Source: Elusimicrobiota bacterium
Lineage (GTDB): Bacteria; Elusimicrobiota; Elusimicrobia; UBA1565
Reading direction: 5' to 3'
NCBI GenBank assembly: GCA_016196755.1
Contig: JACPXC010000048.1
Span: forward strand, 62,001-126,000
DNA length: 64,000 nt
Part shown: piece after piece, positions 1 through 64,000 of the stretch
How positions within the stretch are numbered: the stretch's first letter is position 1
How the letters are laid out: each line of letters begins with the position of its first letter
The notes under the pieces: model-generated
Database searches by the model: none
Told to the model about the DNA's origin: nothing
The model's input: only the letters and a program-made list of their open reading frames with translations
Program-made: the position numbers and the translations under genes

Positions 1-1
1 C

Positions 2-103
2 CACCTCGAGAAGATCCGCGACAAGTCGCCGGATACCCGCCTCAAGACCTACGCCCTGGAAGCCATCACGAAGATCAAGGGCGACGACGACTCCAAGAAG
101 TAA
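2..103 (+). CDS. C-terminal end of a helical-repeat-like protein (cut by left edge)
   Basis: The reading frame is open from the window edge and gives 33 residues before TAA. The visible tail is helical and charged (LEKIRDKSPDTRLKTYALEAI), then a short acidic and lysine-rich end. The pattern of an amphipathic helix, a DxR turn and a second helix looks like the last HEAT/armadillo-type repeat of a longer protein. Too little is present to name a function. The palindromic hairpin about 20 nt downstream is compatible with transcription ending here. Confidence 0.55.
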   Translation, partial: HLEKIRDKSPDTRLKTYALEAITKIKGDDDSKK

Positions 104-121
104 CGGAATTGGCCCCCAGTG

Positions 122-148
122 CCGGAAGGCCCCGCGGGGGCCTTCCGG
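122..148 (+). terminator. GC-rich hairpin after the partial gene
   Basis: A perfect 12-bp stem (ccggaaggcccc / ggggccttccgg) closes a 3-nt loop 18 nt after the stop codon. No T-run follows, so it is a hairpin or Rho-independent-like element rather than a textbook terminator. Confidence 0.5.
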
Positions 149-152
149 GGGT

Positions 153-246
153 ACGGCAACGGCGGAATCAGGGGTAATCTGCTTCGCCTAAACGGCTAAC
201 GGCAACAGCGGAATTATTGGATTATCGCTTCGCCATGAACGGCAAC
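153..246 (+). repeat. Two tandem copies of a ~45-nt intergenic repeat
   Basis: Two adjacent units share the order cggcaacggcggaat, then tcgcttcgcc or tgcttcgcc, then aacggc. The same units occur in inverted orientation at 23663-23736. There is no open reading frame. Together with the palindrome half at 256-283 this accounts for most of the gene-free stretch 104-416. Confidence 0.65.
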
Positions 247-255
247 CGAAGGTGT

Positions 256-283
256 GTCCAGACGCACTCTTAACTCTGGCACC
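256..283 (+). repeat. Half copy of the CTGGCAC palindromic element
   Basis: These 28 nt match one arm of the 46-bp palindrome at 23599-23644 at 25 of 28 positions and end in the same CTGGCACC. The opposite arm is missing. It follows the 45-nt units directly, the same composite order as at the second locus read on the other strand. Confidence 0.6.
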
Positions 284-364
284 GCAATTAAACGTGCCCG
301 CGGGGGCCCTTCGGCACCGGGGGGGCATTTTCTGTCGTTCTTGTCTCCATTGATTGTCCTTAAC

Positions 365-392
365 TTGACGTACACCTAGTTTGTGCTAGAAT
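365..392 (+). promoter_or_regulatory. Promoter of the tRNA gene
   Basis: TTGACG at 365-370 and TAGAAT at 387-392 are separated by 16 nt. The -10 box is preceded by TTGTGC, giving an extended -10. The same 12-mer TTGTGCTAGAAT recurs upstream of the FecR-like gene at 33910-33921. Confidence 0.7.
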
Positions 393-416
393 TCCCTTGC
401 CGTAACGGCGTAAAAC

Positions 417-489
417 GGCGCGGTAGCTCAGGGGTTAGAGCGGGCGTTTCATAAGCGCTAGGTCGCAGGTTCAATTCCTGCCCGCGCCA
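417..489 (+). tRNA. tRNA-Met (anticodon CAU), elongator type
   Basis: A full cloverleaf can be folded: acceptor GGCGCGG/CCGCGCC, D stem GCTC/GAGC, anticodon loop TTCATAA, and T arm GCAGG-TTCAATT-CCTGC, 73 nt with a discriminator A. CCA is not encoded. The paired first base (G1-C72) and the lack of three G-C pairs in the anticodon stem argue against an initiator tRNA. An Ile-CAU (lysidine) tRNA cannot be wholly excluded. A promoter lies immediately upstream. Confidence 0.92.
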
Positions 490-507
490 CACTTTGGTCT
501 AGGCGTC

Positions 508-513
508 TATAAT
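508..513 (+). promoter_or_regulatory. -10-like TATAAT ahead of the histone gene
   Basis: TATAAT lies between the tRNA 3' end and the histone start and is followed by AGGAG (514-518), 11 nt before the ATG. No convincing -35 is visible because it would fall in the tRNA acceptor. The small gene may have its own promoter or be read through from the tRNA promoter. Confidence 0.4.
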
Positions 514-529
514 AGGAGAGCGAAAACAC

Positions 530-709
530 ATGGCAGAATCGCTGGTCGTGGCGTCGAAGGTGAAGTCGGTCGTCAAGGAAGCCGGCCTGCGCACCGGCGG
601 GGACTTCTTGGACGCCCTTTCCAGCCGCGTCGCGTCGATCGTCTCCGCGGCCGTCGAGAAGGTCAAGGCCGAGGGCAAGAAGAAGACCCTGGGAGCCGAG
701 GACCTCTGA
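530..709 (+). CDS. Bacterial histone-fold protein (59 aa)
   Basis: This short gene encodes a polypeptide with the layout of a single histone fold. Helix 1 covers about residues 5-18 (VVASKVKSVVKEAG), loop 1 is GLRTGGD, a long helix 2 covers 26-48, loop 2 is GKKKTLG and helix 3 begins at AEDL. It parallels archaeal histones around the R-T pair (R21, T53) and the closing AED, but helix 3 is very short, as in Bdellovibrio-type bacterial histones. The protein is lysine-rich, as expected for DNA binding and dimerisation. An AGGAG precedes the ATG. The gene follows tRNA-Met and its stop overlaps the probable start of the MidA-like gene. The function is inferred from fold similarity by eye. Confidence 0.8.
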   Translation: MAESLVVASKVKSVVKEAGLRTGGDFLDALSSRVASIVSAAVEKVKAEGKKKTLGAEDL

Positions 710-726
710 GCACCTTCCGGGACTTC

Positions 727-1734
727 ATGGAGACCGCGCTCTACGACGGCGAGCGCGGCTTCTACGCGGCCCGGACGCCCAAGGCGGACTTCTACACCGC
801 GCCGGAGCTGCACCCGGCGTTCGCGCGCGTCCTGGCCGGGGAACTGGCGGCGCGTCTCGAGCGGGTCCGCGAGGCGCGGCCCCGCTCGCCTCTTTTCATC
901 GTCGAGGCCGGGTCGGGCGACGGCACCCTGGCGCGCCAGCTCCTGGCCGCCCTGCGCGAACAGCACCCGCGCTGGTTCCTCGCCATCCGCTACGTCCTCA
1001 TCGAGCGAGTCGAGCGGCTCCTGCTCGACAGCATCACCGACCTCCAGGACACGGGCGCTAACGTGATGGGCTACAGCCGCTTGGAGGACATGCCGCCGGT
1101 CTGCGGCGTGGTGCTCTCCAACGAGCTCATCGACGCCCTGCCGGTCCACGTCCTCGTCAAGGCCGCAGGTGCCATCAAGGAGCTCCACGTGGCGCCGCGG
1201 CGCAAGCACGGCCGGCCGGGCGGGGCCCTCAAGGCCGTGCCGGGCCCGCTCTCCGAGCGCGCGCTAAAGACCGCCGCCAAGCGGGTCGGCCCGGGCCTCG
1301 TCGACGGCCAGCTCCACTCCGTCTGCCTCGAGTCGGGCCGCTGGCTGGCCCAAGTCTCGAGCAGGCTCCGCGCCGGGTCGGTCATCACGATCGACTACGG
1401 CAAGCGCTTCGGCCCCGCCGACCCTAACCCGCCGCGCGGCTTCCGGCAGCACCGCCACGTCGCCGACCTGGTCGCCGCGGCCGGACGCCAGGACCTGACC
1501 GCCTCCGCCGACTTCACGACGCTCGAGGCCGAGGGCCGGGCCTGCGGCCTGGAGACCGTCGCCTACACGACGCTGTCCTCTTTCCTCATCGACCGGGGCA
1601 TCCTCGACCTGCTGCCGAAGGGGGACACACCCGCGGCCTACGCCGAGCGCGCCAAGATGAAGACCCTCTTCCATCCCGAAGGGATGGGCGAGGCCTTCAA
1701 GGTCCTCATCCAAGAGAAGGGGTTATCCCGATGA
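727..1734 (+). CDS. midA: MidA/NDUFAF7-family SAM methyltransferase (complex I assembly)
   Basis: The 335-residue protein belongs by motif to the MidA/NDUFAF7 (COG1565) methyltransferases. It has FMETALYDGERGFYA at the N-terminus, the SAM-binding loop EAGSGDGTLARQLL, the family segment LSNELIDALPVH and a DYG near residue 220. NDUFAF7 dimethylates an arginine of the complex I 49-kDa subunit, the NuoD homologue. Its position as first gene of the nuo operon, overlapping nuoA by ATGA, fits that role. The annotated ATG lies inside the conserved F-x-x-FM motif. A CTG at 706, overlapping the upstream stop as CTGA, would restore LSTFRDFM and is probably the true start. Confidence 0.85.
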   Translation: METALYDGERGFYAARTPKADFYTAPELHPAFARVLAGELAARLERVREARPRSPLFIVEAGSGDGTLARQLLAALREQHPRWFLAIRYVLIERVERLLLDSITDLQDTGANVMGYSRLEDMPPVCGVVLSNELIDALPVHVLVKAAGAIKELHVAPRRKHGRPGGALKAVPGPLSERALKTAAKRVGPGLVDGQLHSVCLESGRWLAQVSSRLRAGSVITIDYGKRFGPADPNPPRGFRQHRHVADLVAAAGRQDLTASADFTTLEAEGRACGLETVAYTTLSSFLIDRGILDLLPKGDTPAAYAERAKMKTLFHPEGMGEAFKVLIQEKGLSR

Positions 1735-2120
1735 TGCCCGACTACGCCGTCCTGTTCGCCTTCGCCCTCGTCGCCGTCGGCTTCTCGGCGGTCACTCTGG
1801 TGGCCGCCCAGCTCCTGCGGCCCTCTGTGCCCGACGCGGTCAAGCAGTCGACCTACGAGTGCGGCATGGACGCCGTCGGCTCGACCGAGGTCAAGACCAA
1901 CATCCGCTTCTACGTCTTCGCCCTGCTCTTCGTCATCTTCGACGTGGAAGCCCTTTTCGTCCTGCCCTGGGCCGTGACGGTCAAGGAGCTGGGCCCGGTG
2001 GCGCTCGTCGAGATGCTGGTCTTCCTCGTCATCCTCTTCACCGGCCTGGTCTACGCCTGGGGCAAGGGCGCTCTGGCCTGGGACGTGCCGCCCAAGAAGT
2101 CCACGGTTTCAGGAGCGTAA
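1731..2120 (+). CDS. nuoA: NADH-quinone oxidoreductase subunit A
   Basis: NuoA is a small membrane subunit of the proton-pumping arm of respiratory complex I. The 129 residues show three hydrophobic segments and the diagnostic loop [12 protein letters not shown] with its conserved Cys, followed by the helix [22 protein letters not shown]. The length is normal for the family. The ATG overlaps the stop of the upstream methyltransferase, so the two are translationally coupled. It opens an eleven-gene nuo cluster. Confidence 0.95.
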
Positions 2121-2130
2121 GGAGAGCCCC

Positions 2131-2676
2131 ATGGGTGTCGTCCTCGAGAAGCTTCCCGGAGTCTGCGGCGTCCTGCCCGGAGGCCAGGGGGTCCTGGCCG
2201 TCGCCGACGACGCCATCAACTGGGCGCGCAAGGCGTCGCTCTGGCCGATGACCTTCGGCCTGGCCTGCTGCGCCATCGAGATGATGGGCGCCTACGCCTC
2301 GCGCTTCGACTTCGACCGCATGGGCGTCATCCCGCGCCCGAGCCCGCGCCAGGCCGACCTCATCATCATCGCCGGCACCGTGGTCAAGAAGATGGCCGAC
2401 CCCATCATCCAAGTCTACAAGCAGATGCCCGAGCCCCGGTTCGTGATCTCGTACGGCTCCTGCTCCAACTGCGGCGGCCCGTACTACGACTCCTACTCGG
2501 TCGTCAAAGGCGTCGACAAGATCATCCCGGTCGACGTCTACGTGGCCGGCTGCCCGCCCCGGCCCGAGGCCCTGCAGTTCGGCCTGCTCCAGCTGCAGAA
2601 GAAGATCGACGCCATGACCATCGCCAAAGGGGCCGGCGCCACGCATCAGCAGGAAACCGGCTCCAGGGAGCTCTGA
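2131..2676 (+). CDS. nuoB: NADH-quinone oxidoreductase subunit B
   Basis: NuoB carries cluster N2, the last iron-sulfur centre before quinone. Ligand cysteines are visible as the tandem pair C46-C47 (LACCAIEMM), C111 (GSCSNCGG) and C141 (VAGCPPRPE). The length of 181 is typical. It lies 10 nt after nuoA and 2 nt before nuoC. All N2 ligands are intact, so quinone reduction should be functional even though the NADH module is absent here. Confidence 0.97.
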
Positions 2677-2678
2677 GC

Positions 2679-3278
2679 ATGGCCGCCATGACCGTCACCT
2701 CCGCCCCGATGACCAAAGAAGAGCTCAAGGCCGAGCTCGAGAAGACCTTCCCCGACCTCCTCCCCGCCAAGGCTTCCGTCGGCGACTACCTGACCCTGCG
2801 CCTGCCCGACTCCGCCAAGCTCCTCCCCGTGGTCCGGCACCTCAAGGACAAGCTCGGGTTCGACTATCTCGACATGGTCAACGCCACCGACTGGCTGGGC
2901 CCGGTCAGCCTCGCGGGCTTCATCCGCGAGCCCAACTTCAACATCTTCCTGCCCGAGGGGGCCAACCCCCAGGCCGAGCCGCCCGCCAAGACCGCGGGCG
3001 TCGACTACCGCGACGCCATCGAGCTCTCCTGGTGCCTCTCGAACCTGGCGCGCCGCATCAAGCTCTTCCTCAAGCTCGACGTCCCGCGCGCGGGGGGGAA
3101 GGCCCCCAGCCTCATCTCCCTCTATAAGGCGGCCGACTGGCAGGAGCGCGAGCTCTTCGACCTCTACGGCGTGCGCTTCGACGGCCACCCGAACATGACC
3201 AAGATCCTGACGCCCGATTTCACCGTGGGGCACCCCCTGCTCAAGGACTACATCCACCAGAAGGACCGTTTCGACTGA
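2679..3278 (+). CDS. nuoC: NADH-quinone oxidoreductase subunit C
   Basis: NuoC (30-kDa subunit) packs against NuoD in the Q-module of complex I. Family landmarks are FDYLDMVNATDW in the first half, the ERELFDLYGVRFDGHPNMTKIL signature spread over residues ~153-175, and a C-terminus ending HPLLKDYIHQKDRFD. The protein has 199 residues and is separate from NuoD, unlike the fused NuoCD of E. coli. A second ATG (residue 4) is possible as start. Confidence 0.95.
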   Translation: MAAMTVTSAPMTKEELKAELEKTFPDLLPAKASVGDYLTLRLPDSAKLLPVVRHLKDKLGFDYLDMVNATDWLGPVSLAGFIREPNFNIFLPEGANPQAEPPAKTAGVDYRDAIELSWCLSNLARRIKLFLKLDVPRAGGKAPSLISLYKAADWQERELFDLYGVRFDGHPNMTKILTPDFTVGHPLLKDYIHQKDRFD

Positions 3279-3288
3279 GGCACCCCCG

Positions 3289-4413
3289 ATGAGCAACTCC
3301 CCCGCCGCTCCCGAGCTCAAGTCCGACCAGCTCTTCGTCAACCTGGGCCCCCAGCACCCGTCCACGCACGGCGTCCTGCGCGTCGGCCTGACCATCGAGG
3401 GCGAGATCGTCGTCAAGGCCGTGCCCGACATCGGCTACCTCCACCGCGGCACCGAGAAGCTCGCCGAGCTGCGCGGCTACCACCATTGCGTCGTCATCTC
3501 CGACCGCTGGGACTACCTCTCGGCGATGAACAACAACCTGATGTTCTGCCTGGCCGCCGAGAAGCTCCTGAAGGTCGAGGTGCCGGAGCGCGCCCAGCAC
3601 CTGCGCGTGGCGATGTGCGAGCTCAACCGCATCGCCTCCCACCTGCTCTTCTTCGGCACCTTCGGCATCGACATGGGGGCCTTCACGGCCTTCCTGCACG
3701 CCTTCCGCGAGCGCGAGATGGTGCTCGACCTCTTCGAGATGTCCTGCGGCGCGCGCCTGACCTACAACTACATCCGCCTGGCCGGGGTCATGAAGGACGT
3801 GCCCGACGCCTGGGTGGCGCGCTGCCGCGAGTTCCTCGAGTTCTTCAAGCCGCGGCTCAAGGAGTACGACGAGCTCCTGTCGTTTAACCCGATCTTCCTC
3901 GACCGCACCAAGGGCGTCGGCGCCATCTCCAAGGCCGCCGCCGTCGACTGGGGCCTCTCCGGCCCGAACCTGCGCGCCTCGGGCGTCGACTACGACGCGC
4001 GCAAGTCGGAGCCCTACAGCGGCTACGAGAAGTACGACTTCGACGTCCCCCTCGGCGGCGACGGCGACTGCTGGGACCGCTACTACTGCCGCGTCCGCGA
4101 GATGCACGAGTCGATCAAGATCGTCGAGCAGGCGCTGGCCAAGCTGCAGCCGGGGCCCATCCTCGGCAAGGGCGTGGCCAAGGTCCCCAAGCCGGTGCCC
4201 GGCGAGGCTTACGTCCACGTCGAGGGCGCGCGCGGCGACCTGGGCTGCTACCTGGTCTCCGACGGCAACATGGCGCCGTACCGCATGCACATCCGCGCCC
4301 CCAGCTTCATCAACCTGGCCATCCTCCAGGAGATGCTGGTCGGCGAGCGGATGTCGGACGTCATCGCCATCCTGGGCTCGATCGACATCGTGCTGGGCGA
4401 GGTGGACCGCTGA
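3289..4413 (+). CDS. nuoD: NADH-quinone oxidoreductase subunit D
   Basis: NuoD (49-kDa subunit) forms the quinone site with NuoB. The NLGPQHPSTHGVLR motif starts at residue 18 and HRGTEKL at 52-58. The C-terminus ends SIDIVLGEVDR, as in the family. The 374 residues are slightly short because the N-terminal extension is small. R53 of HRGTEKL is in the region where the mitochondrial homologue is methylated by NDUFAF7, which makes the neighbouring MidA gene suggestive; the exact target residue is inference. Confidence 0.96.
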   Translation: MSNSPAAPELKSDQLFVNLGPQHPSTHGVLRVGLTIEGEIVVKAVPDIGYLHRGTEKLAELRGYHHCVVISDRWDYLSAMNNNLMFCLAAEKLLKVEVPERAQHLRVAMCELNRIASHLLFFGTFGIDMGAFTAFLHAFREREMVLDLFEMSCGARLTYNYIRLAGVMKDVPDAWVARCREFLEFFKPRLKEYDELLSFNPIFLDRTKGVGAISKAAAVDWGLSGPNLRASGVDYDARKSEPYSGYEKYDFDVPLGGDGDCWDRYYCRVREMHESIKIVEQALAKLQPGPILGKGVAKVPKPVPGEAYVHVEGARGDLGCYLVSDGNMAPYRMHIRAPSFINLAILQEMLVGERMSDVIAILGSIDIVLGEVDR

Positions 4414-4452
4414 ACGCCGTTTTTTTGTTAGGATAGCGCGCGCTTTAAACTG

Positions 4453-5856
4453 ATGGCCGAAGAAGAAAAGAAGACTCCCGAACCCGCCGCCGCGGCGCCG
4501 GCGCCCGCCCCGGCCCCCGCGCCGGCGGCCGCCGCCGCTCCCGCCCCTGCGGCGGCCGCCAAGCCCGCGGCCCCGGCCAAGCCCGCCCCCAAGCCCCTTC
4601 CGACCCCCGTCTACAACACCGCCGACGGCGCGCTTCTCATGGAGGACCGCCTCTGGCCCAGCGACGTCTGGAAGAACCCCTGGGACCGGCCGAGCTACCG
4701 CATGGGCTTCGTGAAGCTCGGCGTCCTGCTAGCCATCCTGCTCGGCGCCGCGCTCGCCGCCGGCGAGGTCGGCGTCTGGCTGGCTCCGAAGGCCAAGACC
4801 TTGCTGTCCGCCCTGCTGGCTGGGGCGGAAAGCCGGGGCGTCCCGGTCCCCGCGATCACGTTCGACGTGCTCTGGACGCTGGTCAAGGTCATCCTCGTCC
4901 TGCACGTGCCCCTGCTCTCGGCCCTGGTATTTGTCTGGTGGGAGCGCAAGATCTCCGCGCACATGCAGTCGCGCCTCGGCCCCATGTACGTCGGCGGCTT
5001 CCACGGCTGGGCCCAGACCATCGCCGACGGCATCAAGCTCCTCCTCAAGGAGAACATCACCCCGGACGCGGCCGACCCCTGGGTGCACCGCCTGGCCCCC
5101 GCCGTGGTCGTGGCTCCGGCCATCCTGGCCTTCGCCCCGGTCTGCTTCGGCAAGGAGCTGACGGTGGCCAACATCGACGTCGGCCTGGTCTACGTGTTCG
5201 CGATGTCGGGGGTGTCGGTCGTCGGCATCATGATGGCCGGCTGGGGCTCGGGCAACAAGTACTCCCTGCTCGGCGGCCTGCGCTCGGCGGCCCAGCTCGT
5301 CAGCTACGAGCTGCCGCGCATGTTCTCCATCGTCCCGGTCGTCATGTTCGCGGGCAGCCTCAACCTCACCGCCATCGCCGACGCCCAGGCCGGCTACTGG
5401 ATGAACACGGTGCCGCGCTGGTTCATCTTCTACCCCGTGGTCGGCCAGATCTCATTTCTCGTGTTCCTCATCGCCTCGGTGGCCGAGACCAACCGCATCC
5501 CCTTCGACATCCCCGAGGCCGAGTCCGAGCTCGTGGCGGGCTTCCACACCGAGTACTCGGGCATGAAGTTCTCGCTGTTCTTCCTGGCCGAGTACGCCTA
5601 CATGACCCTGGCCTGCTGCCTGAGCGCGGCGTTCTTCTTCGGCGGCGGCGGCGCGCCGGCCGCCTTCCTGGAGGGGACCCTGCCGAGCTGGGCTTGGTTC
5701 CTCGGCAAGGTCCTCGCCCTGGTGTTCGTCTTCCTGTGGTTCCGGTGGACCTTCCCGCGCTTTCGCGTCGACCGGCTCATGGACTTCAACTGGAAGTTCC
5801 TGCTGCCGTGGTCGTTTGCCAACATCGCTCTCGCGGGCCTCTACGTGATGTTTTGA
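4453..5856 (+). CDS. nuoH: NADH-quinone oxidoreductase subunit H with Ala/Pro-rich N-terminal extension
   Basis: NuoH is the membrane subunit that links the quinone chamber to the proton channels. Canonical motifs include WWERKISAHMQSRLGPMYVG, GIKLLLKENITPDAAD, ETNRIPFDIPEAESELVAGFHTEYSG (its acidic residues line the E-channel) and the closing FRWTFPRFRVDRLM. The 467 residues are longer than usual because the first ~52 are almost only Ala, Pro and Lys after MAEEEKK, which is not part of the family fold. The 39-nt gap after nuoD contains a run of seven T and no clear hairpin, so an internal start of transcription is possible. Confidence 0.95.
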   Translation: MAEEEKKTPEPAAAAPAPAPAPAPAAAAAPAPAAAAKPAAPAKPAPKPLPTPVYNTADGALLMEDRLWPSDVWKNPWDRPSYRMGFVKLGVLLAILLGAALAAGEVGVWLAPKAKTLLSALLAGAESRGVPVPAITFDVLWTLVKVILVLHVPLLSALVFVWWERKISAHMQSRLGPMYVGGFHGWAQTIADGIKLLLKENITPDAADPWVHRLAPAVVVAPAILAFAPVCFGKELTVANIDVGLVYVFAMSGVSVVGIMMAGWGSGNKYSLLGGLRSAAQLVSYELPRMFSIVPVVMFAGSLNLTAIADAQAGYWMNTVPRWFIFYPVVGQISFLVFLIASVAETNRIPFDIPEAESELVAGFHTEYSGMKFSLFFLAEYAYMTLACCLSAAFFFGGGGAPAAFLEGTLPSWAWFLGKVLALVFVFLWFRWTFPRFRVDRLMDFNWKFLLPWSFANIALAGLYVMF

Positions 5857-5857
5857 C

Positions 5858-6373
5858 ATGATCCAATACTTCTCCGAAGTCTTCGGCGCCTTCTTCGCGA
5901 TCCTCAAGGGTATGAGCGTCACCTTCAAGACCATGCTCAAGCCCTCGATCACCGTCCAGTACCCGACCGAGAAGCTGGTCCCGTTCTCCGGCTTCCGCGG
6001 GGCCCTGCTCTTCGACGCCGAGACCTGCATCTCCTGCAACCAGTGCGTGAAGGCCTGCCCGTCCTACTGCATCCAGCTCGAGAACGCCGTCAACGAGACC
6101 GGCAAGAAGGTCGCCAAGGTCGCCTGGTACTCGATCGACTTCGGCAAGTGCAACTTCTGCCGGCTCTGCGAGGAGTCCTGCCCCACCAAGCCCAAGGCGG
6201 TCTGGCACTCGAAGGACTACGAGCTGACCTTCTTCCGGCGCGACGAGATGGTCCGCTGCTGGAAGAAGGGCTTCGACTTCGTCGGCCTTTACTGGGACCG
6301 CGCGACCAAGGATTTCCGCAAGCCCGAGGGCCAGGTCCAGATCCAGACCACCCAGGAGCGGTTCCAGTACTGA
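5858..6373 (+). CDS. nuoI: NADH-quinone oxidoreductase subunit I (2 x 4Fe-4S ferredoxin)
   Basis: NuoI carries clusters N6a and N6b between the electron-input side and N2. Two ferredoxin motifs are intact: C57-x2-C60-x2-C63-x3-C67P and C98-x2-C101-x2-C104-x3-C108P. The protein has 171 residues. It begins 1 nt after nuoH, and its stop shares one base with the nuoJ start. With nuoE, F and G missing, NuoI would be the likely docking point for a ferredoxin-like donor; that is inference. Confidence 0.96.
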   Translation: MIQYFSEVFGAFFAILKGMSVTFKTMLKPSITVQYPTEKLVPFSGFRGALLFDAETCISCNQCVKACPSYCIQLENAVNETGKKVAKVAWYSIDFGKCNFCRLCEESCPTKPKAVWHSKDYELTFFRRDEMVRCWKKGFDFVGLYWDRATKDFRKPEGQVQIQTTQERFQY

Positions 6374-6858
6374 TGGACTGCCTAGCCTTCGCCTGCCTGG
6401 CCGGCGTGACCCTGGTCTGCGCGCTCGCCGTCGTCACCCTGCGCAACGTCCTCCATTCCGCCTTGTTCCTGGGCCTGAGCCTGGCCGGCGTGGCCGGCCT
6501 GTTCGCCTCGCTGGGAGCGGACTTCCTGTTCGCCGCCCAGATCCTCATCTACGTCAGCGGCATCGCCGTGCTCGTCCTCTTCGTCGTGCTGATGGCCGGA
6601 CGCCACTCCGAGCTGCACCTGCGCCAGACCAACAAGCAGTGGCTGCCGGCCTTGGCCGTGGCCGGCTTGGCGTTGTGGTCGGTTACCAAGGTCGCTCAGG
6701 GCTTCAGAATCGAGGCCCCGTCCCTGCGCCAGCCGACGACGCGCGCGCTGGGCAAGCTCCTGATGGGCGACTTCGCCGTCCCCTTCGAGCTCGTGTCGCT
6801 GATCCTCATCGCCGCCCTCATCGGGGCCATCGTCTTCACGCGCCCGGAGACCGAGTGA
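6373..6858 (+). CDS. nuoJ: NADH-quinone oxidoreductase subunit J
   Basis: NuoJ is a five-helix membrane subunit. The 161 residues start at an ATG overlapping the nuoI stop (TGATG). They show the family helix FLFAAQILIYVSGIAVLVLFVVLM, containing the pi-bulge region, and later VSLILIAALIGAIVF near the C-terminus. The same frame is open further upstream, but that part is antiparallel noise over nuoI. Its stop overlaps the GTG start of nuoK by four bases. Confidence 0.93.
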   Translation: MDCLAFACLAGVTLVCALAVVTLRNVLHSALFLGLSLAGVAGLFASLGADFLFAAQILIYVSGIAVLVLFVVLMAGRHSELHLRQTNKQWLPALAVAGLALWSVTKVAQGFRIEAPSLRQPTTRALGKLLMGDFAVPFELVSLILIAALIGAIVFTRPETE

Positions 6859-7160
6859 CCCTGGCCCACTACATGACCGTCTCGGGCCTGCTCTTCGCGA
6901 TCGGCGTCTTCGGCGCCCTGACCCGGCGCAACATCATCGGCATCCTGATGGGCATCGAGCTCATGTTCAACGCGGCCAACCTCAACCTCGCCGCCTTCAA
7001 CCGCTTCCTGGCCCCGGCCGGCGTGGTCGGCAGCGCCGTGACCCTCTTCACGATGGCGGTGGCGGCGGCCGAGATCGTGGTGGGCCTGGCCCTGGTCATG
7101 GCCATCTACCGCAACATGAACACGGTCTACGCCGAGGACATCAACCTCCTCAAGGGCTAA
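6855..7160 (+). CDS. nuoK: NADH-quinone oxidoreductase subunit K
   Basis: NuoK is a three-helix proton-channel subunit of 101 residues. It begins at GTG in a GTGA overlap with nuoJ and reads VTLAHYMTVSGLLFAIGVFG. The two membrane glutamates of the family are present in GIELMFNAANLNL and in AAAEIVVGLALVMAIYR. No ATG start in this frame would preserve helix 1, so the GTG is well supported. Confidence 0.94.
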   Translation: MTLAHYMTVSGLLFAIGVFGALTRRNIIGILMGIELMFNAANLNLAAFNRFLAPAGVVGSAVTLFTMAVAAAEIVVGLALVMAIYRNMNTVYAEDINLLKG

Positions 7161-7161
7161 G

Positions 7162-9192
7162 ATGATCGAATACGCCTACCTGATCCCGCTCCTGCCCCTG
7201 GCAGCCTCGGCCCTCATCCTGTTCCTGGGCAAGGAGGGCGAGCACTCGAAGATGCCGTACCTGGGCCTCGCCGTCATGGGGGCCTGCCTCCTGGTCTCCA
7301 CCTGCATCTTCGCCGAGAGCCTGCTGGGCTCGGTCGACCTCCCCTACTACAAGACCATCCCCTGGTTCAACTTCGGCCAGTTCGAGATGACCTTGGGCGT
7401 GCTCATCGACGGCCCCGCGGCCACCCTGCTCTTCGTCGTCACCCTGGTGAGCTTCCTCGTCCAGCTCTACTCGCTGGGCTACATGCACGGCGAGAAGCGC
7501 CTCAAGCGCTACTACGCCTACCTCTCGCTGTTTACCGCCGCGATGCTGGGGCTCGTGGTCAGCTCCAACCTGCTCGTCCTCTTCGCCTGCTGGGAGCTGG
7601 TCGGCCTGGCCTCCTATCTCCTCATCGGCTTCTGGTTCGAGAAGCCGGGCCCGGCCTACGCCTCCAAGAAGGCGTTCATGACCACCAAGCTCGGCGACTG
7701 CGGCCTCTACGTCGGCCTGCTCCTGCTGTTCGCCTCGCAGGGCACATTCGACCTCCAGATGCTCCAGTACCGCGCCAGCCTCGGCCCGGAGTATTTCCCG
7801 CTCGAGATCGCCACCGCCGTCGGGCTCCTCTTCCTCTTCGGCGCGGCCGGCAAGTCCGCCCAGGTCCCGCTGTTTATCTGGCTGCCCGACGCGATGGAAG
7901 GCCCGACGCCGGTCTCGGCCCTCATCCACGCCGCCACCATGGTCGTGGCCGGCGTCTACCTCGTGGCCCGCACCTTCTTCATCTACCACGCGGCCCCGAT
8001 CGCCATGGGTGCCGTGGCCTGGACGGGGCTCATAACCGCCTTCATGGCGGCCACGATGGCGCTGACCGCCTACGACATCAAGCGCGTCCTGGCCTTCTCG
8101 ACGGTCAGCCAGCTCGGCTACATGATGCTGGGCCTGGGCGTGGGCGGCTACAACGCCGGCCTCTTCCACCTGACGACCCACGCCTTCTTCAAGGCCCTCC
8201 TGTTCCTCGGCGCCGGCTCGGTCATCCACGCGGTCCACTCCAACGACATGCGGGACATGGGCGAGCTGCGCCACAAGATGCCCGTGACGGCGATCACCGT
8301 CGGGATCGCCGTGATGGCCATCGCCGGCGTGCCGTTTCTCTCCGGCTGGTACTCGAAGGAGGCCATCCTCCACCACGTCTACGAGCACAATCCGTCGATG
8401 TGGGTCATCGCCATCATCACGGCGGGGATGACCGCCTTCTACATGTCGCGCATGTACTGGCGGGTGTTCTTCGGCAAGGCCGGCGACTCGCACAAGTGGG
8501 AGCACGCCCACGAGTCCCCGGCCACGATGACCGTCCCGCTCGGCGTCCTCGCCTTCCTCTCCCTGGTCTCCGGCGCGTTCCTCGAGAAGTCGGGCATGTT
8601 CCACACGCTCGTGAACGTCGACCGCCTCTTGGCCGCCCCGGGCAGCCCCGAGGCCGCCGGCCTCGGCACCGCCCACGCGGCGCCGGCCGCCGGGCACGGG
8701 CAGGCCGCCGCCGAGGCGCTGGCTCACCACGCCCCCGCTTGGCTCCTGCCCGGCGCGGCCGTCCTGATGGCCTTCGGCGGCATCCTGCTGGCCTGGAAGC
8801 TCTACGGGGACGGCGACCACAAGCTCGCCGCGGCGATCCGGGAGCGATTCTCCTGGGTGGCCGACATCCTCGAGGCGCGCTATCGCTTCGACGACTTCTT
8901 CCTGTGGCTCGTAGACCTCTCCGACCGGCTGGCCGGCGCGCTGTTCTGGTTCGACGCGCAGATCATCGACAAGATCTTCATCGACGGCTGGGCCGCGGTG
9001 ACCCGCGCCCTGGCCTGGGTCAGCGACTTCTTCGATTTCCGGTTCGTCGACGGCGCCGTGGACGGCGTGGGCCTCATCACCCAGGACGGCGGCCGCGCCC
9101 TGCGCAAGCTGGTCCGCGGCCAGACCCAGGAGTACCTGATGTACGCCGCGCTCTCCGTCGCCGTTCTGACCGTCTTCGTCATCACGAGGTAA
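7162..9192 (+). CDS. nuoL: NADH-quinone oxidoreductase subunit L
   Basis: NuoL is the most distal antiporter-like pump subunit, 676 residues. The Proton_antipo_M core is clear: FACWELVGLASYLLIGFW (key Glu), KSAQVPLFIWLPDAMEGPTPVSALIHAATMV and KRVLAFSTVSQLGYMMLGLG. The C-terminal part contains a His/Ala-rich loop (about residues 498-525), then a helical segment corresponding to the lateral helix and the final anchor. Spacing to nuoK is 1 nt and to nuoM 4 nt. Confidence 0.96.
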   Translation: MIEYAYLIPLLPLAASALILFLGKEGEHSKMPYLGLAVMGACLLVSTCIFAESLLGSVDLPYYKTIPWFNFGQFEMTLGVLIDGPAATLLFVVTLVSFLVQLYSLGYMHGEKRLKRYYAYLSLFTAAMLGLVVSSNLLVLFACWELVGLASYLLIGFWFEKPGPAYASKKAFMTTKLGDCGLYVGLLLLFASQGTFDLQMLQYRASLGPEYFPLEIATAVGLLFLFGAAGKSAQVPLFIWLPDAMEGPTPVSALIHAATMVVAGVYLVARTFFIYHAAPIAMGAVAWTGLITAFMAATMALTAYDIKRVLAFSTVSQLGYMMLGLGVGGYNAGLFHLTTHAFFKALLFLGAGSVIHAVHSNDMRDMGELRHKMPVTAITVGIAVMAIAGVPFLSGWYSKEAILHHVYEHNPSMWVIAIITAGMTAFYMSRMYWRVFFGKAGDSHKWEHAHESPATMTVPLGVLAFLSLVSGAFLEKSGMFHTLVNVDRLLAAPGSPEAAGLGTAHAAPAAGHGQAAAEALAHHAPAWLLPGAAVLMAFGGILLAWKLYGDGDHKLAAAIRERFSWVADILEARYRFDDFFLWLVDLSDRLAGALFWFDAQIIDKIFIDGWAAVTRALAWVSDFFDFRFVDGAVDGVGLITQDGGRALRKLVRGQTQEYLMYAALSVAVLTVFVITR

Positions 9193-9196
9193 CCCG

Positions 9197-10693
9197 ATGG
9201 GCATCCTTTCCCTGACCACCTTCATCCCGCTCCTGGGGGCGCTGATCGTCCTCTTGATCCCCAAGGGCCAGGTGAAGCTGATCCGCGGCGCCGCCGTCCT
9301 GACCACCCTGGCCGCCCTGGCCGCCTCGCTCTGCGCGCTCAACGCGTTCGACCCGGGCACCATCGCGATGGACGGCCTGCCGATGCAGTTCATGGAGAAG
9401 TACGACTGGATCCCGACCTTCAACATCCACTACCAGATGGGCGCCGACGGCCTCTCCCTGCCGCTGATCGTCCTGACCACCTTCCTGTGTTTTCTCGCCG
9501 CGGTGTACTCGACCTCGATCACCGAGCGGGTCAAGGAGTTCTTCTTCTGGTATCTCCTGCTCGAGGTCGGCATGCTGGGCGTGTTCTGCGCCCTCGACAT
9601 GTTCCTCTTCTACATGTTCTGGGAGCTGACCCTGGTGCCGATGTATTTCCTGATCGGGGTCTGGGGCGGCCCGAAGAAGGAGTTCGCGGCCATCAAGTTC
9701 TTCCTGTTCACGCTGTTCGGCTCGGTGTTCATGCTGCTGGGCATACTCGCGCTCTACTTCCAGTCCAACCCGCACACCTTCGACATGCTCGAGCTCATGA
9801 AGGCGACGGGGGGCTTCAGCCGGGAGTTCCAGATCATCGTCTTCATGGCCTTCTACCTGGGCCTGGCGGTGAAGGTCCCGGCCTTCCCGTTCCACACCTG
9901 GCTGCCGCTGGCCCACGTCGAAGCACCCACCCCGGTCTCGGTCATCCTTGCCGGCATCCTGCTCAAGATGGGCGTCTACGGCCTCCTGCGGATCTCGTAC
10001 TCGATCCTGCCGGCGGGCTACGAGTGGTTCCTGCCCTACCTGATCGTCATCGCCTTCATCAACATCGTCTACGGCGCGCTCTGCGCGATGGCCCAGACGG
10101 ACATGAAGAAGATGGTGGCCTACTCCTCGGTCAACCACATGGGCTACTGCCTGCTCGGCATGGCCGCGGTCTCCTCGACGGGCTTCAACGGCGCGGTCCT
10201 GCAGATGATCAACCACGGCATCATCACCGCCGCGCTGTTCTTCCTGGTCGGCGTCATCTACGACCGGGCCCACACCCGCGACATCACCGCCTTCGGCGGC
10301 CTCGGCGCGCGCGTGCCGGTCTACGCCGGGCTCATGGCGATGACCTGCTTCGCCTCCCTGGGCCTGCCCGGCCTGGCGGGCTTCATCTCCGAGTTCCTGT
10401 GCTTCCTCGGCGCCTTCCCGGCCTGGAAGCTCTACACCGTGCTCTCGGTGTCCGGCATCCTGGTCACCGCGGCGTTCTTCCTGCGCATGCTCCAGAAGGT
10501 CTTCCTCGGCCCCTTCAACGAGAAGTGGAAGGACTTGCCCGATATGAACCTGCGCGAGCTCGTCGCCGTGGCGCCGCTGGCCGGCCTCATGCTGCTCTTC
10601 GGCATCTGGCCGCGCCTGGTCCTCGACATCATGAACCCCACCCTGACGGTCATGGCCAAGATGTTCCCGGGGATGTTCGCGATCGTGCGCTGA
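9197..10693 (+). CDS. nuoM: NADH-quinone oxidoreductase subunit M
   Basis: NuoM is the second antiporter-like subunit, 498 residues with about 14 hydrophobic segments. It shows FYMFWELTLVPMYFLIGVWGG with the pump glutamate, KVPAFPFHTWLPLAHVEAPTPVSVILAG and KKMVAYSSVNHMGYCLLG. The length and motifs are normal. It sits 1 nt before nuoN, so the membrane arm genes are tightly coupled. Confidence 0.96.
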   Translation: MGILSLTTFIPLLGALIVLLIPKGQVKLIRGAAVLTTLAALAASLCALNAFDPGTIAMDGLPMQFMEKYDWIPTFNIHYQMGADGLSLPLIVLTTFLCFLAAVYSTSITERVKEFFFWYLLLEVGMLGVFCALDMFLFYMFWELTLVPMYFLIGVWGGPKKEFAAIKFFLFTLFGSVFMLLGILALYFQSNPHTFDMLELMKATGGFSREFQIIVFMAFYLGLAVKVPAFPFHTWLPLAHVEAPTPVSVILAGILLKMGVYGLLRISYSILPAGYEWFLPYLIVIAFINIVYGALCAMAQTDMKKMVAYSSVNHMGYCLLGMAAVSSTGFNGAVLQMINHGIITAALFFLVGVIYDRAHTRDITAFGGLGARVPVYAGLMAMTCFASLGLPGLAGFISEFLCFLGAFPAWKLYTVLSVSGILVTAAFFLRMLQKVFLGPFNEKWKDLPDMNLRELVAVAPLAGLMLLFGIWPRLVLDIMNPTLTVMAKMFPGMFAIVR

Positions 10694-10694
10694 C

Positions 10695-12140
10695 ATGGAC
10701 GGGTTGAAGCTCCTCCTGCCCGAGTTCGGCCTGAGCCTGATGGCGCTGGGGCTCATGGTCTGCGACCTGTTCTTCGACCGGCGGGCCGGCAAGGCCCTGC
10801 TGGCCCTGGGATTTGTGGCGGCCGGCGTCGCGCTGGGCAGCCTCGGCCTCGCCTACAACGCGCCGGAGGCCTACAGCGGCCTGGGCACGCTCTGGGCCGT
10901 CGACCCGATGAGCCTGTTCTTCAAGGCCGTGATCCTCGCCACGACGACGTTCGTCCTGATGCTCTCGATCGACTACAAGCCCGCCGCCGAGCTGCGCCAT
11001 CCCGGCTCGTTTACGGCCCTGGTCCTCTTCTCCGCGGTCGGGATGATGCTCCTGGTCTCGGCCACCGACCTCCTGCTCATCTTCCTCTCGCTCGAGCTGG
11101 TCTCGATCTGCTCCTTCATCCTGGTCGGCTTCGAGCGCCGCGACCTCAAGTCCTCCGAGGGCGCGATCAAGTACTTCCTCTTCGGCTCGTTCTCGTCGGC
11201 GATCTTCATCTACGGCATCTCCTTCCTCTACGGCGCGCTGGGCTCGACGAGCCTGCTCGACCTGCGCCCGCTGCTGGGGGAGGGGCCGGCCCTCATGTTC
11301 ATGGTCGGCTGCATCCTCCTCTTGGTGGGCTTCGGCTTCAAGGTCTCGATGGTGCCGTTCCACTTCTGGGTCCCCGACGCCTACGAGGGCGCCCCGATCC
11401 CGGTCACCACCTTCCTCTCGATCGCCCCCAAGGCCGCGGCCCTGGGCGTCATGGTCCGGGTGTTCAACCACCTGATCCCGCACTCCCAGCTCGAGCTGAC
11501 GGGCCTGTTCTCGCTCTTGGCCGTCCTGACGATGACGGTGGGCAACCTCACGGCGCTGTTTCAGACCAACATCAAGCGCCTGCTGGCCTACTCCTCGATC
11601 GCCCAGGCCGGCTACATGCTCATCGGATTCGTCACCGCCGACGCCATGGGCCGCGAGGGCCTGATCCTCTACACCTTCGTCTACGTGTTCATGAACCTGG
11701 GCGCCTTCGCCGTGGCCCTGACCCTCGGCAACGAGGAAGGCTACGAGCTGGAGGCCTTCGACGGCCTCTCCCAGCGCAACCTCGGACTGGCCCTGCTGAT
11801 GACCTTCTTCATGCTCTCGCTGGCCGGCATCCCGCCCCTGGCGGGGTTCATCGCCAAGTTCACGCTGTTTGCCGCTGCGGTCAAGACCGGCCACGTCTGG
11901 CTGGCGGTGGCCGCGGTGCTCAACAGCGTGATCTCGGTCTACTACTACATGTCGGTGGTCTACCACATGTTCTTCAAGCAGGCCCGCACCCACGAGCCCG
12001 CCCCGACCCGCCTCTTCGTCACCGGCACCCTCGCCGTGGCGGCGGTCGGCGTGCTCTTCATCGGGCTCTACCCCGAGCCCTTCCTCGCCGTGGCACATCT
12101 CTCGGCCGAATTCCTGCCCTCCGCCGCCGCTCTCCCCTAG
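10695..12140 (+). CDS. nuoN: NADH-quinone oxidoreductase subunit N
   Basis: NuoN is the third antiporter-like subunit, 481 residues, and closes the nuo gene set. Motifs are IFLSLELVSICSFILVGF, GFKVSMVPFHFWVPDAYEGAPIPVTTFLS and KRLLAYSSIAQAGYMLIG. The next gene starts at GTG overlapping this stop by one base, so the secreted protein downstream may be co-transcribed with complex I. Confidence 0.96.
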   Translation: MDGLKLLLPEFGLSLMALGLMVCDLFFDRRAGKALLALGFVAAGVALGSLGLAYNAPEAYSGLGTLWAVDPMSLFFKAVILATTTFVLMLSIDYKPAAELRHPGSFTALVLFSAVGMMLLVSATDLLLIFLSLELVSICSFILVGFERRDLKSSEGAIKYFLFGSFSSAIFIYGISFLYGALGSTSLLDLRPLLGEGPALMFMVGCILLLVGFGFKVSMVPFHFWVPDAYEGAPIPVTTFLSIAPKAAALGVMVRVFNHLIPHSQLELTGLFSLLAVLTMTVGNLTALFQTNIKRLLAYSSIAQAGYMLIGFVTADAMGREGLILYTFVYVFMNLGAFAVALTLGNEEGYELEAFDGLSQRNLGLALLMTFFMLSLAGIPPLAGFIAKFTLFAAAVKTGHVWLAVAAVLNSVISVYYYMSVVYHMFFKQARTHEPAPTRLFVTGTLAVAAVGVLFIGLYPEPFLAVAHLSAEFLPSAAALP

Positions 12141-13348
12141 TGCGCGCCGCCGCGCTGGCCGCGGCGCTCCTGTGCGCGGCCGGACCCGCCCGCGCCGACC
12201 TCTCCTTCGTCCAGGTCACCCAGGCCCAGTCCAGCGCCGGGGCCGACGGCCTCTTCGGCAAGACCTGGGTGGAGGTCCGAGGGCGGAAGATGCGCCTGGT
12301 CTCGGGCTACGCGCGCAAGATGCCGGCCAAGGGCGGGGCGCCTGACCCGAGGCGGCGGGTCCAGATCCTCGACGCGGCCGCGCGCACCCGGACCGTCATC
12401 GACCCGGCCCGGCGCGCCTACGCGGTGGGCGCGCTCGGTCCGCCCGACTACGGGCACGGCCTCGAGACCGCGCTCAAGCGCGGCGCGCCGGCGCGCCGCA
12501 TCGTGCGCCACGAGTTCAAGCTCACCAAGCGCCCGGGCACGCGGACCCTGCTCGGCGCGGAATGCGAGCGCTGGCAGTTGACCCTGACCCTGCGCCTGCT
12601 GAGCCTCAACGGCCGCGAGGAGGCCGCGCGCATGGACCAGAGCCTCTGGGTAGCCCCGCTCTCCGGCGACATGGCCAAGTCGCTCATGGAGCTCATCGCC
12701 TTCGACAACGCCTATCGGGAGGCCGCCGGGGGGGAGCTCTCCCCGCTCGACCACGAACGCTACCAGGTCCGCGAGGCCGCCGCCTACCTCGAGGTCCCGG
12801 AGGCGGAGCTGGCCAAGGTCGTCGGCCAGGTCCGCGAACGCTTGCGCGAACTGCCGAGCTATCCCGCGGCCTCTTCGGTGTCATGGTGGCGCGACGAGGG
12901 GCCGACCGTGCGGCCTTCTGAGCCGGCCCCGACCCCAAAGGCGGAACGCCGGCCGGCACCCAAGCCCCGGCTCGTGAAGCGGATGTCCAAGCCGTCGTTT
13001 AGGGTCCTCGATTGGCGCCGCGAGGAGCGGCGCATCAACGGCATGTACGAGCGGACCCGCACCGAGTTCGGGGAGTTCCCGCTGGGGGGGCTCGACGGGG
13101 GGGCGGAGAAGCCCCGGCTCGCCTATCAGGCCCGGCCGGTCTATCCGCGCTTCGAGGAGGAGCTCCGGGCCATCCTCAAGGAGCTCATCTCGGCGGTGGA
13201 GGCAGAGGAGGCCGCGCAGGCGCGCGCCCGGGGGCCCTTCTTCGAGGTCTACGCCGAGCTGCACGGCCTCGAGAACACGGCCACGGTCTCCGAGGCCCAT
13301 TTCACCCCGCCGGCGAAGTACCGCAAGATCGACGCTCCCAGACCTTGA
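12140..13348 (+). CDS. Secreted protein of unknown function, DUF4412-like N-terminal half
   Basis: The gene starts at GTG sharing one base with the nuoN stop. A signal peptide is clear (MRAAALAAALLCAAGPARA, cleavage before DLSF). Residues ~25-200 resemble LolA/DUF4412-like folds by pattern: a stretch WVEVRGRKMRLVSGYARK, then a TRTVIDPARRAYAVG strand, then ECERWQLTLTLR. The rest is Pro- and Arg-rich with a charged helical C-terminus. I do not recognise a catalytic motif. Its location after the membrane arm of complex I may be incidental. The product is likely periplasmic. Confidence 0.7.
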   Translation: MRAAALAAALLCAAGPARADLSFVQVTQAQSSAGADGLFGKTWVEVRGRKMRLVSGYARKMPAKGGAPDPRRRVQILDAAARTRTVIDPARRAYAVGALGPPDYGHGLETALKRGAPARRIVRHEFKLTKRPGTRTLLGAECERWQLTLTLRLLSLNGREEAARMDQSLWVAPLSGDMAKSLMELIAFDNAYREAAGGELSPLDHERYQVREAAAYLEVPEAELAKVVGQVRERLRELPSYPAASSVSWWRDEGPTVRPSEPAPTPKAERRPAPKPRLVKRMSKPSFRVLDWRREERRINGMYERTRTEFGEFPLGGLDGGAEKPRLAYQARPVYPRFEEELRAILKELISAVEAEEAAQARARGPFFEVYAELHGLENTATVSEAHFTPPAKYRKIDAPRP

Positions 13349-13378
13349 ATTGAGGAGGGCGCGGCACAATAATCAGGC

Positions 13379-15430
13379 GTGCCCCTCTGGACCCTGTGCG
13401 CCCTGCTGTCCGCCCGCCCCGCAGCCGCCGCCAAGGTGGTCGAGGCGCCCCCGATCCAAACCTCCGTCAATCCTCGCGGCGCGCCCGTCGTCGTGCCCGC
13501 CGGGGCCCCCAGCCTCCAGGCCCCGAGCCTTCCGACGGCCGGCCTCTTCCCGACCGTGGTCAACGCGCCGTCGTTGACTCCGTCGGCCGCGGCACGCCCT
13601 CAACAAGCCGCCGCGGCAGTCCCGCAGCCCTCGCCGCAAGCCCTCCAGGCGGCCCCGCTGACGCCTAGCGCCGTGCCGGCCTTGCCCGCTGCAGAGGGCA
13701 AGGCCGGCTCGCTCGACGCCGCGGACTCCACCCCACAGCCCAAGAAGCCCGCCGCGCGCCGCCTCATCAGCGGAGCCAAAGCCACGGCGGAGGTCTTAGC
13801 CGGCGCGCCCCGCCTCCCCGGAGCCTACTTGCCGCAGACCCCGGCGCGGACGCAGGCCGGCCCCCCGAGGCCGATGAGCTCGCTGGCGCCCGCCGCGGCC
13901 GTCGATGCCGTCACCCTCCGCGCCCTGGCCCGGACCGACCGGCGGGAGAGCCGCGACTTCGTGCGGAAGGTCTACCGCGGACGCCTGCTCAAGGAGCTGG
14001 GGGGCACGTCCGAGGCCGCGACGGCCGTCGCCGCGGCCGAGGAGGCGGGAGTCGACCTCGAAACTTTCTTCGAGGGACGCGAGCGCTCCCTCAGCGAGGA
14101 GCGTCGCCGCGTGGAGGCCGCCCGCCCGCAGGAGCGCCGGTCGGCCCTCGCCGAGGAGTTGGCGCTAGCGACCCGCTCGCCCCGCAGGCGCCCCGCCGCC
14201 TCCAAGCCGTCCGGGCTCGGCCCAGGCGACGGCTCGGCGGCGGGGACTTCCGAGGACCTCGGCACCCTCGGCTACGTCTTGGAACAGCGCCGGCGCTACG
14301 CCGCGTCGGGACGCCACACCTTCAGCATCCGCCCCTACATCCAGCGCAAGTTCACGCCCAGCCTGCTCGCCTTCCTGGCCGCCCATCCGGACGTCGGGGT
14401 ACGCATCTACGCGGGTTCCGAGCAGGCCGGCCTCAGCGCGCTGGCCAAGGACGGCTTCACCGAGCGCATCGCGTTGGAAAGCACGCGCTGGACCAACTTT
14501 TCGAAAGTCCTAGCCCGCGACCCGGCCACGGGGAAGACCGCGCTAGCGCTCTTGGCCCCGGCGGGGCGCTCCTATAAACGCTCCCTCTCCGCCCACTTCC
14601 TCTATACCTACCCCGACGCCCCGCCGGGTTGGCCCCTGGACCCCGCGCGCATCCGGGTCTTCGACGCCGGGGCCCCCGCCGCCGTCGACTTCGCCGCCGT
14701 CTTGGCCGAGGAGGGCCTCGACCCCGACGTCGTCGTCATCGGAAATCCGGAACAGCTCCACGGCAAGGTGGCGGAGCTCGGGGCCGCCGGGGGCAAGCCC
14801 TGGATCGGCAGGGTCGGCGGGTTCCGGAGGCCGGAGCTGGCCGGCACGGTGTACGCCGTGGGGGAGCGCCGGGTCCTCTCCGTGAAGATCGACCCCTACC
14901 TGTACGGGGACCGCGCCGGAGAGCTGGTGCGGGCGGCGGCCGCGCGCTCGACCAAGCCGCGGACCATCATCTTCACCGGCACGGCCGGCTCGCTGGGGGG
15001 GGAGGTCGGCCTGCGCGACGTCGTCGTCCCGGGCTCCTTCGCGCGGACCGACGGGACGGTCGGCCGGCTGGTCTCCGGAGCGCGGAATCTGGCCCTGGAC
15101 CTGTTCCGCCGCCTCGGATTGGACCGCCTATCCGGCGTCCATCTCGACACCCCGCACGGCTCGGTGGACAGCATCCTCTTCGAGGACGCGGCTTGGCTGC
15201 GGAGCCACGGCGATGGGCCTTCGCCGCTGGAGACCGTCGAGGTCGAGGCCGCCGACGTGGCCGAGGCCGCGGCGGCCACCGGAAGCCGGTTCTACCTGTT
15301 CCTGCGCGTCTCCGACGTCCTCGATTCTCCCCAGGCGGACTACGCCAAGACCGACCTCGCCCCGCGCCCGCGGGGGGCGGCGGTGGACCGAGGCGAAGCG
15401 ATGCTCGAGATGATCCGGGAGAGCCTATAG
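13379..15430 (+). CDS. Secreted protein with nucleoside-phosphorylase-like C-terminal domain
   Basis: The 683-residue product starts at GTG. A signal-like N-terminus (LWTLCALLSARPAAAA) is followed by ~130 residues dominated by Ala and Pro, then a helical middle section. Residues ~530-680 resemble the purine nucleoside phosphorylase/MTAN superfamily: GTAGSLGGEVGLRDVVVPGS, then VEVEAADVAEAA at about 620 and LRVSDVLD at about 645. These match the glycine loop, the ribose-binding Glu region and the catalytic Asp of that superfamily. Export of such a domain is unusual. Substrate and activity are unknown. Confidence 0.65.
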   Translation: MPLWTLCALLSARPAAAAKVVEAPPIQTSVNPRGAPVVVPAGAPSLQAPSLPTAGLFPTVVNAPSLTPSAAARPQQAAAAVPQPSPQALQAAPLTPSAVPALPAAEGKAGSLDAADSTPQPKKPAARRLISGAKATAEVLAGAPRLPGAYLPQTPARTQAGPPRPMSSLAPAAAVDAVTLRALARTDRRESRDFVRKVYRGRLLKELGGTSEAATAVAAAEEAGVDLETFFEGRERSLSEERRRVEAARPQERRSALAEELALATRSPRRRPAASKPSGLGPGDGSAAGTSEDLGTLGYVLEQRRRYAASGRHTFSIRPYIQRKFTPSLLAFLAAHPDVGVRIYAGSEQAGLSALAKDGFTERIALESTRWTNFSKVLARDPATGKTALALLAPAGRSYKRSLSAHFLYTYPDAPPGWPLDPARIRVFDAGAPAAVDFAAVLAEEGLDPDVVVIGNPEQLHGKVAELGAAGGKPWIGRVGGFRRPELAGTVYAVGERRVLSVKIDPYLYGDRAGELVRAAAARSTKPRTIIFTGTAGSLGGEVGLRDVVVPGSFARTDGTVGRLVSGARNLALDLFRRLGLDRLSGVHLDTPHGSVDSILFEDAAWLRSHGDGPSPLETVEVEAADVAEAAAATGSRFYLFLRVSDVLDSPQADYAKTDLAPRPRGAAVDRGEAMLEMIRESL

Positions 15431-15431
15431 C

Positions 15432-15495
15432 GGTGCCAGACATTGAGAACATTGAGAAGTTGAGAAACTTCTCAATGTTCTCAATGTCTGGCACC
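15432..15495. repeat. 64-bp near-perfect palindrome with GGTGCCAG/CTGGCACC ends
   Basis: Two 30-nt arms are exact reverse complements around a GAGA loop. The arms contain internal direct repeats of cattgagaa. The outer 8 nt match the ends of the 46-bp palindrome at 23599-23644, but the cores differ. It begins 1 nt after the stop of the secreted-protein gene, so it could also act as a terminator hairpin, although no T-run follows. Confidence 0.85.
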
Positions 15496-15511
15496 CAAGA
15501 GGAATCCCGCC

Positions 15512-15517
15512 TATAAT
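15512..15517 (+). promoter_or_regulatory. TATAAT -10 box 10 nt before a start codon
   Basis: A consensus -10 ends 10 nt before the ATG at 15528, so the transcript would start at or next to the start codon. No Shine-Dalgarno sequence fits between. No clear -35 is visible; the right arm of the palindrome occupies that position. Confidence 0.55.
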
Positions 15518-15527
15518 ATTGGACCCG

Positions 15528-16025
15528 ATGCCCCCTGAGACTGACAACCTGAAGCTCGAGGAGCTCTTCCAGGACGACCAGAAGGACCGCGAGCGGGTCT
15601 ACGAGACCTCCGCCGACGTCCAGAAGCTCTCCGAGCGCGACGCTTCCCGGCGCAAGCGCGTCAACGTGATGCTGGAGCTGGGCGAGGTGCGCACCAAAAA
15701 CGACCTCTACCACGCCGCCGTCATCTTCCAGCACGGCACGCAGGCCGCGGATTTCCTCGCCGCCCACCGGCTCTCCACGCTGGCCGCCATCCTCGGCCAC
15801 CGCACGGCGCGCTGGCTCCTGGCCGCCTCGCTCGACCGCTTCCTTATGACCATCGAGCGCGGGCAGGTCTACGGCAGCCAGTTCGAGTACAACCCGGTCG
15901 AGCGCCAGTACCAGCTCAAGCTGCCCGTCCAGGAGACTCTCCTGGTCTCCTTCGAGAAGGAGATGCTGGGCATCCCCTCCGTCAACGAGCGCCTGACCCA
16001 GCTCAACGCCCAGATCAATAAATGA
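15528..16025 (+). CDS. DUF6624-like cytoplasmic protein, function unknown
   Basis: The 165-residue protein has no signal peptide or membrane segment. The pattern AVIFQHGTQAADFLAAHRLSTLAAILGH, then LLAASLDRFLMTIERGQVYGSQF resembles the uncharacterised DUF6624 family (QHG, LDR and QxYGSQF blocks). Activity is unknown. ATG 15528 is preferred over the in-frame TTG at 15519 because the -10 box at 15512 would place the mRNA start at about 15524. The last codons overlap the next gene (ATGA). Confidence 0.6.
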   Translation: MPPETDNLKLEELFQDDQKDRERVYETSADVQKLSERDASRRKRVNVMLELGEVRTKNDLYHAAVIFQHGTQAADFLAAHRLSTLAAILGHRTARWLLAASLDRFLMTIERGQVYGSQFEYNPVERQYQLKLPVQETLLVSFEKEMLGIPSVNERLTQLNAQINK

Positions 16026-16753
16026 CCTCCCTGCTGCTGGCCGTCCTCGTGGCCCTGCCCGCCCGGGCCGAGGAGAGGATCCTCACCGGCGCCGACGCCG
16101 CCCCCGAGAAGGCCGTCCTGGGCGGCGCCGACGCCTCCAGCGAGCTCTCCGACCCCGACATGCTCATGACTATGGCCAAGGTCGAGTCCTCGAACCTCGA
16201 GAACGCCCTAGCCAAAGGCCGGGCCGAGGCCGAGAAGGCGGCCTCCAACATCCCCATGCTGGCCGCCTCGTTGGACAGCCAGCTCCGCGAGCTCGACACC
16301 GAGACGGAAACCTTCTTTACCCCGGACCTCGCCCCCTTCATGGCCGCCCTGGACGCCTTCCGCCTCTCGGCCGGCGCCGCCGGCATAGCCCTGGCCGCGG
16401 CGGAACCCGAGAAGCTCCTGGTCCAGCGCCCCGGCTACCGGGCCAAAGACAGGCTGCGCGACCTTCATATGAGCGAGGATTGGCTCAAGACCGCCGCCAG
16501 GAAGGCCCCCAAGGTCGGCCTCGAGCCGGCCGACAAGAAAGCCGCCGCCGCCGCCGCGGCACTGGCCGCCGCCGCCCAACGCCTGGCCTCCGCGACCGTC
16601 AGGCTCGCCGCCAAGCATGCCCAGCGCCGGGCGGCGGTCACCATCGACGTCGAGGCCCTCAAGACCGAGGCCGTGCTGTTCTCGCTCTCCCTGAACCTGG
16701 CCGCCCACGACCAGGCCGCCTTCGACTCCCTGTCCGGGGAAGACGAAGACTGA
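16022..16753 (+). CDS. Secreted alpha-helical protein, function unknown
   Basis: A short signal peptide (MTSLLLAVLVALPARA) precedes a 225-residue helical, Ala-rich mature protein containing the near-repeats LTGADAAPEKAV and LGGADASSELSD, and ending in an acidic tail (SGEDED). No enzyme motif is visible. The start overlaps the previous stop by ATGA, so it is coupled to the DUF6624-like gene. Its own stop overlaps the CTG start of rlmH. It may be a periplasmic structural protein; I do not recognise it. Confidence 0.6.
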   Translation: MTSLLLAVLVALPARAEERILTGADAAPEKAVLGGADASSELSDPDMLMTMAKVESSNLENALAKGRAEAEKAASNIPMLAASLDSQLRELDTETETFFTPDLAPFMAALDAFRLSAGAAGIALAAAEPEKLLVQRPGYRAKDRLRDLHMSEDWLKTAARKAPKVGLEPADKKAAAAAAALAAAAQRLASATVRLAAKHAQRRAAVTIDVEALKTEAVLFSLSLNLAAHDQAAFDSLSGEDED

Positions 16754-17199
16754 AGATCACCTTCCGGCTGGCCTGGCTCAAGGCGGGCGCCCCCGGCGCC
16801 CGGGCCTTCAAGCTGCCCGGCGCGGCCGAGGCCATGGCCGAGTACCTCTCCCGCATCGCGCGCCAGACCCCCTGCGCGGCGGCGGGCGGACTGCCCGAGC
16901 GCGCGGGCTCCGACCGGCTCTGGCTCCTGGACCGCTCCCCGGGGGCTAAGGTCCTCTCCTCGGAGGACTTGGCCGTCCAGTTGGGCCGCGAGCGCGGCCG
17001 GGGGACGGGACGGCTGGAGGTGCTGGTGGGGGGGCCCGACGGGTTCTCCGCCGAGGAAAGAGAGCGCCTACGGCCCGCTCTGCGCTGGAGCCTCGGCCCC
17101 CTGACCCTGCCCCACGAGCTGGCCGCCGTGGTGGCCGCCGAGCAGGTCTATCGGGCCTTCACGATCCTGAGCGGCGCGCCCTACCACCTGGGCCACTGA
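16750..17199 (+). CDS. rlmH: 23S rRNA (pseudouridine1915-N3)-methyltransferase, CTG start
   Basis: RlmH methylates pseudouridine 1915 of 23S rRNA on assembled ribosomes. The SPOUT signature is clear: LEVLVGGPDGFSAEERERL, WSLGPLTLPHELAAVVAAEQVYRAF and the C-terminal PYHLGH. The 149-residue length is right only if translation starts at the CTG at 16750, giving M-KITFRLAWLK. There is no ATG, GTG or TTG in frame until MAEYLS, which would delete strand 1. The CTG overlaps the upstream TGA as CTGA. The 3' end overlaps the convergent ribF by 41 bp. Confidence 0.9.
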   Translation: MKITFRLAWLKAGAPGARAFKLPGAAEAMAEYLSRIARQTPCAAAGGLPERAGSDRLWLLDRSPGAKVLSSEDLAVQLGRERGRGTGRLEVLVGGPDGFSAEERERLRPALRWSLGPLTLPHELAAVVAAEQVYRAFTILSGAPYHLGH

Positions 17200-18079
17200 C
17201 CCGCGCCACGTCCCGGGCGATCTGGCGCTTGAGCGCCGAAAGCGAAGGAAAGCGCCGCTCGCCGCGCAGGCGGCGGACGAACTCGACCTTGAGCTCGCGA
17301 TGATAGAGGCGGCCCGTCCAGCCCGGGACGTGCACCTCGACGTGGCGGCGGTGCTCGCCGTCGAGCGTGGGCCGCACCCCGACGTTGCAGACCGCGCGCT
17401 TGGGGTCCGCCCACGGGCCGGAGACCAGCACCTCGTAGACGCCGGGGGGAGCCATGACCTCGGCCGGGACGCGGACGTTGGCCGTGGGAAAGCCGAGCTT
17501 GCGCCCCATGTGCTGGCCGTGGATGACGCGGCCGGAGACCGCGTAGCGCCGGCCCAGCTGGCGCGCCGCCGCGCCGACGTCGCCCTTGGCGAGAAGCAGG
17601 CGGATGCGCGAGGAAGAGATCTTGCGGCCGTTGACCCGGACCAGCGGCAGCACACCCAGGCTCATCTTGCGCGCTTGGCAGGCGGCCTTGAGGAAGGCCA
17701 AGTCGCCCAGCCGGCCGCGCCCGAAGGCGAAGTCGCGCCCCACGAGCAGGCCCGCGGCCTTCCAGCGGCCCACGATGTAGCGCTCGAAGAAGGCGGTGTG
17801 GGGCATCTCGGCCCAACGCGCCCCGAAGCGCAGGACCTCGACGCGGTCGATCCCCAGGGACTTGAGCAGGGTCCGGCGCTCGGCCCCCGAGGACAGCAGG
17901 GGGACGCGCAGGTCGGGCTTGAAGTAGAAGCGCGGCGGGGCGATGAAGAAGACCACCCGGGTCTTGAGGCCGCTCAGGCGCGCGCGGTCGCGCACCCAGG
18001 CCAAGAGCTTCCGGTGCCCGCGGTGGACCCCGTCGAAGGTCCCGATCGTGACGAGGTAGCGCTCAGGCTGGGAGGGCAT
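17159..18079 (-). CDS. ribF: Bifunctional riboflavin kinase/FAD synthetase
   Basis: RibF makes FMN and FAD from riboflavin. The N-terminal nucleotidyltransferase shows TIGTFDGVHRGHRKLL at residue ~11 and ISSSRIRLLLAKGDVGAAARQLG at about 150. The C-terminal flavokinase shows VIHGQHMGRKLGFPTANV and PPGVYEV. The length of 306 is normal. It is the last gene of the rimP operon and overlaps truB by 17 nt and the opposite-strand rlmH by 41 bp. Confidence 0.95.
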   Translation of the reverse strand: MPSQPERYLVTIGTFDGVHRGHRKLLAWVRDRARLSGLKTRVVFFIAPPRFYFKPDLRVPLLSSGAERRTLLKSLGIDRVEVLRFGARWAEMPHTAFFERYIVGRWKAAGLLVGRDFAFGRGRLGDLAFLKAACQARKMSLGVLPLVRVNGRKISSSRIRLLLAKGDVGAAARQLGRRYAVSGRVIHGQHMGRKLGFPTANVRVPAEVMAPPGVYEVLVSGPWADPKRAVCNVGVRPTLDGEHRRHVEVHVPGWTGRLYHRELKVEFVRRLRGERRFPSLSALKRQIARDVARVSGPGGRARRSGS

Positions 18080-18734
18080 GCGTGTAGGACTTAGGGTCGA
18101 AAGGGCCGGTCTCGGGGACCCGAAAGCCGGCGATCGACTCGCGGCGCAAAGACGACAGCGTGGCGCCGCAGCCGAGCTCCCGCCCGACCAGTTCGGCCAG
18201 GGAGCGCACGTAGACGCCGCTGGCGCAGGCCAGGCGGAAGCCCGCCTCGGGGGCTTCCCACGAGGTCAGCTCCCAGGAGGTGACCTCCATCTCGCGCTTG
18301 ACCTCGGGGGTCTCCTGGCCGGCGCGGGCGTACTTGTAGAGCGGCTTGCCGCCGAGCTTGACGGCCGCGTAGCGCGGCACCGGAAGGATGCGCTTGCCCA
18401 CCAGGCGCGTGAACAGCGCGGCCAGGGCCTCCGCGCTCAGGGAGGGGACGGCCGCCTCGCGCAGTACCTTCCCGGTGATGTCGGCGGTGTCGGTCTCCAC
18501 GCCCAGGCGGATCGTGCCCGAGTAGACCTTGGGCAGGCCCTGGAGCTCCGAGGCGCGCTTGGTGGCCGGCCCGATGAGGAGGATGAGCAGGCCCGTGGCC
18601 ATCGGGTCGAGGGTGCCGGAATGGCCGACCTTGACGCCCTTGGGAAGGCGGCGGCGCAGGGCGGCGACCACGTCGTGGGAGGTCCAGCCCGAGGGCTTGT
18701 CGACGAGGAGAAGCCCCTCGTCGGGGGACGTCAT
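18063..18734 (-). CDS. truB: tRNA pseudouridine(55) synthase
   Basis: TruB converts U55 of tRNA to pseudouridine. It contains DKPSGWTSHDVV, the catalytic Asp motif HSGTLDPMATGLL and the later block SGVYVRSLAELVGRELG. At 223 residues it lacks the longer C-terminal PUA extension of some homologues. It overlaps rbfA by 4 nt, the conserved arrangement downstream of infB. Confidence 0.94.
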   Translation of the reverse strand: MTSPDEGLLLVDKPSGWTSHDVVAALRRRLPKGVKVGHSGTLDPMATGLLILLIGPATKRASELQGLPKVYSGTIRLGVETDTADITGKVLREAAVPSLSAEALAALFTRLVGKRILPVPRYAAVKLGGKPLYKYARAGQETPEVKREMEVTSWELTSWEAPEAGFRLACASGVYVRSLAELVGRELGCGATLSSLRRESIAGFRVPETGPFDPKSYTHALPA

Positions 18735-19171
18735 CGCTTTCGCTTCTGGCGGCGAGGGAATGACTTGGAGGCCACCGAGTCGAGCTTGGCCGGCGGTTGG
18801 GGCGGCGGCGCTCCCGCATTCGCGTCGGCGTGGATCTGCTCGAGCAGGGTCTCGACTCGCTGGGCCTTCTCGGGGGTGTCGTCGTAGACGAAGCGCAGCT
18901 TGGGGATGCGCCGTATGCTCATGGACTCGAACAGGCGCTTCTGGATGAAGCCCGCCGAGCGCTCCAGCGCCCGAGCCGCCATCTCCTTGTCGATGGGCGA
19001 GCCCAGCATCGAGTAGTAGACCGCGGCCTCCTTGAGGTCCTGGGTGACGTCGACGCCGGTGATCGTCAGGAAGCCCGCCAGGCCGGGGTCCTTGAGCTCG
19101 CGGACCGCCATGACGATCTCCTGGAGAAAGAGCTCCCGGAGCCGGTCGGCGCGCTTGAAGGAGGCCTTCAT
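18731..19171 (-). CDS. rbfA: 30S ribosome-binding factor A
   Basis: RbfA is a KH-fold factor for 16S rRNA maturation and cold adaptation. It starts with RADRLRELFLQEI and shows FLTITGVDVTQDLKEAAVYYS and IRRIPKLRFVYDDTPEKAQRVETLL, typical of the family. The last ~30 residues are a Pro/Arg/Lys-rich tail. It sits 4 nt downstream of infB. Confidence 0.93.
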   Translation of the reverse strand: MKASFKRADRLRELFLQEIVMAVRELKDPGLAGFLTITGVDVTQDLKEAAVYYSMLGSPIDKEMAARALERSAGFIQKRLFESMSIRRIPKLRFVYDDTPEKAQRVETLLEQIHADANAGAPPPQPPAKLDSVASKSFPRRQKRKR

Positions 19172-19175
19172 GCGC

Positions 19176-21572
<2,397 letters not shown>

Positions 21573-21605
21573 GGTGATAGCCCCCGATGGTCCCCGGAAA
21601 AATCC

Positions 21606-22988
21606 TCAACCTTCCTTCCCGCCGGCCGCCGGCTGAGCCTCGGCCTCGGCCGGAGCCGCCTCGGGCGCGCCCTCTACGCCTTCGACGGGACCGGCCGCCG
21701 TCGGCGTGACGAGGACGGGCTCGACTTTCGGATGGTCGGCCACCCAGGCCTTCGCGCTCTCGATGATCTTCTCGGCGGTCTTCTCGCCCACGCCCTGCAG
21801 CGTCGTCAGGTACTCGAGGTTCATGTCGGCCAGCTTGTAGATGTCGGCGAATCCCGCCGCGATGATGACCTCGGCGGTCTTGGGGCCGATGCCCTCGAGG
21901 ACCTCGAGCATGGTGCGCAGGGCCTCTTTGCTCTTCTGGACCTCGTCGGACTTCTGCTGCTCGGACTTGACGGCCAGGCTCCAGCCGGTCAGGCGGCAGG
22001 CCAGGCGGATGTTCTGGCCCTCGCGGCCGATCGTCAGCGCCAGCTGGTCGTTGGGCACGATGACCTCGGCCTGGCGGTTGATCGGGTCGATGATGCGCAC
22101 CGAGTTGGCCTTGCCGGGGGCGATGGCGTTCATGATGAAGGTCGAGGTCTCGGGCGAGAAGGGGATCAGGTCGATCCGCTCGCCGGAGAGCTCGTTCATG
22201 ATCGAGCGGATGCGCGAGCCGCGGATGCCCACGCAGGCGCCGACGGCGTCCACCTTCGGGTTGTTGGAGCGCACGACGACCTTGGCCCGGAAGCCCGGGT
22301 CGCGGGCGATGTCGACGATCTCGATGACGCGCTCGGAGACCTCGGGCACCTCCATCTCGAAGAGGCGGCGCAGGAAGTCCGGGGTGGCGCGCGAGAGGAC
22401 GACCTGCGGCCCGCGCTGGGCCTTGTCGACCTTGAGGATGACGGCCCGGATGCGGTCGCCGATGTTGTAGCGCTCGCGGCGGATCTGCTCGCGGACGGGC
22501 AGGATGGCCTCGGCCTTGCCGAGCTCGACGATGATGTTGCGCTCCATGAAGCGATGGACGCTGCCGGTCACCATCTCGCCTTCCTTGGGCTTGTACTCTT
22601 CGTAGAGGTTGTCGCGCTCGATCTCGCGGATCTTCTGGATGAGCACCTGCTTGGCGGTCTGGGCCGCGATGCGCTCGAAGCCCGCGGTGGGGATGTCGCG
22701 GTCGACGTCCGTGCCGACCTCGGCGGTCTTGCTCCATTTCTTGGCGTCGTTCAAAAGGATCTCGAGCTCGGCGTCGGCGACGACCTCGACGACCTTCTTG
22801 CGCAGGACGGCGGAGATCGCGCCGGTCCCGCGGTCGATGACGCAGATGATGTTGGCCATGCGGCCGTGGTGCTTGCGCAGGGCGCTGGCGATGGCGCCCT
22901 CGATCATGACCAGGACGTCCTCCTTCTTGACGCCCTTCTCGCGCTCGATCTGGTCCAATGCCGTGATCAGGTCCTTGTTCTGGCCCAT
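21606..22988 (-). CDS. nusA: Transcription termination/antitermination protein NusA
   Basis: NusA binds RNA polymerase and nascent RNA. It has the N-terminal domain to about residue 125, then an S1 domain (VTGSVHRFMERNIIVEL), then KH domains containing VGACVGIRGSRIRSIMNELSGERIDLI and EVIVPNDQLALTIGREGQNIRLA. The C-terminal helix-hairpin-helix-like region (IGPKTAEVIIAAG and GVGEKTAEKI) is followed by an Ala/Glu tail. Length 460. It is 10 nt after rimP in the conserved order. Confidence 0.97.
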   Translation of the reverse strand: MGQNKDLITALDQIEREKGVKKEDVLVMIEGAIASALRKHHGRMANIICVIDRGTGAISAVLRKKVVEVVADAELEILLNDAKKWSKTAEVGTDVDRDIPTAGFERIAAQTAKQVLIQKIREIERDNLYEEYKPKEGEMVTGSVHRFMERNIIVELGKAEAILPVREQIRRERYNIGDRIRAVILKVDKAQRGPQVVLSRATPDFLRRLFEMEVPEVSERVIEIVDIARDPGFRAKVVVRSNNPKVDAVGACVGIRGSRIRSIMNELSGERIDLIPFSPETSTFIMNAIAPGKANSVRIIDPINRQAEVIVPNDQLALTIGREGQNIRLACRLTGWSLAVKSEQQKSDEVQKSKEALRTMLEVLEGIGPKTAEVIIAAGFADIYKLADMNLEYLTTLQGVGEKTAEKIIESAKAWVADHPKVEPVLVTPTAAGPVEGVEGAPEAAPAEAEAQPAAGGKEG

Positions 22989-22998
22989 GGTCGGTCTC

Positions 22999-23457
22999 CT
23001 AAACCTTGATTTCCGGGTCGAGGCGCGCTTCCTCGACGACGGCCCGGTCCACCCGGACCAGACCGGCCTCGGCCTCGATGAGCACCTGGCCGGCCTCGAG
23101 CCCCTTCAGGAGCCCGGAATGGCGCCGGCGTCCGTCCACCGGCGTGCGCAGGCGCACCTGCACGCGCTGGCTGGCGAAACGCTCGAAATCCTTGTCCTTC
23201 TTGATGACGCGGTCGAGGCCGGGGGAGGAGACCTCGAGCACGTAGGAATGAGTCATAACGTCGGAGGCGTCGAGGAAGGCGCTGACGCGGTGCGAGACCG
23301 CCTCGCAGTCGTCGAGCGTCACCCCGCCGGCCTTGTCGACGTAGGCGCGCAAGGTCCAGCGCCCGCCCTCGTTGAGGTAGCGCAGGTCCACGAGCTCCAC
23401 CGCGTCCTGGGCGAGCAGGGTCTCGAGGTCCTTTTCGATCGCGTCTAACTTGGCCAT
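22999..23457 (-). CDS. rimP: Ribosome maturation factor RimP
   Basis: RimP assists 30S subunit assembly. The 152-residue protein shows DAVELVDLRYLNEGGRWTLR, VTLDDCEAVSHRVSAFLD and the family signature LEVSSPGLDRVIKKDKDFERF. It is the first gene of the rimP-nusA-infB-rbfA-truB-ribF unit, with a promoter about 50 nt upstream. Confidence 0.94.
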   Translation of the reverse strand: MAKLDAIEKDLETLLAQDAVELVDLRYLNEGGRWTLRAYVDKAGGVTLDDCEAVSHRVSAFLDASDVMTHSYVLEVSSPGLDRVIKKDKDFERFASQRVQVRLRTPVDGRRRHSGLLKGLEAGQVLIEAEAGLVRVDRAVVEEARLDPEIKV

Positions 23458-23514
23458 GAAAAATTGGGAAAAATGCTCCGTGCGTCCGCCGTTTCCGACG
23501 GAAAACTCGTTATT

Positions 23515-23543
23515 ATTATAGCAACGGCTGGGCTAAGAAGCAA
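23515..23543 (-). promoter_or_regulatory. Promoter of the rimP-nusA-infB operon
   Basis: On the minus strand TTGCTT (23538-23543) and TATAAT (23515-23520) are separated by exactly 17 nt, giving a 5' leader of about 50 nt before rimP. Confidence 0.65.
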
Positions 23544-23598
23544 ACGCCTGAACGAACATGTCCCACCAATGCCGAAGGGCCTCAACGGCTAGAAAAAA

Positions 23599-23644
23599 GT
23601 GCCAGGCTTAAGAGTGCGTCCGGACGCACTCTTAAGCCTGGCAC
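23599..23644. repeat. Perfect 46-bp palindrome with GTGCCAG/CTGGCAC ends
   Basis: Two 23-nt arms are exact reverse complements with no spacer. One arm matches 256-283 at 25 of 28 positions when extended by a base. It lies in the gene-free stretch 23458-23827, next to 45-nt repeat units. Confidence 0.85.
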
Positions 23645-23662
23645 CTCTACTGCTGCCTGCAG

Positions 23663-23736
23663 AAATTACCCCGGATTCCGCCGTGGCCGTTTAGGCGAAG
23701 CGATAATCCAATCCTTCCGCCGTTTTCCGTTACCCC
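23663..23736 (-). repeat. Inverted copies of the ~45-nt intergenic repeat
   Basis: Read on the minus strand this contains ggattatcgcttcgcc, then taaacggc and cggcggaatc, then ggggtaat, matching the units at 153-246. The order of units then palindrome is the same at both loci, so the two are inverted homologous composites about 23 kb apart. Confidence 0.65.
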
Positions 23737-23760
23737 TCGGCGGGCCGTTGCCCGCCGAGG
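23735..23760. terminator. 11-bp stem hairpin between rimP and proS regions
   Basis: A perfect stem cctcggcgggc/gcccgccgagg encloses CGTT. There is no T-run on either side. It could serve as a terminator for proS, which is transcribed toward it, but this is only a structural candidate. Confidence 0.4.
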
Positions 23761-23766
23761 CTGGGC

Positions 23767-23800
23767 GGCCCCCACGGAGCCGCACACGCCGTTGGGGGCC
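23767..23800 (-). terminator. Imperfect hairpin downstream of proS
   Basis: ggccccca-cgg pairs with ccgttgggggcc (one bulged base), 28 nt beyond the proS stop codon. No U-tract follows on the minus strand, so confidence is limited. Confidence 0.4.
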
Positions 23801-23827
23801 TATGCCGTGCTTGCGTTGGTAGGTGGG

Positions 23828-25564
23828 TTACTTGCCGAGCTGCGTCTTCAATCGCGCCACCGCCTCGCCCAGCGGCCAGCGCGCCGTCTCCTTCGCCCCG
23901 CGCTGTTTATACTCGGCCTCGGCGGTGGGCAGGGTCTTCTTCGATACCACGAACCGATGGGGGATCCCCACCAAGTCCATGTCCTTGAACCGCACGCCGG
24001 GCCGCTCCGCGCGCTCGTCGATCAGGGTCTCGATGCCCGCCGCGTTGAGCTCGTCGTAGAGCTTCGTCGCCGCCGCCATGACCTCGGCGTCGTCGTTCTC
24101 GACCGGGACGATCCCGGCCGTGAAGGGGGCGATGGCGGCCGGCCACTTGATGCCGTCGTCGTCGTGGCCCTGCTCGATGGCCGCGGCGACGACGCGCGAG
24201 ACGCCGATGCCGTAGCAGCCCATGACCATGGGCTGCGCCTTCTGCTCCTTGTCGAGGTACTCGGCCTTGAGGGCCGTCGAGTACTTGGTGCCGAGCTTGA
24301 ACACGTGCCCGACCTCGATGCCCTTCTTGAAGGCCGTCGTGCCGCCGCAGCGCGGGCAGGGGTCCTCGAGGAGCGCCTGGCGCAGGTCGACGAAGGCCTC
24401 GGGGGTGTAGTCGCGGCCGGGGTTGATGTTCTTTAGGTGCAGGTCGGCCTTGTTGGCGCCCGACACGCCGTTGGCGATGGGCTTGAGGGCGTGGTCGGCC
24501 AGAAGGCGCACCTCGACCATCTTGCCGTCGGGGGTCTTCCAGCGCGGCAGGTTGACCGGGCCGGCGAAGCCCACCGGGCAGCCGGCGATGCGCTGGTACT
24601 GCTCCTCGCTGGCCCGGTCGAGCGTGCCGCCGCCGAGGGCCGCGCCGAGCTTGGCCTCGTTGAGCTCATGGTCGCCGCGCACGAGGGCCATGACCGGGCG
24701 GCCGTCGTTCATGTAGAGCTGGGTCTTGATGAAGTTCTCGGGCCGCTCCTTGAGGAGTGCCGCCACGTCGGCCACCGAGGTCTTGCCGGGAGTGGCCACT
24801 TCCTGCAGCGCCATCGCGGCGGCGGAGGAGCCGTTGGCGGAGGGGGCCGGGCACTCGGCGCGCTCGATGTTGGCCGCGTACTCGCACTTGGTGCAGGTGA
24901 CGATGGTCTCCTCGCCGGTGTCGGCCAGGACCATGAACTCGTGCGAGTAGGAGCCGCCGATGGCCCCCGCCTGAGCCTCGACGGCGCGGAAGTCCAGCCC
25001 GCAGCGTTTGAACACGTTCGTGTAGGCGCGCTTCATGACGTCGTAGTAGGCCGTGGCGTCGGCGTCGTCTAGGTGGAACGAATAGGCGTCCTTCATCAGG
25101 AACTCGCGCGCGCGCATCACGCCGAAGCGCGGGCGCAGCTCGTCGCGGAACTTGAGCCCGATCTGGTAGAGGCAGAGCGGAAGCTGGCGCCAGGAACGCA
25201 CCTCGCGGCGCACGAGGTCGGTGATGACCTCCTCGGCGGTGGGGGCAAAGCAGAACTCCGTGCCTTTGCGGTCCTCGATGCGCAGAAGCTCCTTGCCGTA
25301 GACCTGCCAGCGGCCGGTCTGCATCCAGAGCTCCTTGGGCTGGATGACGGGCAGCCAGACCTCCTGGGCCCCGGCGGCGTCCATCTCCTCGCGGACGATC
25401 CGCTCGACCTTGCGCAGCACGCGCAGGCCCACCGGCAGCCAGTCGTAGATGCCGGAGGCCACCTTGCGGATCATGCCGGCGCGCTGCATCAGCTTCGCGG
25501 AGATGTTGTCGGCGTCGGCCGGGGCTTCGCGCAGGGTGGGGAGGAGGTATTTCGAGAGTCGCAT
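23828..25564 (-). CDS. proS: Prolyl-tRNA synthetase (bacterial type with editing insertion)
   Basis: ProRS charges tRNA-Pro. The 578 residues contain class II motif 1 (MIRKVASGIYDWLPVGLRVLRKVERIV), motif 2 (GLKFRDELRPRFGVMRAREFLMKDAYSFH), an inserted YbaK-like editing domain around residues 235-390, motif 3 (GCYGIGVSRVVAAAIEQ) and an anticodon-binding domain at the end. A CxxC pair (PCPRC) is present in the linker. The true start is ATG at 25564. A TATAAT lies 10 nt upstream of it. Confidence 0.96.
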   Translation of the reverse strand: MRLSKYLLPTLREAPADADNISAKLMQRAGMIRKVASGIYDWLPVGLRVLRKVERIVREEMDAAGAQEVWLPVIQPKELWMQTGRWQVYGKELLRIEDRKGTEFCFAPTAEEVITDLVRREVRSWRQLPLCLYQIGLKFRDELRPRFGVMRAREFLMKDAYSFHLDDADATAYYDVMKRAYTNVFKRCGLDFRAVEAQAGAIGGSYSHEFMVLADTGEETIVTCTKCEYAANIERAECPAPSANGSSAAAMALQEVATPGKTSVADVAALLKERPENFIKTQLYMNDGRPVMALVRGDHELNEAKLGAALGGGTLDRASEEQYQRIAGCPVGFAGPVNLPRWKTPDGKMVEVRLLADHALKPIANGVSGANKADLHLKNINPGRDYTPEAFVDLRQALLEDPCPRCGGTTAFKKGIEVGHVFKLGTKYSTALKAEYLDKEQKAQPMVMGCYGIGVSRVVAAAIEQGHDDDGIKWPAAIAPFTAGIVPVENDDAEVMAAATKLYDELNAAGIETLIDERAERPGVRFKDMDLVGIPHRFVVSKKTLPTAEAEYKQRGAKETARWPLGEAVARLKTQLGK

Positions 25565-25574
25565 TGGTAGGGCG

Positions 25575-25580
25575 ATTATA
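25575..25580 (-). promoter_or_regulatory. TATAAT -10 box 10 nt before proS start
   Basis: The minus-strand TATAAT ends 10 nt before the proS ATG, leaving no room for a Shine-Dalgarno-bearing leader. No clear -35 is seen. Confidence 0.55.
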
Positions 25581-25606
25581 GCTTTCTTATTTGTTAGCGT
25601 TCTCCC

Positions 25607-26170
25607 GTGACGCGGTCCCGGACGGCACTCTCCACGCTGGCGGCCCTGCTCCTGGCGGGCTGCGCCTCCGACGAGGACCGCGAGGTCGTGTTCCCCCGAG
25701 GAACCCACGAGGTCTGCACGCGCCCAGCCCCACGGCCGGCGATCTTCCGCGGCGGGCCGCTGCTCTTGTCCCACCAGTTCCGCGCCCTGGGCCCCGGCCG
25801 CGCGGTGGAGACCGCGCGCCTGGCCGGCGGCATCATGCTCAAGCTCCACCACGAGGCCTGCGAGCGCCAGTCGCAGGCGTTCCGCTTCTATCTGCCGAAG
25901 GGCCAGGCGGCGCCCGGCAATCCGGCCGCGACCTACGCCTTGGCCGCGCGCTTCATGCGCGGCCTGGCCGCGCCCGGCCCCGACGGCGACGCCCTGCGCG
26001 AGCTGGCCCAGCCCCTGGCCGCGGCCGCCGCGAAGGGGGGGGCCGCCCCGCCGTTGGCCGGGCGCATAGCGCTCGGCGAGTTCCAGGAGCTGCTCGTCAA
26101 CGTCTCGCCCGGCGCCGAGACCAGCGCCTACGGCCCCGTCCTCGTCGTCACCTACCGCCTCAAAGTGTAG
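25607..26170 (+). CDS. Small lipoprotein of unknown function
   Basis: The gene begins at GTG and encodes 187 residues with a lipoprotein signal: MTRSRTALSTLAALLLAGC, lipobox LAGC at residues ~16-19. The mature part is Ala/Arg-rich and ends in two hydrophobic strands (VLVVTYRLKV). I do not recognise the domain. It is divergent from proS, with about 40 bp between the start codons. Confidence 0.65.
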   Translation: MTRSRTALSTLAALLLAGCASDEDREVVFPRGTHEVCTRPAPRPAIFRGGPLLLSHQFRALGPGRAVETARLAGGIMLKLHHEACERQSQAFRFYLPKGQAAPGNPAATYALAARFMRGLAAPGPDGDALRELAQPLAAAAAKGGAAPPLAGRIALGEFQELLVNVSPGAETSAYGPVLVVTYRLKV

Positions 26171-26262
26171 GGGTTCTACCGGGCCTTGGCGGGGCAGCCG
26201 CTCCTACGCGCTCACGCTCCCCTTGGTGCTCCGTTCCCGGAGCCGAGACCCTGAACCCCTAC
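26167..26262. repeat. Inverted repeat spanning the end of the lipoprotein gene
   Basis: gtaggggttc at 26167-26176, overlapping the stop codon, is the exact reverse complement of gaacccctac at 26253-26262. The arms are 76 nt apart and could form a long hairpin acting as a terminator. The enclosed sequence has no open frame. Confidence 0.4.
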
Positions 26263-26283
26263 CGTATATACGCTTTACCCCCC

Positions 26284-26296
26284 GAAAAAGTTCCCT
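26284..26296. repeat. 13-bp direct repeat, left copy (partner 26772-26784)
   Basis: gaaaaagttccct occurs here and identically at 26772-26784, on both sides of the coiled-coil gene. On the minus strand each copy lies a few bases after a stop codon (coiled-coil gene and rseP). Confidence 0.6.
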
Positions 26297-26302
26297 CGGC
26301 GG

Positions 26303-26704
26303 CTAAGCGGCAGGACCGCGCCGGCCCTTTTCTTCAAGGTGGCGCAGGCGAATCTCGTGGTCGTCCAGTTCTCCCCTGACCTGCTTGAGGATGGCCGGAC
26401 CCGACAAGATCTTGCGTCCAGCATCGCGCGCGATTTCACTGGCTTCCACGATCCGCGCCAACATGCTTTCGCCGTATGCACGCGCCTCGGCGAAGTCTTC
26501 CTTCGTGGCCAACTTCGTGGCCATCGTCGACTCGATCACCGCAACGCGAACCGCCATCTTATCCACCGTCGATTGGAGTCGATCCTTGCCAGTCTCGAGG
26601 CTTCCCAGACGGATCTCGACACCGCCTAGCCGGGTCTGGATATCTCTGAGCGTCTGCCGCATCTCCTGGAGTATCTGCATCATGTCCATATCTTCGCCAG
26701 CCAT
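26303..26704 (-). CDS. Small coiled-coil protein, function unknown
   Basis: A 133-residue highly charged helical protein. Heptad-like stretches cover residues ~8-60 (QILQEMRQTLRDIQTRLGGV, then LGSLETGKDRLQSTVDKM), and a second helix near the C-terminus (LDDHEIRLRHLEEK) follows KEDFAEARAYGESMLARIVE. There is no signal peptide or membrane segment. It resembles generic coiled-coil proteins often seen beside mobile or toxin-like genes, but no such partner is present. Flanking 13-bp direct repeats set it apart from the housekeeping operon downstream. Confidence 0.55.
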   Translation of the reverse strand: MAGEDMDMMQILQEMRQTLRDIQTRLGGVEIRLGSLETGKDRLQSTVDKMAVRVAVIESTMATKLATKEDFAEARAYGESMLARIVEASEIARDAGRKILSGPAILKQVRGELDDHEIRLRHLEEKGRRGPAA

Positions 26705-26785
26705 GATTCTACCTCCGCGTCCTTCGGGTGTGAAGGGCCCAAAGGCCCACCCACTAGTACGCGGGAGGTCGGAAAAAGTTCCCTG

Positions 26786-27877
26786 CTACTTCTTGGGGGC
26801 TTGCTGGACGGCCGCTTTCTCGGCCGCCTCGCGGGCGGCCTTGCGGCCGTCGCGGATGCGCGAGATGTCGTTGTAGGTGGCGAAGACCAGCAGCGACATG
26901 AGGAACGCCAGGCCGACGGAGTTGGCCGCGGCGACGATCTTGACGGTCAGCTTGCGGCCGCTGATGCCTTCCCAGATGTACAGGACGCCGTGGCCGCCGT
27001 CGAGGAGGGGGATGGGGAGGACGTTGAAGAACCCGATGGCCACCGAGATGAGGCCGATGAGGAACACGAGGTCCTCGAAGCCGGAGTGGGCCGCCCGCGA
27101 GACCATCTGGACGATGCCCACGGGGCCGGCCAGGTCGGGCTTCTCGCGCTTGTAGATCTTCTCGGCCAGAGTCTTCACCGTGTAGGCCGTCCAGTACCAG
27201 CACTGGTTGACGCCGAGCTTGGCCGACTCGAAGAAGCCCACGCTGCGCCGGGTCATCTCGGGGCGGATGCCGATGAGGCCGTGTCCGCTGGCCGAATCGA
27301 GCTGGGGGGTGACGGTAACCTCGGCCACCGCTCCCTCGCGCGCGTAGGTGAACTGGATGCCCTTGCCGGCGTGCGAATGGACGTACTCGGCCATCTCCTT
27401 CCACTCCGCCACCGGCGTGCCGTCGACCTTGAGGACGCGGTCGCCGGCCTTGAGGCCGGCGGCGGCGGCCGGGAAGGCCTCGACGGTCTCGCCGATGACG
27501 GCGGCCGAGGAGGCCTCGGGCAGGCCCTGGAAGAAGGCCACGCCGGAGAACATGAAGAACGCGAGGACGTAGTTCATCGCCGGGCCGGCCGCCACGATGG
27601 CCAGGCGTTCCCACGGCGTGCGGCTGAAGTACTCGTCGGGGTGCCCGGTGTGGTCCTCGAGGGACTCGCCGGCGGGCTTCACGAACCCGCCGAGCGGGAT
27701 GGCGCAGATCGAGAAGCGCGTGCCGTGCGAGGTGAAACCGAGGAGCTCGGGACCGAAGCCGAAGGCGAAGCGCTCGACGCGCACGCCCAGCCACTTGCAG
27801 ACCGCGAAATGGCCGCCCTCGTGGAGGAAGATGACCAGACCGAAGGTCAAAAGCACCGACAGGATGGAAAGGATCAC
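26786..27877 (-). CDS. rseP: Site-2-type RIP metalloprotease
   Basis: RseP cleaves membrane proteins within the bilayer (anti-sigma factors, signal-peptide remnants). The zinc motif is H19-E-G-G-H23 in the first helix, a single PDZ domain spans about residues 105-195, and the second metal-site motif is FFNVLPIPLLDGGH. Start is GTG at 27877 in a GTGA overlap with dxr. The 363-residue protein has one PDZ rather than the two of E. coli. It closes the rpsB operon. Confidence 0.94.
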   Translation of the reverse strand: MILSILSVLLTFGLVIFLHEGGHFAVCKWLGVRVERFAFGFGPELLGFTSHGTRFSICAIPLGGFVKPAGESLEDHTGHPDEYFSRTPWERLAIVAAGPAMNYVLAFFMFSGVAFFQGLPEASSAAVIGETVEAFPAAAAGLKAGDRVLKVDGTPVAEWKEMAEYVHSHAGKGIQFTYAREGAVAEVTVTPQLDSASGHGLIGIRPEMTRRSVGFFESAKLGVNQCWYWTAYTVKTLAEKIYKREKPDLAGPVGIVQMVSRAAHSGFEDLVFLIGLISVAIGFFNVLPIPLLDGGHGVLYIWEGISGRKLTVKIVAAANSVGLAFLMSLLVFATYNDISRIRDGRKAAREAAEKAAVQQAPKK

Positions 27878-29064
27878 GCAGCGGCCCCCAGCGCGCCGGC
27901 CATCTCGGCGGCCTTGGCGCGCGCCCAGCCGTCCACCTCGGCCACCTCGGCAAACGACGGCAGGTGGCCTTCCGGCTTGTACGCCTTCATCGTGGTCTCG
28001 ACCACGCGCGGGATGTCGGTGAAGCGCAGGCGCCCGGCCAGGAAGGCCTCCACGGCCACCTCGTCGGCGGCGTTGAGGACGGCCGGCATGCCGCCGCCGA
28101 TCTTGGCGGCCTCGAGGGCCAGGGCCAGGTTCGGGAAGCGCTTGAAATCGGGCTCCGCGAAGGTCAAGGTCCCGGTCTTGAATAGGTCGAGGCGGTCGAT
28201 GACGCGGTTGGCGCGCTCCGGCCAGGCCATGGCGTACTGGATTGGAAGAGCCATGTCGGGGGGGGAGAGCTGGGCCAGCACCGAGCCGTCGTTGAACTCG
28301 ACGGCGCCGTGGATGATCGACTGGTGGTGGATGACGATCTCGATCTGCTTGAGGTCGAGGCCGAAGAGGTTCTTGATCTCGATGGCCTCGAAGCCCTTGT
28401 TCATGAGGGTGGCGCAGTCGACGGTGATCTTCCTGCCCATCTTCCAGGTGGGATGGGCCAGCGCCTCCTCGGGGGTGACGTTTGAGAGATCGCCCTGGCG
28501 CCTGTAGAAGGCCCCGCCCGAGGCGGTCAGGATCACGCGCTTGGCGAGCTTGCCGTAGCCGCGCAGGCCGCCCTTGGGCGGCTTCTGCGAGCCGAAACAT
28601 TGAAAGATCGCCGAGGGCTCGGAGTCGACCGGGAGGATGGTCCCGCCCCAGCGATCGGCCTCGATCATGAACTGCTCGCCGGCCATGACCATCGGCTCCT
28701 TGTTGGCGAGGGCCACGGTCTTGCCGGCCTTAAGCGCCGCCAAGAGCGGCGCAAAGCCCACTCCGCCCACCAGCGAGGTGAGGACGACGTCGACGTCCTT
28801 GGCCGAGGCCATCTCGCAGAGACCCTCGACGCCTGGCTCGAGGATGCGGGCGCGGCCGACCTTGCCCTTGAGCTTCTTCTGGGCCGCGTGGTCGAAGGCC
28901 GCCACCATGGCGGGGGAGAACTCGGCGGCCTGGGCGATGAGCTCGTCGGCGGAGCCGTTGACGGCCAGGCCCACGATGTTGAACGCCCCGGGCATCTCGC
29001 GCGCCACGCGCAGGGCGTTGCGTCCGATGGAGCCGGTGGAGCCTAGGATGACGATGTTCTTCAT
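27874..29064 (-). CDS. dxr: 1-deoxy-D-xylulose 5-phosphate reductoisomerase
   Basis: Dxr makes MEP, the committed step of the non-mevalonate isoprenoid pathway. NADPH loop GSTGSIG (residues 8-14), ALANKEPMVMAGE, metal ligands in VDSEPSAIFQ (D147, E149), ASGGAFYRR and the NKGFEAIEIKNLF block are present. A notable deviation is Pro150 in DSEP, where most homologues have His (DSEH). Length 396 is normal. Downstream uppS-like use of isoprenoids is encoded nearby. Confidence 0.94.
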   Translation of the reverse strand: MKNIVILGSTGSIGRNALRVAREMPGAFNIVGLAVNGSADELIAQAAEFSPAMVAAFDHAAQKKLKGKVGRARILEPGVEGLCEMASAKDVDVVLTSLVGGVGFAPLLAALKAGKTVALANKEPMVMAGEQFMIEADRWGGTILPVDSEPSAIFQCFGSQKPPKGGLRGYGKLAKRVILTASGGAFYRRQGDLSNVTPEEALAHPTWKMGRKITVDCATLMNKGFEAIEIKNLFGLDLKQIEIVIHHQSIIHGAVEFNDGSVLAQLSPPDMALPIQYAMAWPERANRVIDRLDLFKTGTLTFAEPDFKRFPNLALALEAAKIGGGMPAVLNAADEVAVEAFLAGRLRFTDIPRVVETTMKAYKPEGHLPSFAEVAEVDGWARAKAAEMAGALGAAA

Positions 29065-29099
29065 GCGCTGGTCAAAACCTAGTTTAACATTTGGCGGGA

Positions 29100-29903
29100 C
29101 TACCGGGAACCGAAGAAGACCAGCAGATAGTAGTATGCCGGCGCCAAGAGCAGGAAGGAATCCATCCGGTCAAATAGCCCGCCGTGCCCCGGCAAAAGCG
29201 ACGACGAGTCCTTCGCCCCCGCGGCGCGCTTGACCAAGGACTGCGCCAGGTCCGAGACCTGCCCCAGCGTGCCGACCAGGAGCGCCGTCCCTACGGCCAG
29301 CGGCAGGCTCAGGACCTCGCGGAGAAAGAGCCCCCGGGCGATGAACACCGCCGCGAACGCCCCCGCCAGGCCGCCCGCCGCGCCCTCCCAGGTCTTCTTG
29401 GGGCTGATGACCTCGGCCAGCTTGTGCTTGCCGAGGCCGCGCCCCACGAAGTAGGCCGCGCTGTCGCAGGTCCAGACCGCCGCGAAGATCAAGTAAGTCC
29501 AGAGCTCGCCCTTCTCGAGTCCACGGACGAGCGGCAGATGCCCCAGGCCCCAGCCGACGAACAGCGCGCCGAAGACCGTGAGAGCGGCGCGGTCCAAGGA
29601 ATGCTCCTTGCGGAACACCTCGCGCAGGACGGCGGCGGCGGTCAGCGCGGTCAGGACGAGCGCGGGCAGGCCGGGCATGCGCGTTCCATCGAGGCCCACT
29701 GCGCCGGCCAAGGCCGCGCCGCCGAGGACCGAGAGCCAGCGCTGGACGCCGCGCCCCCCGAGCCAGAGCACGGCGGCGTACTCGTGCAGGGCCAGGCCCG
29801 CGATGACGGTGATGAGGGCCCAATAGGCGAGTCCGCCCAGGTGCATGAAATACAGAAGCGCCGGGATGCCGACCAGGGCGGTCAGGACGCGCGGCAGGAG
29901 CAT
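29100..29903 (-). CDS. cdsA: Phosphatidate cytidylyltransferase
   Basis: CdsA makes CDP-diacylglycerol for phospholipid synthesis. The 267-residue membrane protein has about seven hydrophobic segments and the family signature near the C-terminus: KDSSSLLPGHGGLFDRMDSF. An upstream block reads WTCDSAAYFVGRGLGKHKLAEVISPKKTWEG. It shares one base with uppS. Confidence 0.95.
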   Translation of the reverse strand: MLLPRVLTALVGIPALLYFMHLGGLAYWALITVIAGLALHEYAAVLWLGGRGVQRWLSVLGGAALAGAVGLDGTRMPGLPALVLTALTAAAVLREVFRKEHSLDRAALTVFGALFVGWGLGHLPLVRGLEKGELWTYLIFAAVWTCDSAAYFVGRGLGKHKLAEVISPKKTWEGAAGGLAGAFAAVFIARGLFLREVLSLPLAVGTALLVGTLGQVSDLAQSLVKRAAGAKDSSSLLPGHGGLFDRMDSFLLLAPAYYYLLVFFGSR

Positions 29904-30625
29904 CAGAGCCCGCCGAAGCGGCGCTCGCGATGCTGGTACTCGAAGAGGGCGGCGTGCAGGTCGGGCTTGCGGAAATCGGGCCAGAACGTAGGGGTGACGA
30001 TGAACTCGGCGTAAGCGGCCTGCCAGAGCAGGAAGTTCGAGATGCGCATCTCGCCGGAGGTGCGGATGACGAGGTCGGGGTCGGGCAGGCCGGCGGTGTA
30101 GAGGCGGCCGCCGATCATCGCCTCGTCGACCTCGCGCGCGCCCTCCTTGATGAGCGAGTTGACCGCGTCGACGATCTCGGCCCGGGAGCCGTAGTTGAGG
30201 GCGAGGTTCAAGATGAGGCCGGTGTTCTTGGCCAGCTTCGCCATCGAGCGGTCGAGCTCCTCGCGAACGGCCTCCGGCAGGCCCGAGATGCGGCCCGAGG
30301 CGCGCAGGCGGACGTTGTTCTTGTCGAGCTCGGCGGTCTCGCCCTTCAAGGCCCAGGCGAGCAGGCGCATGAGCTCGCTGACCTCGTCTTGGGGGCGCAG
30401 CCAGTTCTCCGTCGAAAACGAGTAGAGGGTCAGGGCCTCGATCCCCAGCTCGCCGCAGGCCCGGGTGGCGGCGCGCACCGACTCGACGCCGGCCTTGTGT
30501 CCGGCCACGCGCGGCAGGCCGCGGGCCTTGGCCCAGCGGCCGTTGCCGTCCATGATGATGGCGACGTGCTTGGGCAGGCGCTTGGGATCGAGCGCCGGCA
30601 GGGCCGCGCCCTTGGTCGACGCCAT
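29903..30625 (-). CDS. uppS: Undecaprenyl diphosphate synthase (cis-prenyltransferase)
   Basis: UppS makes the C55 lipid carrier for peptidoglycan and for the surface glycans encoded in the right half of the window. The catalytic Asp motif IIMDGNGRWAKARGLPRVAGH is at residues ~22-42, TLYSFSTENWLRP in the middle and PDLVIRTSGEMRISNFLLWQ near the end. Length 240. Adjacent frr and cdsA genes follow the usual order. Confidence 0.96.
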   Translation of the reverse strand: MASTKGAALPALDPKRLPKHVAIIMDGNGRWAKARGLPRVAGHKAGVESVRAATRACGELGIEALTLYSFSTENWLRPQDEVSELMRLLAWALKGETAELDKNNVRLRASGRISGLPEAVREELDRSMAKLAKNTGLILNLALNYGSRAEIVDAVNSLIKEGAREVDEAMIGGRLYTAGLPDPDLVIRTSGEMRISNFLLWQAAYAEFIVTPTFWPDFRKPDLHAALFEYQHRERRFGGL

Positions 30626-31176
30626 CAGATCGTGGTGATCTCTTTTTGCTTGTCGGTGACGATGACGTCGATCTGCTTGATGAAGTCGTCGGTGAGCTTC
30701 TGGATCTGGCCTTCGGCGCCCTTGACCTTGTCCTCGGGCCAGTTCTGGTCCTTGGCGGTCTTCTTGAGGTGCTGGTTGGCCTCTTGGCGCTCGGTGCGGA
30801 TGGCCACGCGGAACTCCTCGCCGGTCTTGCCGACCTGCTTGGAGAGGTCCTTGCGGCGCTCCTCGGTCATGGGGGGGAACGAAAGGCGGAGCACGGCGCC
30901 GTCGCCCTGGGGCTGGGCCCCGAGGTTGGCGGCCATCAGCGCCGATTCGAGCGCCTTGTAGGCGCTGGCGTCCCAGGGCCGGACCTCGAGCGTGCGGGCC
31001 TCGGGGACCGAGACCGCGGCCACCTGCTTTAAGGGCACCAGCGAGCCGTAGTACTCGACCTGGACGCCCTCGAGCATATGCGGGTTGGCGCGCCCGGTGC
31101 GCACCGTCGAGAGCTCCCTCTTGAGCCGCTCGATGCGCTCCTTCATCGCCGCTTCCGCCTTAGCCTTCGGGTCCAT
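30625..31176 (-). CDS. frr: Ribosome recycling factor
   Basis: RRF splits post-termination ribosomes with EF-G. The start is ATG 31176 (MDPKAKAEAAMKERIERLKR). Family blocks are LSTVRTGRANPHMLEGVQVEYYG and the C-terminal EDKVKGAEGQIQKLTDDFIKQIDVI. At 183 residues it has the normal size. It lies 8 nt after pyrH and shares one base with uppS. Confidence 0.96.
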   Translation of the reverse strand: MDPKAKAEAAMKERIERLKRELSTVRTGRANPHMLEGVQVEYYGSLVPLKQVAAVSVPEARTLEVRPWDASAYKALESALMAANLGAQPQGDGAVLRLSFPPMTEERRKDLSKQVGKTGEEFRVAIRTERQEANQHLKKTAKDQNWPEDKVKGAEGQIQKLTDDFIKQIDVIVTDKQKEITTI

Positions 31177-31184
31177 GGCGCCCC

Positions 31185-31892
31185 CTATTCCTCGATGATG
31201 GTTCCGACTTTCTGACCTTCTACGGCCTTCTTGATGTTGCCCGGGGTGTTGAGGTTGAAGACCAGGATGGGCATCCGGTTCTCCATGCAAAGGGTGAGCG
31301 CGGTGGTGTCCATGACCTTCAGGCGCTTCTTGATGGCGTCCATGAAGGTGAGGCGCGTGAAGCGCTTGGCCGAGGCGTTCTTGACCGGGTCGGAGTCGTA
31401 GACGCCGTCGACCTTGGTCGCCTTCATGACGACGTCGGCCTCGATCTCCACGGCGCGCAGCGCGGCCGCGGTGTCGGTGGAGAAATACGGGTTGCCGGTT
31501 CCGGCCGCGAAGATGACGACGCGGCCCTTCTCGAAATGACGGATGGCCTTGCGCCGGATGTAGGGCTCGGAGAGCTTGGGGATCTCGATGGCGGTCTGGA
31601 CCCGGGTCGGCACGCCCATCGACTCGAGCGAGTCCTGCAGGGCCAGGGCGTTGATGATGGTCGCCAGCATCCCCATGTAGTCCGCGGTGACGCGGTCGAT
31701 GGCGCTGCCGCGGTCCTGGGCGCCCCGCCAGATGTTGCCGCCGCCGATGACGATGGCGAGCTGGGTCTTCTTGCCGCAGGCCTTCTTGATCTCGCCGCAG
31801 ATGTGGGTCAGCGCCGCCGAGTCGATCCCGTGTCGGGCCGACCCGGCCAGCGCTTCCCCTGAGACCTTGAGAAGGACCCTTCTGTAGCTCAC
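31185..31892 (-). CDS. pyrH: Uridylate kinase
   Basis: PyrH phosphorylates UMP to UDP. Start is GTG 31892 overlapping the tsf stop (GTGA). Motifs are [10 protein letters not shown] at the N-terminus, [11 protein letters not shown] at about residue 50, then [28 protein letters not shown] and [20 protein letters not shown]. Length 235. It belongs to the amino-acid-kinase fold as expected. Confidence 0.96.
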
Positions 31893-32746
31893 TCGCCCCC
31901 GAGCTGGTAGCGGACGAAGCGCTTCACCTCGACGGCGCCGCCCGCGGCCTTTCCGGCCTGGGCCAGGAGGTCCTTGACCGGGGTCTTGTTGTCGCGCATC
32001 GACATCTGCTCGAGCAGCACCCACTGCTGGTAGAAGAGCTTGTTGACCTTGCCCTCGACGATCTTGGCGATCGAGGCCTCGGGCTTGCCCTCGGCGCGGA
32101 TCTGCTCGGCGAAGATCTCCTTCTCCTTGGCGATCGCCGCGTCGGAGACTTCCTCGCGGCGGGTCCAGCGGGGGGACATGGCCGTGATCTGCATGCCCAG
32201 CTCCTTGGCCAGGGAGTCCACCGCCTCGTGCTTGGCGACGGCCTCGCTCTCGGCCGAGAGCTCGAGCATGGCGCCCTTCTTGGAGCCCGCGCCGTGGACG
32301 TAGAACGCGATGCGGCCCGCGCCCGCCGCCTCGAAGCGGTCGACCCGCTTTAAGACCATGTTCTCGCCGAGCTTGGCGATGAGGCCCTTCACCTCGGCGT
32401 CGACGGCCTCGGCGTTGGGGAGCTTGCCCTCGGCGGCGAGCTTGGCGAAGTCGGCCGCGGCCTTCTGGAACTCGTCGGTCTTGGCCACGAAGTCGGTCTC
32501 GCAGTCGAGCTCGATGATCCCGCCCTGCTTGCCGTCGGGCGTCACGTAGGCGGCCACCAGGCCCTCCTTCGTGGTACGCGAGGACTTCTTGGCGGCGTCG
32601 GCCAGGCCCTTCTTGCGCAGGCCCTCGACGGCTTTGTCGAAGTCCCCGGCGGCTTCGTCTAAGGCCTTCTTGCAGTCCATCATGCCGGCCCCGGTCTTCT
32701 CACGGAGCTGGCGGATCTTCTCGGCGGGATTGGCGGTCGTGGTCAT
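31889..32746 (-). CDS. tsf: Translation elongation factor Ts
   Basis: EF-Ts exchanges GDP for GTP on EF-Tu. The N-terminal UBA-like part reads [37 protein letters not shown], followed by the core with [11 protein letters not shown] (the TDFV motif). The length of 285 is typical. It is separated from rpsB by 57 nt containing a strong hairpin. Confidence 0.97.
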
Positions 32747-32767
32747 GGATGTCTCCTTAATATAGAG

Positions 32768-32798
32768 GGTCGCGGGGGGGGATAGCCCCCCCGCGACC
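32768..32798 (-). terminator. rpsB-tsf intergenic hairpin (attenuator candidate)
   Basis: A perfect 13-bp stem (ggtcgcggggggg/cccccccgcgacc) with a 5-nt loop sits between rpsB and tsf. No U-run follows. A hairpin in the same place in E. coli reduces read-through, so a partial terminator or processing site is plausible. Confidence 0.55.
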
Positions 32799-32803
32799 GG
32801 GCC

Positions 32804-33664
32804 TCAGCCGACCTTCGACTCGGCTTCGGCGGCGCGCTCGGTGCCCTGGACGACGCTGGTGTCGCCCTGGGCGTTCTCCTCGGCCAGCATGGCCTCGGCG
32901 GCGGCGGCTTGGTCGGCGGAAGCGCCCGACGCCGCCATCGCGGCCTCGGCGCCCTCGACCGACTTGGCCGCCTTCTTGGCCTCGAACTCCTGGCGGCCCT
33001 CGTTGATGGCCTCGGAGATGATGCTGACAAACAGCTTGATCGAGCGCGCGGCGTCGTCGTTGCCCGGGACGGGGTGGTCGATGACGTCCGGGTCGCAGTT
33101 GGTGTCGCAGATCGCCACGATGGGGATGTGGAGCTTGCGGGCCTCGCTGACGGCCATCTCCTCTTCGGCGGGGTCGACGATGAACAAGGCGTCCGGCAGG
33201 CGGTTGAGGCCGCGGATGCCGGTCAGGTTGCGGCGCATCTTGGTCATTTCCTTAGTGAGGCGGGAGACTTCCTTCTTGGAGAGGACGCGGAACACGCCGT
33301 CCTTCTCCCAGGTCTCGAGCTCCTCGAGGCGGGCCAAAGACTTGCGGACGGTGGAATAGTTGGTGAGCATGCCGCCCAGCCACTTCTCGGCGACGTAGGG
33401 CATCCCGACGCGGTCGGCCTCGCCCTTGATGACGTCCTGGGCCTGCTTCTTGGTGCCGACGAGCAGGATGGTCTTGCCTTCGGCGGCCTGTTCCTTGATC
33501 CACTGATAAGCTTTTTTAAGCTCCTTGACCGTCTTCTGCAGGTCGATGATATGGATGTTGTTGCGCTCGCCGAAGATGAAACGGGACATCTTGGGGTTCC
33601 AGCGCCGGGTCTGATGACCGAAGTGGACGCCGGCTTCCAGCATCGCTTTCATTGAGATGTTCAC
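32804..33664 (-). CDS. rpsB: 30S ribosomal protein S2
   Basis: S2 is identified by [29 protein letters not shown] near the N-terminus, [16 protein letters not shown] and the [21 protein letters not shown] block. Start is GTG 33664 (MNISMKAML); GGAGG lies 17 nt upstream. The 286 residues include an Ala/Glu-rich C-terminal tail beyond residue ~235. It is the first gene of the rpsB-tsf-pyrH-frr-uppS-cdsA-dxr-rseP unit. Confidence 0.97.
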
Positions 33665-33709
33665 TTTGCCCTATTCCTCCGTGGATCCGCCTTTATGTTT
33701 GACGGTCAA

Positions 33710-33745
33710 ACCGCTGGATACGGCTTCCCCCGGAGGTCCAGCGGT
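33710..33745 (-). promoter_or_regulatory. Leader hairpin of rpsB mRNA
   Basis: A 9-bp stem accgctgga/tccagcggt lies in the ~100-nt rpsB 5' leader. Autoregulation by S2 through its leader is known in other bacteria. Whether this hairpin is the binding site is inference. Confidence 0.4.
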
Positions 33746-33767
33746 CCCTCCAGGAAGTTAGGTTGAG

Positions 33768-33798
33768 ATTATAACAAAAAGGGGGGGGCCATTGACAA
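33768..33798 (-). promoter_or_regulatory. Promoter of the rpsB operon
   Basis: On the minus strand TTGTCA (33793-33798) and TATAAT (33768-33773) are separated by 19 nt, which include a tract of eight C and five T. Confidence 0.5.
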
Positions 33799-33890
33799 CC
33801 CGCGGATTTCCCTGTACAAACCTCACTGTTGCACCCATGAGCGCCGAGTCCCGCCTCCTAGCCGCCGTATTTCGTCGATGTGAATTTTCC

Positions 33891-33921
33891 TTGACAGCGA
33901 TTCGCTTCCTTGTGCTAGAAT
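33891..33921 (+). promoter_or_regulatory. Promoter of the FecR-like gene
   Basis: TTGACA (33891-33896) and TAGAAT (33916-33921) are 19 nt apart. The -10 region TTGTGCTAGAAT is identical to that of the tRNA promoter at 381-392. It divides this gene from the divergent rpsB operon. Confidence 0.6.
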
Positions 33922-33957
33922 GTGCACGCTAAAGTCAGCAAGAGTAAGGAGAAGCTA

Positions 33958-34602
33958 ATGAACCGCCTGATCACCTTCGTCGCAGCCTTGGCCTTCACGG
34001 CCTCCGCGTCCTTCGCCGCGGCGCCGACCCCCGCCCCCGCCCTCACCCTCACCAGCTTCACCGGCCAGATCCAGATCAAGTTGGCCGACGGCACCATCCA
34101 GGGCGTCGTTCCCGGAGCCTCGGCCATCTCGATCCCGGCGGGCGCCCAGGTCACCATCATCAGCGGCGAGGCGGTCATGACCGGCGCCGACGGCGTCGTC
34201 GTCTCGGCCAACGCGGGCGATTCCTTCAGCTTCAACAGCGTCAACGGCCAGACCCAGATCGCGGCCACCGGCACCGGCGAGATCACGGTCACGATCGGCA
34301 CGACCGAGGCCACCCTCGGCGCGGGCGACACGATCGGCGTCACGGCCGGCGCGGACGGCAAGGCCGAGATCAAGGCCATCACCGGCGAGATCGCGGTGAC
34401 CTCGGGCGGCCAGACCACGACTCTTGCTCAGGGCCAGTCATCCTCGACGACCAGCACCACGTCCACCACCGACAGCACCGCGACGACGGACTCCGGCGAG
34501 ACCACCGAGGGCGGCGACAACCTCACGAACTACAACAGCGACACGAACACCGCCGTCAACAACCCGGCGCAGACTCAGGCCGTTTCCAACAGCACCCCGT
34601 AA
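33958..34602 (+). CDS. Secreted FecR-domain-like protein
   Basis: The start is ATG 33958 with AAGGAG 6 nt upstream. A signal peptide (MNRLITFVAALAFTASASFA) leads into repeated beta-rich segments typical of FecR-like folds (GQIQIKLADGTIQGVVPGA, then SIPAGAQVTIISGEAVM, then a second GEIAVTSGGQTTTLAQGQS). A Thr/Ser/Asp/Asn-rich low-complexity tail follows. The protein has 214 residues. It is followed after 27 nt by an outer-membrane barrel and then by exopolysaccharide export genes, so it is likely periplasmic or surface-associated. Confidence 0.7.
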   Translation: MNRLITFVAALAFTASASFAAAPTPAPALTLTSFTGQIQIKLADGTIQGVVPGASAISIPAGAQVTIISGEAVMTGADGVVVSANAGDSFSFNSVNGQTQIAATGTGEITVTIGTTEATLGAGDTIGVTAGADGKAEIKAITGEIAVTSGGQTTTLAQGQSSSTTSTTSTTDSTATTDSGETTEGGDNLTNYNSDTNTAVNNPAQTQAVSNSTP

Positions 34603-34629
34603 CTCGGCATTATAAATAGGAGACCATTG

Positions 34630-35919
34630 ATGACCAGACTCTTCGCAGCCTTCCTCGCCTTGGCGCTGCTCGCGCCCCAGGCTAATGCCGCCGGGATGAT
34701 GGGGCCCATGTCGGACTACAAGCCGGGCAACCTGAAACTCGGGAACGTGTCCATCAACCCGTGGTACAGCGTCAGCACCGCCTACGACTCGAACATCTTC
34801 GCGGTTCCCGTCGACCAGGTCACCGGCGTCCGCCAGGGCGGCGGCGTGCGCAGCGCGTGGGTGACGACCAACATGCTAGGAGTGAACTTCAAGCTCCCCG
34901 TGTCGGCCATGCACTCCTTCGACGGCGGCGCCGATGTCACGCACGTCAACTTCTCGAAGCAGCCCCGTACCAACGACTACACCGCCTGGGGCGCTCGGCT
35001 CGGCTACAACTACACCGGCCCGATGGGTATCTTCGGCAGAATCTACGACGGCTACACCAATACCGCCGACCCGGCGTTCTCGGAGCTTGCCGGAGCGCGC
35101 AGCCAGCGCTGGGCCAACTCGCTCGGCGGCAGCCTCGGCTACGCCCCTGACGGCGGCCGCCTGGTGCTCGGTGGTTCCGCCGATCACACCGTCGACAAGT
35201 ACGTCGACGGCCAGACTTTCGGCCCTCTGCTCAACCGCTACACCCAGACCTTCGGCGCGAACGTCGGCTACCGCGTCCAGCCGAAGACCAAGGTCTTCGT
35301 CGGCTACCGCCGCCAGATCATCCACTACACGGTGAAACGAACGGCGAGCGAGGACAAGAACAGCAAGTCCCACTTCGCGGACCTCGGCGTCGAGGGCGTC
35401 ATCGCCCCGAAACTGCGCGGATTGATCCAGGCCGGGTACCAACTCAGGGACTACGACCAGGCCAGCGACGCCATCGTCGGCACCCGGTCCGCGCGACGTT
35501 CCTACGTCCAGGCGGTCGTGGCCTCCTCCCAGCTGACCTGGAAGCCGATGGATCGCTGCGTCTGGATATTGGCGCTCAACCGCGGCCTCAACGAATCGAC
35601 TTTCGTGACGAACCGCTACAGCATCACCAACAACGCGAACATCTCGGTGACGCATCGCTTCCCCTATAAGCTGACCGCGAACGTCCGCGGCGGCGTGTCG
35701 ATCGACAAGTACCCCGAGTCGGTCAGCCCGACCCCGGGCGTCGCCGCCCACAACCGGCGCGACGATACGTACACCCAGGGCGTGGGTCTATCCTACGGCA
35801 TCAGGGAATGGGTCAGCATCGGCGCCGACTATCAGCACAGCCAGCGCCACTCCACCGCTTCCGGTCAGTTCAACTACGAGCAGCACCTGACCACCCTGAA
35901 CGCGAAGCTGACGTTCTAG
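34630..35919 (+). CDS. Outer-membrane beta-barrel protein of an exopolysaccharide locus
   Basis: ATG 34630 is preceded by AGGAG. After a signal peptide (MTRLFAAFLALALLAPQANA) come ~400 residues of alternating aromatic/polar strands: YTAWGARLGYNYTG, RGLIQAGYQLRDYD, WVSIGADYQHSQRH, ending in a terminal strand LTTLNAKLTF. The final Phe is the usual outer-membrane barrel signature. It resembles the barrel proteins found beside wza/wzz in EPS loci (BBP2-like). Export porin or anchor is inferred. A strong terminator follows. Confidence 0.75.
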   Translation: MTRLFAAFLALALLAPQANAAGMMGPMSDYKPGNLKLGNVSINPWYSVSTAYDSNIFAVPVDQVTGVRQGGGVRSAWVTTNMLGVNFKLPVSAMHSFDGGADVTHVNFSKQPRTNDYTAWGARLGYNYTGPMGIFGRIYDGYTNTADPAFSELAGARSQRWANSLGGSLGYAPDGGRLVLGGSADHTVDKYVDGQTFGPLLNRYTQTFGANVGYRVQPKTKVFVGYRRQIIHYTVKRTASEDKNSKSHFADLGVEGVIAPKLRGLIQAGYQLRDYDQASDAIVGTRSARRSYVQAVVASSQLTWKPMDRCVWILALNRGLNESTFVTNRYSITNNANISVTHRFPYKLTANVRGGVSIDKYPESVSPTPGVAAHNRRDDTYTQGVGLSYGIREWVSIGADYQHSQRHSTASGQFNYEQHLTTLNAKLTF

Positions 35920-35931
35920 ACAGAGCGCGAA

Positions 35932-35970
35932 AGACCCCTTGGGGCGTCCGCCCCAGGGGGTCTCTTTTTT
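35932..35970 (+). terminator. Rho-independent terminator after the outer-membrane barrel gene
   Basis: A stem of up to 15 bp (agaccccttggggcg/cgccccagggggtct, one G-T pair) is followed directly by TTTTTT. It is the strongest terminator in the window and abuts the TATAAT of the next gene. Confidence 0.85.
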
Positions 35971-35971
35971 A

Positions 35972-35977
35972 TATAAT
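35972..35977 (+). promoter_or_regulatory. TATAAT -10 box 8 nt before the Wza-like start
   Basis: TATAAT ends 8 nt before the GTG at 35986. The upstream -35 position falls inside the preceding terminator stem and has no match to consensus. Confidence 0.45.
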
Positions 35978-35985
35978 CCTCGTCA

Positions 35986-36654
35986 GTGAGAAATCTCCTC
36001 GTCGTGCTGGCCTGCTGTCTCGGCGGATGCGCAACTGCGTCGCTCCCGACCACAGCCTCGAATCCTGGTTTGAACGCCCAGGAGCAAGCCGAGCAGGCCG
36101 CATTGGCGACGATTCTTAAGTCCGTTTCTCCCGCCGCCGCCGCCACCCAGAAGAACTACCTCATCTCTCCGAGCGATCTTGTCGACGTGACGGTCTACAG
36201 GGAGACCGATCTGAATCGCACCATCCGAGTCAACGCCGCGGGAGAGATTTCCTTACCACTAGTCGGAGCTCTGAAGGTAGGGGGTCTGTCCATTATCGAC
36301 GCCGAACGGGTGATTTCAGACAAGCTTCGTGAATTCCTCGTGAATCCACAGATAACGATCTTCATCAAGGAGTACAGCAGCAAGCAAGTCTTCATCCTCG
36401 GAGAAGTGAAATCGCCCGGTGCCCTCCCGTTGCCGTCGGAGGCCCCAATGACGGTACTGGAAGCGATCACCAAGGCCGGCGGCTTCACGGGAATCGCCGC
36501 GCCGGACAGGACCCGCGTCATTCGCAATACGGCCGACGGCAAGAGCCAAGGCATCTCCATCCCTGTCTCTGCCATCACAAAAGAAGGTCAAAAGGATAAG
36601 GACATCCCCCTTGCGCCCAATGATGTCGTCTACGTCCCCCAAAGCTTCTTCTAG
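35986..36654 (+). CDS. Wza-like polysaccharide export lipoprotein
   Basis: Starting at GTG, the 222-residue protein has a lipobox (LLVVLACCLGGC). It contains the Poly_export domain (YLISPSDLVDVTVYRETDLNRTIRVNAAGEISLPLVGALKVGG) and one SLBB domain (VFILGEVKSPGALPLPSEAPMTVLEAITKAGGF). It would form the periplasmic/outer-membrane part of the glycan export channel. The following gene encodes its partner co-polymerase. Confidence 0.92.
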   Translation: MRNLLVVLACCLGGCATASLPTTASNPGLNAQEQAEQAALATILKSVSPAAAATQKNYLISPSDLVDVTVYRETDLNRTIRVNAAGEISLPLVGALKVGGLSIIDAERVISDKLREFLVNPQITIFIKEYSSKQVFILGEVKSPGALPLPSEAPMTVLEAITKAGGFTGIAAPDRTRVIRNTADGKSQGISIPVSAITKEGQKDKDIPLAPNDVVYVPQSFF

Positions 36655-36669
36655 CGGCTGGAGCCCCTC

Positions 36670-38379
36670 GTGAACGAGACCTCGGAATCCATCGACTACG
36701 TCGGACTGCTTCTGCGCCGGCGGTGGGTGATTGCAGGAGTCACGCTCCTCATCTTCCTTTCGAGCCTTGCCCTGCTCTCGACTCAGATTCCCATATATCT
36801 AACCAGTGCGCTGGTCCTCATCGAGCGGGAACGAGACTCCGCTGCGAACACGCCGAGCGCCGGGGCGATCGAGCGCTCACGGGACGATTACTATCTCACC
36901 CAATACAAGCTCCTCCGGAGCTATACCCTCCTTGAGAACCTCTACAAGAAGCTCGCCTTGGCCTCGGACCCTGAGTTTGGCGAGCCAAACGGGGTGCTCA
37001 AGCTCCAATCGGCCGTCGCAGTGCGGCCTGTCGTCGGAACTCGTCTCGTGAACGTCGGGATTAGCTCGCAATCACCCAAGCGCGCTATGGATATCTCAAA
37101 CGCCCTGGCGACTCTTTTCGTCGAGCAGAACCTCGAGAATCAACTCTATCTTTCCCAAGAGGTCCTCAAAGCCCTTCAGGCCGGCACCGGTGGAGGAGGG
37201 CGCCAGGCCTACGAGATGCTGCCGGCCCTCGTCAACAACAAGCTTATCCAAGACCTGAAAAGCCAAGAAGCCGAACTCCTTCGACAGATAGCCGAAGCCT
37301 CGCAGCGCTATACGGACAAGCACCCGGCCGTTCAAACCCTGCGCACGAGCTATCAGCTCCTTAAAGCCCGGCTCGAGGTCGAGACCGACAAAGCCGTCTC
37401 AGGCCTCAAGACCGAACTTTCAGGGCAACTGCGCGCGAACAATGCCCGAGTGGTGGATCCGGCCCGCCTTCCTCTTGGTCCCGTGCGCCCCAACAGGCGG
37501 CTGTTCATCCTCGGCGGGCTGATCGGCGGGCTCGGTCTCGGCCTCGTCGTTGCTTTCCTGCTCGACTTCATGGATCAGACGATTCGCCAGCAAGACCAGG
37601 TGGAACGCGATCTCAAGCAATCCTTCCTGGCATTCATCCCGCATTCGTCGACACCCAAAGGGATTAGCTCCTACGCGGATCTCTTGGCACCGACGCAATC
37701 TCTCTCCAGCGAGGCGTTCCGCAACCTCCGCACTATGGTGGACTTCGCGCACGTCTCAGCCGTCTCCGCGCCTGTCCTCGTGACCAGCACGGTCCAAGAA
37801 GAGGGGAAATCCCACGTAGCGACGAACTTGGCCGTCGCTTACTCCCAACTGCATCCGCGAGTCCTGCTGATCGATGGGGACCTCCGCCGTCCGAGTCTCC
37901 ATAAGAAGTTCAATATCTCCTCCGGGCGAGGCTTAAGCAACTTCCTCGCTTCCAGCGACGACCTCAGAGGTCTCGACGGCATGATCCAAGACGGCGACGT
38001 CCCAAACTTGAAGATACTTCCTTGCGGCCCACGCCCGCCGAACCCCTCCGAACTCCTCAACACCCCGAAGATACCGGCGCTGCTTGCGTGGGCTTGCGAG
38101 CGCTTCGACCGCGTCATCGTGGATTGCCCGCCAATCTTCCCGGTCAGCGATACGATCCTATGGGGGAGGCATATCCGCCATGCTATCTTCGTGGTGCGCT
38201 ACGGGAAGACGCGCACGCCGGCGATCCGGGAAGCTGCGCGAAGGCTTGATGTCAGCGGGATCAAGAACCTCGGGGTAGTGATCAACGCCGCGACCGCAGG
38301 CGGCCTCTCATACGCATACTACGGCCACTACCAATACCAATACTACAAGGCGTACAAAGAAGAAGAGGCGGTCCGCTAG
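36670..38379 (+). CDS. Wzz chain-length determinant fused to BY-type tyrosine kinase
   Basis: The GTG-started 569-residue protein has a transmembrane helix at ~19-40, a Wzz periplasmic domain with coiled-coil, a second helix at ~275-300 (LFILGGLIGGLGLGLVVAFLL), then a cytoplasmic BY-kinase. Walker A is TVQEEGKSHVATNLA, with Glu in place of the first P-loop Gly. Walker A' is VLLIDGDLRRPSL and Walker B VIVDCPPI. The C-terminus is a tyrosine cluster (YAYYGHYQYQYYKAY), the usual autophosphorylation site. It controls polymer length and export together with the Wza-like neighbour. Confidence 0.92.
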   Translation: MNETSESIDYVGLLLRRRWVIAGVTLLIFLSSLALLSTQIPIYLTSALVLIERERDSAANTPSAGAIERSRDDYYLTQYKLLRSYTLLENLYKKLALASDPEFGEPNGVLKLQSAVAVRPVVGTRLVNVGISSQSPKRAMDISNALATLFVEQNLENQLYLSQEVLKALQAGTGGGGRQAYEMLPALVNNKLIQDLKSQEAELLRQIAEASQRYTDKHPAVQTLRTSYQLLKARLEVETDKAVSGLKTELSGQLRANNARVVDPARLPLGPVRPNRRLFILGGLIGGLGLGLVVAFLLDFMDQTIRQQDQVERDLKQSFLAFIPHSSTPKGISSYADLLAPTQSLSSEAFRNLRTMVDFAHVSAVSAPVLVTSTVQEEGKSHVATNLAVAYSQLHPRVLLIDGDLRRPSLHKKFNISSGRGLSNFLASSDDLRGLDGMIQDGDVPNLKILPCGPRPPNPSELLNTPKIPALLAWACERFDRVIVDCPPIFPVSDTILWGRHIRHAIFVVRYGKTRTPAIREAARRLDVSGIKNLGVVINAATAGGLSYAYYGHYQYQYYKAYKEEEAVR

Positions 38380-38384
38380 ACTAG

Positions 38385-40094
38385 ATGCCGGACCACGATC
38401 CGGATTACGCCGCCGAGGCGATACTCGCCCTAGCCCTCTCGTTTGCCGCGTTCGCCTTCGGGACGACCGAGGACTGGTCCAGGGCAGTCCTCTGCGCCGC
38501 AATCATGCTCATGGCCTTTCACCGATACCGCCGCGACGGGGCATCGGCGTTCCCTTTCAAGGGTCAGTCTCCGGCATTCTGGGGCGCCGCGGCCCTGCTG
38601 TTATTGGCCGCTGTCCAATCATGCTTTCCGGCCCCACCGGAATCGCTGACGATGGTAGGCGGGCCTCTGACGCTCTCCCGCGACTTGACGGCCTCCTACG
38701 CCTTGGATTGGGCCGGCTACGCGGCTCTTCTGCTCATCCTACCCCCGGTCTTCCGCGACCCGAAGGCGGTCACCCGATTGGCATGGGGAATCCTCATGAT
38801 GGGGGCCACGCTGTCCCTCGTCGGTCTCGCACAACGCATGGCGGGGGATTCGCACTACCTCGGCTTACGCCCCATCAATCAATTGGGGGTTCCTTTCGGC
38901 CCCTTCCCGAACAAGAACCACGCGGGGGCGCTGCTCGCCGCCGCCTTCTGCGCCGGGGCGGGCATCCTTACGGAGCTGGTCGCCGATCGTCGGCGTCTCG
39001 CGCGGGAGAGGAGGACCGACGAACTCATGGGGCGGTTCCTCGTCCTGTCATGCCTGCTGTTTGCGACGGGCGCGGGGCTCCTGGCCTCTCGCTCACGCGC
39101 CGCGCTCGCGGGCTTGATTCTAACCGGCGCGTTCGTCGCCTTCCTCAGGATCTTAGACCGCTCCGTTCCGAGCGGGTCCAGGATGCTCTCCGCAGCCCTT
39201 GTCGCGTCGGCCGCGGCCGCCGGGACATTGGCCCACCTCGCAGACGTATCGCTATTGGGCCGCCTCGCTTCGGGCAGCATAAATTCCGTGGATTTCCGCA
39301 TCGCCATGGCGAAAGACGCCCTCCGACTCATCGGCGATTTCCCGTTTTTCGGCGTCGGTTTGGGGGCTTTCCGTGTCGCTTCCCCCCTATACCACGACCC
39401 AGTCTTGGGGATGTATTTCGTCGACTACGTGCATTGTGAACCGCTCCAACTGGCCTCCGAGGCGGGAATCCCATTCGCCCTGCTCTTCTTCAGCTCAATG
39501 ATCTCCGCAGTGGCGCTGTCGTGGCACCGGACCGGGCGCGGCTCCGCCGCCGGGCGAACGATCTCCCGAGGACTCTTGTGCGCCTGCATGGTCGTGATGC
39601 TCCACCAACTCGTCGATTTTCCAAACCGCATCCCGGGAGTCCAAGTGGTCTGGATCGCGGCCCTTGCCGCCGTTTGGGGATTGCGACAGCCGTCCATGAA
39701 CTCTCGACGGCCGGCCCCGCCGCCGCGACGGCAGGCAGGCTTCGCCTTGTTTCTCTTCGTGGCGTGGCTTGCGGCGTTCGGCCCCAAACTCGCCGCCTCC
39801 TATTTCGACTTCATGGCCTCCAGGACGATTCCGCCTTCGACGCATTATTTCCAGAACGCCGCCCTGTCATGGCGGCCGAGTTTCGAACGCCAATGGGCGA
39901 TGGCCTGGTCCTATTCACGCGCCGCCGCGGAAACGCCCGCGGCTCGCATCGTCCTGTGGAGGCACGCCTTGCGCCATTCTCGGGCAGCGATGGATCTTCA
40001 GCCATATCATCCAAACCTGAGACGGTTTCACGCCTCGATCCTGGCGGCCCTTGGCCGCCAGGCCGACGCCCGCGACCTTCTCGGGCCCCCATGA
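38385..40094 (+). CDS. O-antigen ligase/polymerase-like membrane protein (Wzy_C)
   Basis: The 569-residue protein has about twelve hydrophobic segments. The Wzy_C/O-antigen-ligase type motif is visible as PNKNHAGALLAAAF in a loop, then SRAALAGLILTGAF, with DFPFFGVGLGAFRVASPLYHD and YVHCEPLQLASEAG in the large periplasmic loop. The soluble C-terminal ~100 residues look TPR-like. It would polymerise or ligate the glycan. The last codons overlap the next gene (ATGA). Confidence 0.8.
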   Translation: MPDHDPDYAAEAILALALSFAAFAFGTTEDWSRAVLCAAIMLMAFHRYRRDGASAFPFKGQSPAFWGAAALLLLAAVQSCFPAPPESLTMVGGPLTLSRDLTASYALDWAGYAALLLILPPVFRDPKAVTRLAWGILMMGATLSLVGLAQRMAGDSHYLGLRPINQLGVPFGPFPNKNHAGALLAAAFCAGAGILTELVADRRRLARERRTDELMGRFLVLSCLLFATGAGLLASRSRAALAGLILTGAFVAFLRILDRSVPSGSRMLSAALVASAAAAGTLAHLADVSLLGRLASGSINSVDFRIAMAKDALRLIGDFPFFGVGLGAFRVASPLYHDPVLGMYFVDYVHCEPLQLASEAGIPFALLFFSSMISAVALSWHRTGRGSAAGRTISRGLLCACMVVMLHQLVDFPNRIPGVQVVWIAALAAVWGLRQPSMNSRRPAPPPRRQAGFALFLFVAWLAAFGPKLAASYFDFMASRTIPPSTHYFQNAALSWRPSFERQWAMAWSYSRAAAETPAARIVLWRHALRHSRAAMDLQPYHPNLRRFHASILAALGRQADARDLLGPP

Positions 40095-41383
40095 TCTCCC
40101 GGGAAAGAGCGATTGCGCTGCTCGTCACAGTCTGCGTATTGGCCATGACGGCCAGCCTCCTCCCTCCATTCTCAAGCCTCATCTCGTTGGCCGCCAATAA
40201 CGTCTACCCCTATACCGGCCCCGACATTCATCTCGACTATTTCATGGGCGCTTTCCTCGGCCTGCTTTGCGGCTTCATCCTCTTAGTTTCGCCCATCCCG
40301 CGCGCGATCTCAGGAACGGTTATTTTTTGTTGGGCTCTAAAACTGGCCGCAGCGCTGTTCCTGGTCCCCGTGTATGAGTTTTACTACGGCCTCGACATCG
40401 ACGGCTACTTCTTTTTTTCATTTATGCCGGAAAAACCCATCATCACCTCATCGGGAAACATCGGAACCTGGCATATCCGCGTGCTCGCTTGGCTTCTTTT
40501 TCAAGTGATAGGGCCTTCGTTCCATGGCGGCAAAGTGGTCTTCTCTTTCATGGGATTCCTCGGAATCTATCTCACATACCGCGGCGCCGTGCGCTTCATG
40601 AAACAGGAGAAGCCGATCCTCCTCATTCTCACGACCCTGGCCCCTACCTGCCTGTTCTGGTCTTCGACATTGGGGAAAGACCCCATCATCCTCTTCGCCA
40701 TCGGTGTCTATACGCATGGCTGCTTGGCTCTGTTCAGCGACTATCGGAAACGCCATATTCTCGAGATCGCCGCAGGGATCTTCATGGCCTCTTTTGTCAG
40801 GAGCTACTTCCTGCCCATAATGGCCATCCCATTGGCCATCGCCTATCTTACTCAGACTCGGCGTCCCGTCGTCCGCCTCTTGATCTTCCCGGTAGTGCTT
40901 ATGGGAGTGTTCTACTCCCTGACGGCGTTCTCCGAGCACATGAAGATCGACTCGTTCGACGCGTTCTCCGCATACCAATCCAAGGTTGCGTCCAATTGGA
41001 AGGGGGGAAGCTCGTTCGCGCTTCCTCTGATCGACTCGCCGATCATGCTTCTTATGGTCGCCCCCTTGGCCGTTTTCACCGCGCTCTTCCGCCCCACACT
41101 GTTCGAGGCCCACAACGCATTCTCCCTCGCCGCCGCCCTCGACAACACCTTTCTCCTGGTCCTCTTCTTCTACGCCTGGTCGCGCAGTCGGATGAGGGAA
41201 TTCTTTCAAACCGCGATTCTCTGGATGGGTTGCTTTGTTGTCATCTGGAGTATTATGTACGGAGTCGGCACGGGGAATCTCGGCGCAATCTCCCGATTCA
41301 AGATACAGGTACTGCCGATCTTCATCACGGTCCTCTTCTATATGGCGCGCAAGCGCACGACCATTAGAGTTGCAGCGCCATGA
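40091..41383 (+). CDS. Multi-spanning membrane protein of the EPS locus, Wzy-like
   Basis: Start ATG 40091 overlaps the previous stop. The 430 residues form about eleven hydrophobic segments with periplasmic-looking loops (YYGLDIDGYFFFSFMPEKP; EHMKIDSFDAFSAYQSKV). No named family motif is obvious to me. Its position between an O-antigen-ligase-like protein and a glycosidase-like protein suggests a polymerase or other glycan membrane enzyme. The last four bases overlap the next ATG. Confidence 0.7.
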   Translation: MISRERAIALLVTVCVLAMTASLLPPFSSLISLAANNVYPYTGPDIHLDYFMGAFLGLLCGFILLVSPIPRAISGTVIFCWALKLAAALFLVPVYEFYYGLDIDGYFFFSFMPEKPIITSSGNIGTWHIRVLAWLLFQVIGPSFHGGKVVFSFMGFLGIYLTYRGAVRFMKQEKPILLILTTLAPTCLFWSSTLGKDPIILFAIGVYTHGCLALFSDYRKRHILEIAAGIFMASFVRSYFLPIMAIPLAIAYLTQTRRPVVRLLIFPVVLMGVFYSLTAFSEHMKIDSFDAFSAYQSKVASNWKGGSSFALPLIDSPIMLLMVAPLAVFTALFRPTLFEAHNAFSLAAALDNTFLLVLFFYAWSRSRMREFFQTAILWMGCFVVIWSIMYGVGTGNLGAISRFKIQVLPIFITVLFYMARKRTTIRVAAP

Positions 41384-42378
41384 GAACAGTCCTCCTTGCG
41401 CTCCACTTGCTTTCATCGCCCGGCAACGCCCGAGAATTCCCAATCGGGCTTTTCGGCGTCGGACTGAACGTGGATCTCACGGAGGTCGCGGACGCCGGGT
41501 TCACCCATATACTCTCGGCCTCGGGCCGCCCAGAGGACCAGGCGGCCCTCTCTCAAAGGGCACGTCGGACTGGCCTGGCTTTCATAGGATTCCCCAGCCC
41601 ATCGATCAGCGGCAAACTCGGCGCCGTCAACGCCTCCGCGTGGTATCTATCCGATGAGCCCGACGTGAACGGCGAGGATCCTGCCGAGATCAGACGCCAG
41701 GCCTCCCGGGTGCGCTCCTGGGACTCGAGGACTCCTTTGATCCTGACTGTCGGTGCCGGAGCGCGAGCCGCAGACTACGCCCCCAGTGTCGACGCCGTCC
41801 TCGTCGACTGGTATCCTGTCCCTCACCTTCCTTTGGGCGGCTTGGGCTCGGAGATCGCCGCGGCTGTCGCCGGCGTCGCCGATAAACCCGTATGGGCGGT
41901 CGTTCAAGCCATGGACTGGCGGGACTACCCCCAACGCGATCCCAATAAGCCGCGGACGGGGCGCTTCCCATCGCTGCGGGAGATGCGTTTTATGGCCTAC
42001 CACGCGGTCGTGAACGGTGCGGCGGGAGTATTCTTCTTCGAACTACGTAAGCGCTCCAGGGATGGAACCACTCTCTTGGACCTGCCCGAACAATGGCAGG
42101 CCCTCCGGACGGTCGCAAAGGAACTCCGAGTCTTGAGTCCGTTTTTCGCGAAAGGGAGCGCGGCCCGATTGGAACTCGCCGGCCTGGTGGGGAGATCCTG
42201 GAGCCGCAGCGGCCGGACCCTGGTCGTGCTGCTTAATCCCGCCGCGGAACCCTTGCCGATCCCCGCGGAATTCCTGTCCGGGGACTATTCCGCCGCTTTC
42301 GAGGGACAGCGCCGGACCAAGGATCTCTTCCCCGACGGAGTCATGCAGGCTAATAGGACCCTAATCCTCCTACGATGA
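41380..42378 (+). CDS. Secreted TIM-barrel glycoside-hydrolase-like protein
   Basis: The 332-residue protein has a short signal-like N-terminus (MRTVLLALHLLSSPGNA) and a barrel pattern with strand ends LYxxDEPD (WYLSDEPDVNG), VLVDWYPVPHLP and VWAVVQAMDWRDYP, then a helix-rich MRFMAYHAVVNGAAGVFFFELRK. A C-terminal small beta domain follows. Acidic residues at DEPD and DWYP suit a glycosidase active site. It is co-transcribed with the polymerase-like genes, so trimming or release of the polymer is plausible. The family is not certain. Confidence 0.6.
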   Translation: MRTVLLALHLLSSPGNAREFPIGLFGVGLNVDLTEVADAGFTHILSASGRPEDQAALSQRARRTGLAFIGFPSPSISGKLGAVNASAWYLSDEPDVNGEDPAEIRRQASRVRSWDSRTPLILTVGAGARAADYAPSVDAVLVDWYPVPHLPLGGLGSEIAAAVAGVADKPVWAVVQAMDWRDYPQRDPNKPRTGRFPSLREMRFMAYHAVVNGAAGVFFFELRKRSRDGTTLLDLPEQWQALRTVAKELRVLSPFFAKGSAARLELAGLVGRSWSRSGRTLVVLLNPAAEPLPIPAEFLSGDYSAAFEGQRRTKDLFPDGVMQANRTLILLR

Positions 42379-42381
42379 CGG

Positions 42382-42406
42382 CCCTGGACCGCCCTTAGGT
42401 CCGGGG
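42382..42406. terminator. Hairpin at a convergent gene junction
   Basis: ccctggacc/ggtccgggg forms a 9-bp stem with one G-T pair and a 7-nt loop between the plus-strand glycosidase-like gene and the minus-strand glycosyltransferase. No T-run is present, so it is only a candidate bidirectional terminator. Confidence 0.35.
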
Positions 42407-43621
42407 AGGACCGTACAACGCCGTATAGACATCCTCGGCAAGGTTCATACTCCGCATCTCAGTGGCGATCCCGCGGATAGTCTCAGACAGCTCTTGGCGC
42501 GGCCGGCCCTGCAGCAGTCCGTCTATCTCACGGACTGCGGCGCGGTAGGCCTCCTGGTCCAGGCCGGTCAGAACCGCTCCGATGCGCCGTTCGGCGATAA
42601 GCTCCGAATCCGAAGCTATGTTAGGGGTGATGATGACCGGCAGACCCATCGCCCAGTACTCCCCGTTCTTTATGGGCGCGCAAAGGCGCTTCAATGGAAC
42701 GGGCTTCACGGGAGTGATGGCGAAGTCGGCCATGGCCATGTATCCAGGGATATCCTTATGATCGACGAACCGAACCAGGAGCTCGCTCTTGTCTAGTCTA
42801 GCCTGATCGCAGAATCGATAGATGATGTCTGGCTCGTCGCTCGTAAGGAAGAGGGCACGAAACCGTCCCGGCCAATATTCGCTGGCGGCCTTGAGGAGAT
42901 CAAAGATCTCACGGTCCAGATAGGTGCCGCCCGTCTTCCCGGCGTAGATGGCGACGATCTTGCCGTCCAACCCGAGCTCGCGGCGGAGCCGATCCGAGTC
43001 GAAACGGTCCGGCCTGAAAGCCTCCAGGTCCACGCAGGCCGGTTTGACATGGAACCCCCGCAACGCCACTCCGTAACGCGACAGCGCGTAGTCGCGCATC
43101 CCGGGAGCCGTGGCGATGACAGCCGCCGCCCGGCGGGTCTGCAGGCGCTCCAAGGCGAAGAGCAGCCGGAACGCCAGTCCTTCTCGTTTCCAGACCCCAT
43201 ATTCCAGCATTCCCTCGGCATGAGGCTCATAGCTGTCTAAGATGAGCCGCTTGCCCGTGGCCAGAGAGAGCAGACTTCCAAGCGCCCCGGCAGGGGTGCA
43301 GAAGCAGTGGATGGCGTCCACGCCCTTGTAGAGACTCAGCCACCATAGACGGATCAGCGTGACGGCCATCTTGAAGATGGCACCGGCGCCGAACCGCGCA
43401 TAGTGGAACGGGACCCATTCGATCCCGTCCTTCGCCAGTTCCGCTCTTACTTCGGCGCGCGAGTCCTTCGGCACCAACAGCCCGTCTTGCTCCAAGGTGA
43501 CGAAGAAGACCTTGCCGCCGCTGCTCAGCCGACGGGCGATCATCCTGACGTAAGGCAGCGTATAGGCTTGGATCAAGCCGCTGCGAAAGGACCAATAGGT
43601 CAGGACGAGGACGTTTTTCAT
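42395..43621 (-). CDS. Glycosyltransferase, GT-B fold (GT4-like)
   Basis: The 408-residue protein starts MKNVLVLTYWSFRSGLIQAY. The second half has IVAIYAGKTGGTYLDREIFDLLKAA, the donor-binding region VKPVPLKRLCAPIKNGEYWAMGLPVIITPN and the regulatory helix segment IGAVLTGLDQEAYRAAV. This is the layout of GT4-family glycosyltransferases. Sugar specificity is unknown. It lies 18 nt downstream of the reductase gene and probably shares its promoter. Confidence 0.85.
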   Translation of the reverse strand: MKNVLVLTYWSFRSGLIQAYTLPYVRMIARRLSSGGKVFFVTLEQDGLLVPKDSRAEVRAELAKDGIEWVPFHYARFGAGAIFKMAVTLIRLWWLSLYKGVDAIHCFCTPAGALGSLLSLATGKRLILDSYEPHAEGMLEYGVWKREGLAFRLLFALERLQTRRAAAVIATAPGMRDYALSRYGVALRGFHVKPACVDLEAFRPDRFDSDRLRRELGLDGKIVAIYAGKTGGTYLDREIFDLLKAASEYWPGRFRALFLTSDEPDIIYRFCDQARLDKSELLVRFVDHKDIPGYMAMADFAITPVKPVPLKRLCAPIKNGEYWAMGLPVIITPNIASDSELIAERRIGAVLTGLDQEAYRAAVREIDGLLQGRPRQELSETIRGIATEMRSMNLAEDVYTALYGPPRT

Positions 43622-43639
43622 GCTCGGTCCTCGAGGAGC

Positions 43640-44554
43640 TCAGGCCGTCTCGAGGACCATCCGATAAGTCTCGGCGTAGTCCTTCAAGCACTCGCGCCAA
43701 TCCCGCATGACGTTAAGCCCGCGTTGATTCAGCTTCATGTTCACCAGCGACTCGCTGGCCGGGCGTTGGGCGAAGTATTCCCGCTGGAAGCGTTCCGACG
43801 ACACCCGCTCCACGGAAACCGTCCTCTCCAAGCCGAGGAGACGGACGAACTCCACGGCGACATCGTAGCGGCTGCCGGAGCCTCCGCAGACTTGATTATA
43901 GAGTCCGTACTGCCCGCTCTCCAGCAGCCGGCGGATGCCGCGGGCAAAGTCGACGGTATAGGTGGGCGTCCCGAGCTTGTCGTCGACGACCTCGAGCGTC
44001 TTCCGCCCGGCCGCGATCTGCTTGAAGATCTTGTTGACGAATTTCTTGTCCTTGGCCGGGCCCCCGCCCATCATCCAGCCGGCGCGGAAGACGTAATGCT
44101 TCGAGACTGAGCGCAGGGCATATTGCTCGCCATAATACTTCGACTTGGCATAGATCGACAATGGGTTCGGGGCGTCGAAGTCATTGTAGAATTCCTTCTC
44201 GCCCCCGAAGATCCCCGCGGTAGAGATGTACACGTAGGGTATGCCCAGGCCCTGGGCGATGGAGCCCAGATTCTCCGCCCCAAAAGCGTTGGTCAGCCAG
44301 GCATCCTCCTGTTCGCGCTCGCAATGTTCCAGGTCGGTATGCGCCGCCAGGTTGATGATGGCGTCCGGCTTGAAGGCCTCGATCGACTCCCGCATGCCGC
44401 GGGGGTCGCGTACGTCTCCCCTAGAAAGCCACGGTTCACAGAGGTTGATGTCCGTGGCTTTCACATGCGCGTCCGAGAACTCCTTGTATACGGCGTCGCC
44501 CAGCATCCCGCCGCAGCCTGCGATGTAGATCCTGCTCGAAGGTGTTATGACCAT
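43640..44554 (-). CDS. RmlD-like NAD-dependent sugar reductase/epimerase
   Basis: A 304-residue SDR. The Rossmann motif is IAGCGGMLGDAVYKEF (residues ~12-27), then INLAAHTDLEHCE, ISTAGIFGGEKEFY and the catalytic YAKSK. This is the order of dTDP-4-dehydrorhamnose reductase (RmlD) and related enzymes. The rest of an rml pathway is not visible in the window, so the substrate may be a GDP- or dTDP-keto sugar. A TAGAAT -10 lies upstream (minus strand, about 44566-44571), with GAGGA before the ATG. Confidence 0.8.
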   Translation of the reverse strand: MVITPSSRIYIAGCGGMLGDAVYKEFSDAHVKATDINLCEPWLSRGDVRDPRGMRESIEAFKPDAIINLAAHTDLEHCEREQEDAWLTNAFGAENLGSIAQGLGIPYVYISTAGIFGGEKEFYNDFDAPNPLSIYAKSKYYGEQYALRSVSKHYVFRAGWMMGGGPAKDKKFVNKIFKQIAAGRKTLEVVDDKLGTPTYTVDFARGIRRLLESGQYGLYNQVCGGSGSRYDVAVEFVRLLGLERTVSVERVSSERFQREYFAQRPASESLVNMKLNQRGLNVMRDWRECLKDYAETYRMVLETA

Positions 44555-44599
44555 CTGTTCCTCACAGCAACGATTCTACTCAAACCGGGACTCCCGCGC

Positions 44600-45688
44600 T
44601 CATTTCCGGAACAGCGCGGCGTAATTCTCGCGCTGGGAATCGACCGAATACCGCGCCTGTATGCGTTCGCGCGCACGCCCTCCCATCGCCGCCAAAGAAT
44701 CGCGATCGTCGATAAGCCCTCGCAACGCCCTGACCCATGCTTGGGCCTCGTTGTCGACTACCAGGCCCGTGACCCCGTCCTCGACTACCTCGCCGCCGGA
44801 GCCCGTGCTGGAAACGACGGGGACGATCCCCATCGCGGAGTATTGGATCGCCTTGAAGCCGACCTTGCCGGGCGCCCAGTCCTCGCGCGGGACCGGCATA
44901 AGGCCGATGTCGAAGCGGTCCAGGTCGGAGATCTCGGTCTCTAGACGCCAGCGGACGAACCGGTAGCCGGAGAGGTCCGGAAAGCCGGGATCGACGTCGC
45001 AGATGACATGGAACTCGAACTCCCTCTGCCGCCGGAGCTCGTAGAGGGCCTCGCGCACGACCTCCAGATACCGGGTCGAGGAGTGACTCCCGGTCCAGCC
45101 CAGGACGAGCGGCCTCGCCCCAGGCCGCGCGGTCCGCGACGATCGGTGATAGGAGGTGTCCACCGTCGTGGGGATCAGACGGACGTCCCGACAGTACGCC
45201 GAGGCCCACCGGACGAGGTACGGGTTGCAGACCGAGACCCTGTGGCTCCAGCGGCAGATCGCGGCCACTTTCCAGAAACATTTAAGAGGACTGATGAATC
45301 GGTTGGCGCTCGACACGTTCGGCAGGTAGATCGCGTCATCAAAGTCGTAGACGATGCGCCGCCCCGAGGCCTTGAGGGCCCACTCCACGAACGGCGGCCC
45401 CAGCGGAGAGGCCTCGCGCGCCACGAAGAACCAGTCGTAGCGGCCGGCCCGGAGAAGGAGGAGCAGCCTTCTGAGGAAGCCCATGAGGAGCCCGGCGGCC
45501 TTCGCCGGCAGGTTCCCGGGCCGATAGAGGACGCGCATCGCGAACTCGGGCATGAAGGGGTGAAGGTCCACCTCGAAGCCGGCGTCCGCGAGGTGACCGA
45601 GGTACTGCTCGTACCGGAACCTCTGCGCCGGGCTCATGCCGCGCGGGGCGGGGCAGAGCACGGCGATGCGGCCCGCGACCCGCCTCAT
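44600..45688 (-). CDS. Glycosyltransferase, GT4-like
   Basis: The 362-residue protein begins GRIAVLCPAPRGMSPAQRFRYEQYL. It contains VYDFDDAIYLPN in the acceptor domain, VLGWTGSHSSTRYL and the donor-site segment PVPREDWAPGKVGFKAIQYSAMGIVPVVSS, followed by GEVVEDGVTGLVV. These are standard GT4 features. It overlaps the upstream methyltransferase by 4 nt, so the two are coupled. Confidence 0.87.
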   Translation of the reverse strand: MRRVAGRIAVLCPAPRGMSPAQRFRYEQYLGHLADAGFEVDLHPFMPEFAMRVLYRPGNLPAKAAGLLMGFLRRLLLLLRAGRYDWFFVAREASPLGPPFVEWALKASGRRIVYDFDDAIYLPNVSSANRFISPLKCFWKVAAICRWSHRVSVCNPYLVRWASAYCRDVRLIPTTVDTSYHRSSRTARPGARPLVLGWTGSHSSTRYLEVVREALYELRRQREFEFHVICDVDPGFPDLSGYRFVRWRLETEISDLDRFDIGLMPVPREDWAPGKVGFKAIQYSAMGIVPVVSSTGSGGEVVEDGVTGLVVDNEAQAWVRALRGLIDDRDSLAAMGGRARERIQARYSVDSQRENYAALFRK

Positions 45689-46596
45689 CGAAGGGGCCGC
45701 GCCAGCGCCGCCAGGAGCTCGCGGTTGGGGAGCAGATCGAGGAGGGCCGCCGCGGCGCCGCGCATGACGGCTGCGAGGCCGCGCCCGCCCCGGTAGCCGC
45801 GTCCCTTGCCGGAGTATGTGACGAGTTCGACCGGCTCAAGACCCGCCGCGCGAAGGGCATGGAGCAGGGAAGCGACGGTGAAGCCGAACCGGTGGAACGG
45901 CGGATGGAGGGGGGAGAGACGGGATGACCAGTCCAGCCCTCTGAGTCGGAAATAGGCGTCTGCGGCCCGCAGAAGGTAGGAATCGCAGTTGGGCACCTCG
46001 ACGAAGAGGAGCCCGTCCGGCTTGAGCAGGCCGCGCGCTCCGCGCAGCAGCTCGAGCGGGCGCTCGACGTGCTCCAGGACATGATTCAAGGTCACGGCGT
46101 CGAACGCCGCCGCCTCCGCGCCGGCCGTCTCCAAGGTCCCCAGGCGGACGTCCAGCCCGTAAGCCGCGCGCGCGTGCTCGCAGAGGCCTTGGGAAGGTTC
46201 TATCCCCGCTACAGCCCAGCCGCGCGTCCGGGCAACGCTAAGGAACTCGCCTTTGCCGCAACCGACGTCGAGCAGGCGACCGGGAGCGCGATGGCGAGTT
46301 ATGAGGTCTAGACGGGATGCGAACATCGCCTCCCCGCGCCCCTCCGCGGCGGCCTGGTAGCCTAGCGGGTCGGCGTAATGCGCCGCCTCTAGATGTTCCA
46401 TGCCCCGGATCATCGGGTTCGTGTAGATGAAGTCGCACCCCAAACACCGCACCACGTCGGTTTGGATGTGCGGCTCCGCGCGAGAGTCCGCGCCGAAATG
46501 CTCCCGGTTGCCGCGGACTCCCATCCGACGGAAACGCCCGGAGCCGCAGAGCGGGCAATGAACGGGTTCGAGCCGCCAGGCCACGCGGCCAGTCAT
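45685..46596 (-). CDS. Class I SAM methyltransferase with N-terminal zinc-ribbon-like motif
   Basis: The 303-residue protein has two Cys pairs near the N-terminus (CPLCGSGRF and CLGCDF), suggesting a zinc ribbon, then the SAM loop LLDVGCGKGEFLSVAR and the later motif FDAVTLNHVLEHVERPLELL. This architecture is common for methyltransferases in surface-sugar loci. The target is probably a sugar or small metabolite. It is coupled to the GT4 gene downstream. Confidence 0.85.
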   Translation of the reverse strand: MTGRVAWRLEPVHCPLCGSGRFRRMGVRGNREHFGADSRAEPHIQTDVVRCLGCDFIYTNPMIRGMEHLEAAHYADPLGYQAAAEGRGEAMFASRLDLITRHRAPGRLLDVGCGKGEFLSVARTRGWAVAGIEPSQGLCEHARAAYGLDVRLGTLETAGAEAAAFDAVTLNHVLEHVERPLELLRGARGLLKPDGLLFVEVPNCDSYLLRAADAYFRLRGLDWSSRLSPLHPPFHRFGFTVASLLHALRAAGLEPVELVTYSGKGRGYRGGRGLAAVMRGAAAALLDLLPNRELLAALARPLR

Positions 46597-46702
46597 CGAC
46601 GAGACAGGAGCCGCCGGCCCAGGAATGTTAGACTATGGTTCTGCATGCCGCGACGCTGAGCAATGGTATGAAAAATCGGGCTTCCTCCGCGCCCCGCCAC
46701 CC

Positions 46703-47602
46703 GTGAGCGCTCCCCTGGTCAGCGTCGTGATCCCAGCCTTCAACGCAGAACGCTGGGTCCCCGCAGCGCTCGAGAGCGTGCTGGCCCAAGACTACGCCCC
46801 CCTCGAGGTCATTGTGGTCGACGACGGCTCCAAGGACGGAACAGGGGCCGCCGTGGCGCGCTTCGGAGACCGGGTCCGCTACGTCCGCCAGGCCAACTCG
46901 GGGGTTTGCCAAGCGCGGAACCGTGGCGCCCGCGAGGCGCGCGGGAAGCTGGTGGCGTTCTTGGATGCCGACGACGTCTGGCTACCCGGAAAGCTCAAGG
47001 CCCAGGCCGCCCGCTTCGCCGCCCGCCCAGGGTTGGCGACCTGCTTCACGGGGACGGTGGCCTTTGACGAAGCGACGGGCCGGGAGACCCTGCTGGCCTA
47101 TAGGCTCAGCCCCGATCTCGTCGCTGACCTCCTGCTTCATTGCACGATCATCGGGAACTCGTCCACCGTGATGGTCCGGCGCGAGGTCTTCGAGCGGGTA
47201 GGCGGCTTCGACCCGGCCCTCAGTAACTGCGCCGACTGGGACATGTGGATCCGCCTTGCCGGCGCCGGCCCGGTAGACCTCGTCCCGGAGCCCTATGTAC
47301 GCTACCGACTCCACCACGGGAGCATGAGCACGAGCGTGCGACTCCTTGAGAAGGACACCTTGACCCTCCTCGAGAAGTTCTTCTCCGATCCCGCGAACGC
47401 CGTCCGCTACGCCGGCATCCGGCGCGACGTCTTCGCGAACCAGTTTCTCGTGCTCTCCGGGTCCCACCTCCACGCCGGCAACGTCGCGGCCAGCCTCCGG
47501 TTCCTCGCGCTCGCCTGCCGGGCGCGACCCTCGGCCGCCCTGACGGCCCTCGGCCTGCCGTGGCGAACGGCTCGGCGCCTCCTTAGCGGGCAACTGCTAT
47601 AA
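46703..47602 (+). CDS. Glycosyltransferase family 2
   Basis: A GT-A fold enzyme: VVIPAFNAERWVPAALESVLAQDYAPLEVIVVDDGSKDGT, then the DxD region FLDADDVWLPGKL and the catalytic block FDPALSNCADWDMWIRLA. I place the start at GTG 46703 (MSAPLVSVVIPAFN) because the family begins there. An upstream in-frame ATG at 46625 would add 26 residues of non-family sequence, and a -10-like TAGACT sits between the two. The specificity is unknown. Confidence 0.86.
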   Translation: MSAPLVSVVIPAFNAERWVPAALESVLAQDYAPLEVIVVDDGSKDGTGAAVARFGDRVRYVRQANSGVCQARNRGAREARGKLVAFLDADDVWLPGKLKAQAARFAARPGLATCFTGTVAFDEATGRETLLAYRLSPDLVADLLLHCTIIGNSSTVMVRREVFERVGGFDPALSNCADWDMWIRLAGAGPVDLVPEPYVRYRLHHGSMSTSVRLLEKDTLTLLEKFFSDPANAVRYAGIRRDVFANQFLVLSGSHLHAGNVAASLRFLALACRARPSAALTALGLPWRTARRLLSGQLL

Positions 47603-47603
47603 T
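47598..47603 (+). promoter_or_regulatory. TATAAT -10 box at the radical SAM gene start
   Basis: A consensus -10 ends immediately before an ATG (47604) and 6 nt before a second ATG (47610). Transcription starting about 7 nt downstream would make the second ATG leaderless. Confidence 0.55.
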
Positions 47604-47609
47604 ATGACG

Positions 47610-48920
47610 ATGAACGAACCAGCCAAGCCCACTATTCCCTGCAAGTTCCCGTGGGACTCGGCCTATATCTCGCCCAACGGCGACGTCCGCCATTGCTGCT
47701 CCACGAACCTAAACCGCATTGGGACCCTTAAAGAGAACACTCTTGAGGAAATTTGGAACGGTCCTCTCTACCAGAAGATCCGCAAGCACGTCGCAGCCGG
47801 TGAATTCGACAAGGCCTTCTGCAGTCCGACCTGCGAGGGCCTCCGCAGCGGCGAAGGCTATCCCTGGTCCCCGCTCCAGAAGGGCGCGCCCGCCATGGAA
47901 GCGAACCAGCGGCGTGGCGAGGAGAATTTCCGTCGCGGCGCCGAACACGCCGACCATCTCCCGCTCCATCTCTGTGTCGAGTTCTCAGATGCCTGTAATT
48001 TCCGCTGTGTGATGTGCCTCTACGACTTCATCCCGCCCTACAACTCGGTCCCCAAGGACGGCGTGGATCAGGTGCTAAAGATGGCGAAGTACGCCAACCG
48101 CGTCGCCTTGATGGGCGGCGAGGTATTCGCCAACAAGCCTGACCTACGGTTCCTGTCGGAGTACGACCCTCCGGAAGGGGGGCGGATGGGCTTCATCACG
48201 AATGCATCCAGGCTCGACGATGCGATGCTCGAGTTCCTTACGAAGTTCAAGCGGATCGATATGACGATCTCCATCGACGGCTTCACGAAGGAGACCTTCG
48301 AGAAGATCCGAGTCCGCGGAAGATTCGAACTCGTCGATGCCAACATCCGCCGCATGGTCGCCAAGTCACATGAGGTCGCCGCGTTGGGACATGCGTGGAA
48401 CGTCCGGCTAGGAACCGTCGTGATGCGTTCCAACCTCGCCGACCTGGCCAACGCGGTCCGTTATGCCGCCGCCCTTGGCATCGCCGTGGAATTCGGCCCG
48501 GTCAAAGGGTTCCATCTGATCGACGAGAATATATTCATCTACCAGGACACCTTAGAGGCCACGGGAGACTGGCGCGGTCACATGGCGGCCGCGCATAAGG
48601 CTCTAGAAGAGGCTCCCGCCGACTACGCTCATAAGGACGTCGTCGCTCGGGGTCTTAACCTCATCCAGGAATACCTCGACAGGCCGAAGATGAGAGTCTA
48701 CCCTGGCCTACGCGCGGCGCTGAAACGGCTCATCCGAAGCGACAAGGACCTCGGCCACGTATTTGGGCTCTATTTCGATTGGCGTCATGAGGGCGTCCCT
48801 CTCACGACGACCGTCCACTATGCCACCATCAAGGTCATGAGGCGGCTCTCCCGCAAGCTAGCCTTGGGACCGAAGCGGACGCTGGCCCACGCCGAAGCCG
48901 ACGTCGTACCGGCTCCCTGA
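47610..48920 (+). CDS. Radical SAM protein with N-terminal SPASM-like domain
   Basis: The product has a Cys-rich N-terminus (PCKFPWDSAYISPNGDVRHCC and then GTLKENTLEEIWNGPLYQ), the pattern of a SPASM auxiliary-cluster domain, followed by the radical SAM core with CNFRCVMCLYDF (CxxxCxxC) at residue ~130. SPASM normally lies C-terminal to the core, so the order here is unusual. ATG 47610 is preferred over 47604 because the -10 box abuts the latter. The neighbouring glycosyltransferases suggest a sugar or lipid substrate. The substrate is not identifiable. Confidence 0.85.
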   Translation: MNEPAKPTIPCKFPWDSAYISPNGDVRHCCSTNLNRIGTLKENTLEEIWNGPLYQKIRKHVAAGEFDKAFCSPTCEGLRSGEGYPWSPLQKGAPAMEANQRRGEENFRRGAEHADHLPLHLCVEFSDACNFRCVMCLYDFIPPYNSVPKDGVDQVLKMAKYANRVALMGGEVFANKPDLRFLSEYDPPEGGRMGFITNASRLDDAMLEFLTKFKRIDMTISIDGFTKETFEKIRVRGRFELVDANIRRMVAKSHEVAALGHAWNVRLGTVVMRSNLADLANAVRYAAALGIAVEFGPVKGFHLIDENIFIYQDTLEATGDWRGHMAAAHKALEEAPADYAHKDVVARGLNLIQEYLDRPKMRVYPGLRAALKRLIRSDKDLGHVFGLYFDWRHEGVPLTTTVHYATIKVMRRLSRKLALGPKRTLAHAEADVVPAP

Positions 48921-48930
48921 CCCTTCCGCC

Positions 48931-50505
48931 TCAAACGCTGGCGAAGAACTCGCGCTTGGCCGCGGGCTGTGCCGCGGAACCCGCCGCCCGCCTGGACTTC
49001 CGGATCCATTGGGTCCGAATCACGATCATGTCGTTGACCCACTTGGCGAAGCGGGTACTCTCGTGGCCGGTAACGAGTCCCACGATGGGCTCGGCGATCC
49101 GCCACGGATAGCGTAGGAAGGATAGGACGTAGAAGTTGAGGAACATCCACATCATCGCCCAATAGAGGTCCCGACTCGACACCGATTCGGAGAAGGACGG
49201 CGCGTTCTTGGTGTAGAACTCCATCGGCATGATGAAGAACTCGTCGTCAAGCTTTAGCTTGCCGCTGGCCTGGAGCTCCTTGAAGAGCTTTGAGCCGGGG
49301 TAGGGGACGAACTTCGAGACAACCACGTCGTGGACCCCGAGGAGGGCCATCTTCCGAACCAGCCCCAAGGTCTCGCGCAGGGTCTGCCGGGTTTCGCCCG
49401 GGAACCCTATCACGATGAAGCAGGAGAGCTTTAGACCGGCGTCGAGCGCGACCCGCATGGAGGCGAGCATCTTCGTCAGGTCGACCTGCTTCTTGACCAG
49501 CTTGAGCATGGTTTCCGATCCGCTCTCGGGAGCGAAGGAAAGCAAACGGAGGCCAGCCTGATAGAGGCGGGCCGCCACCTCCTTGTCGAAGACCTCGGCC
49601 CTGGTGCCGCTCGGCAACTGCCAGGTGACGTTGAGCTTGCGGTCGATGAGCTCCTGGGTGAACTCGATTATCCAGCTTCGCCGGATCATCGCGGTGAGGT
49701 CCTGGAAGTCGAAGTTGGTCACCCCGTACTCGCGGACGTAGCGCTCCATCTCGTCCACGAGGAGCTTAGGGCTTCGCGGGATCCAAGCCTGGGTCCACAT
49801 CCCCGGGTTGCTGCAGAAGGTGCACTGGTAGGGGCAACCCCAAGTCGCCAGCAACGGCATCGAGCGCCCGATGTTCGCGCCGTTGATCTGGTGGCGGTCG
49901 ATGTATCCGCGAATCGGGAAGGACTCCCAATCGGGAGGGGCGATATTGTCGACGTCGCGTTTGCGCGCGGAGAGCCCGTTGTCCACGAAGAGGCCCCCGG
50001 CGTCCAGGTAGGCCACCCCCTTGACTGCCTCCCAGCCCCGGCCGCCGCGGTAGGCCGAGACGACCTCGAGAACGGTCTCCACGCCCTCGCCAAGCACCAC
50101 CAGGTCGAAGGCGCTGGTTCTAAGGACGTTCTCCGGCACCGCGGTCCCATGCTCGCTCCCCAAGACCAGCAGGGCGCGGGGAAAGCTCGCGCGAATCCGC
50201 GCGGCGAGCTCCCGGGTGATCGGCCAGAGCGTGCTGAACATGCAGCTCAGGCCGATGATGTCCGTCTCCGGCGGGATCCGGGCCACGATCTCCTCGTAGG
50301 AGAGGCCCTGCATCTTCATGTCTTGGCGGGTAGCGTAGGTGGTGATCCCGTCCATGCCCTCGCCGACGGCGTCGATGACCTTGTACGAGAGGCCGGCCTG
50401 CTTGAGGGCGCCGGCGATGTAGGCCAGCCCGATGGGCGGATTGGGCGTCTGCATCTGGATCGAGGAGAAGGTCTTTATGCCCGGCGGAGAGATCAAGGTA
50501 ATCAT
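48931..50505 (-). CDS. B12-binding radical SAM protein
   Basis: A 524-residue protein. The N-terminal cobalamin-binding-like domain begins MITLISPPGIKTFSSIQMQT and includes FSTLWPITRELAARIRASFPR and LLVLGSEHGTAVPENVL. The radical SAM core has ATWGCPYQCTFCSNPGMW (CxxxCxxC) at about 225-240 and a C-terminal segment FSFAPESGSETML-type. It resembles BchE/HpnP-like methylases or lipid-modifying enzymes of surface-glycan loci. The substrate is unknown. A TATAAT at 50532-50537 (minus strand) and AAGGAG support the start. Confidence 0.85.
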   Translation of the reverse strand: MITLISPPGIKTFSSIQMQTPNPPIGLAYIAGALKQAGLSYKVIDAVGEGMDGITTYATRQDMKMQGLSYEEIVARIPPETDIIGLSCMFSTLWPITRELAARIRASFPRALLVLGSEHGTAVPENVLRTSAFDLVVLGEGVETVLEVVSAYRGGRGWEAVKGVAYLDAGGLFVDNGLSARKRDVDNIAPPDWESFPIRGYIDRHQINGANIGRSMPLLATWGCPYQCTFCSNPGMWTQAWIPRSPKLLVDEMERYVREYGVTNFDFQDLTAMIRRSWIIEFTQELIDRKLNVTWQLPSGTRAEVFDKEVAARLYQAGLRLLSFAPESGSETMLKLVKKQVDLTKMLASMRVALDAGLKLSCFIVIGFPGETRQTLRETLGLVRKMALLGVHDVVVSKFVPYPGSKLFKELQASGKLKLDDEFFIMPMEFYTKNAPSFSESVSSRDLYWAMMWMFLNFYVLSFLRYPWRIAEPIVGLVTGHESTRFAKWVNDMIVIRTQWIRKSRRAAGSAAQPAAKREFFASV

Positions 50506-50532
50506 GCAGTAGGGGGGCTCCTTGACTTGGGA

Positions 50533-51837
50533 TTATACAATATCCTTGGAGCAAAACCGTCGTGTTTCCGCGATGGCTCCGGCGCCAGCCGCCGCCAGGA
50601 TGAACAGCATCGGCGTCATCGGCAGCCAGAAACGGTACTCAGTGAAGCCGGCGACGAAGAATGCTGCCATAAACGCGCATTGGACCGCGCAGACGGCCGC
50701 CGCTGCCTCGCGTCGGCGGGCCCAGGCGCCCCATATCCCTAGGAAAAGGGGGGCTATCGAGAAGACAGAGGCCGCGGCCGCTTTGCTTAGGATCTTCAGC
50801 AGGTCCTCCCTCCACGAGAGAGCCGCAAACGAGCTCGAGCCGTGGTCGAAGCTCGAGATTAGGAGGAACCGCAGCGCGTAGACGCGCGAGAGAAGCCAGC
50901 GGAAAGGGGCGGCCTTGATATTGCGGGCGGTCTCGGCCGAAAGCTGCTTGTCTGACTCGACGATCTCCGAAATCGGGCAATCCCCCGTAAGAAGGCAGTA
51001 GCCTGCCCGGTCGGCGAGCATCTTAGGGTAGAACGCGGAGTCATTGCTCTGGTCCCAATCGAGTCTCGAGCCGATATAGGTGAGCATCGAGCTCCCAGAC
51101 ATCAAGGGCACGAACCGTCCAGCAAGGAGGCTGCAGCGGATTATCCACGGGCCGCTCAGGAGCAGAGAGAAGCCCGCCGCGACGGCGGCGCGGGAAAGCG
51201 TCCGGCGCGACGGCTGAAGGAGCACAAGCGGCGCGAAGACCACGAACGGCAGGACGAATGCGATCGCGCGGACGGTCGAGGCCGCCCCGAGAAGCAAGCC
51301 GCCGGCGGCCGCGAAACGCAAGTCGTCCCGGCGTCTAGCCGCGACCAGCACCCAAGTCGCTGCTGTAAGCAGGAAGGTGAAGAGGGACTCGCTCAAGAGC
51401 GTGTGCGAATAGCGAATGGCCTCAGGATGGAACGCGTAGAGGGCCGCTGCAGCCGCTGCGAAGCCCGGGCGGAGCAACTCGCGGGCCAGCGCGAAGACGA
51501 TACCGATGAGAGCGGCATCGAGCAGTATCTGGGCCAGCACGATCCCGCGCGCCGGGTCAGGGTGGCCCAGGAAGGCCGCGATGAAGGCCGGGTAGCCGGG
51601 GACCCGCCGGACCGTAGGCCGATACGGCGGCGCCGTGTCGAGGCTTAGGACCCCGTTGGCCCGAAGGTTGCCGGCCAAGGTGAAGTAGCCGCCTGTGTCC
51701 GGCGCTCTTATGACGCCGTACTCGCGGAAAGCTTGGAGCCTCAGGAACAGGCCGGCCAAGACCAAGGCCAGGGCGTAAGCCCCCTCCCGGGCGTAGGTTT
51801 TTGACGGTGCGCTCAAAACGCGGCTGGTTGGATCCAT
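50533..51837 (-). CDS. GT39-like/ArnT-like membrane glycosyltransferase
   Basis: The 434-residue protein has about ten membrane helices. The first periplasmic loop carries [19 protein letters not shown] (PMT_2-type acidic motif), a second reads [15 protein letters not shown], and [20 protein letters not shown] follows. This is the layout of dolichyl/undecaprenyl-phosphate-sugar glycosyltransferases (ArnT, PMT). It would transfer a sugar from a polyprenyl phosphate outside the membrane. Confidence 0.75.
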
Positions 51838-51898
51838 TCAGGCCGCCGGGCTGCGTCCGCGCCCGGGAGGTCAAGGATACCAAATCGTCTATTTTTTA

Positions 51899-51904
51899 TA
51901 TCAT
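51899..51904 (+). promoter_or_regulatory. TATCAT -10-like box 7 nt before gmd
   Basis: TATCAT in a local AT-rich patch ends 7 nt before the ATG at 51912. There is no Shine-Dalgarno sequence in between. Supports a leaderless gmd message. Confidence 0.45.
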
Positions 51905-51911
51905 CGCCGTC

Positions 51912-52967
51912 ATGAGCTCCGCAACGCCCCGCAAGGCCTTCATCACAGGAATCACCGGACAGGACGGCTCGTATCTCGCGGAGCTCCTCCTTGGGAAAGG
52001 CTACGAGGTCCACGGCCTCGTGCGTCGGACCAGCATGTTCAACACCGGCAGGATCATCCATCTTTTCCAGGACCCCCATGAGAAGGAGGTCCGACTGCAC
52101 CTGCACTACGGCGACATGCTCGACGCTGCCGGCCTTTCGGGTCTGATCAACAAGATCCGGCCCGACGAGGTCTACCACCTAGCGGCCCAATCCCATGTCC
52201 GCGTCTCCTTCGAGATCCCGAGCTACACCTGCGAGGTCGTCGGCATGGGGACGGCCAGCCTTCTCGAGGCCATCCATCAATCGGGCCTCCAGGCACGCTA
52301 CTACCAGGCCTCCTCCAGCGAGATGTACGGGGCGGTGGCCGAAGTCCCCCAGACGGAACGGACGCCGTTTCGCCCCAGGTCCCCGTACGCCGCCGCGAAA
52401 CTGATGAGCTATTGGCTGGTCAACACCTACAGGGAAGCCTACGGCCTCTATGCGGTCAACGGCATCCTGTTCAACCACGAGTCTCCCCGCCGTGGCGAGA
52501 CCTTCGTCACGCGCAAGATTACTAGGGCTTTCGCCAATATCCTGGCAGGACGCCAGGAGAAGGTCTACCTGGGGAACCTTGAGGCGAAGCGGGATTGGGG
52601 CTACGCCGCCGAATACGTCGAAGGGATGTGGCGAATGCTCCAGCAGGAAAAGCCCGATGACTACGTCCTGGCCACCGGGGAGACCCATACTGTCCGCGAG
52701 TTCTTGGATGAATGCTGCAGGCTCGTGGATCTCGACCCCGAGAAGGTGGTCGCCATCGACCCCCGCTATTTCCGCGCCGCCGAAGTCGATCTCCTGCTGG
52801 GGGACCCCTCGAAAGCGAAGCGGGAGCTCGGGTGGGAGCCCAAGACAAGCTTCTCGGCCTTGGTGAGGCTCATGCTCGCCGCCGACATCGCGGCCGTCGG
52901 ACTCGACCCCCGCCGGTACGGCCTGGAACCCTCGCCGGACAAAGCCGTCGTGCTCGGAGCCGTGTGA
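51912..52967 (+). CDS. gmd: GDP-mannose 4,6-dehydratase
   Basis: Gmd converts GDP-mannose to GDP-4-keto-6-deoxymannose. It shows [58 protein letters not shown] and the catalytic [23 protein letters not shown] is diagnostic. The 351 residues are normal. Its stop overlaps the next start (TGATG), so the pair is coupled and makes GDP-fucose or a related 6-deoxysugar. Confidence 0.95.
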
Positions 52968-53974
52968 TGAGCGCGTTCTGGGCGGGCCGCCGGGTCCTAG
53001 TGACCGGAGGGAACGGCTTCATCGGCAGTCATCTGCTCGATGCTCTCGCTGCAGCGGGCGCGAATCTGACCGCGACCGCGTCGTCTCCGGCCACCAAAGA
53101 CCGCTTCCTCAGCCCGGGAAGCTCAGCCGCGCGCTGGATTCTCGGTGACCTCCGCGACTCCGCGACCGCCCGCGAAGTCGTCCGCGGCCAACACTTGGTG
53201 ATGCACCTGGCAGCGAAAGTCGGCGGGATCGCTTACAACGTGGCCCATCCCGCAAGCATCTTCCGTGACAACCTGCAGTCGTTCATATCCGTGCTCGAGG
53301 CCGCCCGCCATGAACGGGTCGGCCGGTTTCTCGTCACAAGTTCCGCCTGCGTCTACCCGCGCGACTGCACCATCCCGACGCCCGAATCAGAAGGCTTCGT
53401 CGGCCTGCCCGAGCCGACCAACGAAGGATACGGGTGGGCGAAACGCATGGAGGAGTTCCTCGGAGAGGCAAGCGCCAAGGAGCATGGGATGGACGTCCGC
53501 ATCGCCCGCCCGTATAACGCCTATGGCCCGCGCGACAACTTCGATCCCGCGACCAGCCATGTCGTCGCCGGTTTGATCCACAAGGTGCTGACCGCCGACG
53601 GGATCGTGGATGTGTGGGGAGACGGCAGGACGACGCGGAGCTTCCTGTACGCTACCGATTTTGCGCGCGGCCTCATGGCGGTGGCGGAACGGTCTCCTCA
53701 GGTGGGAGCGATCAATATCGGGGCTCGGGAAGAGATATCGATCCGCGATCTCGCGGAGATGATTGTCCGGCTGTCGGGGCGGCGGATAGAATTGCGGTTC
53801 GACGCATCCAAGCCTTCCGGGCAGCCCCGCCGTTCCTGCGACACCCGCCTCGCGGAATCCTTGATAGGCTTTAGAGCCGAGGTGCCTCTCGAGGAAGGGC
53901 TTCGGCATACGATGGAATGGTATCGTCTCGCCCTTGGACCCGTCGCCACCGAAGGCAAAGGCGCGGGGAAATGA
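52967..53974 (+). CDS. GDP-L-fucose synthase-like SDR (WcaG family)
   Basis: A 335-residue extended SDR. It has VLVTGGNGFIGSHLLD, VMHLAAKVGGIAYN, TSSACVYPRDC and catalytic Y-x-x-x-K in YGWAKRMEEFLG. The segment DNFDPATSHVVAGLIHKVL resembles GDP-fucose synthase. It is the natural second step after Gmd; a 4-keto-reductase giving GDP-rhamnose or GDP-fucose, or a UDP-sugar epimerase, cannot be told apart by sequence alone. It overlaps gmd by one base. Confidence 0.82.
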   Translation: MSAFWAGRRVLVTGGNGFIGSHLLDALAAAGANLTATASSPATKDRFLSPGSSAARWILGDLRDSATAREVVRGQHLVMHLAAKVGGIAYNVAHPASIFRDNLQSFISVLEAARHERVGRFLVTSSACVYPRDCTIPTPESEGFVGLPEPTNEGYGWAKRMEEFLGEASAKEHGMDVRIARPYNAYGPRDNFDPATSHVVAGLIHKVLTADGIVDVWGDGRTTRSFLYATDFARGLMAVAERSPQVGAINIGAREEISIRDLAEMIVRLSGRRIELRFDASKPSGQPRRSCDTRLAESLIGFRAEVPLEEGLRHTMEWYRLALGPVATEGKGAGK

Positions 53975-53990
53975 CGATGACAGATTGCTG

Positions 53991-54659
53991 ATGTATCCCG
54001 CCGAAGCGGGTTTCCCTGCCGGTCTTGGGCCTATCGAAACAGAGCGAAGTTCGCGTCTGCAGAGCCGCGCGGCCGGCGGGGCCGAGGCACAGGCTATGTT
54101 TGAAGCGTGCCTCGCTGCGCATGCTTCAGGCAAGGACTACGATCGTATCCTCGAGGCATATCGGTTCGCCAAGACGATCGAGTACACTCACGCGGGCTTG
54201 TCGCCTGCGGCCTACCTTGCCCATCCTCTGCGGGTCGCCTGCCTGGCTATGCGCGCGGTGAAGCCTCTCGATGTCGAAACCGTGGTCGTGGCTCTAGTGC
54301 ACAATCTATTCGAGGTGTCGGGGCTTTCTATCGAAGACATGACCAAGAGCTTAAGCCGGCCCGTAGCCAATGTGATTTCCATATTGACGGTCGATCGCCG
54401 TTTGGCGTCCCGGACCGACACCGAGGCATATTATGAGCGGCTCGGTCGCGCCCCTCGGCCGGCCCGCATCGTTAAAATACTCGACAAGCTCGACAATCTC
54501 TTCCTCCTCTGCCTCAATCCGGACGACGCGGTTCGGAGCGCCTACCTCCGCGACGTGGAAGCGTTTATCCTCCCGATGGCGGCAAGGGATTTACCGGAGC
54601 TCTCGAGCTACCTGCGCTTCCTGATTGACGACTGCCGAAGGTTGGGACACAGGGGTTAG
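53991..54659 (+). CDS. SpoT/RelA-type HD-domain protein with degraded metal motif
   Basis: The 222-residue protein (ATG 53991; TTG also possible) has the helices of the ppGpp-hydrolase HD domain: YRFAKTIEYTHAGLSPAAYLAHPLRVACLAM (H78) and VVVALVHNLFEVSGLSIEDM. The usual HDxxED is HNLFEV here (H104-N105, E108-V109), so two metal/catalytic acids are missing. KILDKLDNLFLL resembles the later KLAD(R) block. It probably binds but may not hydrolyse a nucleotide. It is flanked by gmd/fcl and an SDR, 17 nt after the fcl stop. Confidence 0.65.
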   Translation: MYPAEAGFPAGLGPIETERSSRLQSRAAGGAEAQAMFEACLAAHASGKDYDRILEAYRFAKTIEYTHAGLSPAAYLAHPLRVACLAMRAVKPLDVETVVVALVHNLFEVSGLSIEDMTKSLSRPVANVISILTVDRRLASRTDTEAYYERLGRAPRPARIVKILDKLDNLFLLCLNPDDAVRSAYLRDVEAFILPMAARDLPELSSYLRFLIDDCRRLGHRG

Positions 54660-54662
54660 CGC

Positions 54663-55454
54663 ATGGACTTTGGAATTAAGGGAAGAGTCGCCGTAATCAC
54701 CGGCGCCAGCAAAGGCATGGGGAATGCCATTGCTACTGGCTTGGCCGCAGAGGGCGCCCACGTCTGTATCGTCGCCCGCGATCCCGAGACCTTGACCGCC
54801 GCGGCCGAAGCTATCCGCGGCGGGACCGGCGCTGATGTGATGACCATTCCTGGCGATGTCGCCGATGAGAGTTTTGCCCGCCGGATTGTAGACCAGACGC
54901 TTGCGAAGTGGGGACGTCTCGACATCGTGGTGAACAATGCAGGCGGGCCGCCTCCCGGGACGTTTCTCGAGCTCCCGGAATCGGCCTGGCAGCAGGCCTT
55001 GAACGTCAACTTCCTGAGCGCCGTGCGCCTAACCAAGCTGGCCGTTCCCATCATGAAGAGCAAGAGGTGGGGGCGTATCATCAGCCTCACCTCGACGCTC
55101 GCCAAAGAGCCATCGCCGGATTTGATCTTGTCGGGCAGCGCTCGCGCCGCGCTATCGTCTTTCTCCAAAGCCATCTCGATCGAGTTGGCGGGAGACAACA
55201 TCACGGTAAACACGGTCTGTCCCGGCAGCGTCCTGACGGGCCGGGCCGAGTCTTTGCTTCAGCGCGCGGCGGAAGCCGAGAAGATATCTTTTGAGAAGAT
55301 CCTCGCGCGCAGTCAGGCGGACATCCCTATCGGACGATTCGCTATGCCCGATGAGATCGCCGATCTAGTGGTTTTTTTGGCCTCCGAACGCGGAAGCTAT
55401 GTGACTGGCGCCACCCTAACGGCCGACGGCGGCTTAAGCAAAGGCCTTTTCTAG
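54663..55454 (+). CDS. SDR oxidoreductase of the FabG-like family lacking the YxxxK tetrad
   Basis: The Rossmann motif TGASKGMG (13-20) and NNAGG (91-95) are clear, with IISLTST before the active site. The usual YxxxK is replaced by S157-x3-R161 (LSGSARAAL), although the following region (SIELAGDNITVNTVCPGSV) is standard. Such non-canonical BKR-like SDRs are known as a subgroup. The substrate is unknown; it starts 3 nt after the HD gene stop and 3 nt before the kinase gene, forming one unit. Confidence 0.75.
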   Translation: MDFGIKGRVAVITGASKGMGNAIATGLAAEGAHVCIVARDPETLTAAAEAIRGGTGADVMTIPGDVADESFARRIVDQTLAKWGRLDIVVNNAGGPPPGTFLELPESAWQQALNVNFLSAVRLTKLAVPIMKSKRWGRIISLTSTLAKEPSPDLILSGSARAALSSFSKAISIELAGDNITVNTVCPGSVLTGRAESLLQRAAEAEKISFEKILARSQADIPIGRFAMPDEIADLVVFLASERGSYVTGATLTADGGLSKGLF

Positions 55455-55457
55455 CCG

Positions 55458-56549
55458 ATGTCTTCCGATGCGGGGAAGAAACCCCCGTCATCCCTCTTCT
55501 CGGCCGACATCTTTTCCCAGTCCACTCCCCGGTTCTCAATCCTCATGCCAGACTGCTCCGCGCGCGTGGAGGCCATCCTGCGGCAAGAATTCAGCCACCT
55601 TTCGATCTCACCCACCGCCGTGCTCAAAGCAGGCGGCATGGAGATCAATTCCAACAATTTCAAGATAGAGGGTCCGGGTAAGGCCTACCTATTGAAGCGG
55701 CTCGTCGGCAGCGAAGCGGAGCCGCTGCGGGTTCAACTCAGGCTCTTGCGCTGGCTGAACGAACGTGGCCATGCGGTCCCTCGTCTCGAAAACACAGCGA
55801 GAGGCGACGTCTTGGCTCGGGATGGGGCGGACGCATGGTGCCTTTTCGAGTTTATCTCAGGGGATTTCTTCTGCGGAGCGGCGGGACAACTCTCCGACGT
55901 CGCGAGCAAAATCGGCGAGATGCAGGCAGATCTCCGCCGACTCCCAGCGCGCCTGCATCCTGCGAGGAAATGGACTTACTCCATCGACCGCGAGCGGGAG
56001 GTGTTGCGTACGTTAGAGTCGCGGAGGAAAGACTGGCCGCGAATCTTCGGGAGCGTTCACGCCGAACTCCTGACCGCGAATTGGGCCCGCGTAGCGAGAG
56101 TTAGCGCGGGCTCGGGGGCTCGGAGGCAGGAAATCGAGACGGCTCCGTGGGAGGCTGCGCACTGCGATCTCCACCCACATAATATCTTGATGAAGGGGGA
56201 CAAATTGGCGGGGGTCGTAGATTTCGAGTCCTTCGTGTGGTTGCCTAGTGGAGTCTCCCTCGGCTACGCGGCTTACAAGCTTCTCAAGCAGCATGCGGTG
56301 CATCAATGGCATGGGCGATGGTCCGCCGCGGCTTCCGGCACGGCTCGCCGATTCTTCGACGCGCTGGCCGCGGCAGACCCCGTCTCCGGAGGCGACCGCT
56401 CGCGCTTGCGGCTTTTTGCGTTGGCCGAACTCTTCCGTCGCCTCCTCGTCGTATTTGAATTGAACCTCAGAGACGGAAATTCTGAATGGAATCACGTTCT
56501 TCCGATGCATTTGAGCGGGCTGGCAGAGATTGACTCCATATTTCAATAA
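55458..56549 (+). CDS. Aminoglycoside-phosphotransferase/choline-kinase-like kinase
   Basis: A 363-residue kinase-fold protein. N-lobe residues KAYLLKRLVGSEAEPLR include the ATP-binding Lys, and the catalytic loop is AHCDLHPHNILMKGDKLAGVVDFESF (catalytic Asp in CDLHPHN; metal Asp in VVDFE). This is the APH family layout. It could phosphorylate a sugar, choline or lipid intermediate in the glycan pathway. Its regulation and substrate are not evident. Confidence 0.8.
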   Translation: MSSDAGKKPPSSLFSADIFSQSTPRFSILMPDCSARVEAILRQEFSHLSISPTAVLKAGGMEINSNNFKIEGPGKAYLLKRLVGSEAEPLRVQLRLLRWLNERGHAVPRLENTARGDVLARDGADAWCLFEFISGDFFCGAAGQLSDVASKIGEMQADLRRLPARLHPARKWTYSIDREREVLRTLESRRKDWPRIFGSVHAELLTANWARVARVSAGSGARRQEIETAPWEAAHCDLHPHNILMKGDKLAGVVDFESFVWLPSGVSLGYAAYKLLKQHAVHQWHGRWSAAASGTARRFFDALAAADPVSGGDRSRLRLFALAELFRRLLVVFELNLRDGNSEWNHVLPMHLSGLAEIDSIFQ

Positions 56550-56587
56550 CCGCCGCCCGCCAGCGCGCGCCGCAGGTCGTTTATGGC

Positions 56588-57577
56588 CTAAACGGACAAG
56601 TCCTTCCAATACCCGTCATACTCTGCGCAAGCCTGCTCCAGGACCGGCCTATATCTAGGCGATATCAGCCCCGCAATAGCCTCCAAATGCTTCATCCGCT
56701 GACCGGCAGGAAGCGCGCCGGGAAGCCGCTGCTGGGTCATGATGACCGACAAGGCCGGTCCCGGCTTGCGTCCCAGAAAGCCGGCCATCGTCGCCAGAAC
56801 CGCATCCGGTTTCTCCACGAGCGTATCGTAGCGGACAAAGCAGACTCGGCCGGACGCCGCGCCGCCGGCAGCCTCGAACCCCCGGCGGGCTTCGTTCTGC
56901 AAGGCGGCGATGCTCAGGACGCATCGTTCCATCTCGGAGAGCTGGGCGTAGTCTTCCTGCCAGTCCAACGCCCACCACGGCCGGGGCTCCCCGGGAGCGG
57001 TGAAAAACAAGGAGAACACTTGACCGTCGTTAGCTCCGGAGCGCCTGCCCCAGCCGCGCTTGAACCAAGACATCGCCAAGGCGGCCGGGTCTCGCAGGAT
57101 GCTGACCAAGCGAACCTTTGGGAAGAGTTCAAAAATAACCGGGGCACTCGGAAGACCCTCATGGCAAATGTGCAGAGGCAACCGGCGCTCCTCCTTGAAG
57201 CGCCGGACCAATTCCTCCCGATCCTCGACCGCAGCCCTGGCTAAGAAGCTCGCCGCATCAGGCGCTCTATTTATGCATGAAAGGTCAACCTGCCTGCCAT
57301 TGAGCGAGCGTCCGATGGCCATGTTAAAGGCCATCGAATCCATCTCGAGATGGCTCAATGCGCGGAGCGTGTCGAGGTCCATCTTCCCAAGACGGTGCAG
57401 GATGAGCATGGTTTCGAAGGCAAGCGAGTATTGGATGAACTCAAGACCCTCGAATGCCGATATGACGGACCCAAGAAGGAACTTGCCGGCCCGGGTGATT
57501 CCGTCGACCATGACGAAGTCTTCGAAGAACCGGTACCGCGGGGCACAGGAAGCACGGAGGCTGGCTGGGTCGCTCAT
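56588..57577 (-). CDS. PAPS-dependent sulfotransferase
   Basis: The 329-residue protein starts at ATG 57577 (MSDPASLRASCAPRY); an in-frame extension to 57685 would overlap cysC and is not family-like. The PAPS 5'-phosphosulfate loop is VDGITRAGKFLLGSVISAF and the 3'-phosphate region is LVSILRDPAALAMSWFKRGW. RRFKEERRLPLHICHEG precedes it. It lies directly downstream of cysC, so it probably uses the PAPS made there to sulfate a glycan. Overall family similarity is moderate. Confidence 0.78.
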   Translation of the reverse strand: MSDPASLRASCAPRYRFFEDFVMVDGITRAGKFLLGSVISAFEGLEFIQYSLAFETMLILHRLGKMDLDTLRALSHLEMDSMAFNMAIGRSLNGRQVDLSCINRAPDAASFLARAAVEDREELVRRFKEERRLPLHICHEGLPSAPVIFELFPKVRLVSILRDPAALAMSWFKRGWGRRSGANDGQVFSLFFTAPGEPRPWWALDWQEDYAQLSEMERCVLSIAALQNEARRGFEAAGGAASGRVCFVRYDTLVEKPDAVLATMAGFLGRKPGPALSVIMTQQRLPGALPAGQRMKHLEAIAGLISPRYRPVLEQACAEYDGYWKDLSV

Positions 57578-57623
57578 ATTCTGGAGTACGCGGGCCGAAA
57601 TTGCCGAGACATAGCCCGGATCG

Positions 57624-58157
57624 TCATGCCTTCTCGGTACGCTTCTCGACGAACTCCAGCACCTTGGCGGCGCTCGCGGAGACATCCTCGCCAGCGGTGT
57701 CCAGAGTAAGGTTCGGGCTCGACGGCGCCTCGTAGGGCGTTTCCAGCGAAAGGCCGATGAAATTCTCCACCTGTCCGGCCAGCGCCTTCTTATAGAGGCC
57801 TTTCACATCGCGCCGGATGCATTCCTCTATGCTCGCCTTCACATATAGTTCCGCGAAGTGCGGCTCCAAGAGACGCCGGGCGTACTCGCGCCCCCGGCGA
57901 AAGGGCGAGATCACGGGCACCAGAACGTAGTCATACTTCCCGAGCGCTTCGCTGCACAAAGCGGCTAAACGCCGATTATTCTCGAGGATGTCGTCAGACG
58001 AGAACTTGAGGTCTCTGTGCAGAGTGCCGCGAACGGCGTCTCCGTCGAGTATAAGTACGCTCTTGCCGCGCTCGGTCAAGCCCCGCGCCACCGCCTGCGC
58101 GATGGTGCTCTTGCCGCTGCCGGATAGCCCGGTGAACCAGAGCACCAAGGTCCTCAT
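57624..58157 (-). CDS. cysC: Adenylylsulfate (APS) kinase
   Basis: CysC turns APS plus ATP into PAPS plus ADP. P-loop GLSGSGKST (residues 10-18), DGDAVRG (38-44), then LKFSSDDILENNRR, matching the DxxFSxxxRxENxRR block with a changed R. ISPFRRGREYARRLL and LDTAGEDVSASAAKVLEFV complete the fold. It is 177 residues and starts 4 nt inside the end of the ATP-sulfurylase fusion (ATGA). Confidence 0.92.
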   Translation of the reverse strand: MRTLVLWFTGLSGSGKSTIAQAVARGLTERGKSVLILDGDAVRGTLHRDLKFSSDDILENNRRLAALCSEALGKYDYVLVPVISPFRRGREYARRLLEPHFAELYVKASIEECIRRDVKGLYKKALAGQVENFIGLSLETPYEAPSSPNLTLDTAGEDVSASAAKVLEFVEKRTEKA

Positions 58158-60364
58158 CCGACGAACACTTCCTTCCCTTCGGCCAGACGCTCGAGAATCA
58201 GGTTGGAGATCGTGGGGCGCATGAACCAGTCCGGGGGCGGCGTCTTTCCGAGGAGGAACTGGCGCGCCTGTGTGCCGCTGATGTCCTCGAGCGCGTGGGC
58301 GTCGCCCACCTCGCTCCGGGACGCGTGCCGCCCAAGCGCGGGGGAATACCCGATCTCGGAATAGAATACTGGCACGATGCCGATATCCGGAAAACGACTG
58401 AAGATGACCTTCGAGTCGTCGGGGCCGTAGAAAGAGCCGACCCCGGTATGGTCGCGGCCGACGATGAAGTGGCTGCAACCGAAGTTCTGACGACAGAGGG
58501 CGGTGAAGACGGCCTCGCGAGGGCCGGCGTAGCGCGACCAGGTCGAGAACCCCGCAAACACGACGCGGTTGCTGGGGTAATGCTTCTCCATCATGAGCTC
58601 ATATGCCGCGATGATGGTATCCGCCGTGTAGTCGCCCGTCTTCTTCTTGCCGACGATGGGGTGCACGAACAGGCCATCCGCGCCGTACTGCTCCATCGCG
58701 CGCAGTTGGATGAACTCGTGGGACCGGTGAATGACGTTCCGCGTATGGAAGCCCACGATCTTCGACCAGCCACGGCTCTCGAATATGCTGCGCACTTGGC
58801 GGGGGGTGAGGTTGACGTAGGAGTGCGGCAAGAGCCTCCTACGCAGGAGCCGCACCTTGCCCCCCAAGAGAAACTCGCCGTAGGCCTTGAGGTGCTCCAC
58901 GCCCGGATGGCTATCGTTGGTGGTGGCGAAGACCTCGCGGGAGTACGCATCCTTCTCGAATGGATAGATGTCCTCGAGGTCGAGCACGCCGTAGGTCTCG
59001 CCGTCGGAGCGCGACACAAGAGCGACCTGCGAGCCGATCTTGAGCCGAGCACTATCTAAGGCGGAGACCGGGAGGATGATCGGGATCGTCCACGGCACGC
59101 CGGTCTTCAGGCGCATCTCCGAGAGCACGCACCGGTAATCCTCGCTCGTCAAGAACCCCTCCAGAGGACTGAAGGAACCCACACCGAGCTGCTCGAGATC
59201 CATCAGCAGCTCGTCGTCGAGGTGTACGCGGGGGAGACCGGAGAAATCCTCTCCGGGCGCCGGCGGCAGGAAACGGTCCACGAGGCGTCCGCCGTGGGGA
59301 GCGACGAGGAGGCCGTTCAAGTCACGGTCCAGCAGTTTCTGCGCGTCGAGCATCGGCGAGGCGGGCTGAGGACCCGCCATAGCGGCTTGCCGCACGAGCG
59401 CGTTCATCATGTTGACCGTCTCGACGGGGTACTTGCCCACCGCGGTCTCCTTGGTCAGCACGAAGCCCGTGACTCCGCTGAGAATGGTGCTCACGATGTC
59501 GTTCGCCTCGGCACGAGAAGGCTTTAGCTCCGAGGCCATGGTCTCCATGAGGTTGGAAGCAACGAATACCTCCTTGCCCGCTTCGCAGGCCCGCTGAATC
59601 AAATGCCGCTGGATGAGGGGGATGCGCTCGATGGGGACCTCGCGGCTCAGGTCGCCGCGGTCGATGAGGATGCCGTCGGCCTCCTGCAAGATCGCGTCCA
59701 CGTCCCGTAGGCCGCTCAAGGTTTCAATCTTGGCATACGTCACCGCCTCTGGATAGAGACGCTTGAATTCCTGGACCTGCTGCGCGCTATCCATGAACGA
59801 GAGCGTGAAATGCTTGATGCCGTGCTTCTTGGCCAGCTTCACTGCGGCGCGGTCCTTTTCGCTGAAAGGGGGCATGACGCGCCCGGGAAGGTCGCAATGC
59901 ACGCCCTTGCGGCTGCCGACGGAGCCCTCGATGATGACACGGCAGGAGATGAAGCCGGCGGAGCGGCATTGAGAGATGTCCTCGACCCGTAGGAGCACGG
60001 AATTGAAGTCCAGCGCTATAAGATCGCCCGGCCGGAAGAACTGGATGATGTCCGTTGGCGTGAAATAGAGGTCGTAGGCTCCGCAACGCATCTCTCGACC
60101 ATGGATGCGGACTAGCTCATTATTGAGAAACTGCACTGCGCCGCCACCCGGCATCATGCCTGTCCGGATTTGGCTCCCCTCCGTATCAATCGCGATGGGG
60201 ATGCCGCATCCTTTTAGCGCCTGGATGTAGCGCTCGATCTCCTCCAGAGGAACGTGCGAGAGGTTGATTCGAACCAAAAAGACGCCTCGCGCCGCGAAGC
60301 CGCGCAGAACCGCCTCTTGGAGCGAGGTCGGCCCCACCGTACATATGACCTTGATCGGTCGCAT
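58154..60364 (-). CDS. Pyruvate-kinase-like domain fused to ATP sulfurylase
   Basis: One 736-residue polypeptide. Residues 1-330 are pyruvate-kinase-like: VICTVGPT, RINLSH (32-37), DTEGSQIRTG (60-69), AKIE (K212, E214), DRGDLSREVP (D238), and KETAVGKYP at 305-313. The classic ATQMLESM is VASNLMETM, so the catalytic Thr appears as Ser270. The pyruvate-kinase C domain is absent. From about 345 an ATP sulfurylase follows: VGSFSPLEGFL, VNLTPRQVRSIFESRGWSKI, HTRNVIHRSHE (540-550; usual QTRNPxHxxH, so Gln is His and Pro is Val) and VGRDHTGVG (635-643). It would make APS for the overlapping cysC. A native kinase-sulfurylase fusion is unusual. Confidence 0.88.
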   Translation of the reverse strand: MRPIKVICTVGPTSLQEAVLRGFAARGVFLVRINLSHVPLEEIERYIQALKGCGIPIAIDTEGSQIRTGMMPGGGAVQFLNNELVRIHGREMRCGAYDLYFTPTDIIQFFRPGDLIALDFNSVLLRVEDISQCRSAGFISCRVIIEGSVGSRKGVHCDLPGRVMPPFSEKDRAAVKLAKKHGIKHFTLSFMDSAQQVQEFKRLYPEAVTYAKIETLSGLRDVDAILQEADGILIDRGDLSREVPIERIPLIQRHLIQRACEAGKEVFVASNLMETMASELKPSRAEANDIVSTILSGVTGFVLTKETAVGKYPVETVNMMNALVRQAAMAGPQPASPMLDAQKLLDRDLNGLLVAPHGGRLVDRFLPPAPGEDFSGLPRVHLDDELLMDLEQLGVGSFSPLEGFLTSEDYRCVLSEMRLKTGVPWTIPIILPVSALDSARLKIGSQVALVSRSDGETYGVLDLEDIYPFEKDAYSREVFATTNDSHPGVEHLKAYGEFLLGGKVRLLRRRLLPHSYVNLTPRQVRSIFESRGWSKIVGFHTRNVIHRSHEFIQLRAMEQYGADGLFVHPIVGKKKTGDYTADTIIAAYELMMEKHYPSNRVVFAGFSTWSRYAGPREAVFTALCRQNFGCSHFIVGRDHTGVGSFYGPDDSKVIFSRFPDIGIVPVFYSEIGYSPALGRHASRSEVGDAHALEDISGTQARQFLLGKTPPPDWFMRPTISNLILERLAEGKEVFVG

Positions 60365-60568
60365 GGGATTCTAAATAACTATAGAAGATACTCGGCCTCC
60401 CGTTCCAGCGCGGAATCGAGCAGGCACGGCGATTCCGCCACTGGCGCGACTCGCCATTCATACGTTGGAATCGCCCGTCGTTCATGCTTATCTTGCGTAG
60501 ACTATGGTGCTCCCCAAATTTGTATTCTTAGAAACAGTCAAGATGATGTCATCGTCTAGGCAGCGGGG
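60365..60568. other. Gene-free spacer between divergent genes
   Basis: About 204 bp between the minus-strand sulfate-activation gene and the plus-strand methyltransferase. It contains TAGAAT and TATAGT (minus strand, 60368-60373 and 60378-60383) near the fusion start, so the promoter is probably here. No open frame or clear hairpin is visible, and the sequence is noticeably AT-richer than its surroundings. Confidence 0.5.
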
Positions 60569-61189
60569 ATGTGGCCTTCGATGGCTGAAAATCTAGCCAG
60601 TACTTCCCGCATCTGGAATGAATGGGTCCTGACCCGTTCGCCAAAATATCCCAACGAGAGAGTGATTAAATTTGTTCTCCGGAACTTCCCCAGAGAAGTC
60701 GCAAACGGGACAAAGTTTCTAGACATGGGTTGTGGGAATGGGGTGAACAGCATATTCCTCCATAATGAAAATTTTCAGGTTTCAGGCTTCGACATATCTT
60801 CCTCCGGAGTCGAACGTGCTGTCGCCGGTACGGGGCGTTCGGAAAACTTCAAGGTCGCAGACATCAAAAAGGTGCCGTTCGATACCGCGCAGTTCGATGG
60901 ACTGATTTGCATTGGTGTCCTCGAAACCATCGACGACTCTTCGGCGGCGATGGCCGTCCATGAAGCGGCCCGCGTCCTCGCCCCCGGGGGGAAGGGGCTC
61001 TTCCTCTTCGCGGCCAAGGGAGATTTCAGGGAAGGCAATCCCCTAATTGCGAAGACACGCGACGAGTCGGAAGTTCGCGCACTTTTCTCCGGCCCGGGGT
61101 TCTCACGGGTTGACATCGATGAACACATCACAACGATCGAGAATCGAACGCGGTTGAATCGAGACTGGCTGGTCACCGTCTTCAAATAG
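60569..61189 (+). CDS. Class I SAM methyltransferase (UbiE/COQ5-like)
   Basis: A 206-residue protein with the Rossmann motif FLDMGCGNGVNSIFL (about 49-63), then GFDISSSGVERAV, DGLICIGVLETIDD and ARVLAPGGKGLFLFA. The target is not known. Start ATG 60569; a second ATG (60581) is possible. The gene stands apart from the sulfate module on the opposite strand. Confidence 0.82.
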   Translation: MWPSMAENLASTSRIWNEWVLTRSPKYPNERVIKFVLRNFPREVANGTKFLDMGCGNGVNSIFLHNENFQVSGFDISSSGVERAVAGTGRSENFKVADIKKVPFDTAQFDGLICIGVLETIDDSSAAMAVHEAARVLAPGGKGLFLFAAKGDFREGNPLIAKTRDESEVRALFSGPGFSRVDIDEHITTIENRTRLNRDWLVTVFK

Positions 61190-61210
61190 CCGGGAAGTAG
61201 AATCCGCCGC

Positions 61211-62422
61211 TCAAATCGCCGTGTAATCTTGCTTATTGTCTTCGATCCACGTGGTGATATCCTCCGGAGAAAAAGCGAGGCAGGTATAGTGGTCGATTAG
61301 ATCCTGTTCCGGACAATAGCTTGTCGTGCCATAGATGCGTTTGAGCGCCCTCATAGCCGACGATCCAAAAGAACCGCAGGACCGGATGAGAAAGGGAGCC
61401 AAGGTGATTTCGATGGGAAACTCGCTATGCTCACGGACGGCGATCAAGGCCGTGTTTGGCGACGCATGCCCGATGCGTTCCAACACGCTTGATACCTGGG
61501 CCTCGCTATTTCGCGGATGCGGTTTGATCAATAGGGATGAGGCTCCCTCGCGCTGGACCATCGCGTAGGCCAGCTTGACGATTGATCGAGTTAGCCGCTC
61601 GCTGTGGGGCTCGAGGTCGGGGTCATATGGCGCCAGCAAGAGAAGGGGAGTGTTCTCACCGCATCGCCGTGCCAGCTGCTCAAAATAGTCTCGAACCGCT
61701 TCGGGCAGGTCGGCGAAGAACCTGAGCATCGTGTCTCGGCCTATATGCGGGCGCAAGTCGTGCTGCACACGAGCCCAGGGCATCGGGAGGTTGAAAGAAT
61801 AGGCCTCGTCAACGGACATCCGCCTCGGCAAGACGGCGTCATCACCGAATAGCCCCGCCTTTAGGCGCTCAACGCTGGAGCGGCCCCCGCTTCGTAGAAA
61901 ATCGGAACAATGGCGGGAATAGAAGGTGAGTTCCGTGAGGCTCAACGAATCGAATCCATGAGGTGTATATATCTTTCGCGCCGAAGGAAAAATCCCATAG
62001 AGCGCTTGAACATCGGCATGATGGAAACAGGTCAGGTAGAGTTCGTCCACCTTCTTGGCTAGCAGGGCCCTTAAAGAAGGGTGCTCGGGCGGCAGGCCGA
62101 AGGCGGGGGCCAGCATCCGACGCAACCCGGAGACAGAGGCGGTGATGTCTCTCAGGCGTCGGAGCCTAGACCTGGGAGGCGCCCCGGATTTGATGTGCGG
62201 GGCGAGCGGCAGGCCTGAGATGTCGACCACCTCACTCCAGGCATGGGAGCGAGCCATGATGCGCATCTTATTCGCCAACGACTGCGTCGCCTCCGCCGAC
62301 TTGTCCATTGAAAACGCCAGCACATCCCTACCCGCGGGCAAGTTCCGTAACACGACGGCGGCGCTGGCGATATCATGGAGGGTATCCGCACGAAACAACC
62401 GGGTAGGGACCGCGGAATTCAT
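61211..62422 (-). CDS. Polysialyltransferase-like glycosyltransferase (tentative)
   Basis: A 403-residue soluble protein. It has the pattern of GT-B CMP-sugar transferases: YTPHGFDSL at about 156, then LLLLAPYDPDLEPHSE, and SLLIKPHPRN near residue ~298 with the HP motif, then FLIRSCGSFGSSAM with a Ser-rich donor loop. This resembles bacterial polysialyltransferase or related capsule enzymes. Support is moderate and only by pattern. It lies 1 nt after the neighbouring ABC exporter gene, suggesting co-transcription and a role in capsule assembly. Confidence 0.55.
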   Translation of the reverse strand: MNSAVPTRLFRADTLHDIASAAVVLRNLPAGRDVLAFSMDKSAEATQSLANKMRIMARSHAWSEVVDISGLPLAPHIKSGAPPRSRLRRLRDITASVSGLRRMLAPAFGLPPEHPSLRALLAKKVDELYLTCFHHADVQALYGIFPSARKIYTPHGFDSLSLTELTFYSRHCSDFLRSGGRSSVERLKAGLFGDDAVLPRRMSVDEAYSFNLPMPWARVQHDLRPHIGRDTMLRFFADLPEAVRDYFEQLARRCGENTPLLLLAPYDPDLEPHSERLTRSIVKLAYAMVQREGASSLLIKPHPRNSEAQVSSVLERIGHASPNTALIAVREHSEFPIEITLAPFLIRSCGSFGSSAMRALKRIYGTTSYCPEQDLIDHYTCLAFSPEDITTWIEDNKQDYTAI

Positions 62423-62423
62423 G

Positions 62424-64000
62424 TCAAAAGAACTTCTGAGCTTCCCAGTATTGATGGAAACGTCCCCTCATTTCGAGCAGCTTGGACAGTGAGCCTTCCT
62501 CAACGATCTCGCCGCCCTCCACCACCAGGATCTTATGGGCCTTTCTTATCGTCGATAGACGGTGGGCGATAACCACGGCGGTCTTACCCCCGATCATCTC
62601 GTCGAGCGCCTCTTGGATCAATTGCTCGGTCTTCGTGTCCAGAGCGCTGGTCGCCTCATCGAGGATAAGGACATCGCTCCCTTTGAGAAGCGCCCGAGCG
62701 ATCGAAACCCGCTGCTTCTCGCCTCCGGATAGTTGGACGCCCCGGTCCCCTATGACCGTTTCAAAGCCATCCGGAAGCCGCGACACGAAATCGGTCAATC
62801 GAGCCTTGCGGACGGCGGTGTCCAAGGCCTCGTCCGTCGGGACGGGACGCAGGCCATAAGTGATGTTCACCCTCAATGAATCGTTGAATAGGCTCGTGTC
62901 TTGGCTCACCAGCGCCATATGGCGGCGCAATGACTTGAGAGTGAACGAACGGATATCGCGCCCATCGATCATGATGCAGCCAGGAGCGCTGTCATAGAAT
63001 CGGCTCAACAAGCTGGCGATCGTCGACTTCCCCGTGCCGCTTGGGCCGACGATAGCCGTCATCTGGCCGCGTTCCACGGAAAAGCTCACCCGTTTCAGAA
63101 TCCGAGGCCCGTCAGCGTAAGAGAAATCGACGGCTTTGAATTCGATGAGCGACTTGAGTCCCGGGAACTCCTCTTGGCCGGAGGGGACGAAATGCTTGCC
63201 GGAGTCATCGAAGATCCCATCGAGCTCATCGAGCGGCCCGGTGATGGCTGAGAGCGTCGCCTTTATATGGCTGACGACGCTAAACGAGCTGGCGGCTCTT
63301 CGCAGCACGTAGAAATAGACCAGAAATCCAGGCAAACGCGCCGTCCCTTGTCGCGCGACGATGAACGCCATCACTGAGACAAGGAGGAGGACGAGTCCAA
63401 GCATGATTACTTCTTGGAGCGGCAGGACTATCAGGACGTTTCGGTCCATCCCGAATTCGAAGCGCGCGACTTCGTCGCTCTTGCGGCCGAAGATTTCGCT
63501 CTCCTGCTCCTCCCCACAGTAGGCTTTTATTAGTGGGATGCAGGAGAGCGCGTTGAACAACGCCTTGCTCATAGCCCCCTGGGCTTCAGAGAAAGAAGCG
63601 GATGCCCTACGGACCCTTGGAATGATCCAGGCCAGGGAAAGATTCAGCACGGGCAGAAGGAAAATGAGCGCCGCCGTCAGCTTTACCGAGATATACATCA
63701 TGATCCCCAGATAGGCGATCAGCGTGAATGCGCCGGCGAAAAAATAGTGGAGGTCCGAGAGCCGCGTTACCAACTTTTCGACCGTACTGATCACTACGCC
63801 ATGGAGATGGCCCGCATTGTTCTTATCGAAAAAAATCTTCCCAAAGGTCAGATAGCGCCGGAATATCAGCTTTCGCAACCCATTGGCGAACTGCCTGACC
63901 AAGCGTGCCACAGCGACCGAAGAACCGTACTGCAGGATGTTCTTGAGGACGAACGACAGGAATATGGCAAGTGCCAAGCAGACGAATGCGGCAGAAGGCG
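62424..64000 (-). CDS. MsbA-like ABC exporter (cut by right edge)
   Basis: The frame stays open to the right edge, so the N-terminal transmembrane part is incomplete. Visible parts include several transmembrane helices, then the nucleotide-binding domain with Walker A VGPSGTGKSTIAS, Q-loop VSQDTSLFN, signature LSGGEKQRVSIARALL, Walker B VLILDEATSALD and the H-loop VIAHRLST. This is the fused half-transporter layout of lipid A or polysaccharide exporters. Its place at the end of a glycan locus fits export or flipping of a lipid-linked sugar. Confidence 0.93.
   Translation of the reverse strand, partial: PSAAFVCLALAIFLSFVLKNILQYGSSVAVARLVRQFANGLRKLIFRRYLTFGKIFFDKNNAGHLHGVVISTVEKLVTRLSDLHYFFAGAFTLIAYLGIMMYISVKLTAALIFLLPVLNLSLAWIIPRVRRASASFSEAQGAMSKALFNALSCIPLIKAYCGEEQESEIFGRKSDEVARFEFGMDRNVLIVLPLQEVIMLGLVLLLVSVMAFIVARQGTARLPGFLVYFYVLRRAASSFSVVSHIKATLSAITGPLDELDGIFDDSGKHFVPSGQEEFPGLKSLIEFKAVDFSYADGPRILKRVSFSVERGQMTAIVGPSGTGKSTIASLLSRFYDSAPGCIMIDGRDIRSFTLKSLRRHMALVSQDTSLFNDSLRVNITYGLRPVPTDEALDTAVRKARLTDFVSRLPDGFETVIGDRGVQLSGGEKQRVSIARALLKGSDVLILDEATSALDTKTEQLIQEALDEMIGGKTAVVIAHRLSTIRKAHKILVVEGGEIVEEGSLSKLLEMRGRFHQYWEAQKFF

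Follow-up and report, generated by a model that had tools for sequence, protein, structure and literature searches.

Near the start of the 64,000-nucleotide stretch of DNA analysed here (the window), a short plus-strand open reading frame (530..709) runs from an ATG at position 530 to a TGA at 707-709 and encodes a protein of 59 residues, which its reading frame, family profile, predicted fold and structural matches mark as an alpha3-truncated bacterial histone. Its coordinates and length are exactly those given in an earlier note on this DNA. Upstream on the same strand lie a Shine-Dalgarno sequence, AGGAG (514..518), and the gene for a tRNA-Met (cat) (417..490). Downstream, again on the plus strand, are a gene with a probable CTG start for a MidA-type (Methyltransf_28) protein (706..1734; Pfam PF02636, E 1e-38) and nuoA (1731..2120), which opens a nuoABCDHIJKLMN-like run in which nuoA, B, C, D and H (the last identified by Pfam) are followed by further complex I genes. 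In this run, at 1731-12140, nuoH comes after nuoD with none of nuoE, nuoF and nuoG in between; another contig, C61, carries a NuoF-type domain (PF01512). NuoH itself (4453-5856) carries some 144 residues, alanine/proline-rich at first, ahead of the Pfam NADHdh domain.

Seventy distinct homologues of 59-60 aa were found, with 54-92% identity to the window protein; in the alignment, mean column identity between the window protein and these sequences was 77%. Most of their genes are also preceded by AGGAG-like motifs. Against the two nearest relatives, dN was 0.06 and 0.09 and dS 0.49 and 0.61, giving a dN/dS of approximately 0.12-0.15. Together, the 70 homologues and this ratio exclude a chance open reading frame, and purifying selection on the family is strong. 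A long minus-strand reading frame at 499-1209 was rejected as a shadow of the MidA and histone genes. No histone family in Pfam or NCBIfam reaches threshold for the window protein, so that routine annotation would miss it; among the homologues, CBFD_NFYB_HMF is touched weakly in nine of 71.

The single-chain AlphaFold model (pLDDT 84) places helices at residues 2-17 and 24-48 and a stub at 56-58. This is the layout of a histone fold with the shortened third helix that the earlier note had described, and the model and its structural matches place the protein among the alpha3-truncated histones, in which helix 3 is cut to about 3-4 residues and helix 2 is also shortened. Foldseek returned HLp (top), HBb and HTkC at probabilities of 0.97-1.00, with the weak E-values (0.009-0.09) to be expected when a chain is this short, and below these mostly eukaryotic histone-fold proteins. 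VIA Z scores were 6.0-6.4 for the same three structures and 4.3 for the next best. By sequence, the closest solved relative is HBb, the Bd0055 protein of Bdellovibrio bacteriovorus and a bacterial dimer histone (PDB 8FVX, 8CMP, 9EZZ, 9F0E), at E 2.6e-7 when the window protein is the query and 1.3e-12 when the family profile is used; HLp (4.4e-9 in the profile search) and HTkC come next. The assignment to a histone of the Bd0055 sort was thus borne out by both sequence and predicted layout. The two proteins are about 40% identical over the structural alignment and share size, histone fold, stub helix 3, the SKVK..K pattern of helix 1 and KT....D at loop 2.

The published criterion for bacterial dimer histones is clustering in CLANS; a profile search was used here instead, and its best match places the protein with HBb. 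The helix-1 lysines of that class are present, K10, K12 and K16 being invariant in the 70 homologues. The RKT....D motif and the RD clamp reported for these histones do not hold in the window family, in which the loop-2 motif is KKT in 65 of 71 sequences, RKT in five and KMT in one, with D58 invariant; the window protein is therefore a variant rather than a plain HBb-like member. It is a known kind of histone with a distinct loop signature, RTGGDY...GKKKTLGAEDL, which is family-wide: loop 1 bears an arginine, and lysine stands in the place of the clamp arginine. Set against HBb, the protein is shorter by one residue in loop 1 and longer by one in loop 2 (GKKKT vs GRKT).

Among the ten HBb residues with the most DNA contacts (PMC11317129), six are identical in the window protein (S9, K10, K12, K16, K52 and T53). 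The other four are altered (N22 to R21, R57 to E57, T8 to A8 and S24 to G23), as is the clamp (R51 to K51), and N22 was the top DNA-contact residue of HBb in the published simulation (PMC11317129). The geometry of binding could therefore differ from that of HBb, given the changed contacts and clamp, and the net charge of the protein is only +2. It could be argued from the same changes that the histone fold has been kept while DNA binding has been lost or the role has changed, but this is highly improbable: the conserved basic residues lie on the DNA face of helix 1 (K10, K12, K16), in loop 1 (R21) and in loop 2 (K52-T53), and the invariance of R21 and T53 along with the helix-1 lysines, together with K52 in 69 of 70 homologues, is what would be expected of a DNA-binding face.

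A loop-1 arginine and an AED after loop 2, both present in the window protein, are features of the HMfB-type archaeal nucleosomal histones. AED is usual in archaeal histones, and an initial view of E57 as peculiar was dropped. In comparison with the HMfB type, helix 2 of the window protein is shorter and helix 3 is reduced to a stub, and a tetramer interface of the four-helix-bundle type is therefore not expected.

Another kind of tetramer had to be weighed. HLp (Leptospira perolatii) and HTkC (Thermococcus) are face-to-face alpha3 histones (9QT0, 9F2C) that share the fold and stub helix 3, and the window protein might, like them, form a DNA-wrapping face-to-face tetramer instead of a dimer. 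HLp is the top Foldseek match, its Z score is level with those of HTkC and HBb, and loop 1, one residue shorter than in HBb, has the length seen in face-to-face-like paralogues of related genomes. The HLp tetramer interface, however, is built on R49/N53 with R55 as a third residue (PMC12701072), and the window protein has neither the R...N pair nor this arginine: the face-to-face positions, R48 and N52 in HMM numbering, are K44/E48 or V45/G49 in the two possible registers, and R55 is K51. Moreover, some Elusimicrobiota (L080-L083, L085-L092) encode, alongside the family copy, a second, more divergent histone that shows the face-to-face pattern (R...N, NGRKTVR). These paralogues have one residue fewer than the window protein ahead of the loop-2 threonine, and a family-profile search found no such second histone in the window's own genome. 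Because the face-to-face R and N are absent in either register, the dimer is favoured and the tetramer is considered unlikely.

A whole-phylum search found a histone match in 81 of 294 sampled Elusimicrobiota genomes; a family-profile search gave the same genome count, and positive genomes nearly always have one full-length copy. The small-genome families f4 and f15 gave no match at all, which makes the histone patchy at the family level, by either loss or independent gain. Schwab et al. 2024 (PMC11390915) had already named Elusimicrobiota as a phylum in which alpha3 histones of the "bacterial dimer" kind occur. Hence, of the earlier suggestion that this is one of the scarce bacterial histones, the bacterial context stands, but the scarcity does not. 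In a tree of the 59-residue proteins most deep forks were unresolved, and only small, well-supported groups are used below.

A consensus scan located a sigma-70-like promoter ahead of the tRNA gene (365..392, plus strand), TTGACG-16-TAGAAT with a TG preceding the -10; the scan gave two promoter-like sites, one of them on the opposite strand, vs 0.1 expected in shuffles. By eye, a similar TAGAAT/TAAAAT box precedes the tRNA in five loci of the same family (L001, L002, L003, L004 and L007). No good -35 box was seen between the tRNA and the histone start codon, where a TATAAT occurs at 508-513. The site at 365..392 is the probable start of a tRNA-histone transcript. At the other end of the gene, the overlap of the histone stop with a probable CTG start of MidA, as the earlier note had read it, is well supported: CTG 706 aligns with the position at which MidA begins with ATG in relatives (MQTFRDFM / LSTFRDFM), and the 4-base CTGA overlap recurs in L001, of the same genus, the only other locus that has it. 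In L002, also of that genus, a gap and a hairpin-like sequence take its place.

Within the window's family, tRNA-Met lies 29-48 nt upstream of the histone in 7/7 sampled genomes and MidA no more than 111 nt downstream in 6/7. In family f2, tRNA-Met is found within 1 kb upstream at all 27 loci, with MidA downstream at 21 and NuoA at 23 of them, and in other families of the class 14 of 16 loci have NuoA after the histone, a UbiE-like gene (PF01209 for the two tested) often replacing MidA. Across the taxonomic order, histone-MidA-Nuo is thus a frequent arrangement, as is histone-(UbiE-like)-Nuo in the sister families within the class. At the histone loci examined from other classes, none of the tRNA-Met, MidA or Nuo neighbours was present. 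The link to complex I is therefore old within the class, but the histone family as a whole does not need it; the proposed tie of the histone to complex I biogenesis is supported in part: it survives as a linkage within the order and class, fails at the other-class loci, and has the overlap behind it in two genomes only.

These arrangements bear on whether the protein is a local regulator tied to respiration, acting for example on the tRNA-Met/complex I transcript or on complex I assembly. Such a role would fit a histone-Nuo linkage that several families of the class have kept, including those in which a UbiE-like gene stands in for MidA, and the overlap of histone stop and MidA start in two genomes. 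Against it, the protein is equally conserved at the other-class loci, where the linkage is absent, hairpin-like sequences seen by eye divide histone from MidA in several relatives, and the histone is carried by phages (see below) with no complex I genes in the stretches read. We regard it as very unlikely. The hairpin-like sequences, found between the histone stop and MidA in L002, L003, L004 and L007 and absent from the window, are perhaps partial terminators that raise histone expression over that of the downstream genes. In two distant families (L049, L066), a short NusG-II-like protein was seen by eye downstream of the histone, directly or one gene later, together with a membrane protein resembling heptaprenyl diphosphate synthase component I.

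The reading that we consider quite likely is that of an alpha3-truncated, HBb-like histone which would homodimerise, bind the DNA backbone without sequence preference and, by analogy with HBb, bend it, serving as a nucleoid-associated protein next to one HU-family protein. In the window's family it would be expressed from a transcript that probably begins upstream of tRNA-Met and continues through the histone into MidA and the complex I genes; a separate promoter appears to serve the histone in related families. A role as the main nucleoid protein, raised earlier for the case of high expression, is conjectural: an HU-family gene is present in the genome as well (one PF00216 match), and the histone gene has average codon usage, its CAI of 0.69 lying near the median for background segments (ribosomal-gene adaptation is uninformative here), with no sign of exceptional expression.

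The most interesting lead is provided by phage copies. Two scans of IMG/VR identified three phage contigs with the same kind of histone, at L101:10001-10168 (contig L099/L101, 45.6 kb), L102:10001-10177 (contig L100/L102, 101.8 kb) and L103:8763-8966 (contig L103, 44.7 kb); tblastn against INPHARED phages gave no histone match. The products, of 73 aa (L099), 59 aa (L100) and 67 aa (L103), terminate in TLG[AS]ED[LIV], directly after the histone fold. The published phage histones (Schwab et al. 2024, PMC11390915) possess a helical domain at the C-terminus but no RxTxxxD motif; the copies found here resemble them in being alpha3 histone folds in phage genomes, but differ in having no C-terminal helical tetramerisation domain. 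In a literature search such copies were unreported, although absence of a report is no proof. Terminase, DNA polymerase, primase and Sak4-like genes occur in L101 and L103, with portal and head genes also in L101, and L102 has a terminase. In the tree, the L100 product falls within a group of Elusimicrobiota family f6 (four rows, 96/91), and the L099 and L103 products pair (100/86) beside the cellular family, a placement to be read with caution since long branches meet there. Three phage contigs, one of them nested in a host clade, suggest a tentative reading in which phages captured a host-type histone and deploy it during infection, whether to package DNA, shield it or take it over, the host form having an altered DNA-contact geometry through the loop-1 arginine, the longer loop 2 and a K-D in place of the R-D clamp; we hold this, as a whole, to be possible rather than probable.

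Laboratory work on bacterial histones has covered very few species. The family described here adds, in another phylum, a deeply conserved and usually single-copy histone with systematically changed DNA-binding loops and phage-borne relatives. Its members are natural variants with which the roles of the RD clamp and the loop-1 residue can be probed, and the phage-borne relatives offer a way to ask whether phages exploit bacterial histones; if the capture reading is true, the chromatin of Elusimicrobiota is targeted or mimicked by their own phages. The nearest Elusimicrobiota match to a phage terminase, in genome G251, is 45% identical, which is suggestive only of a host link. Two of the three phage contigs have similar sets of replication and packaging genes.

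Follow-up and report, generated by a model that had tools for sequence, protein, structure and literature searches.

A candidate PEP-driven module for PAPS supply: a pyruvate kinase-ATP sulfurylase fusion encoded in an Elusimicrobiota polysaccharide locus

A gene in which the barrel of pyruvate kinase (PK) is joined to a complete ATP sulfurylase (ATPS) was identified on the minus strand of a 64,000-nucleotide stretch of an Elusimicrobiota genome, referred to here as the window. Its sequence and genomic context make it rather probable that this fusion serves as a PEP-driven module for PAPS synthesis, in which PK would clear the ADP produced by APS kinase and give back ATP, with the PAPS being destined for sulfation. 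The gene and its parts are as follows.

58154 to 60364, minus strand: PK-ATPS fusion gene, 736 amino acids (open reading frame, Pfam, homologues with the same architecture, structural model)
59375 to 60364, minus strand: PK barrel (A and B domains), residues 1-330, no C domain (full-length PF00224, no PF02887; Foldseek matches to solved PKs)
59309 to 59374, minus strand: interdomain linker, residues ~331-352 (pLDDT below 50 at 343-350; poor conservation in the alignment)
58841 to 59302, minus strand: N-terminal PUA-like domain of ATPS, residues 355-508 (PF14306)
58190 to 58816, minus strand: catalytic domain of ATPS, residues 517-725 (PF01747; best fold match 8a8d)

As the first-pass annotation had proposed, PK and ATPS share a single unbroken frame, which opens with an ATG start codon and runs for 736 codons with no internal stop. 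The PK hallmarks quoted there were all found in the frame (RINLSH, with R32; AKIE, with K212 and E214; RGDL, 236-239; ETA, 306-308). Pfam PF00224 matched residues 2-317 over model positions 2-328 of 328 (1.3e-54) and PF02887, the tetramer-forming and allosteric C domain, gave no match in the fusion protein, confirming a complete barrel from which the C domain is missing. The downstream ATPS is likewise complete, with the PUA-like (PUA_2, 5.7e-43) and catalytic (8.6e-69) domains both above the Pfam cut-offs. No APS kinase domain was detected in the chain by Pfam; CysC is encoded by a separate gene at 57624-58157. Against NCBIfam models, the fusion scored just under the cut-offs of two ATPS families (TIGR00339, 316.3 versus 322.95 bits; NF003166, 382.3 versus 387 bits) and well below that of the PK equivalog TIGR01064 (225.4 versus 306.4 bits), a shortfall for which the missing C domain is partly to blame. 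Sequence matches to solved structures included ATPS 8a8d (1.6e-83) and PK 1pkl (3.3e-45). Structure prediction, which had been recommended as a check, yielded a high-confidence two-domain AlphaFold2 model from a 33-sequence alignment (mean pLDDT 91.2, pTM 0.74), in which only linker residues 343-350 fell below 50. Foldseek matched the ATPS half of this model to 8a8d (TM score 0.91 on the target) and the other half to many PK structures.

A search of other genomes recovered the same two-domain fusion from five other records. Full-length fusions were detected by tblastn against plasmids on megaplasmids of the Rhizobiaceae Sinorhizobium chiapasense and Ensifer adhaerens (39-40% identical to the window protein), and profile searches of the host phylum added one from a different family of the same class (G057) and two from a different class (G339 and G340). 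Overall identity of these homologues to the window protein was 37-42%, and all six fusions have an identical domain order and no internal stops (0/6). At the search threshold, none of the 341 phylum genomes other than those of the window host, G057, G339 and G340 yielded a fusion. Among 57 close relatives of the host no second fusion turned up, a single-protein query of genome contigs returned plain PK only, and phage records contained no full-length match.

The first-pass annotation had named a frameshift or assembly error between the domains as one finding that would overturn its proposal. Frameshift, assembly chimera and chance read-through were all ruled out, and we assign them a negligible probability: the five stop-free homologues come from independent assemblies, the two-domain model is of high confidence, and dN/dS between close fusion pairs is low (PK half, about 0.03 and 0.14; ATPS half, about 0.09 and 0.10), indicating that purifying selection acts on both halves. 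In phylogenetic trees, the PK domains of the fusions formed one clade (SH-aLRT 100), as did their ATPS domains (support 100/99). Since each half forms one clade, the fusion probably arose once, which is also the simplest reading. Neither tree set the fusions of the host phylum apart from those of Rhizobiaceae, with inner branches only moderately supported, and horizontal transfer of the fusion between phyla is therefore likely.

The surroundings of the fusion gene constitute a polysaccharide locus with glycosyltransferases, sugar epimerases, a polysialyltransferase-like protein, an ABC exporter and a Wzz-like protein. The neighbouring features of the window are listed below.

57624 to 58157, minus strand: cysC, APS kinase (PF01583 / TIGR00455; 4-nt overlap with the fusion gene)
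56588 to 57577, minus strand: sulfotransferase-like gene, its start probably internal to the open reading frame 56588-57685 (weak PF00685/PF13469)
42395 to 47602: glycosyltransferases, RmlD-type reductase and methyltransferase of the polysaccharide locus
51801 to 53974, plus strand: GDP-mannose dehydratase-like open reading frame (by sequence) and epimerase gene
61211 to 63998, minus strand: polysialyltransferase-like protein and MsbA/HepA-type ABC exporter

The placement of CysC in the same operon was borne out, as cysC starts inside the fusion stop codon (ATGA, a 4-nt overlap). It is followed by the sulfotransferase-like gene, which has a weak but recognisable Pfam match. In G340 the sulfotransferase, fusion and cysC genes overlap one another; all three are present in G339 as well. 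The G057 fusion gene overlaps one for a sulfotransferase, and the sole CysC of that genome is encoded elsewhere, together on one contig with PF01507 and inositol-monophosphatase family genes. Both Rhizobiaceae fusions have cysC after them and an O-antigen-ligase-like gene nearby, and no sulfotransferase was recognised by Pfam among the genes scanned near them. No plasmid relatives of the window sulfotransferase were found.

Two further observations concern these loci. On the Sinorhizobium and Ensifer megaplasmids (L008 and L009), the fusion-cysC pair lies between the O-antigen-ligase-like gene and genes for a Na/H exchanger, a PqqD-domain protein and a nucleotidyltransferase, and the pair carries no annotation in PLSDB. 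In the window, the polysialyltransferase-like protein (PF07388, 61211-62422) adjoins the MsbA/HepA-type exporter, and NeuB is encoded outside the window at L017:7764-8831; with the PF07388 protein and NeuB, the presence of nonulosonic acid in the same glycan is possible.

The host genome, which is 100% complete by index, contains one ATPS (the fusion), one CysC and a separate PK. No PF01507 protein (CysH/CysD) is present in it, and the host thus lacks both CysD and CysH. Because CysH is absent, PAPS in this organism is not used for classical CysH sulfate reduction, and from gene content sulfation is most likely its remaining use.

Unfused counterparts of the fusion locus were also found. G046, from the same order as the host, has an operon of cysC, sat, a PK without a C domain, a calcineurin-type phosphoesterase and a sulfotransferase-like gene (L054:5323-9835, minus strand), in addition to a separate ordinary PK; the phosphoesterase may stand in for CysQ as a PAP phosphatase. 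G231 has a tightly packed operon of cysC, sat, a full-length PK with its C domain, an inositol-monophosphatase family (CysQ-like) gene and a sulfotransferase-like gene (L098:7770-12710), which looks like a complete set for PAPS supply and PAP removal with its own PK. The window sulfotransferase-like protein is 36% identical to its G046 counterpart and 27% identical to that of G231. On two Komagataeibacter plasmids, a sulfotransferase adjoins a "pyruvate kinase" without a C domain (L096:8567-10409 and L099:805-2644); that of K. xylinus carries Asp292 of the DRGD type and shares 52% identity with the PK of the G231 operon. NeuA-like and NeuC-like genes (by sequence) are found near both unfused operons (L054:13512-15779 and 3532-5130; L098:13599-17551), which suggests sulfated nonulosonic-acid glycans.

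Sat-type ATPS was present in 20 of the 341 phylum genomes. When sulfation-type loci were defined by the presence of cysC or a sulfotransferase gene within 1.5 kb of ATPS, a fused or adjacent PK (within 1.5 kb) was found in 6/7 of these loci in the host phylum, as compared with 0/14 other ATPS loci. The association (Fisher p = 1e-4 for all loci; 4e-4 with genera collapsed) is indicative only, because some flanks end at contig ends and the species are related. Separately, many phylum genomes have a PK frame of just ~340-380 amino acids, apparently lacking the C domain (families f19, f21 and parts of f9).

The roles of the PK active-site residues, given here in rabbit PK numbering, are well established. 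Arg72, Asn74, Ser76, His77, Asp112, Arg119, Lys206, Lys269, Glu271, Arg293, Gly294, Asp295 and Glu363 are kept in all six fusions, and Thr327 is Ser in the window fusion and Thr in the other five. Columns invariant among canonical PKs were retained more often at the active site (13/15, with Asp177 counted) than elsewhere (21/41; p = 0.015, or p = 0.004 with Asp177 left out of the active-site set). Changes common to all fusions were Asp177 to Phe, Ala292 to Asp, Gln328 to Asn, Met329 to Leu and Ser361 to Ala or Thr; the fusion residues at Asp177, Ala292, Gln328 and Ser361 are Phe120, Asp235, Asn271 and Thr or Ala304. Position 292 is Asp in all six fusions and in three unfused sulfation-linked PKs, and Ala in every other aligned PK. 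The G231 and Komagataeibacter PKs have Asp292 and are otherwise near-canonical, with Asp177, Ser361 and Thr327 kept. In rabbit PK, Ile298, Asp177 and Gly178 form the A-B lid contacts (PMC4374775). The corresponding fusion residues are Arg241, Phe120 and Asn121, and the lid is thus remodelled, since all three contacts differ. At the K+-signature positions the fusions have Thr113 and Gln117, a pair outside both the Glu117 and the Lys117 classes; within the K+-independent branch, some PKs of Crenarchaeota also have Gln at position 117 (PMC4374775). Although the PK half is non-canonical, it would still be likely to transfer phosphate from PEP to ADP. The codons of two substituted residues, one in each half, are as follows.

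59660 to 59662, minus strand: codon for Asp235 (rabbit Ala292), marker of sulfation-linked PKs (alignment)
58745 to 58747, minus strand: codon for His540, replacing the sulfate-binding Gln of QxRN (alignment)

The ATPS half departs from its relatives at two positions in all six fusions and in no other ATPS examined: His replaces the Gln of QxRN, and Thr the His of GPREAxxHA. The first of these positions corresponds to Gln199 of A. vinosum ATPS, a ligand of the sulfate oxygens of APS (PMC3779200). The zinc motif of most relatives has been lost. The HxxH, RN, GxxKxxD, GRDH and SGTxxR motifs are kept, except for the Lys of GxxKxxD in E. adhaerens.

In the proposed module, the ATPS half would convert ATP and sulfate to APS and PPi, and CysC from the overlapping gene would convert APS to PAPS, releasing ADP. 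Next to both ATP consumers, and perhaps with CysC in contact and nucleotides channelled, the PK half would convert PEP and ADP to pyruvate and ATP. ADP and APS trap APS kinase in a dead-end complex, and a published in vitro cascade needed added PK and PEP to reach a good PAPS yield (PMC9885120). By keeping ADP scarce and ATP plentiful around CysC, the PK half would relieve this CysC-ADP-APS complex. The adjacent sulfotransferase-like enzyme would then spend PAPS on a surface polysaccharide or lipid-linked glycan, and removal of PPi would be left to a pyrophosphatase. The first-pass description of an ATP-regenerating PAPS factory has gained strong indirect support from the recurrent fusion, the unfused operons, the lack of CysH and CysD in the host and the retention of most PK active-site residues, but both halves proved non-canonical. 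Its further suggestion that PK pushes APS synthesis forward survives in weaker form: removal of the ADP from APS kinase, which would be its main action, would exert an indirect pull, and only an indirect one, because PK leaves PPi in place. Counted against the module are the fusion-wide PK substitutions and altered lid, the His at the sulfate-binding Gln position, the host's other PK, which could supply ATP, and the lack of a Pfam-recognised sulfotransferase among the genes scanned near the Rhizobiaceae fusions.

The same substitutions lend themselves to other explanations. The PK half could be a regulatory or structural module that binds PEP or a nucleotide and tunes the activity or oligomerisation of ATPS without phosphotransfer, as the changes D177F, A292D, Q328N and S361A/T, the altered lid and the absent C domain might indicate. 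There is precedent in the degenerate APS-kinase-like domain of fungal ATPS; Penicillium ATPS has a regulatory nucleotide-binding fourth domain. We regard this as fairly unlikely, given that Lys269, Arg72, the Mg ligands Glu271 and Asp295, the K+-site residues Asn74, Ser76, Asp112 and Thr113, and Lys206 are kept in all six fusions, and that the equivalent G231 operon has a separate full-length PK with a C domain, an arrangement more in keeping with an enzyme than with a fused regulator. Alternatively, the link to sulfation may be real and the reaction something other than ADP recycling, with Asp235 and the remodelled lid as adaptations to another phosphoryl acceptor or enolphosphate. The restriction of Asp292 to the fusions and the three unfused sulfation-linked PKs fits such a reaction, as does the divergence of the fusion PK domains, whose own profile gives them 506-570 bits and no other phylum PK more than 264. 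This too is unlikely, however, as the residues that contact ADP (His77, Arg119 and Lys206) are retained and the Asp292-bearing G231 and Komagataeibacter PKs are near-canonical elsewhere.

Doubt about the ATPS half takes a different form, namely that it handles sulfate poorly and activates another oxyanion or runs in the ATP-forming direction. Consistent with this are the two fusion-specific substitutions, one of them at the residue that holds the sulfate of APS in the A. vinosum enzyme, and the loss of the zinc motif. We nevertheless judge it very unlikely, in view of the CysC and sulfotransferase neighbours, the absence of any other ATPS from the host genome and the retained HxxH, RN, GRDH and SGTxxR motifs. 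The PEP-driven PAPS module, with sulfate as the probable ATPS substrate, is thus the reading we prefer.

Comparison with known systems shows familiar parts in what appears to be a new arrangement. With Sat-type ATPS (PF14306 and PF01747; Methanothermococcus thermolithotrophicus 8a8d, the closest PDB entry to it in both sequence and fold, and Thermus 1v47) it shares the PUA-like and catalytic domains and the HxxH, RN, GRDH and SGTxxR motifs, but it has an N-terminal PK, HxRN for QxRN, Thr in place of His in REAxxHA and no zinc motif. With PK (PF00224 and PF02887) it has in common a whole A/B barrel and the majority of active-site residues; it differs in lacking the C domain, in Ala292 to Asp, Asp177 to Phe, Glu/Lys117 to Gln and Gln328 to Asn, and in being joined to ATPS. 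Bifunctional PAPS synthetases and Aquifex-type ATPS-APS kinases (PAPSS1/2, 2gks) are likewise ATPS-centred fusions for PAPS synthesis, whereas here the fused partner is PK and APS kinase has its own, overlapping gene. CysD/CysN(C) and NodP/NodQ also supply PAPS, including for sulfation, but use another ATPS family (GTP-driven CysN, PF01507 CysD), and the host has no PF01507. When PAPS is made in the laboratory with ATP regenerated by PK, the same set of ATPS, APS kinase, PK and sulfotransferase is used (PMC9885120), as separate enzymes assembled by hand rather than as a natural fusion and operon. No description of a PK-ATPS fusion was found in the open-access literature. Each domain, and fusion of ATPS with APS kinase, is known; what appears to be new is PK in the role of partner.

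More tentatively, the alignments raise the possibility of a class of "sulfation pyruvate kinases" with Asp292 that have entered PAPS supply on more than one occasion, as ATPS fusions, in cysC-sat-pyk-cysQ-sulfotransferase operons and in the Komagataeibacter plasmid pairs. Their sites might be specialised for local transfer from PEP to ADP, with adenine nucleotides handed between PK, ATPS and APS kinase.

If the proposed function is correct, the fusion would be a natural form of the hand-built PK-driven PAPS supply, in which the problem of ADP and the dead-end complex is solved by an attached ATP-regenerating kinase, and it would offer ready-made parts for enzymatic sulfation, as of heparin and chondroitin. 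A "pyruvate kinase" annotation could then mask a non-glycolytic, pathway-dedicated enzyme, perhaps recognisable by a DRGD motif and sulfation neighbours. The fusion loci would also point to sulfated surface glycans in lineages where nobody has looked for them.
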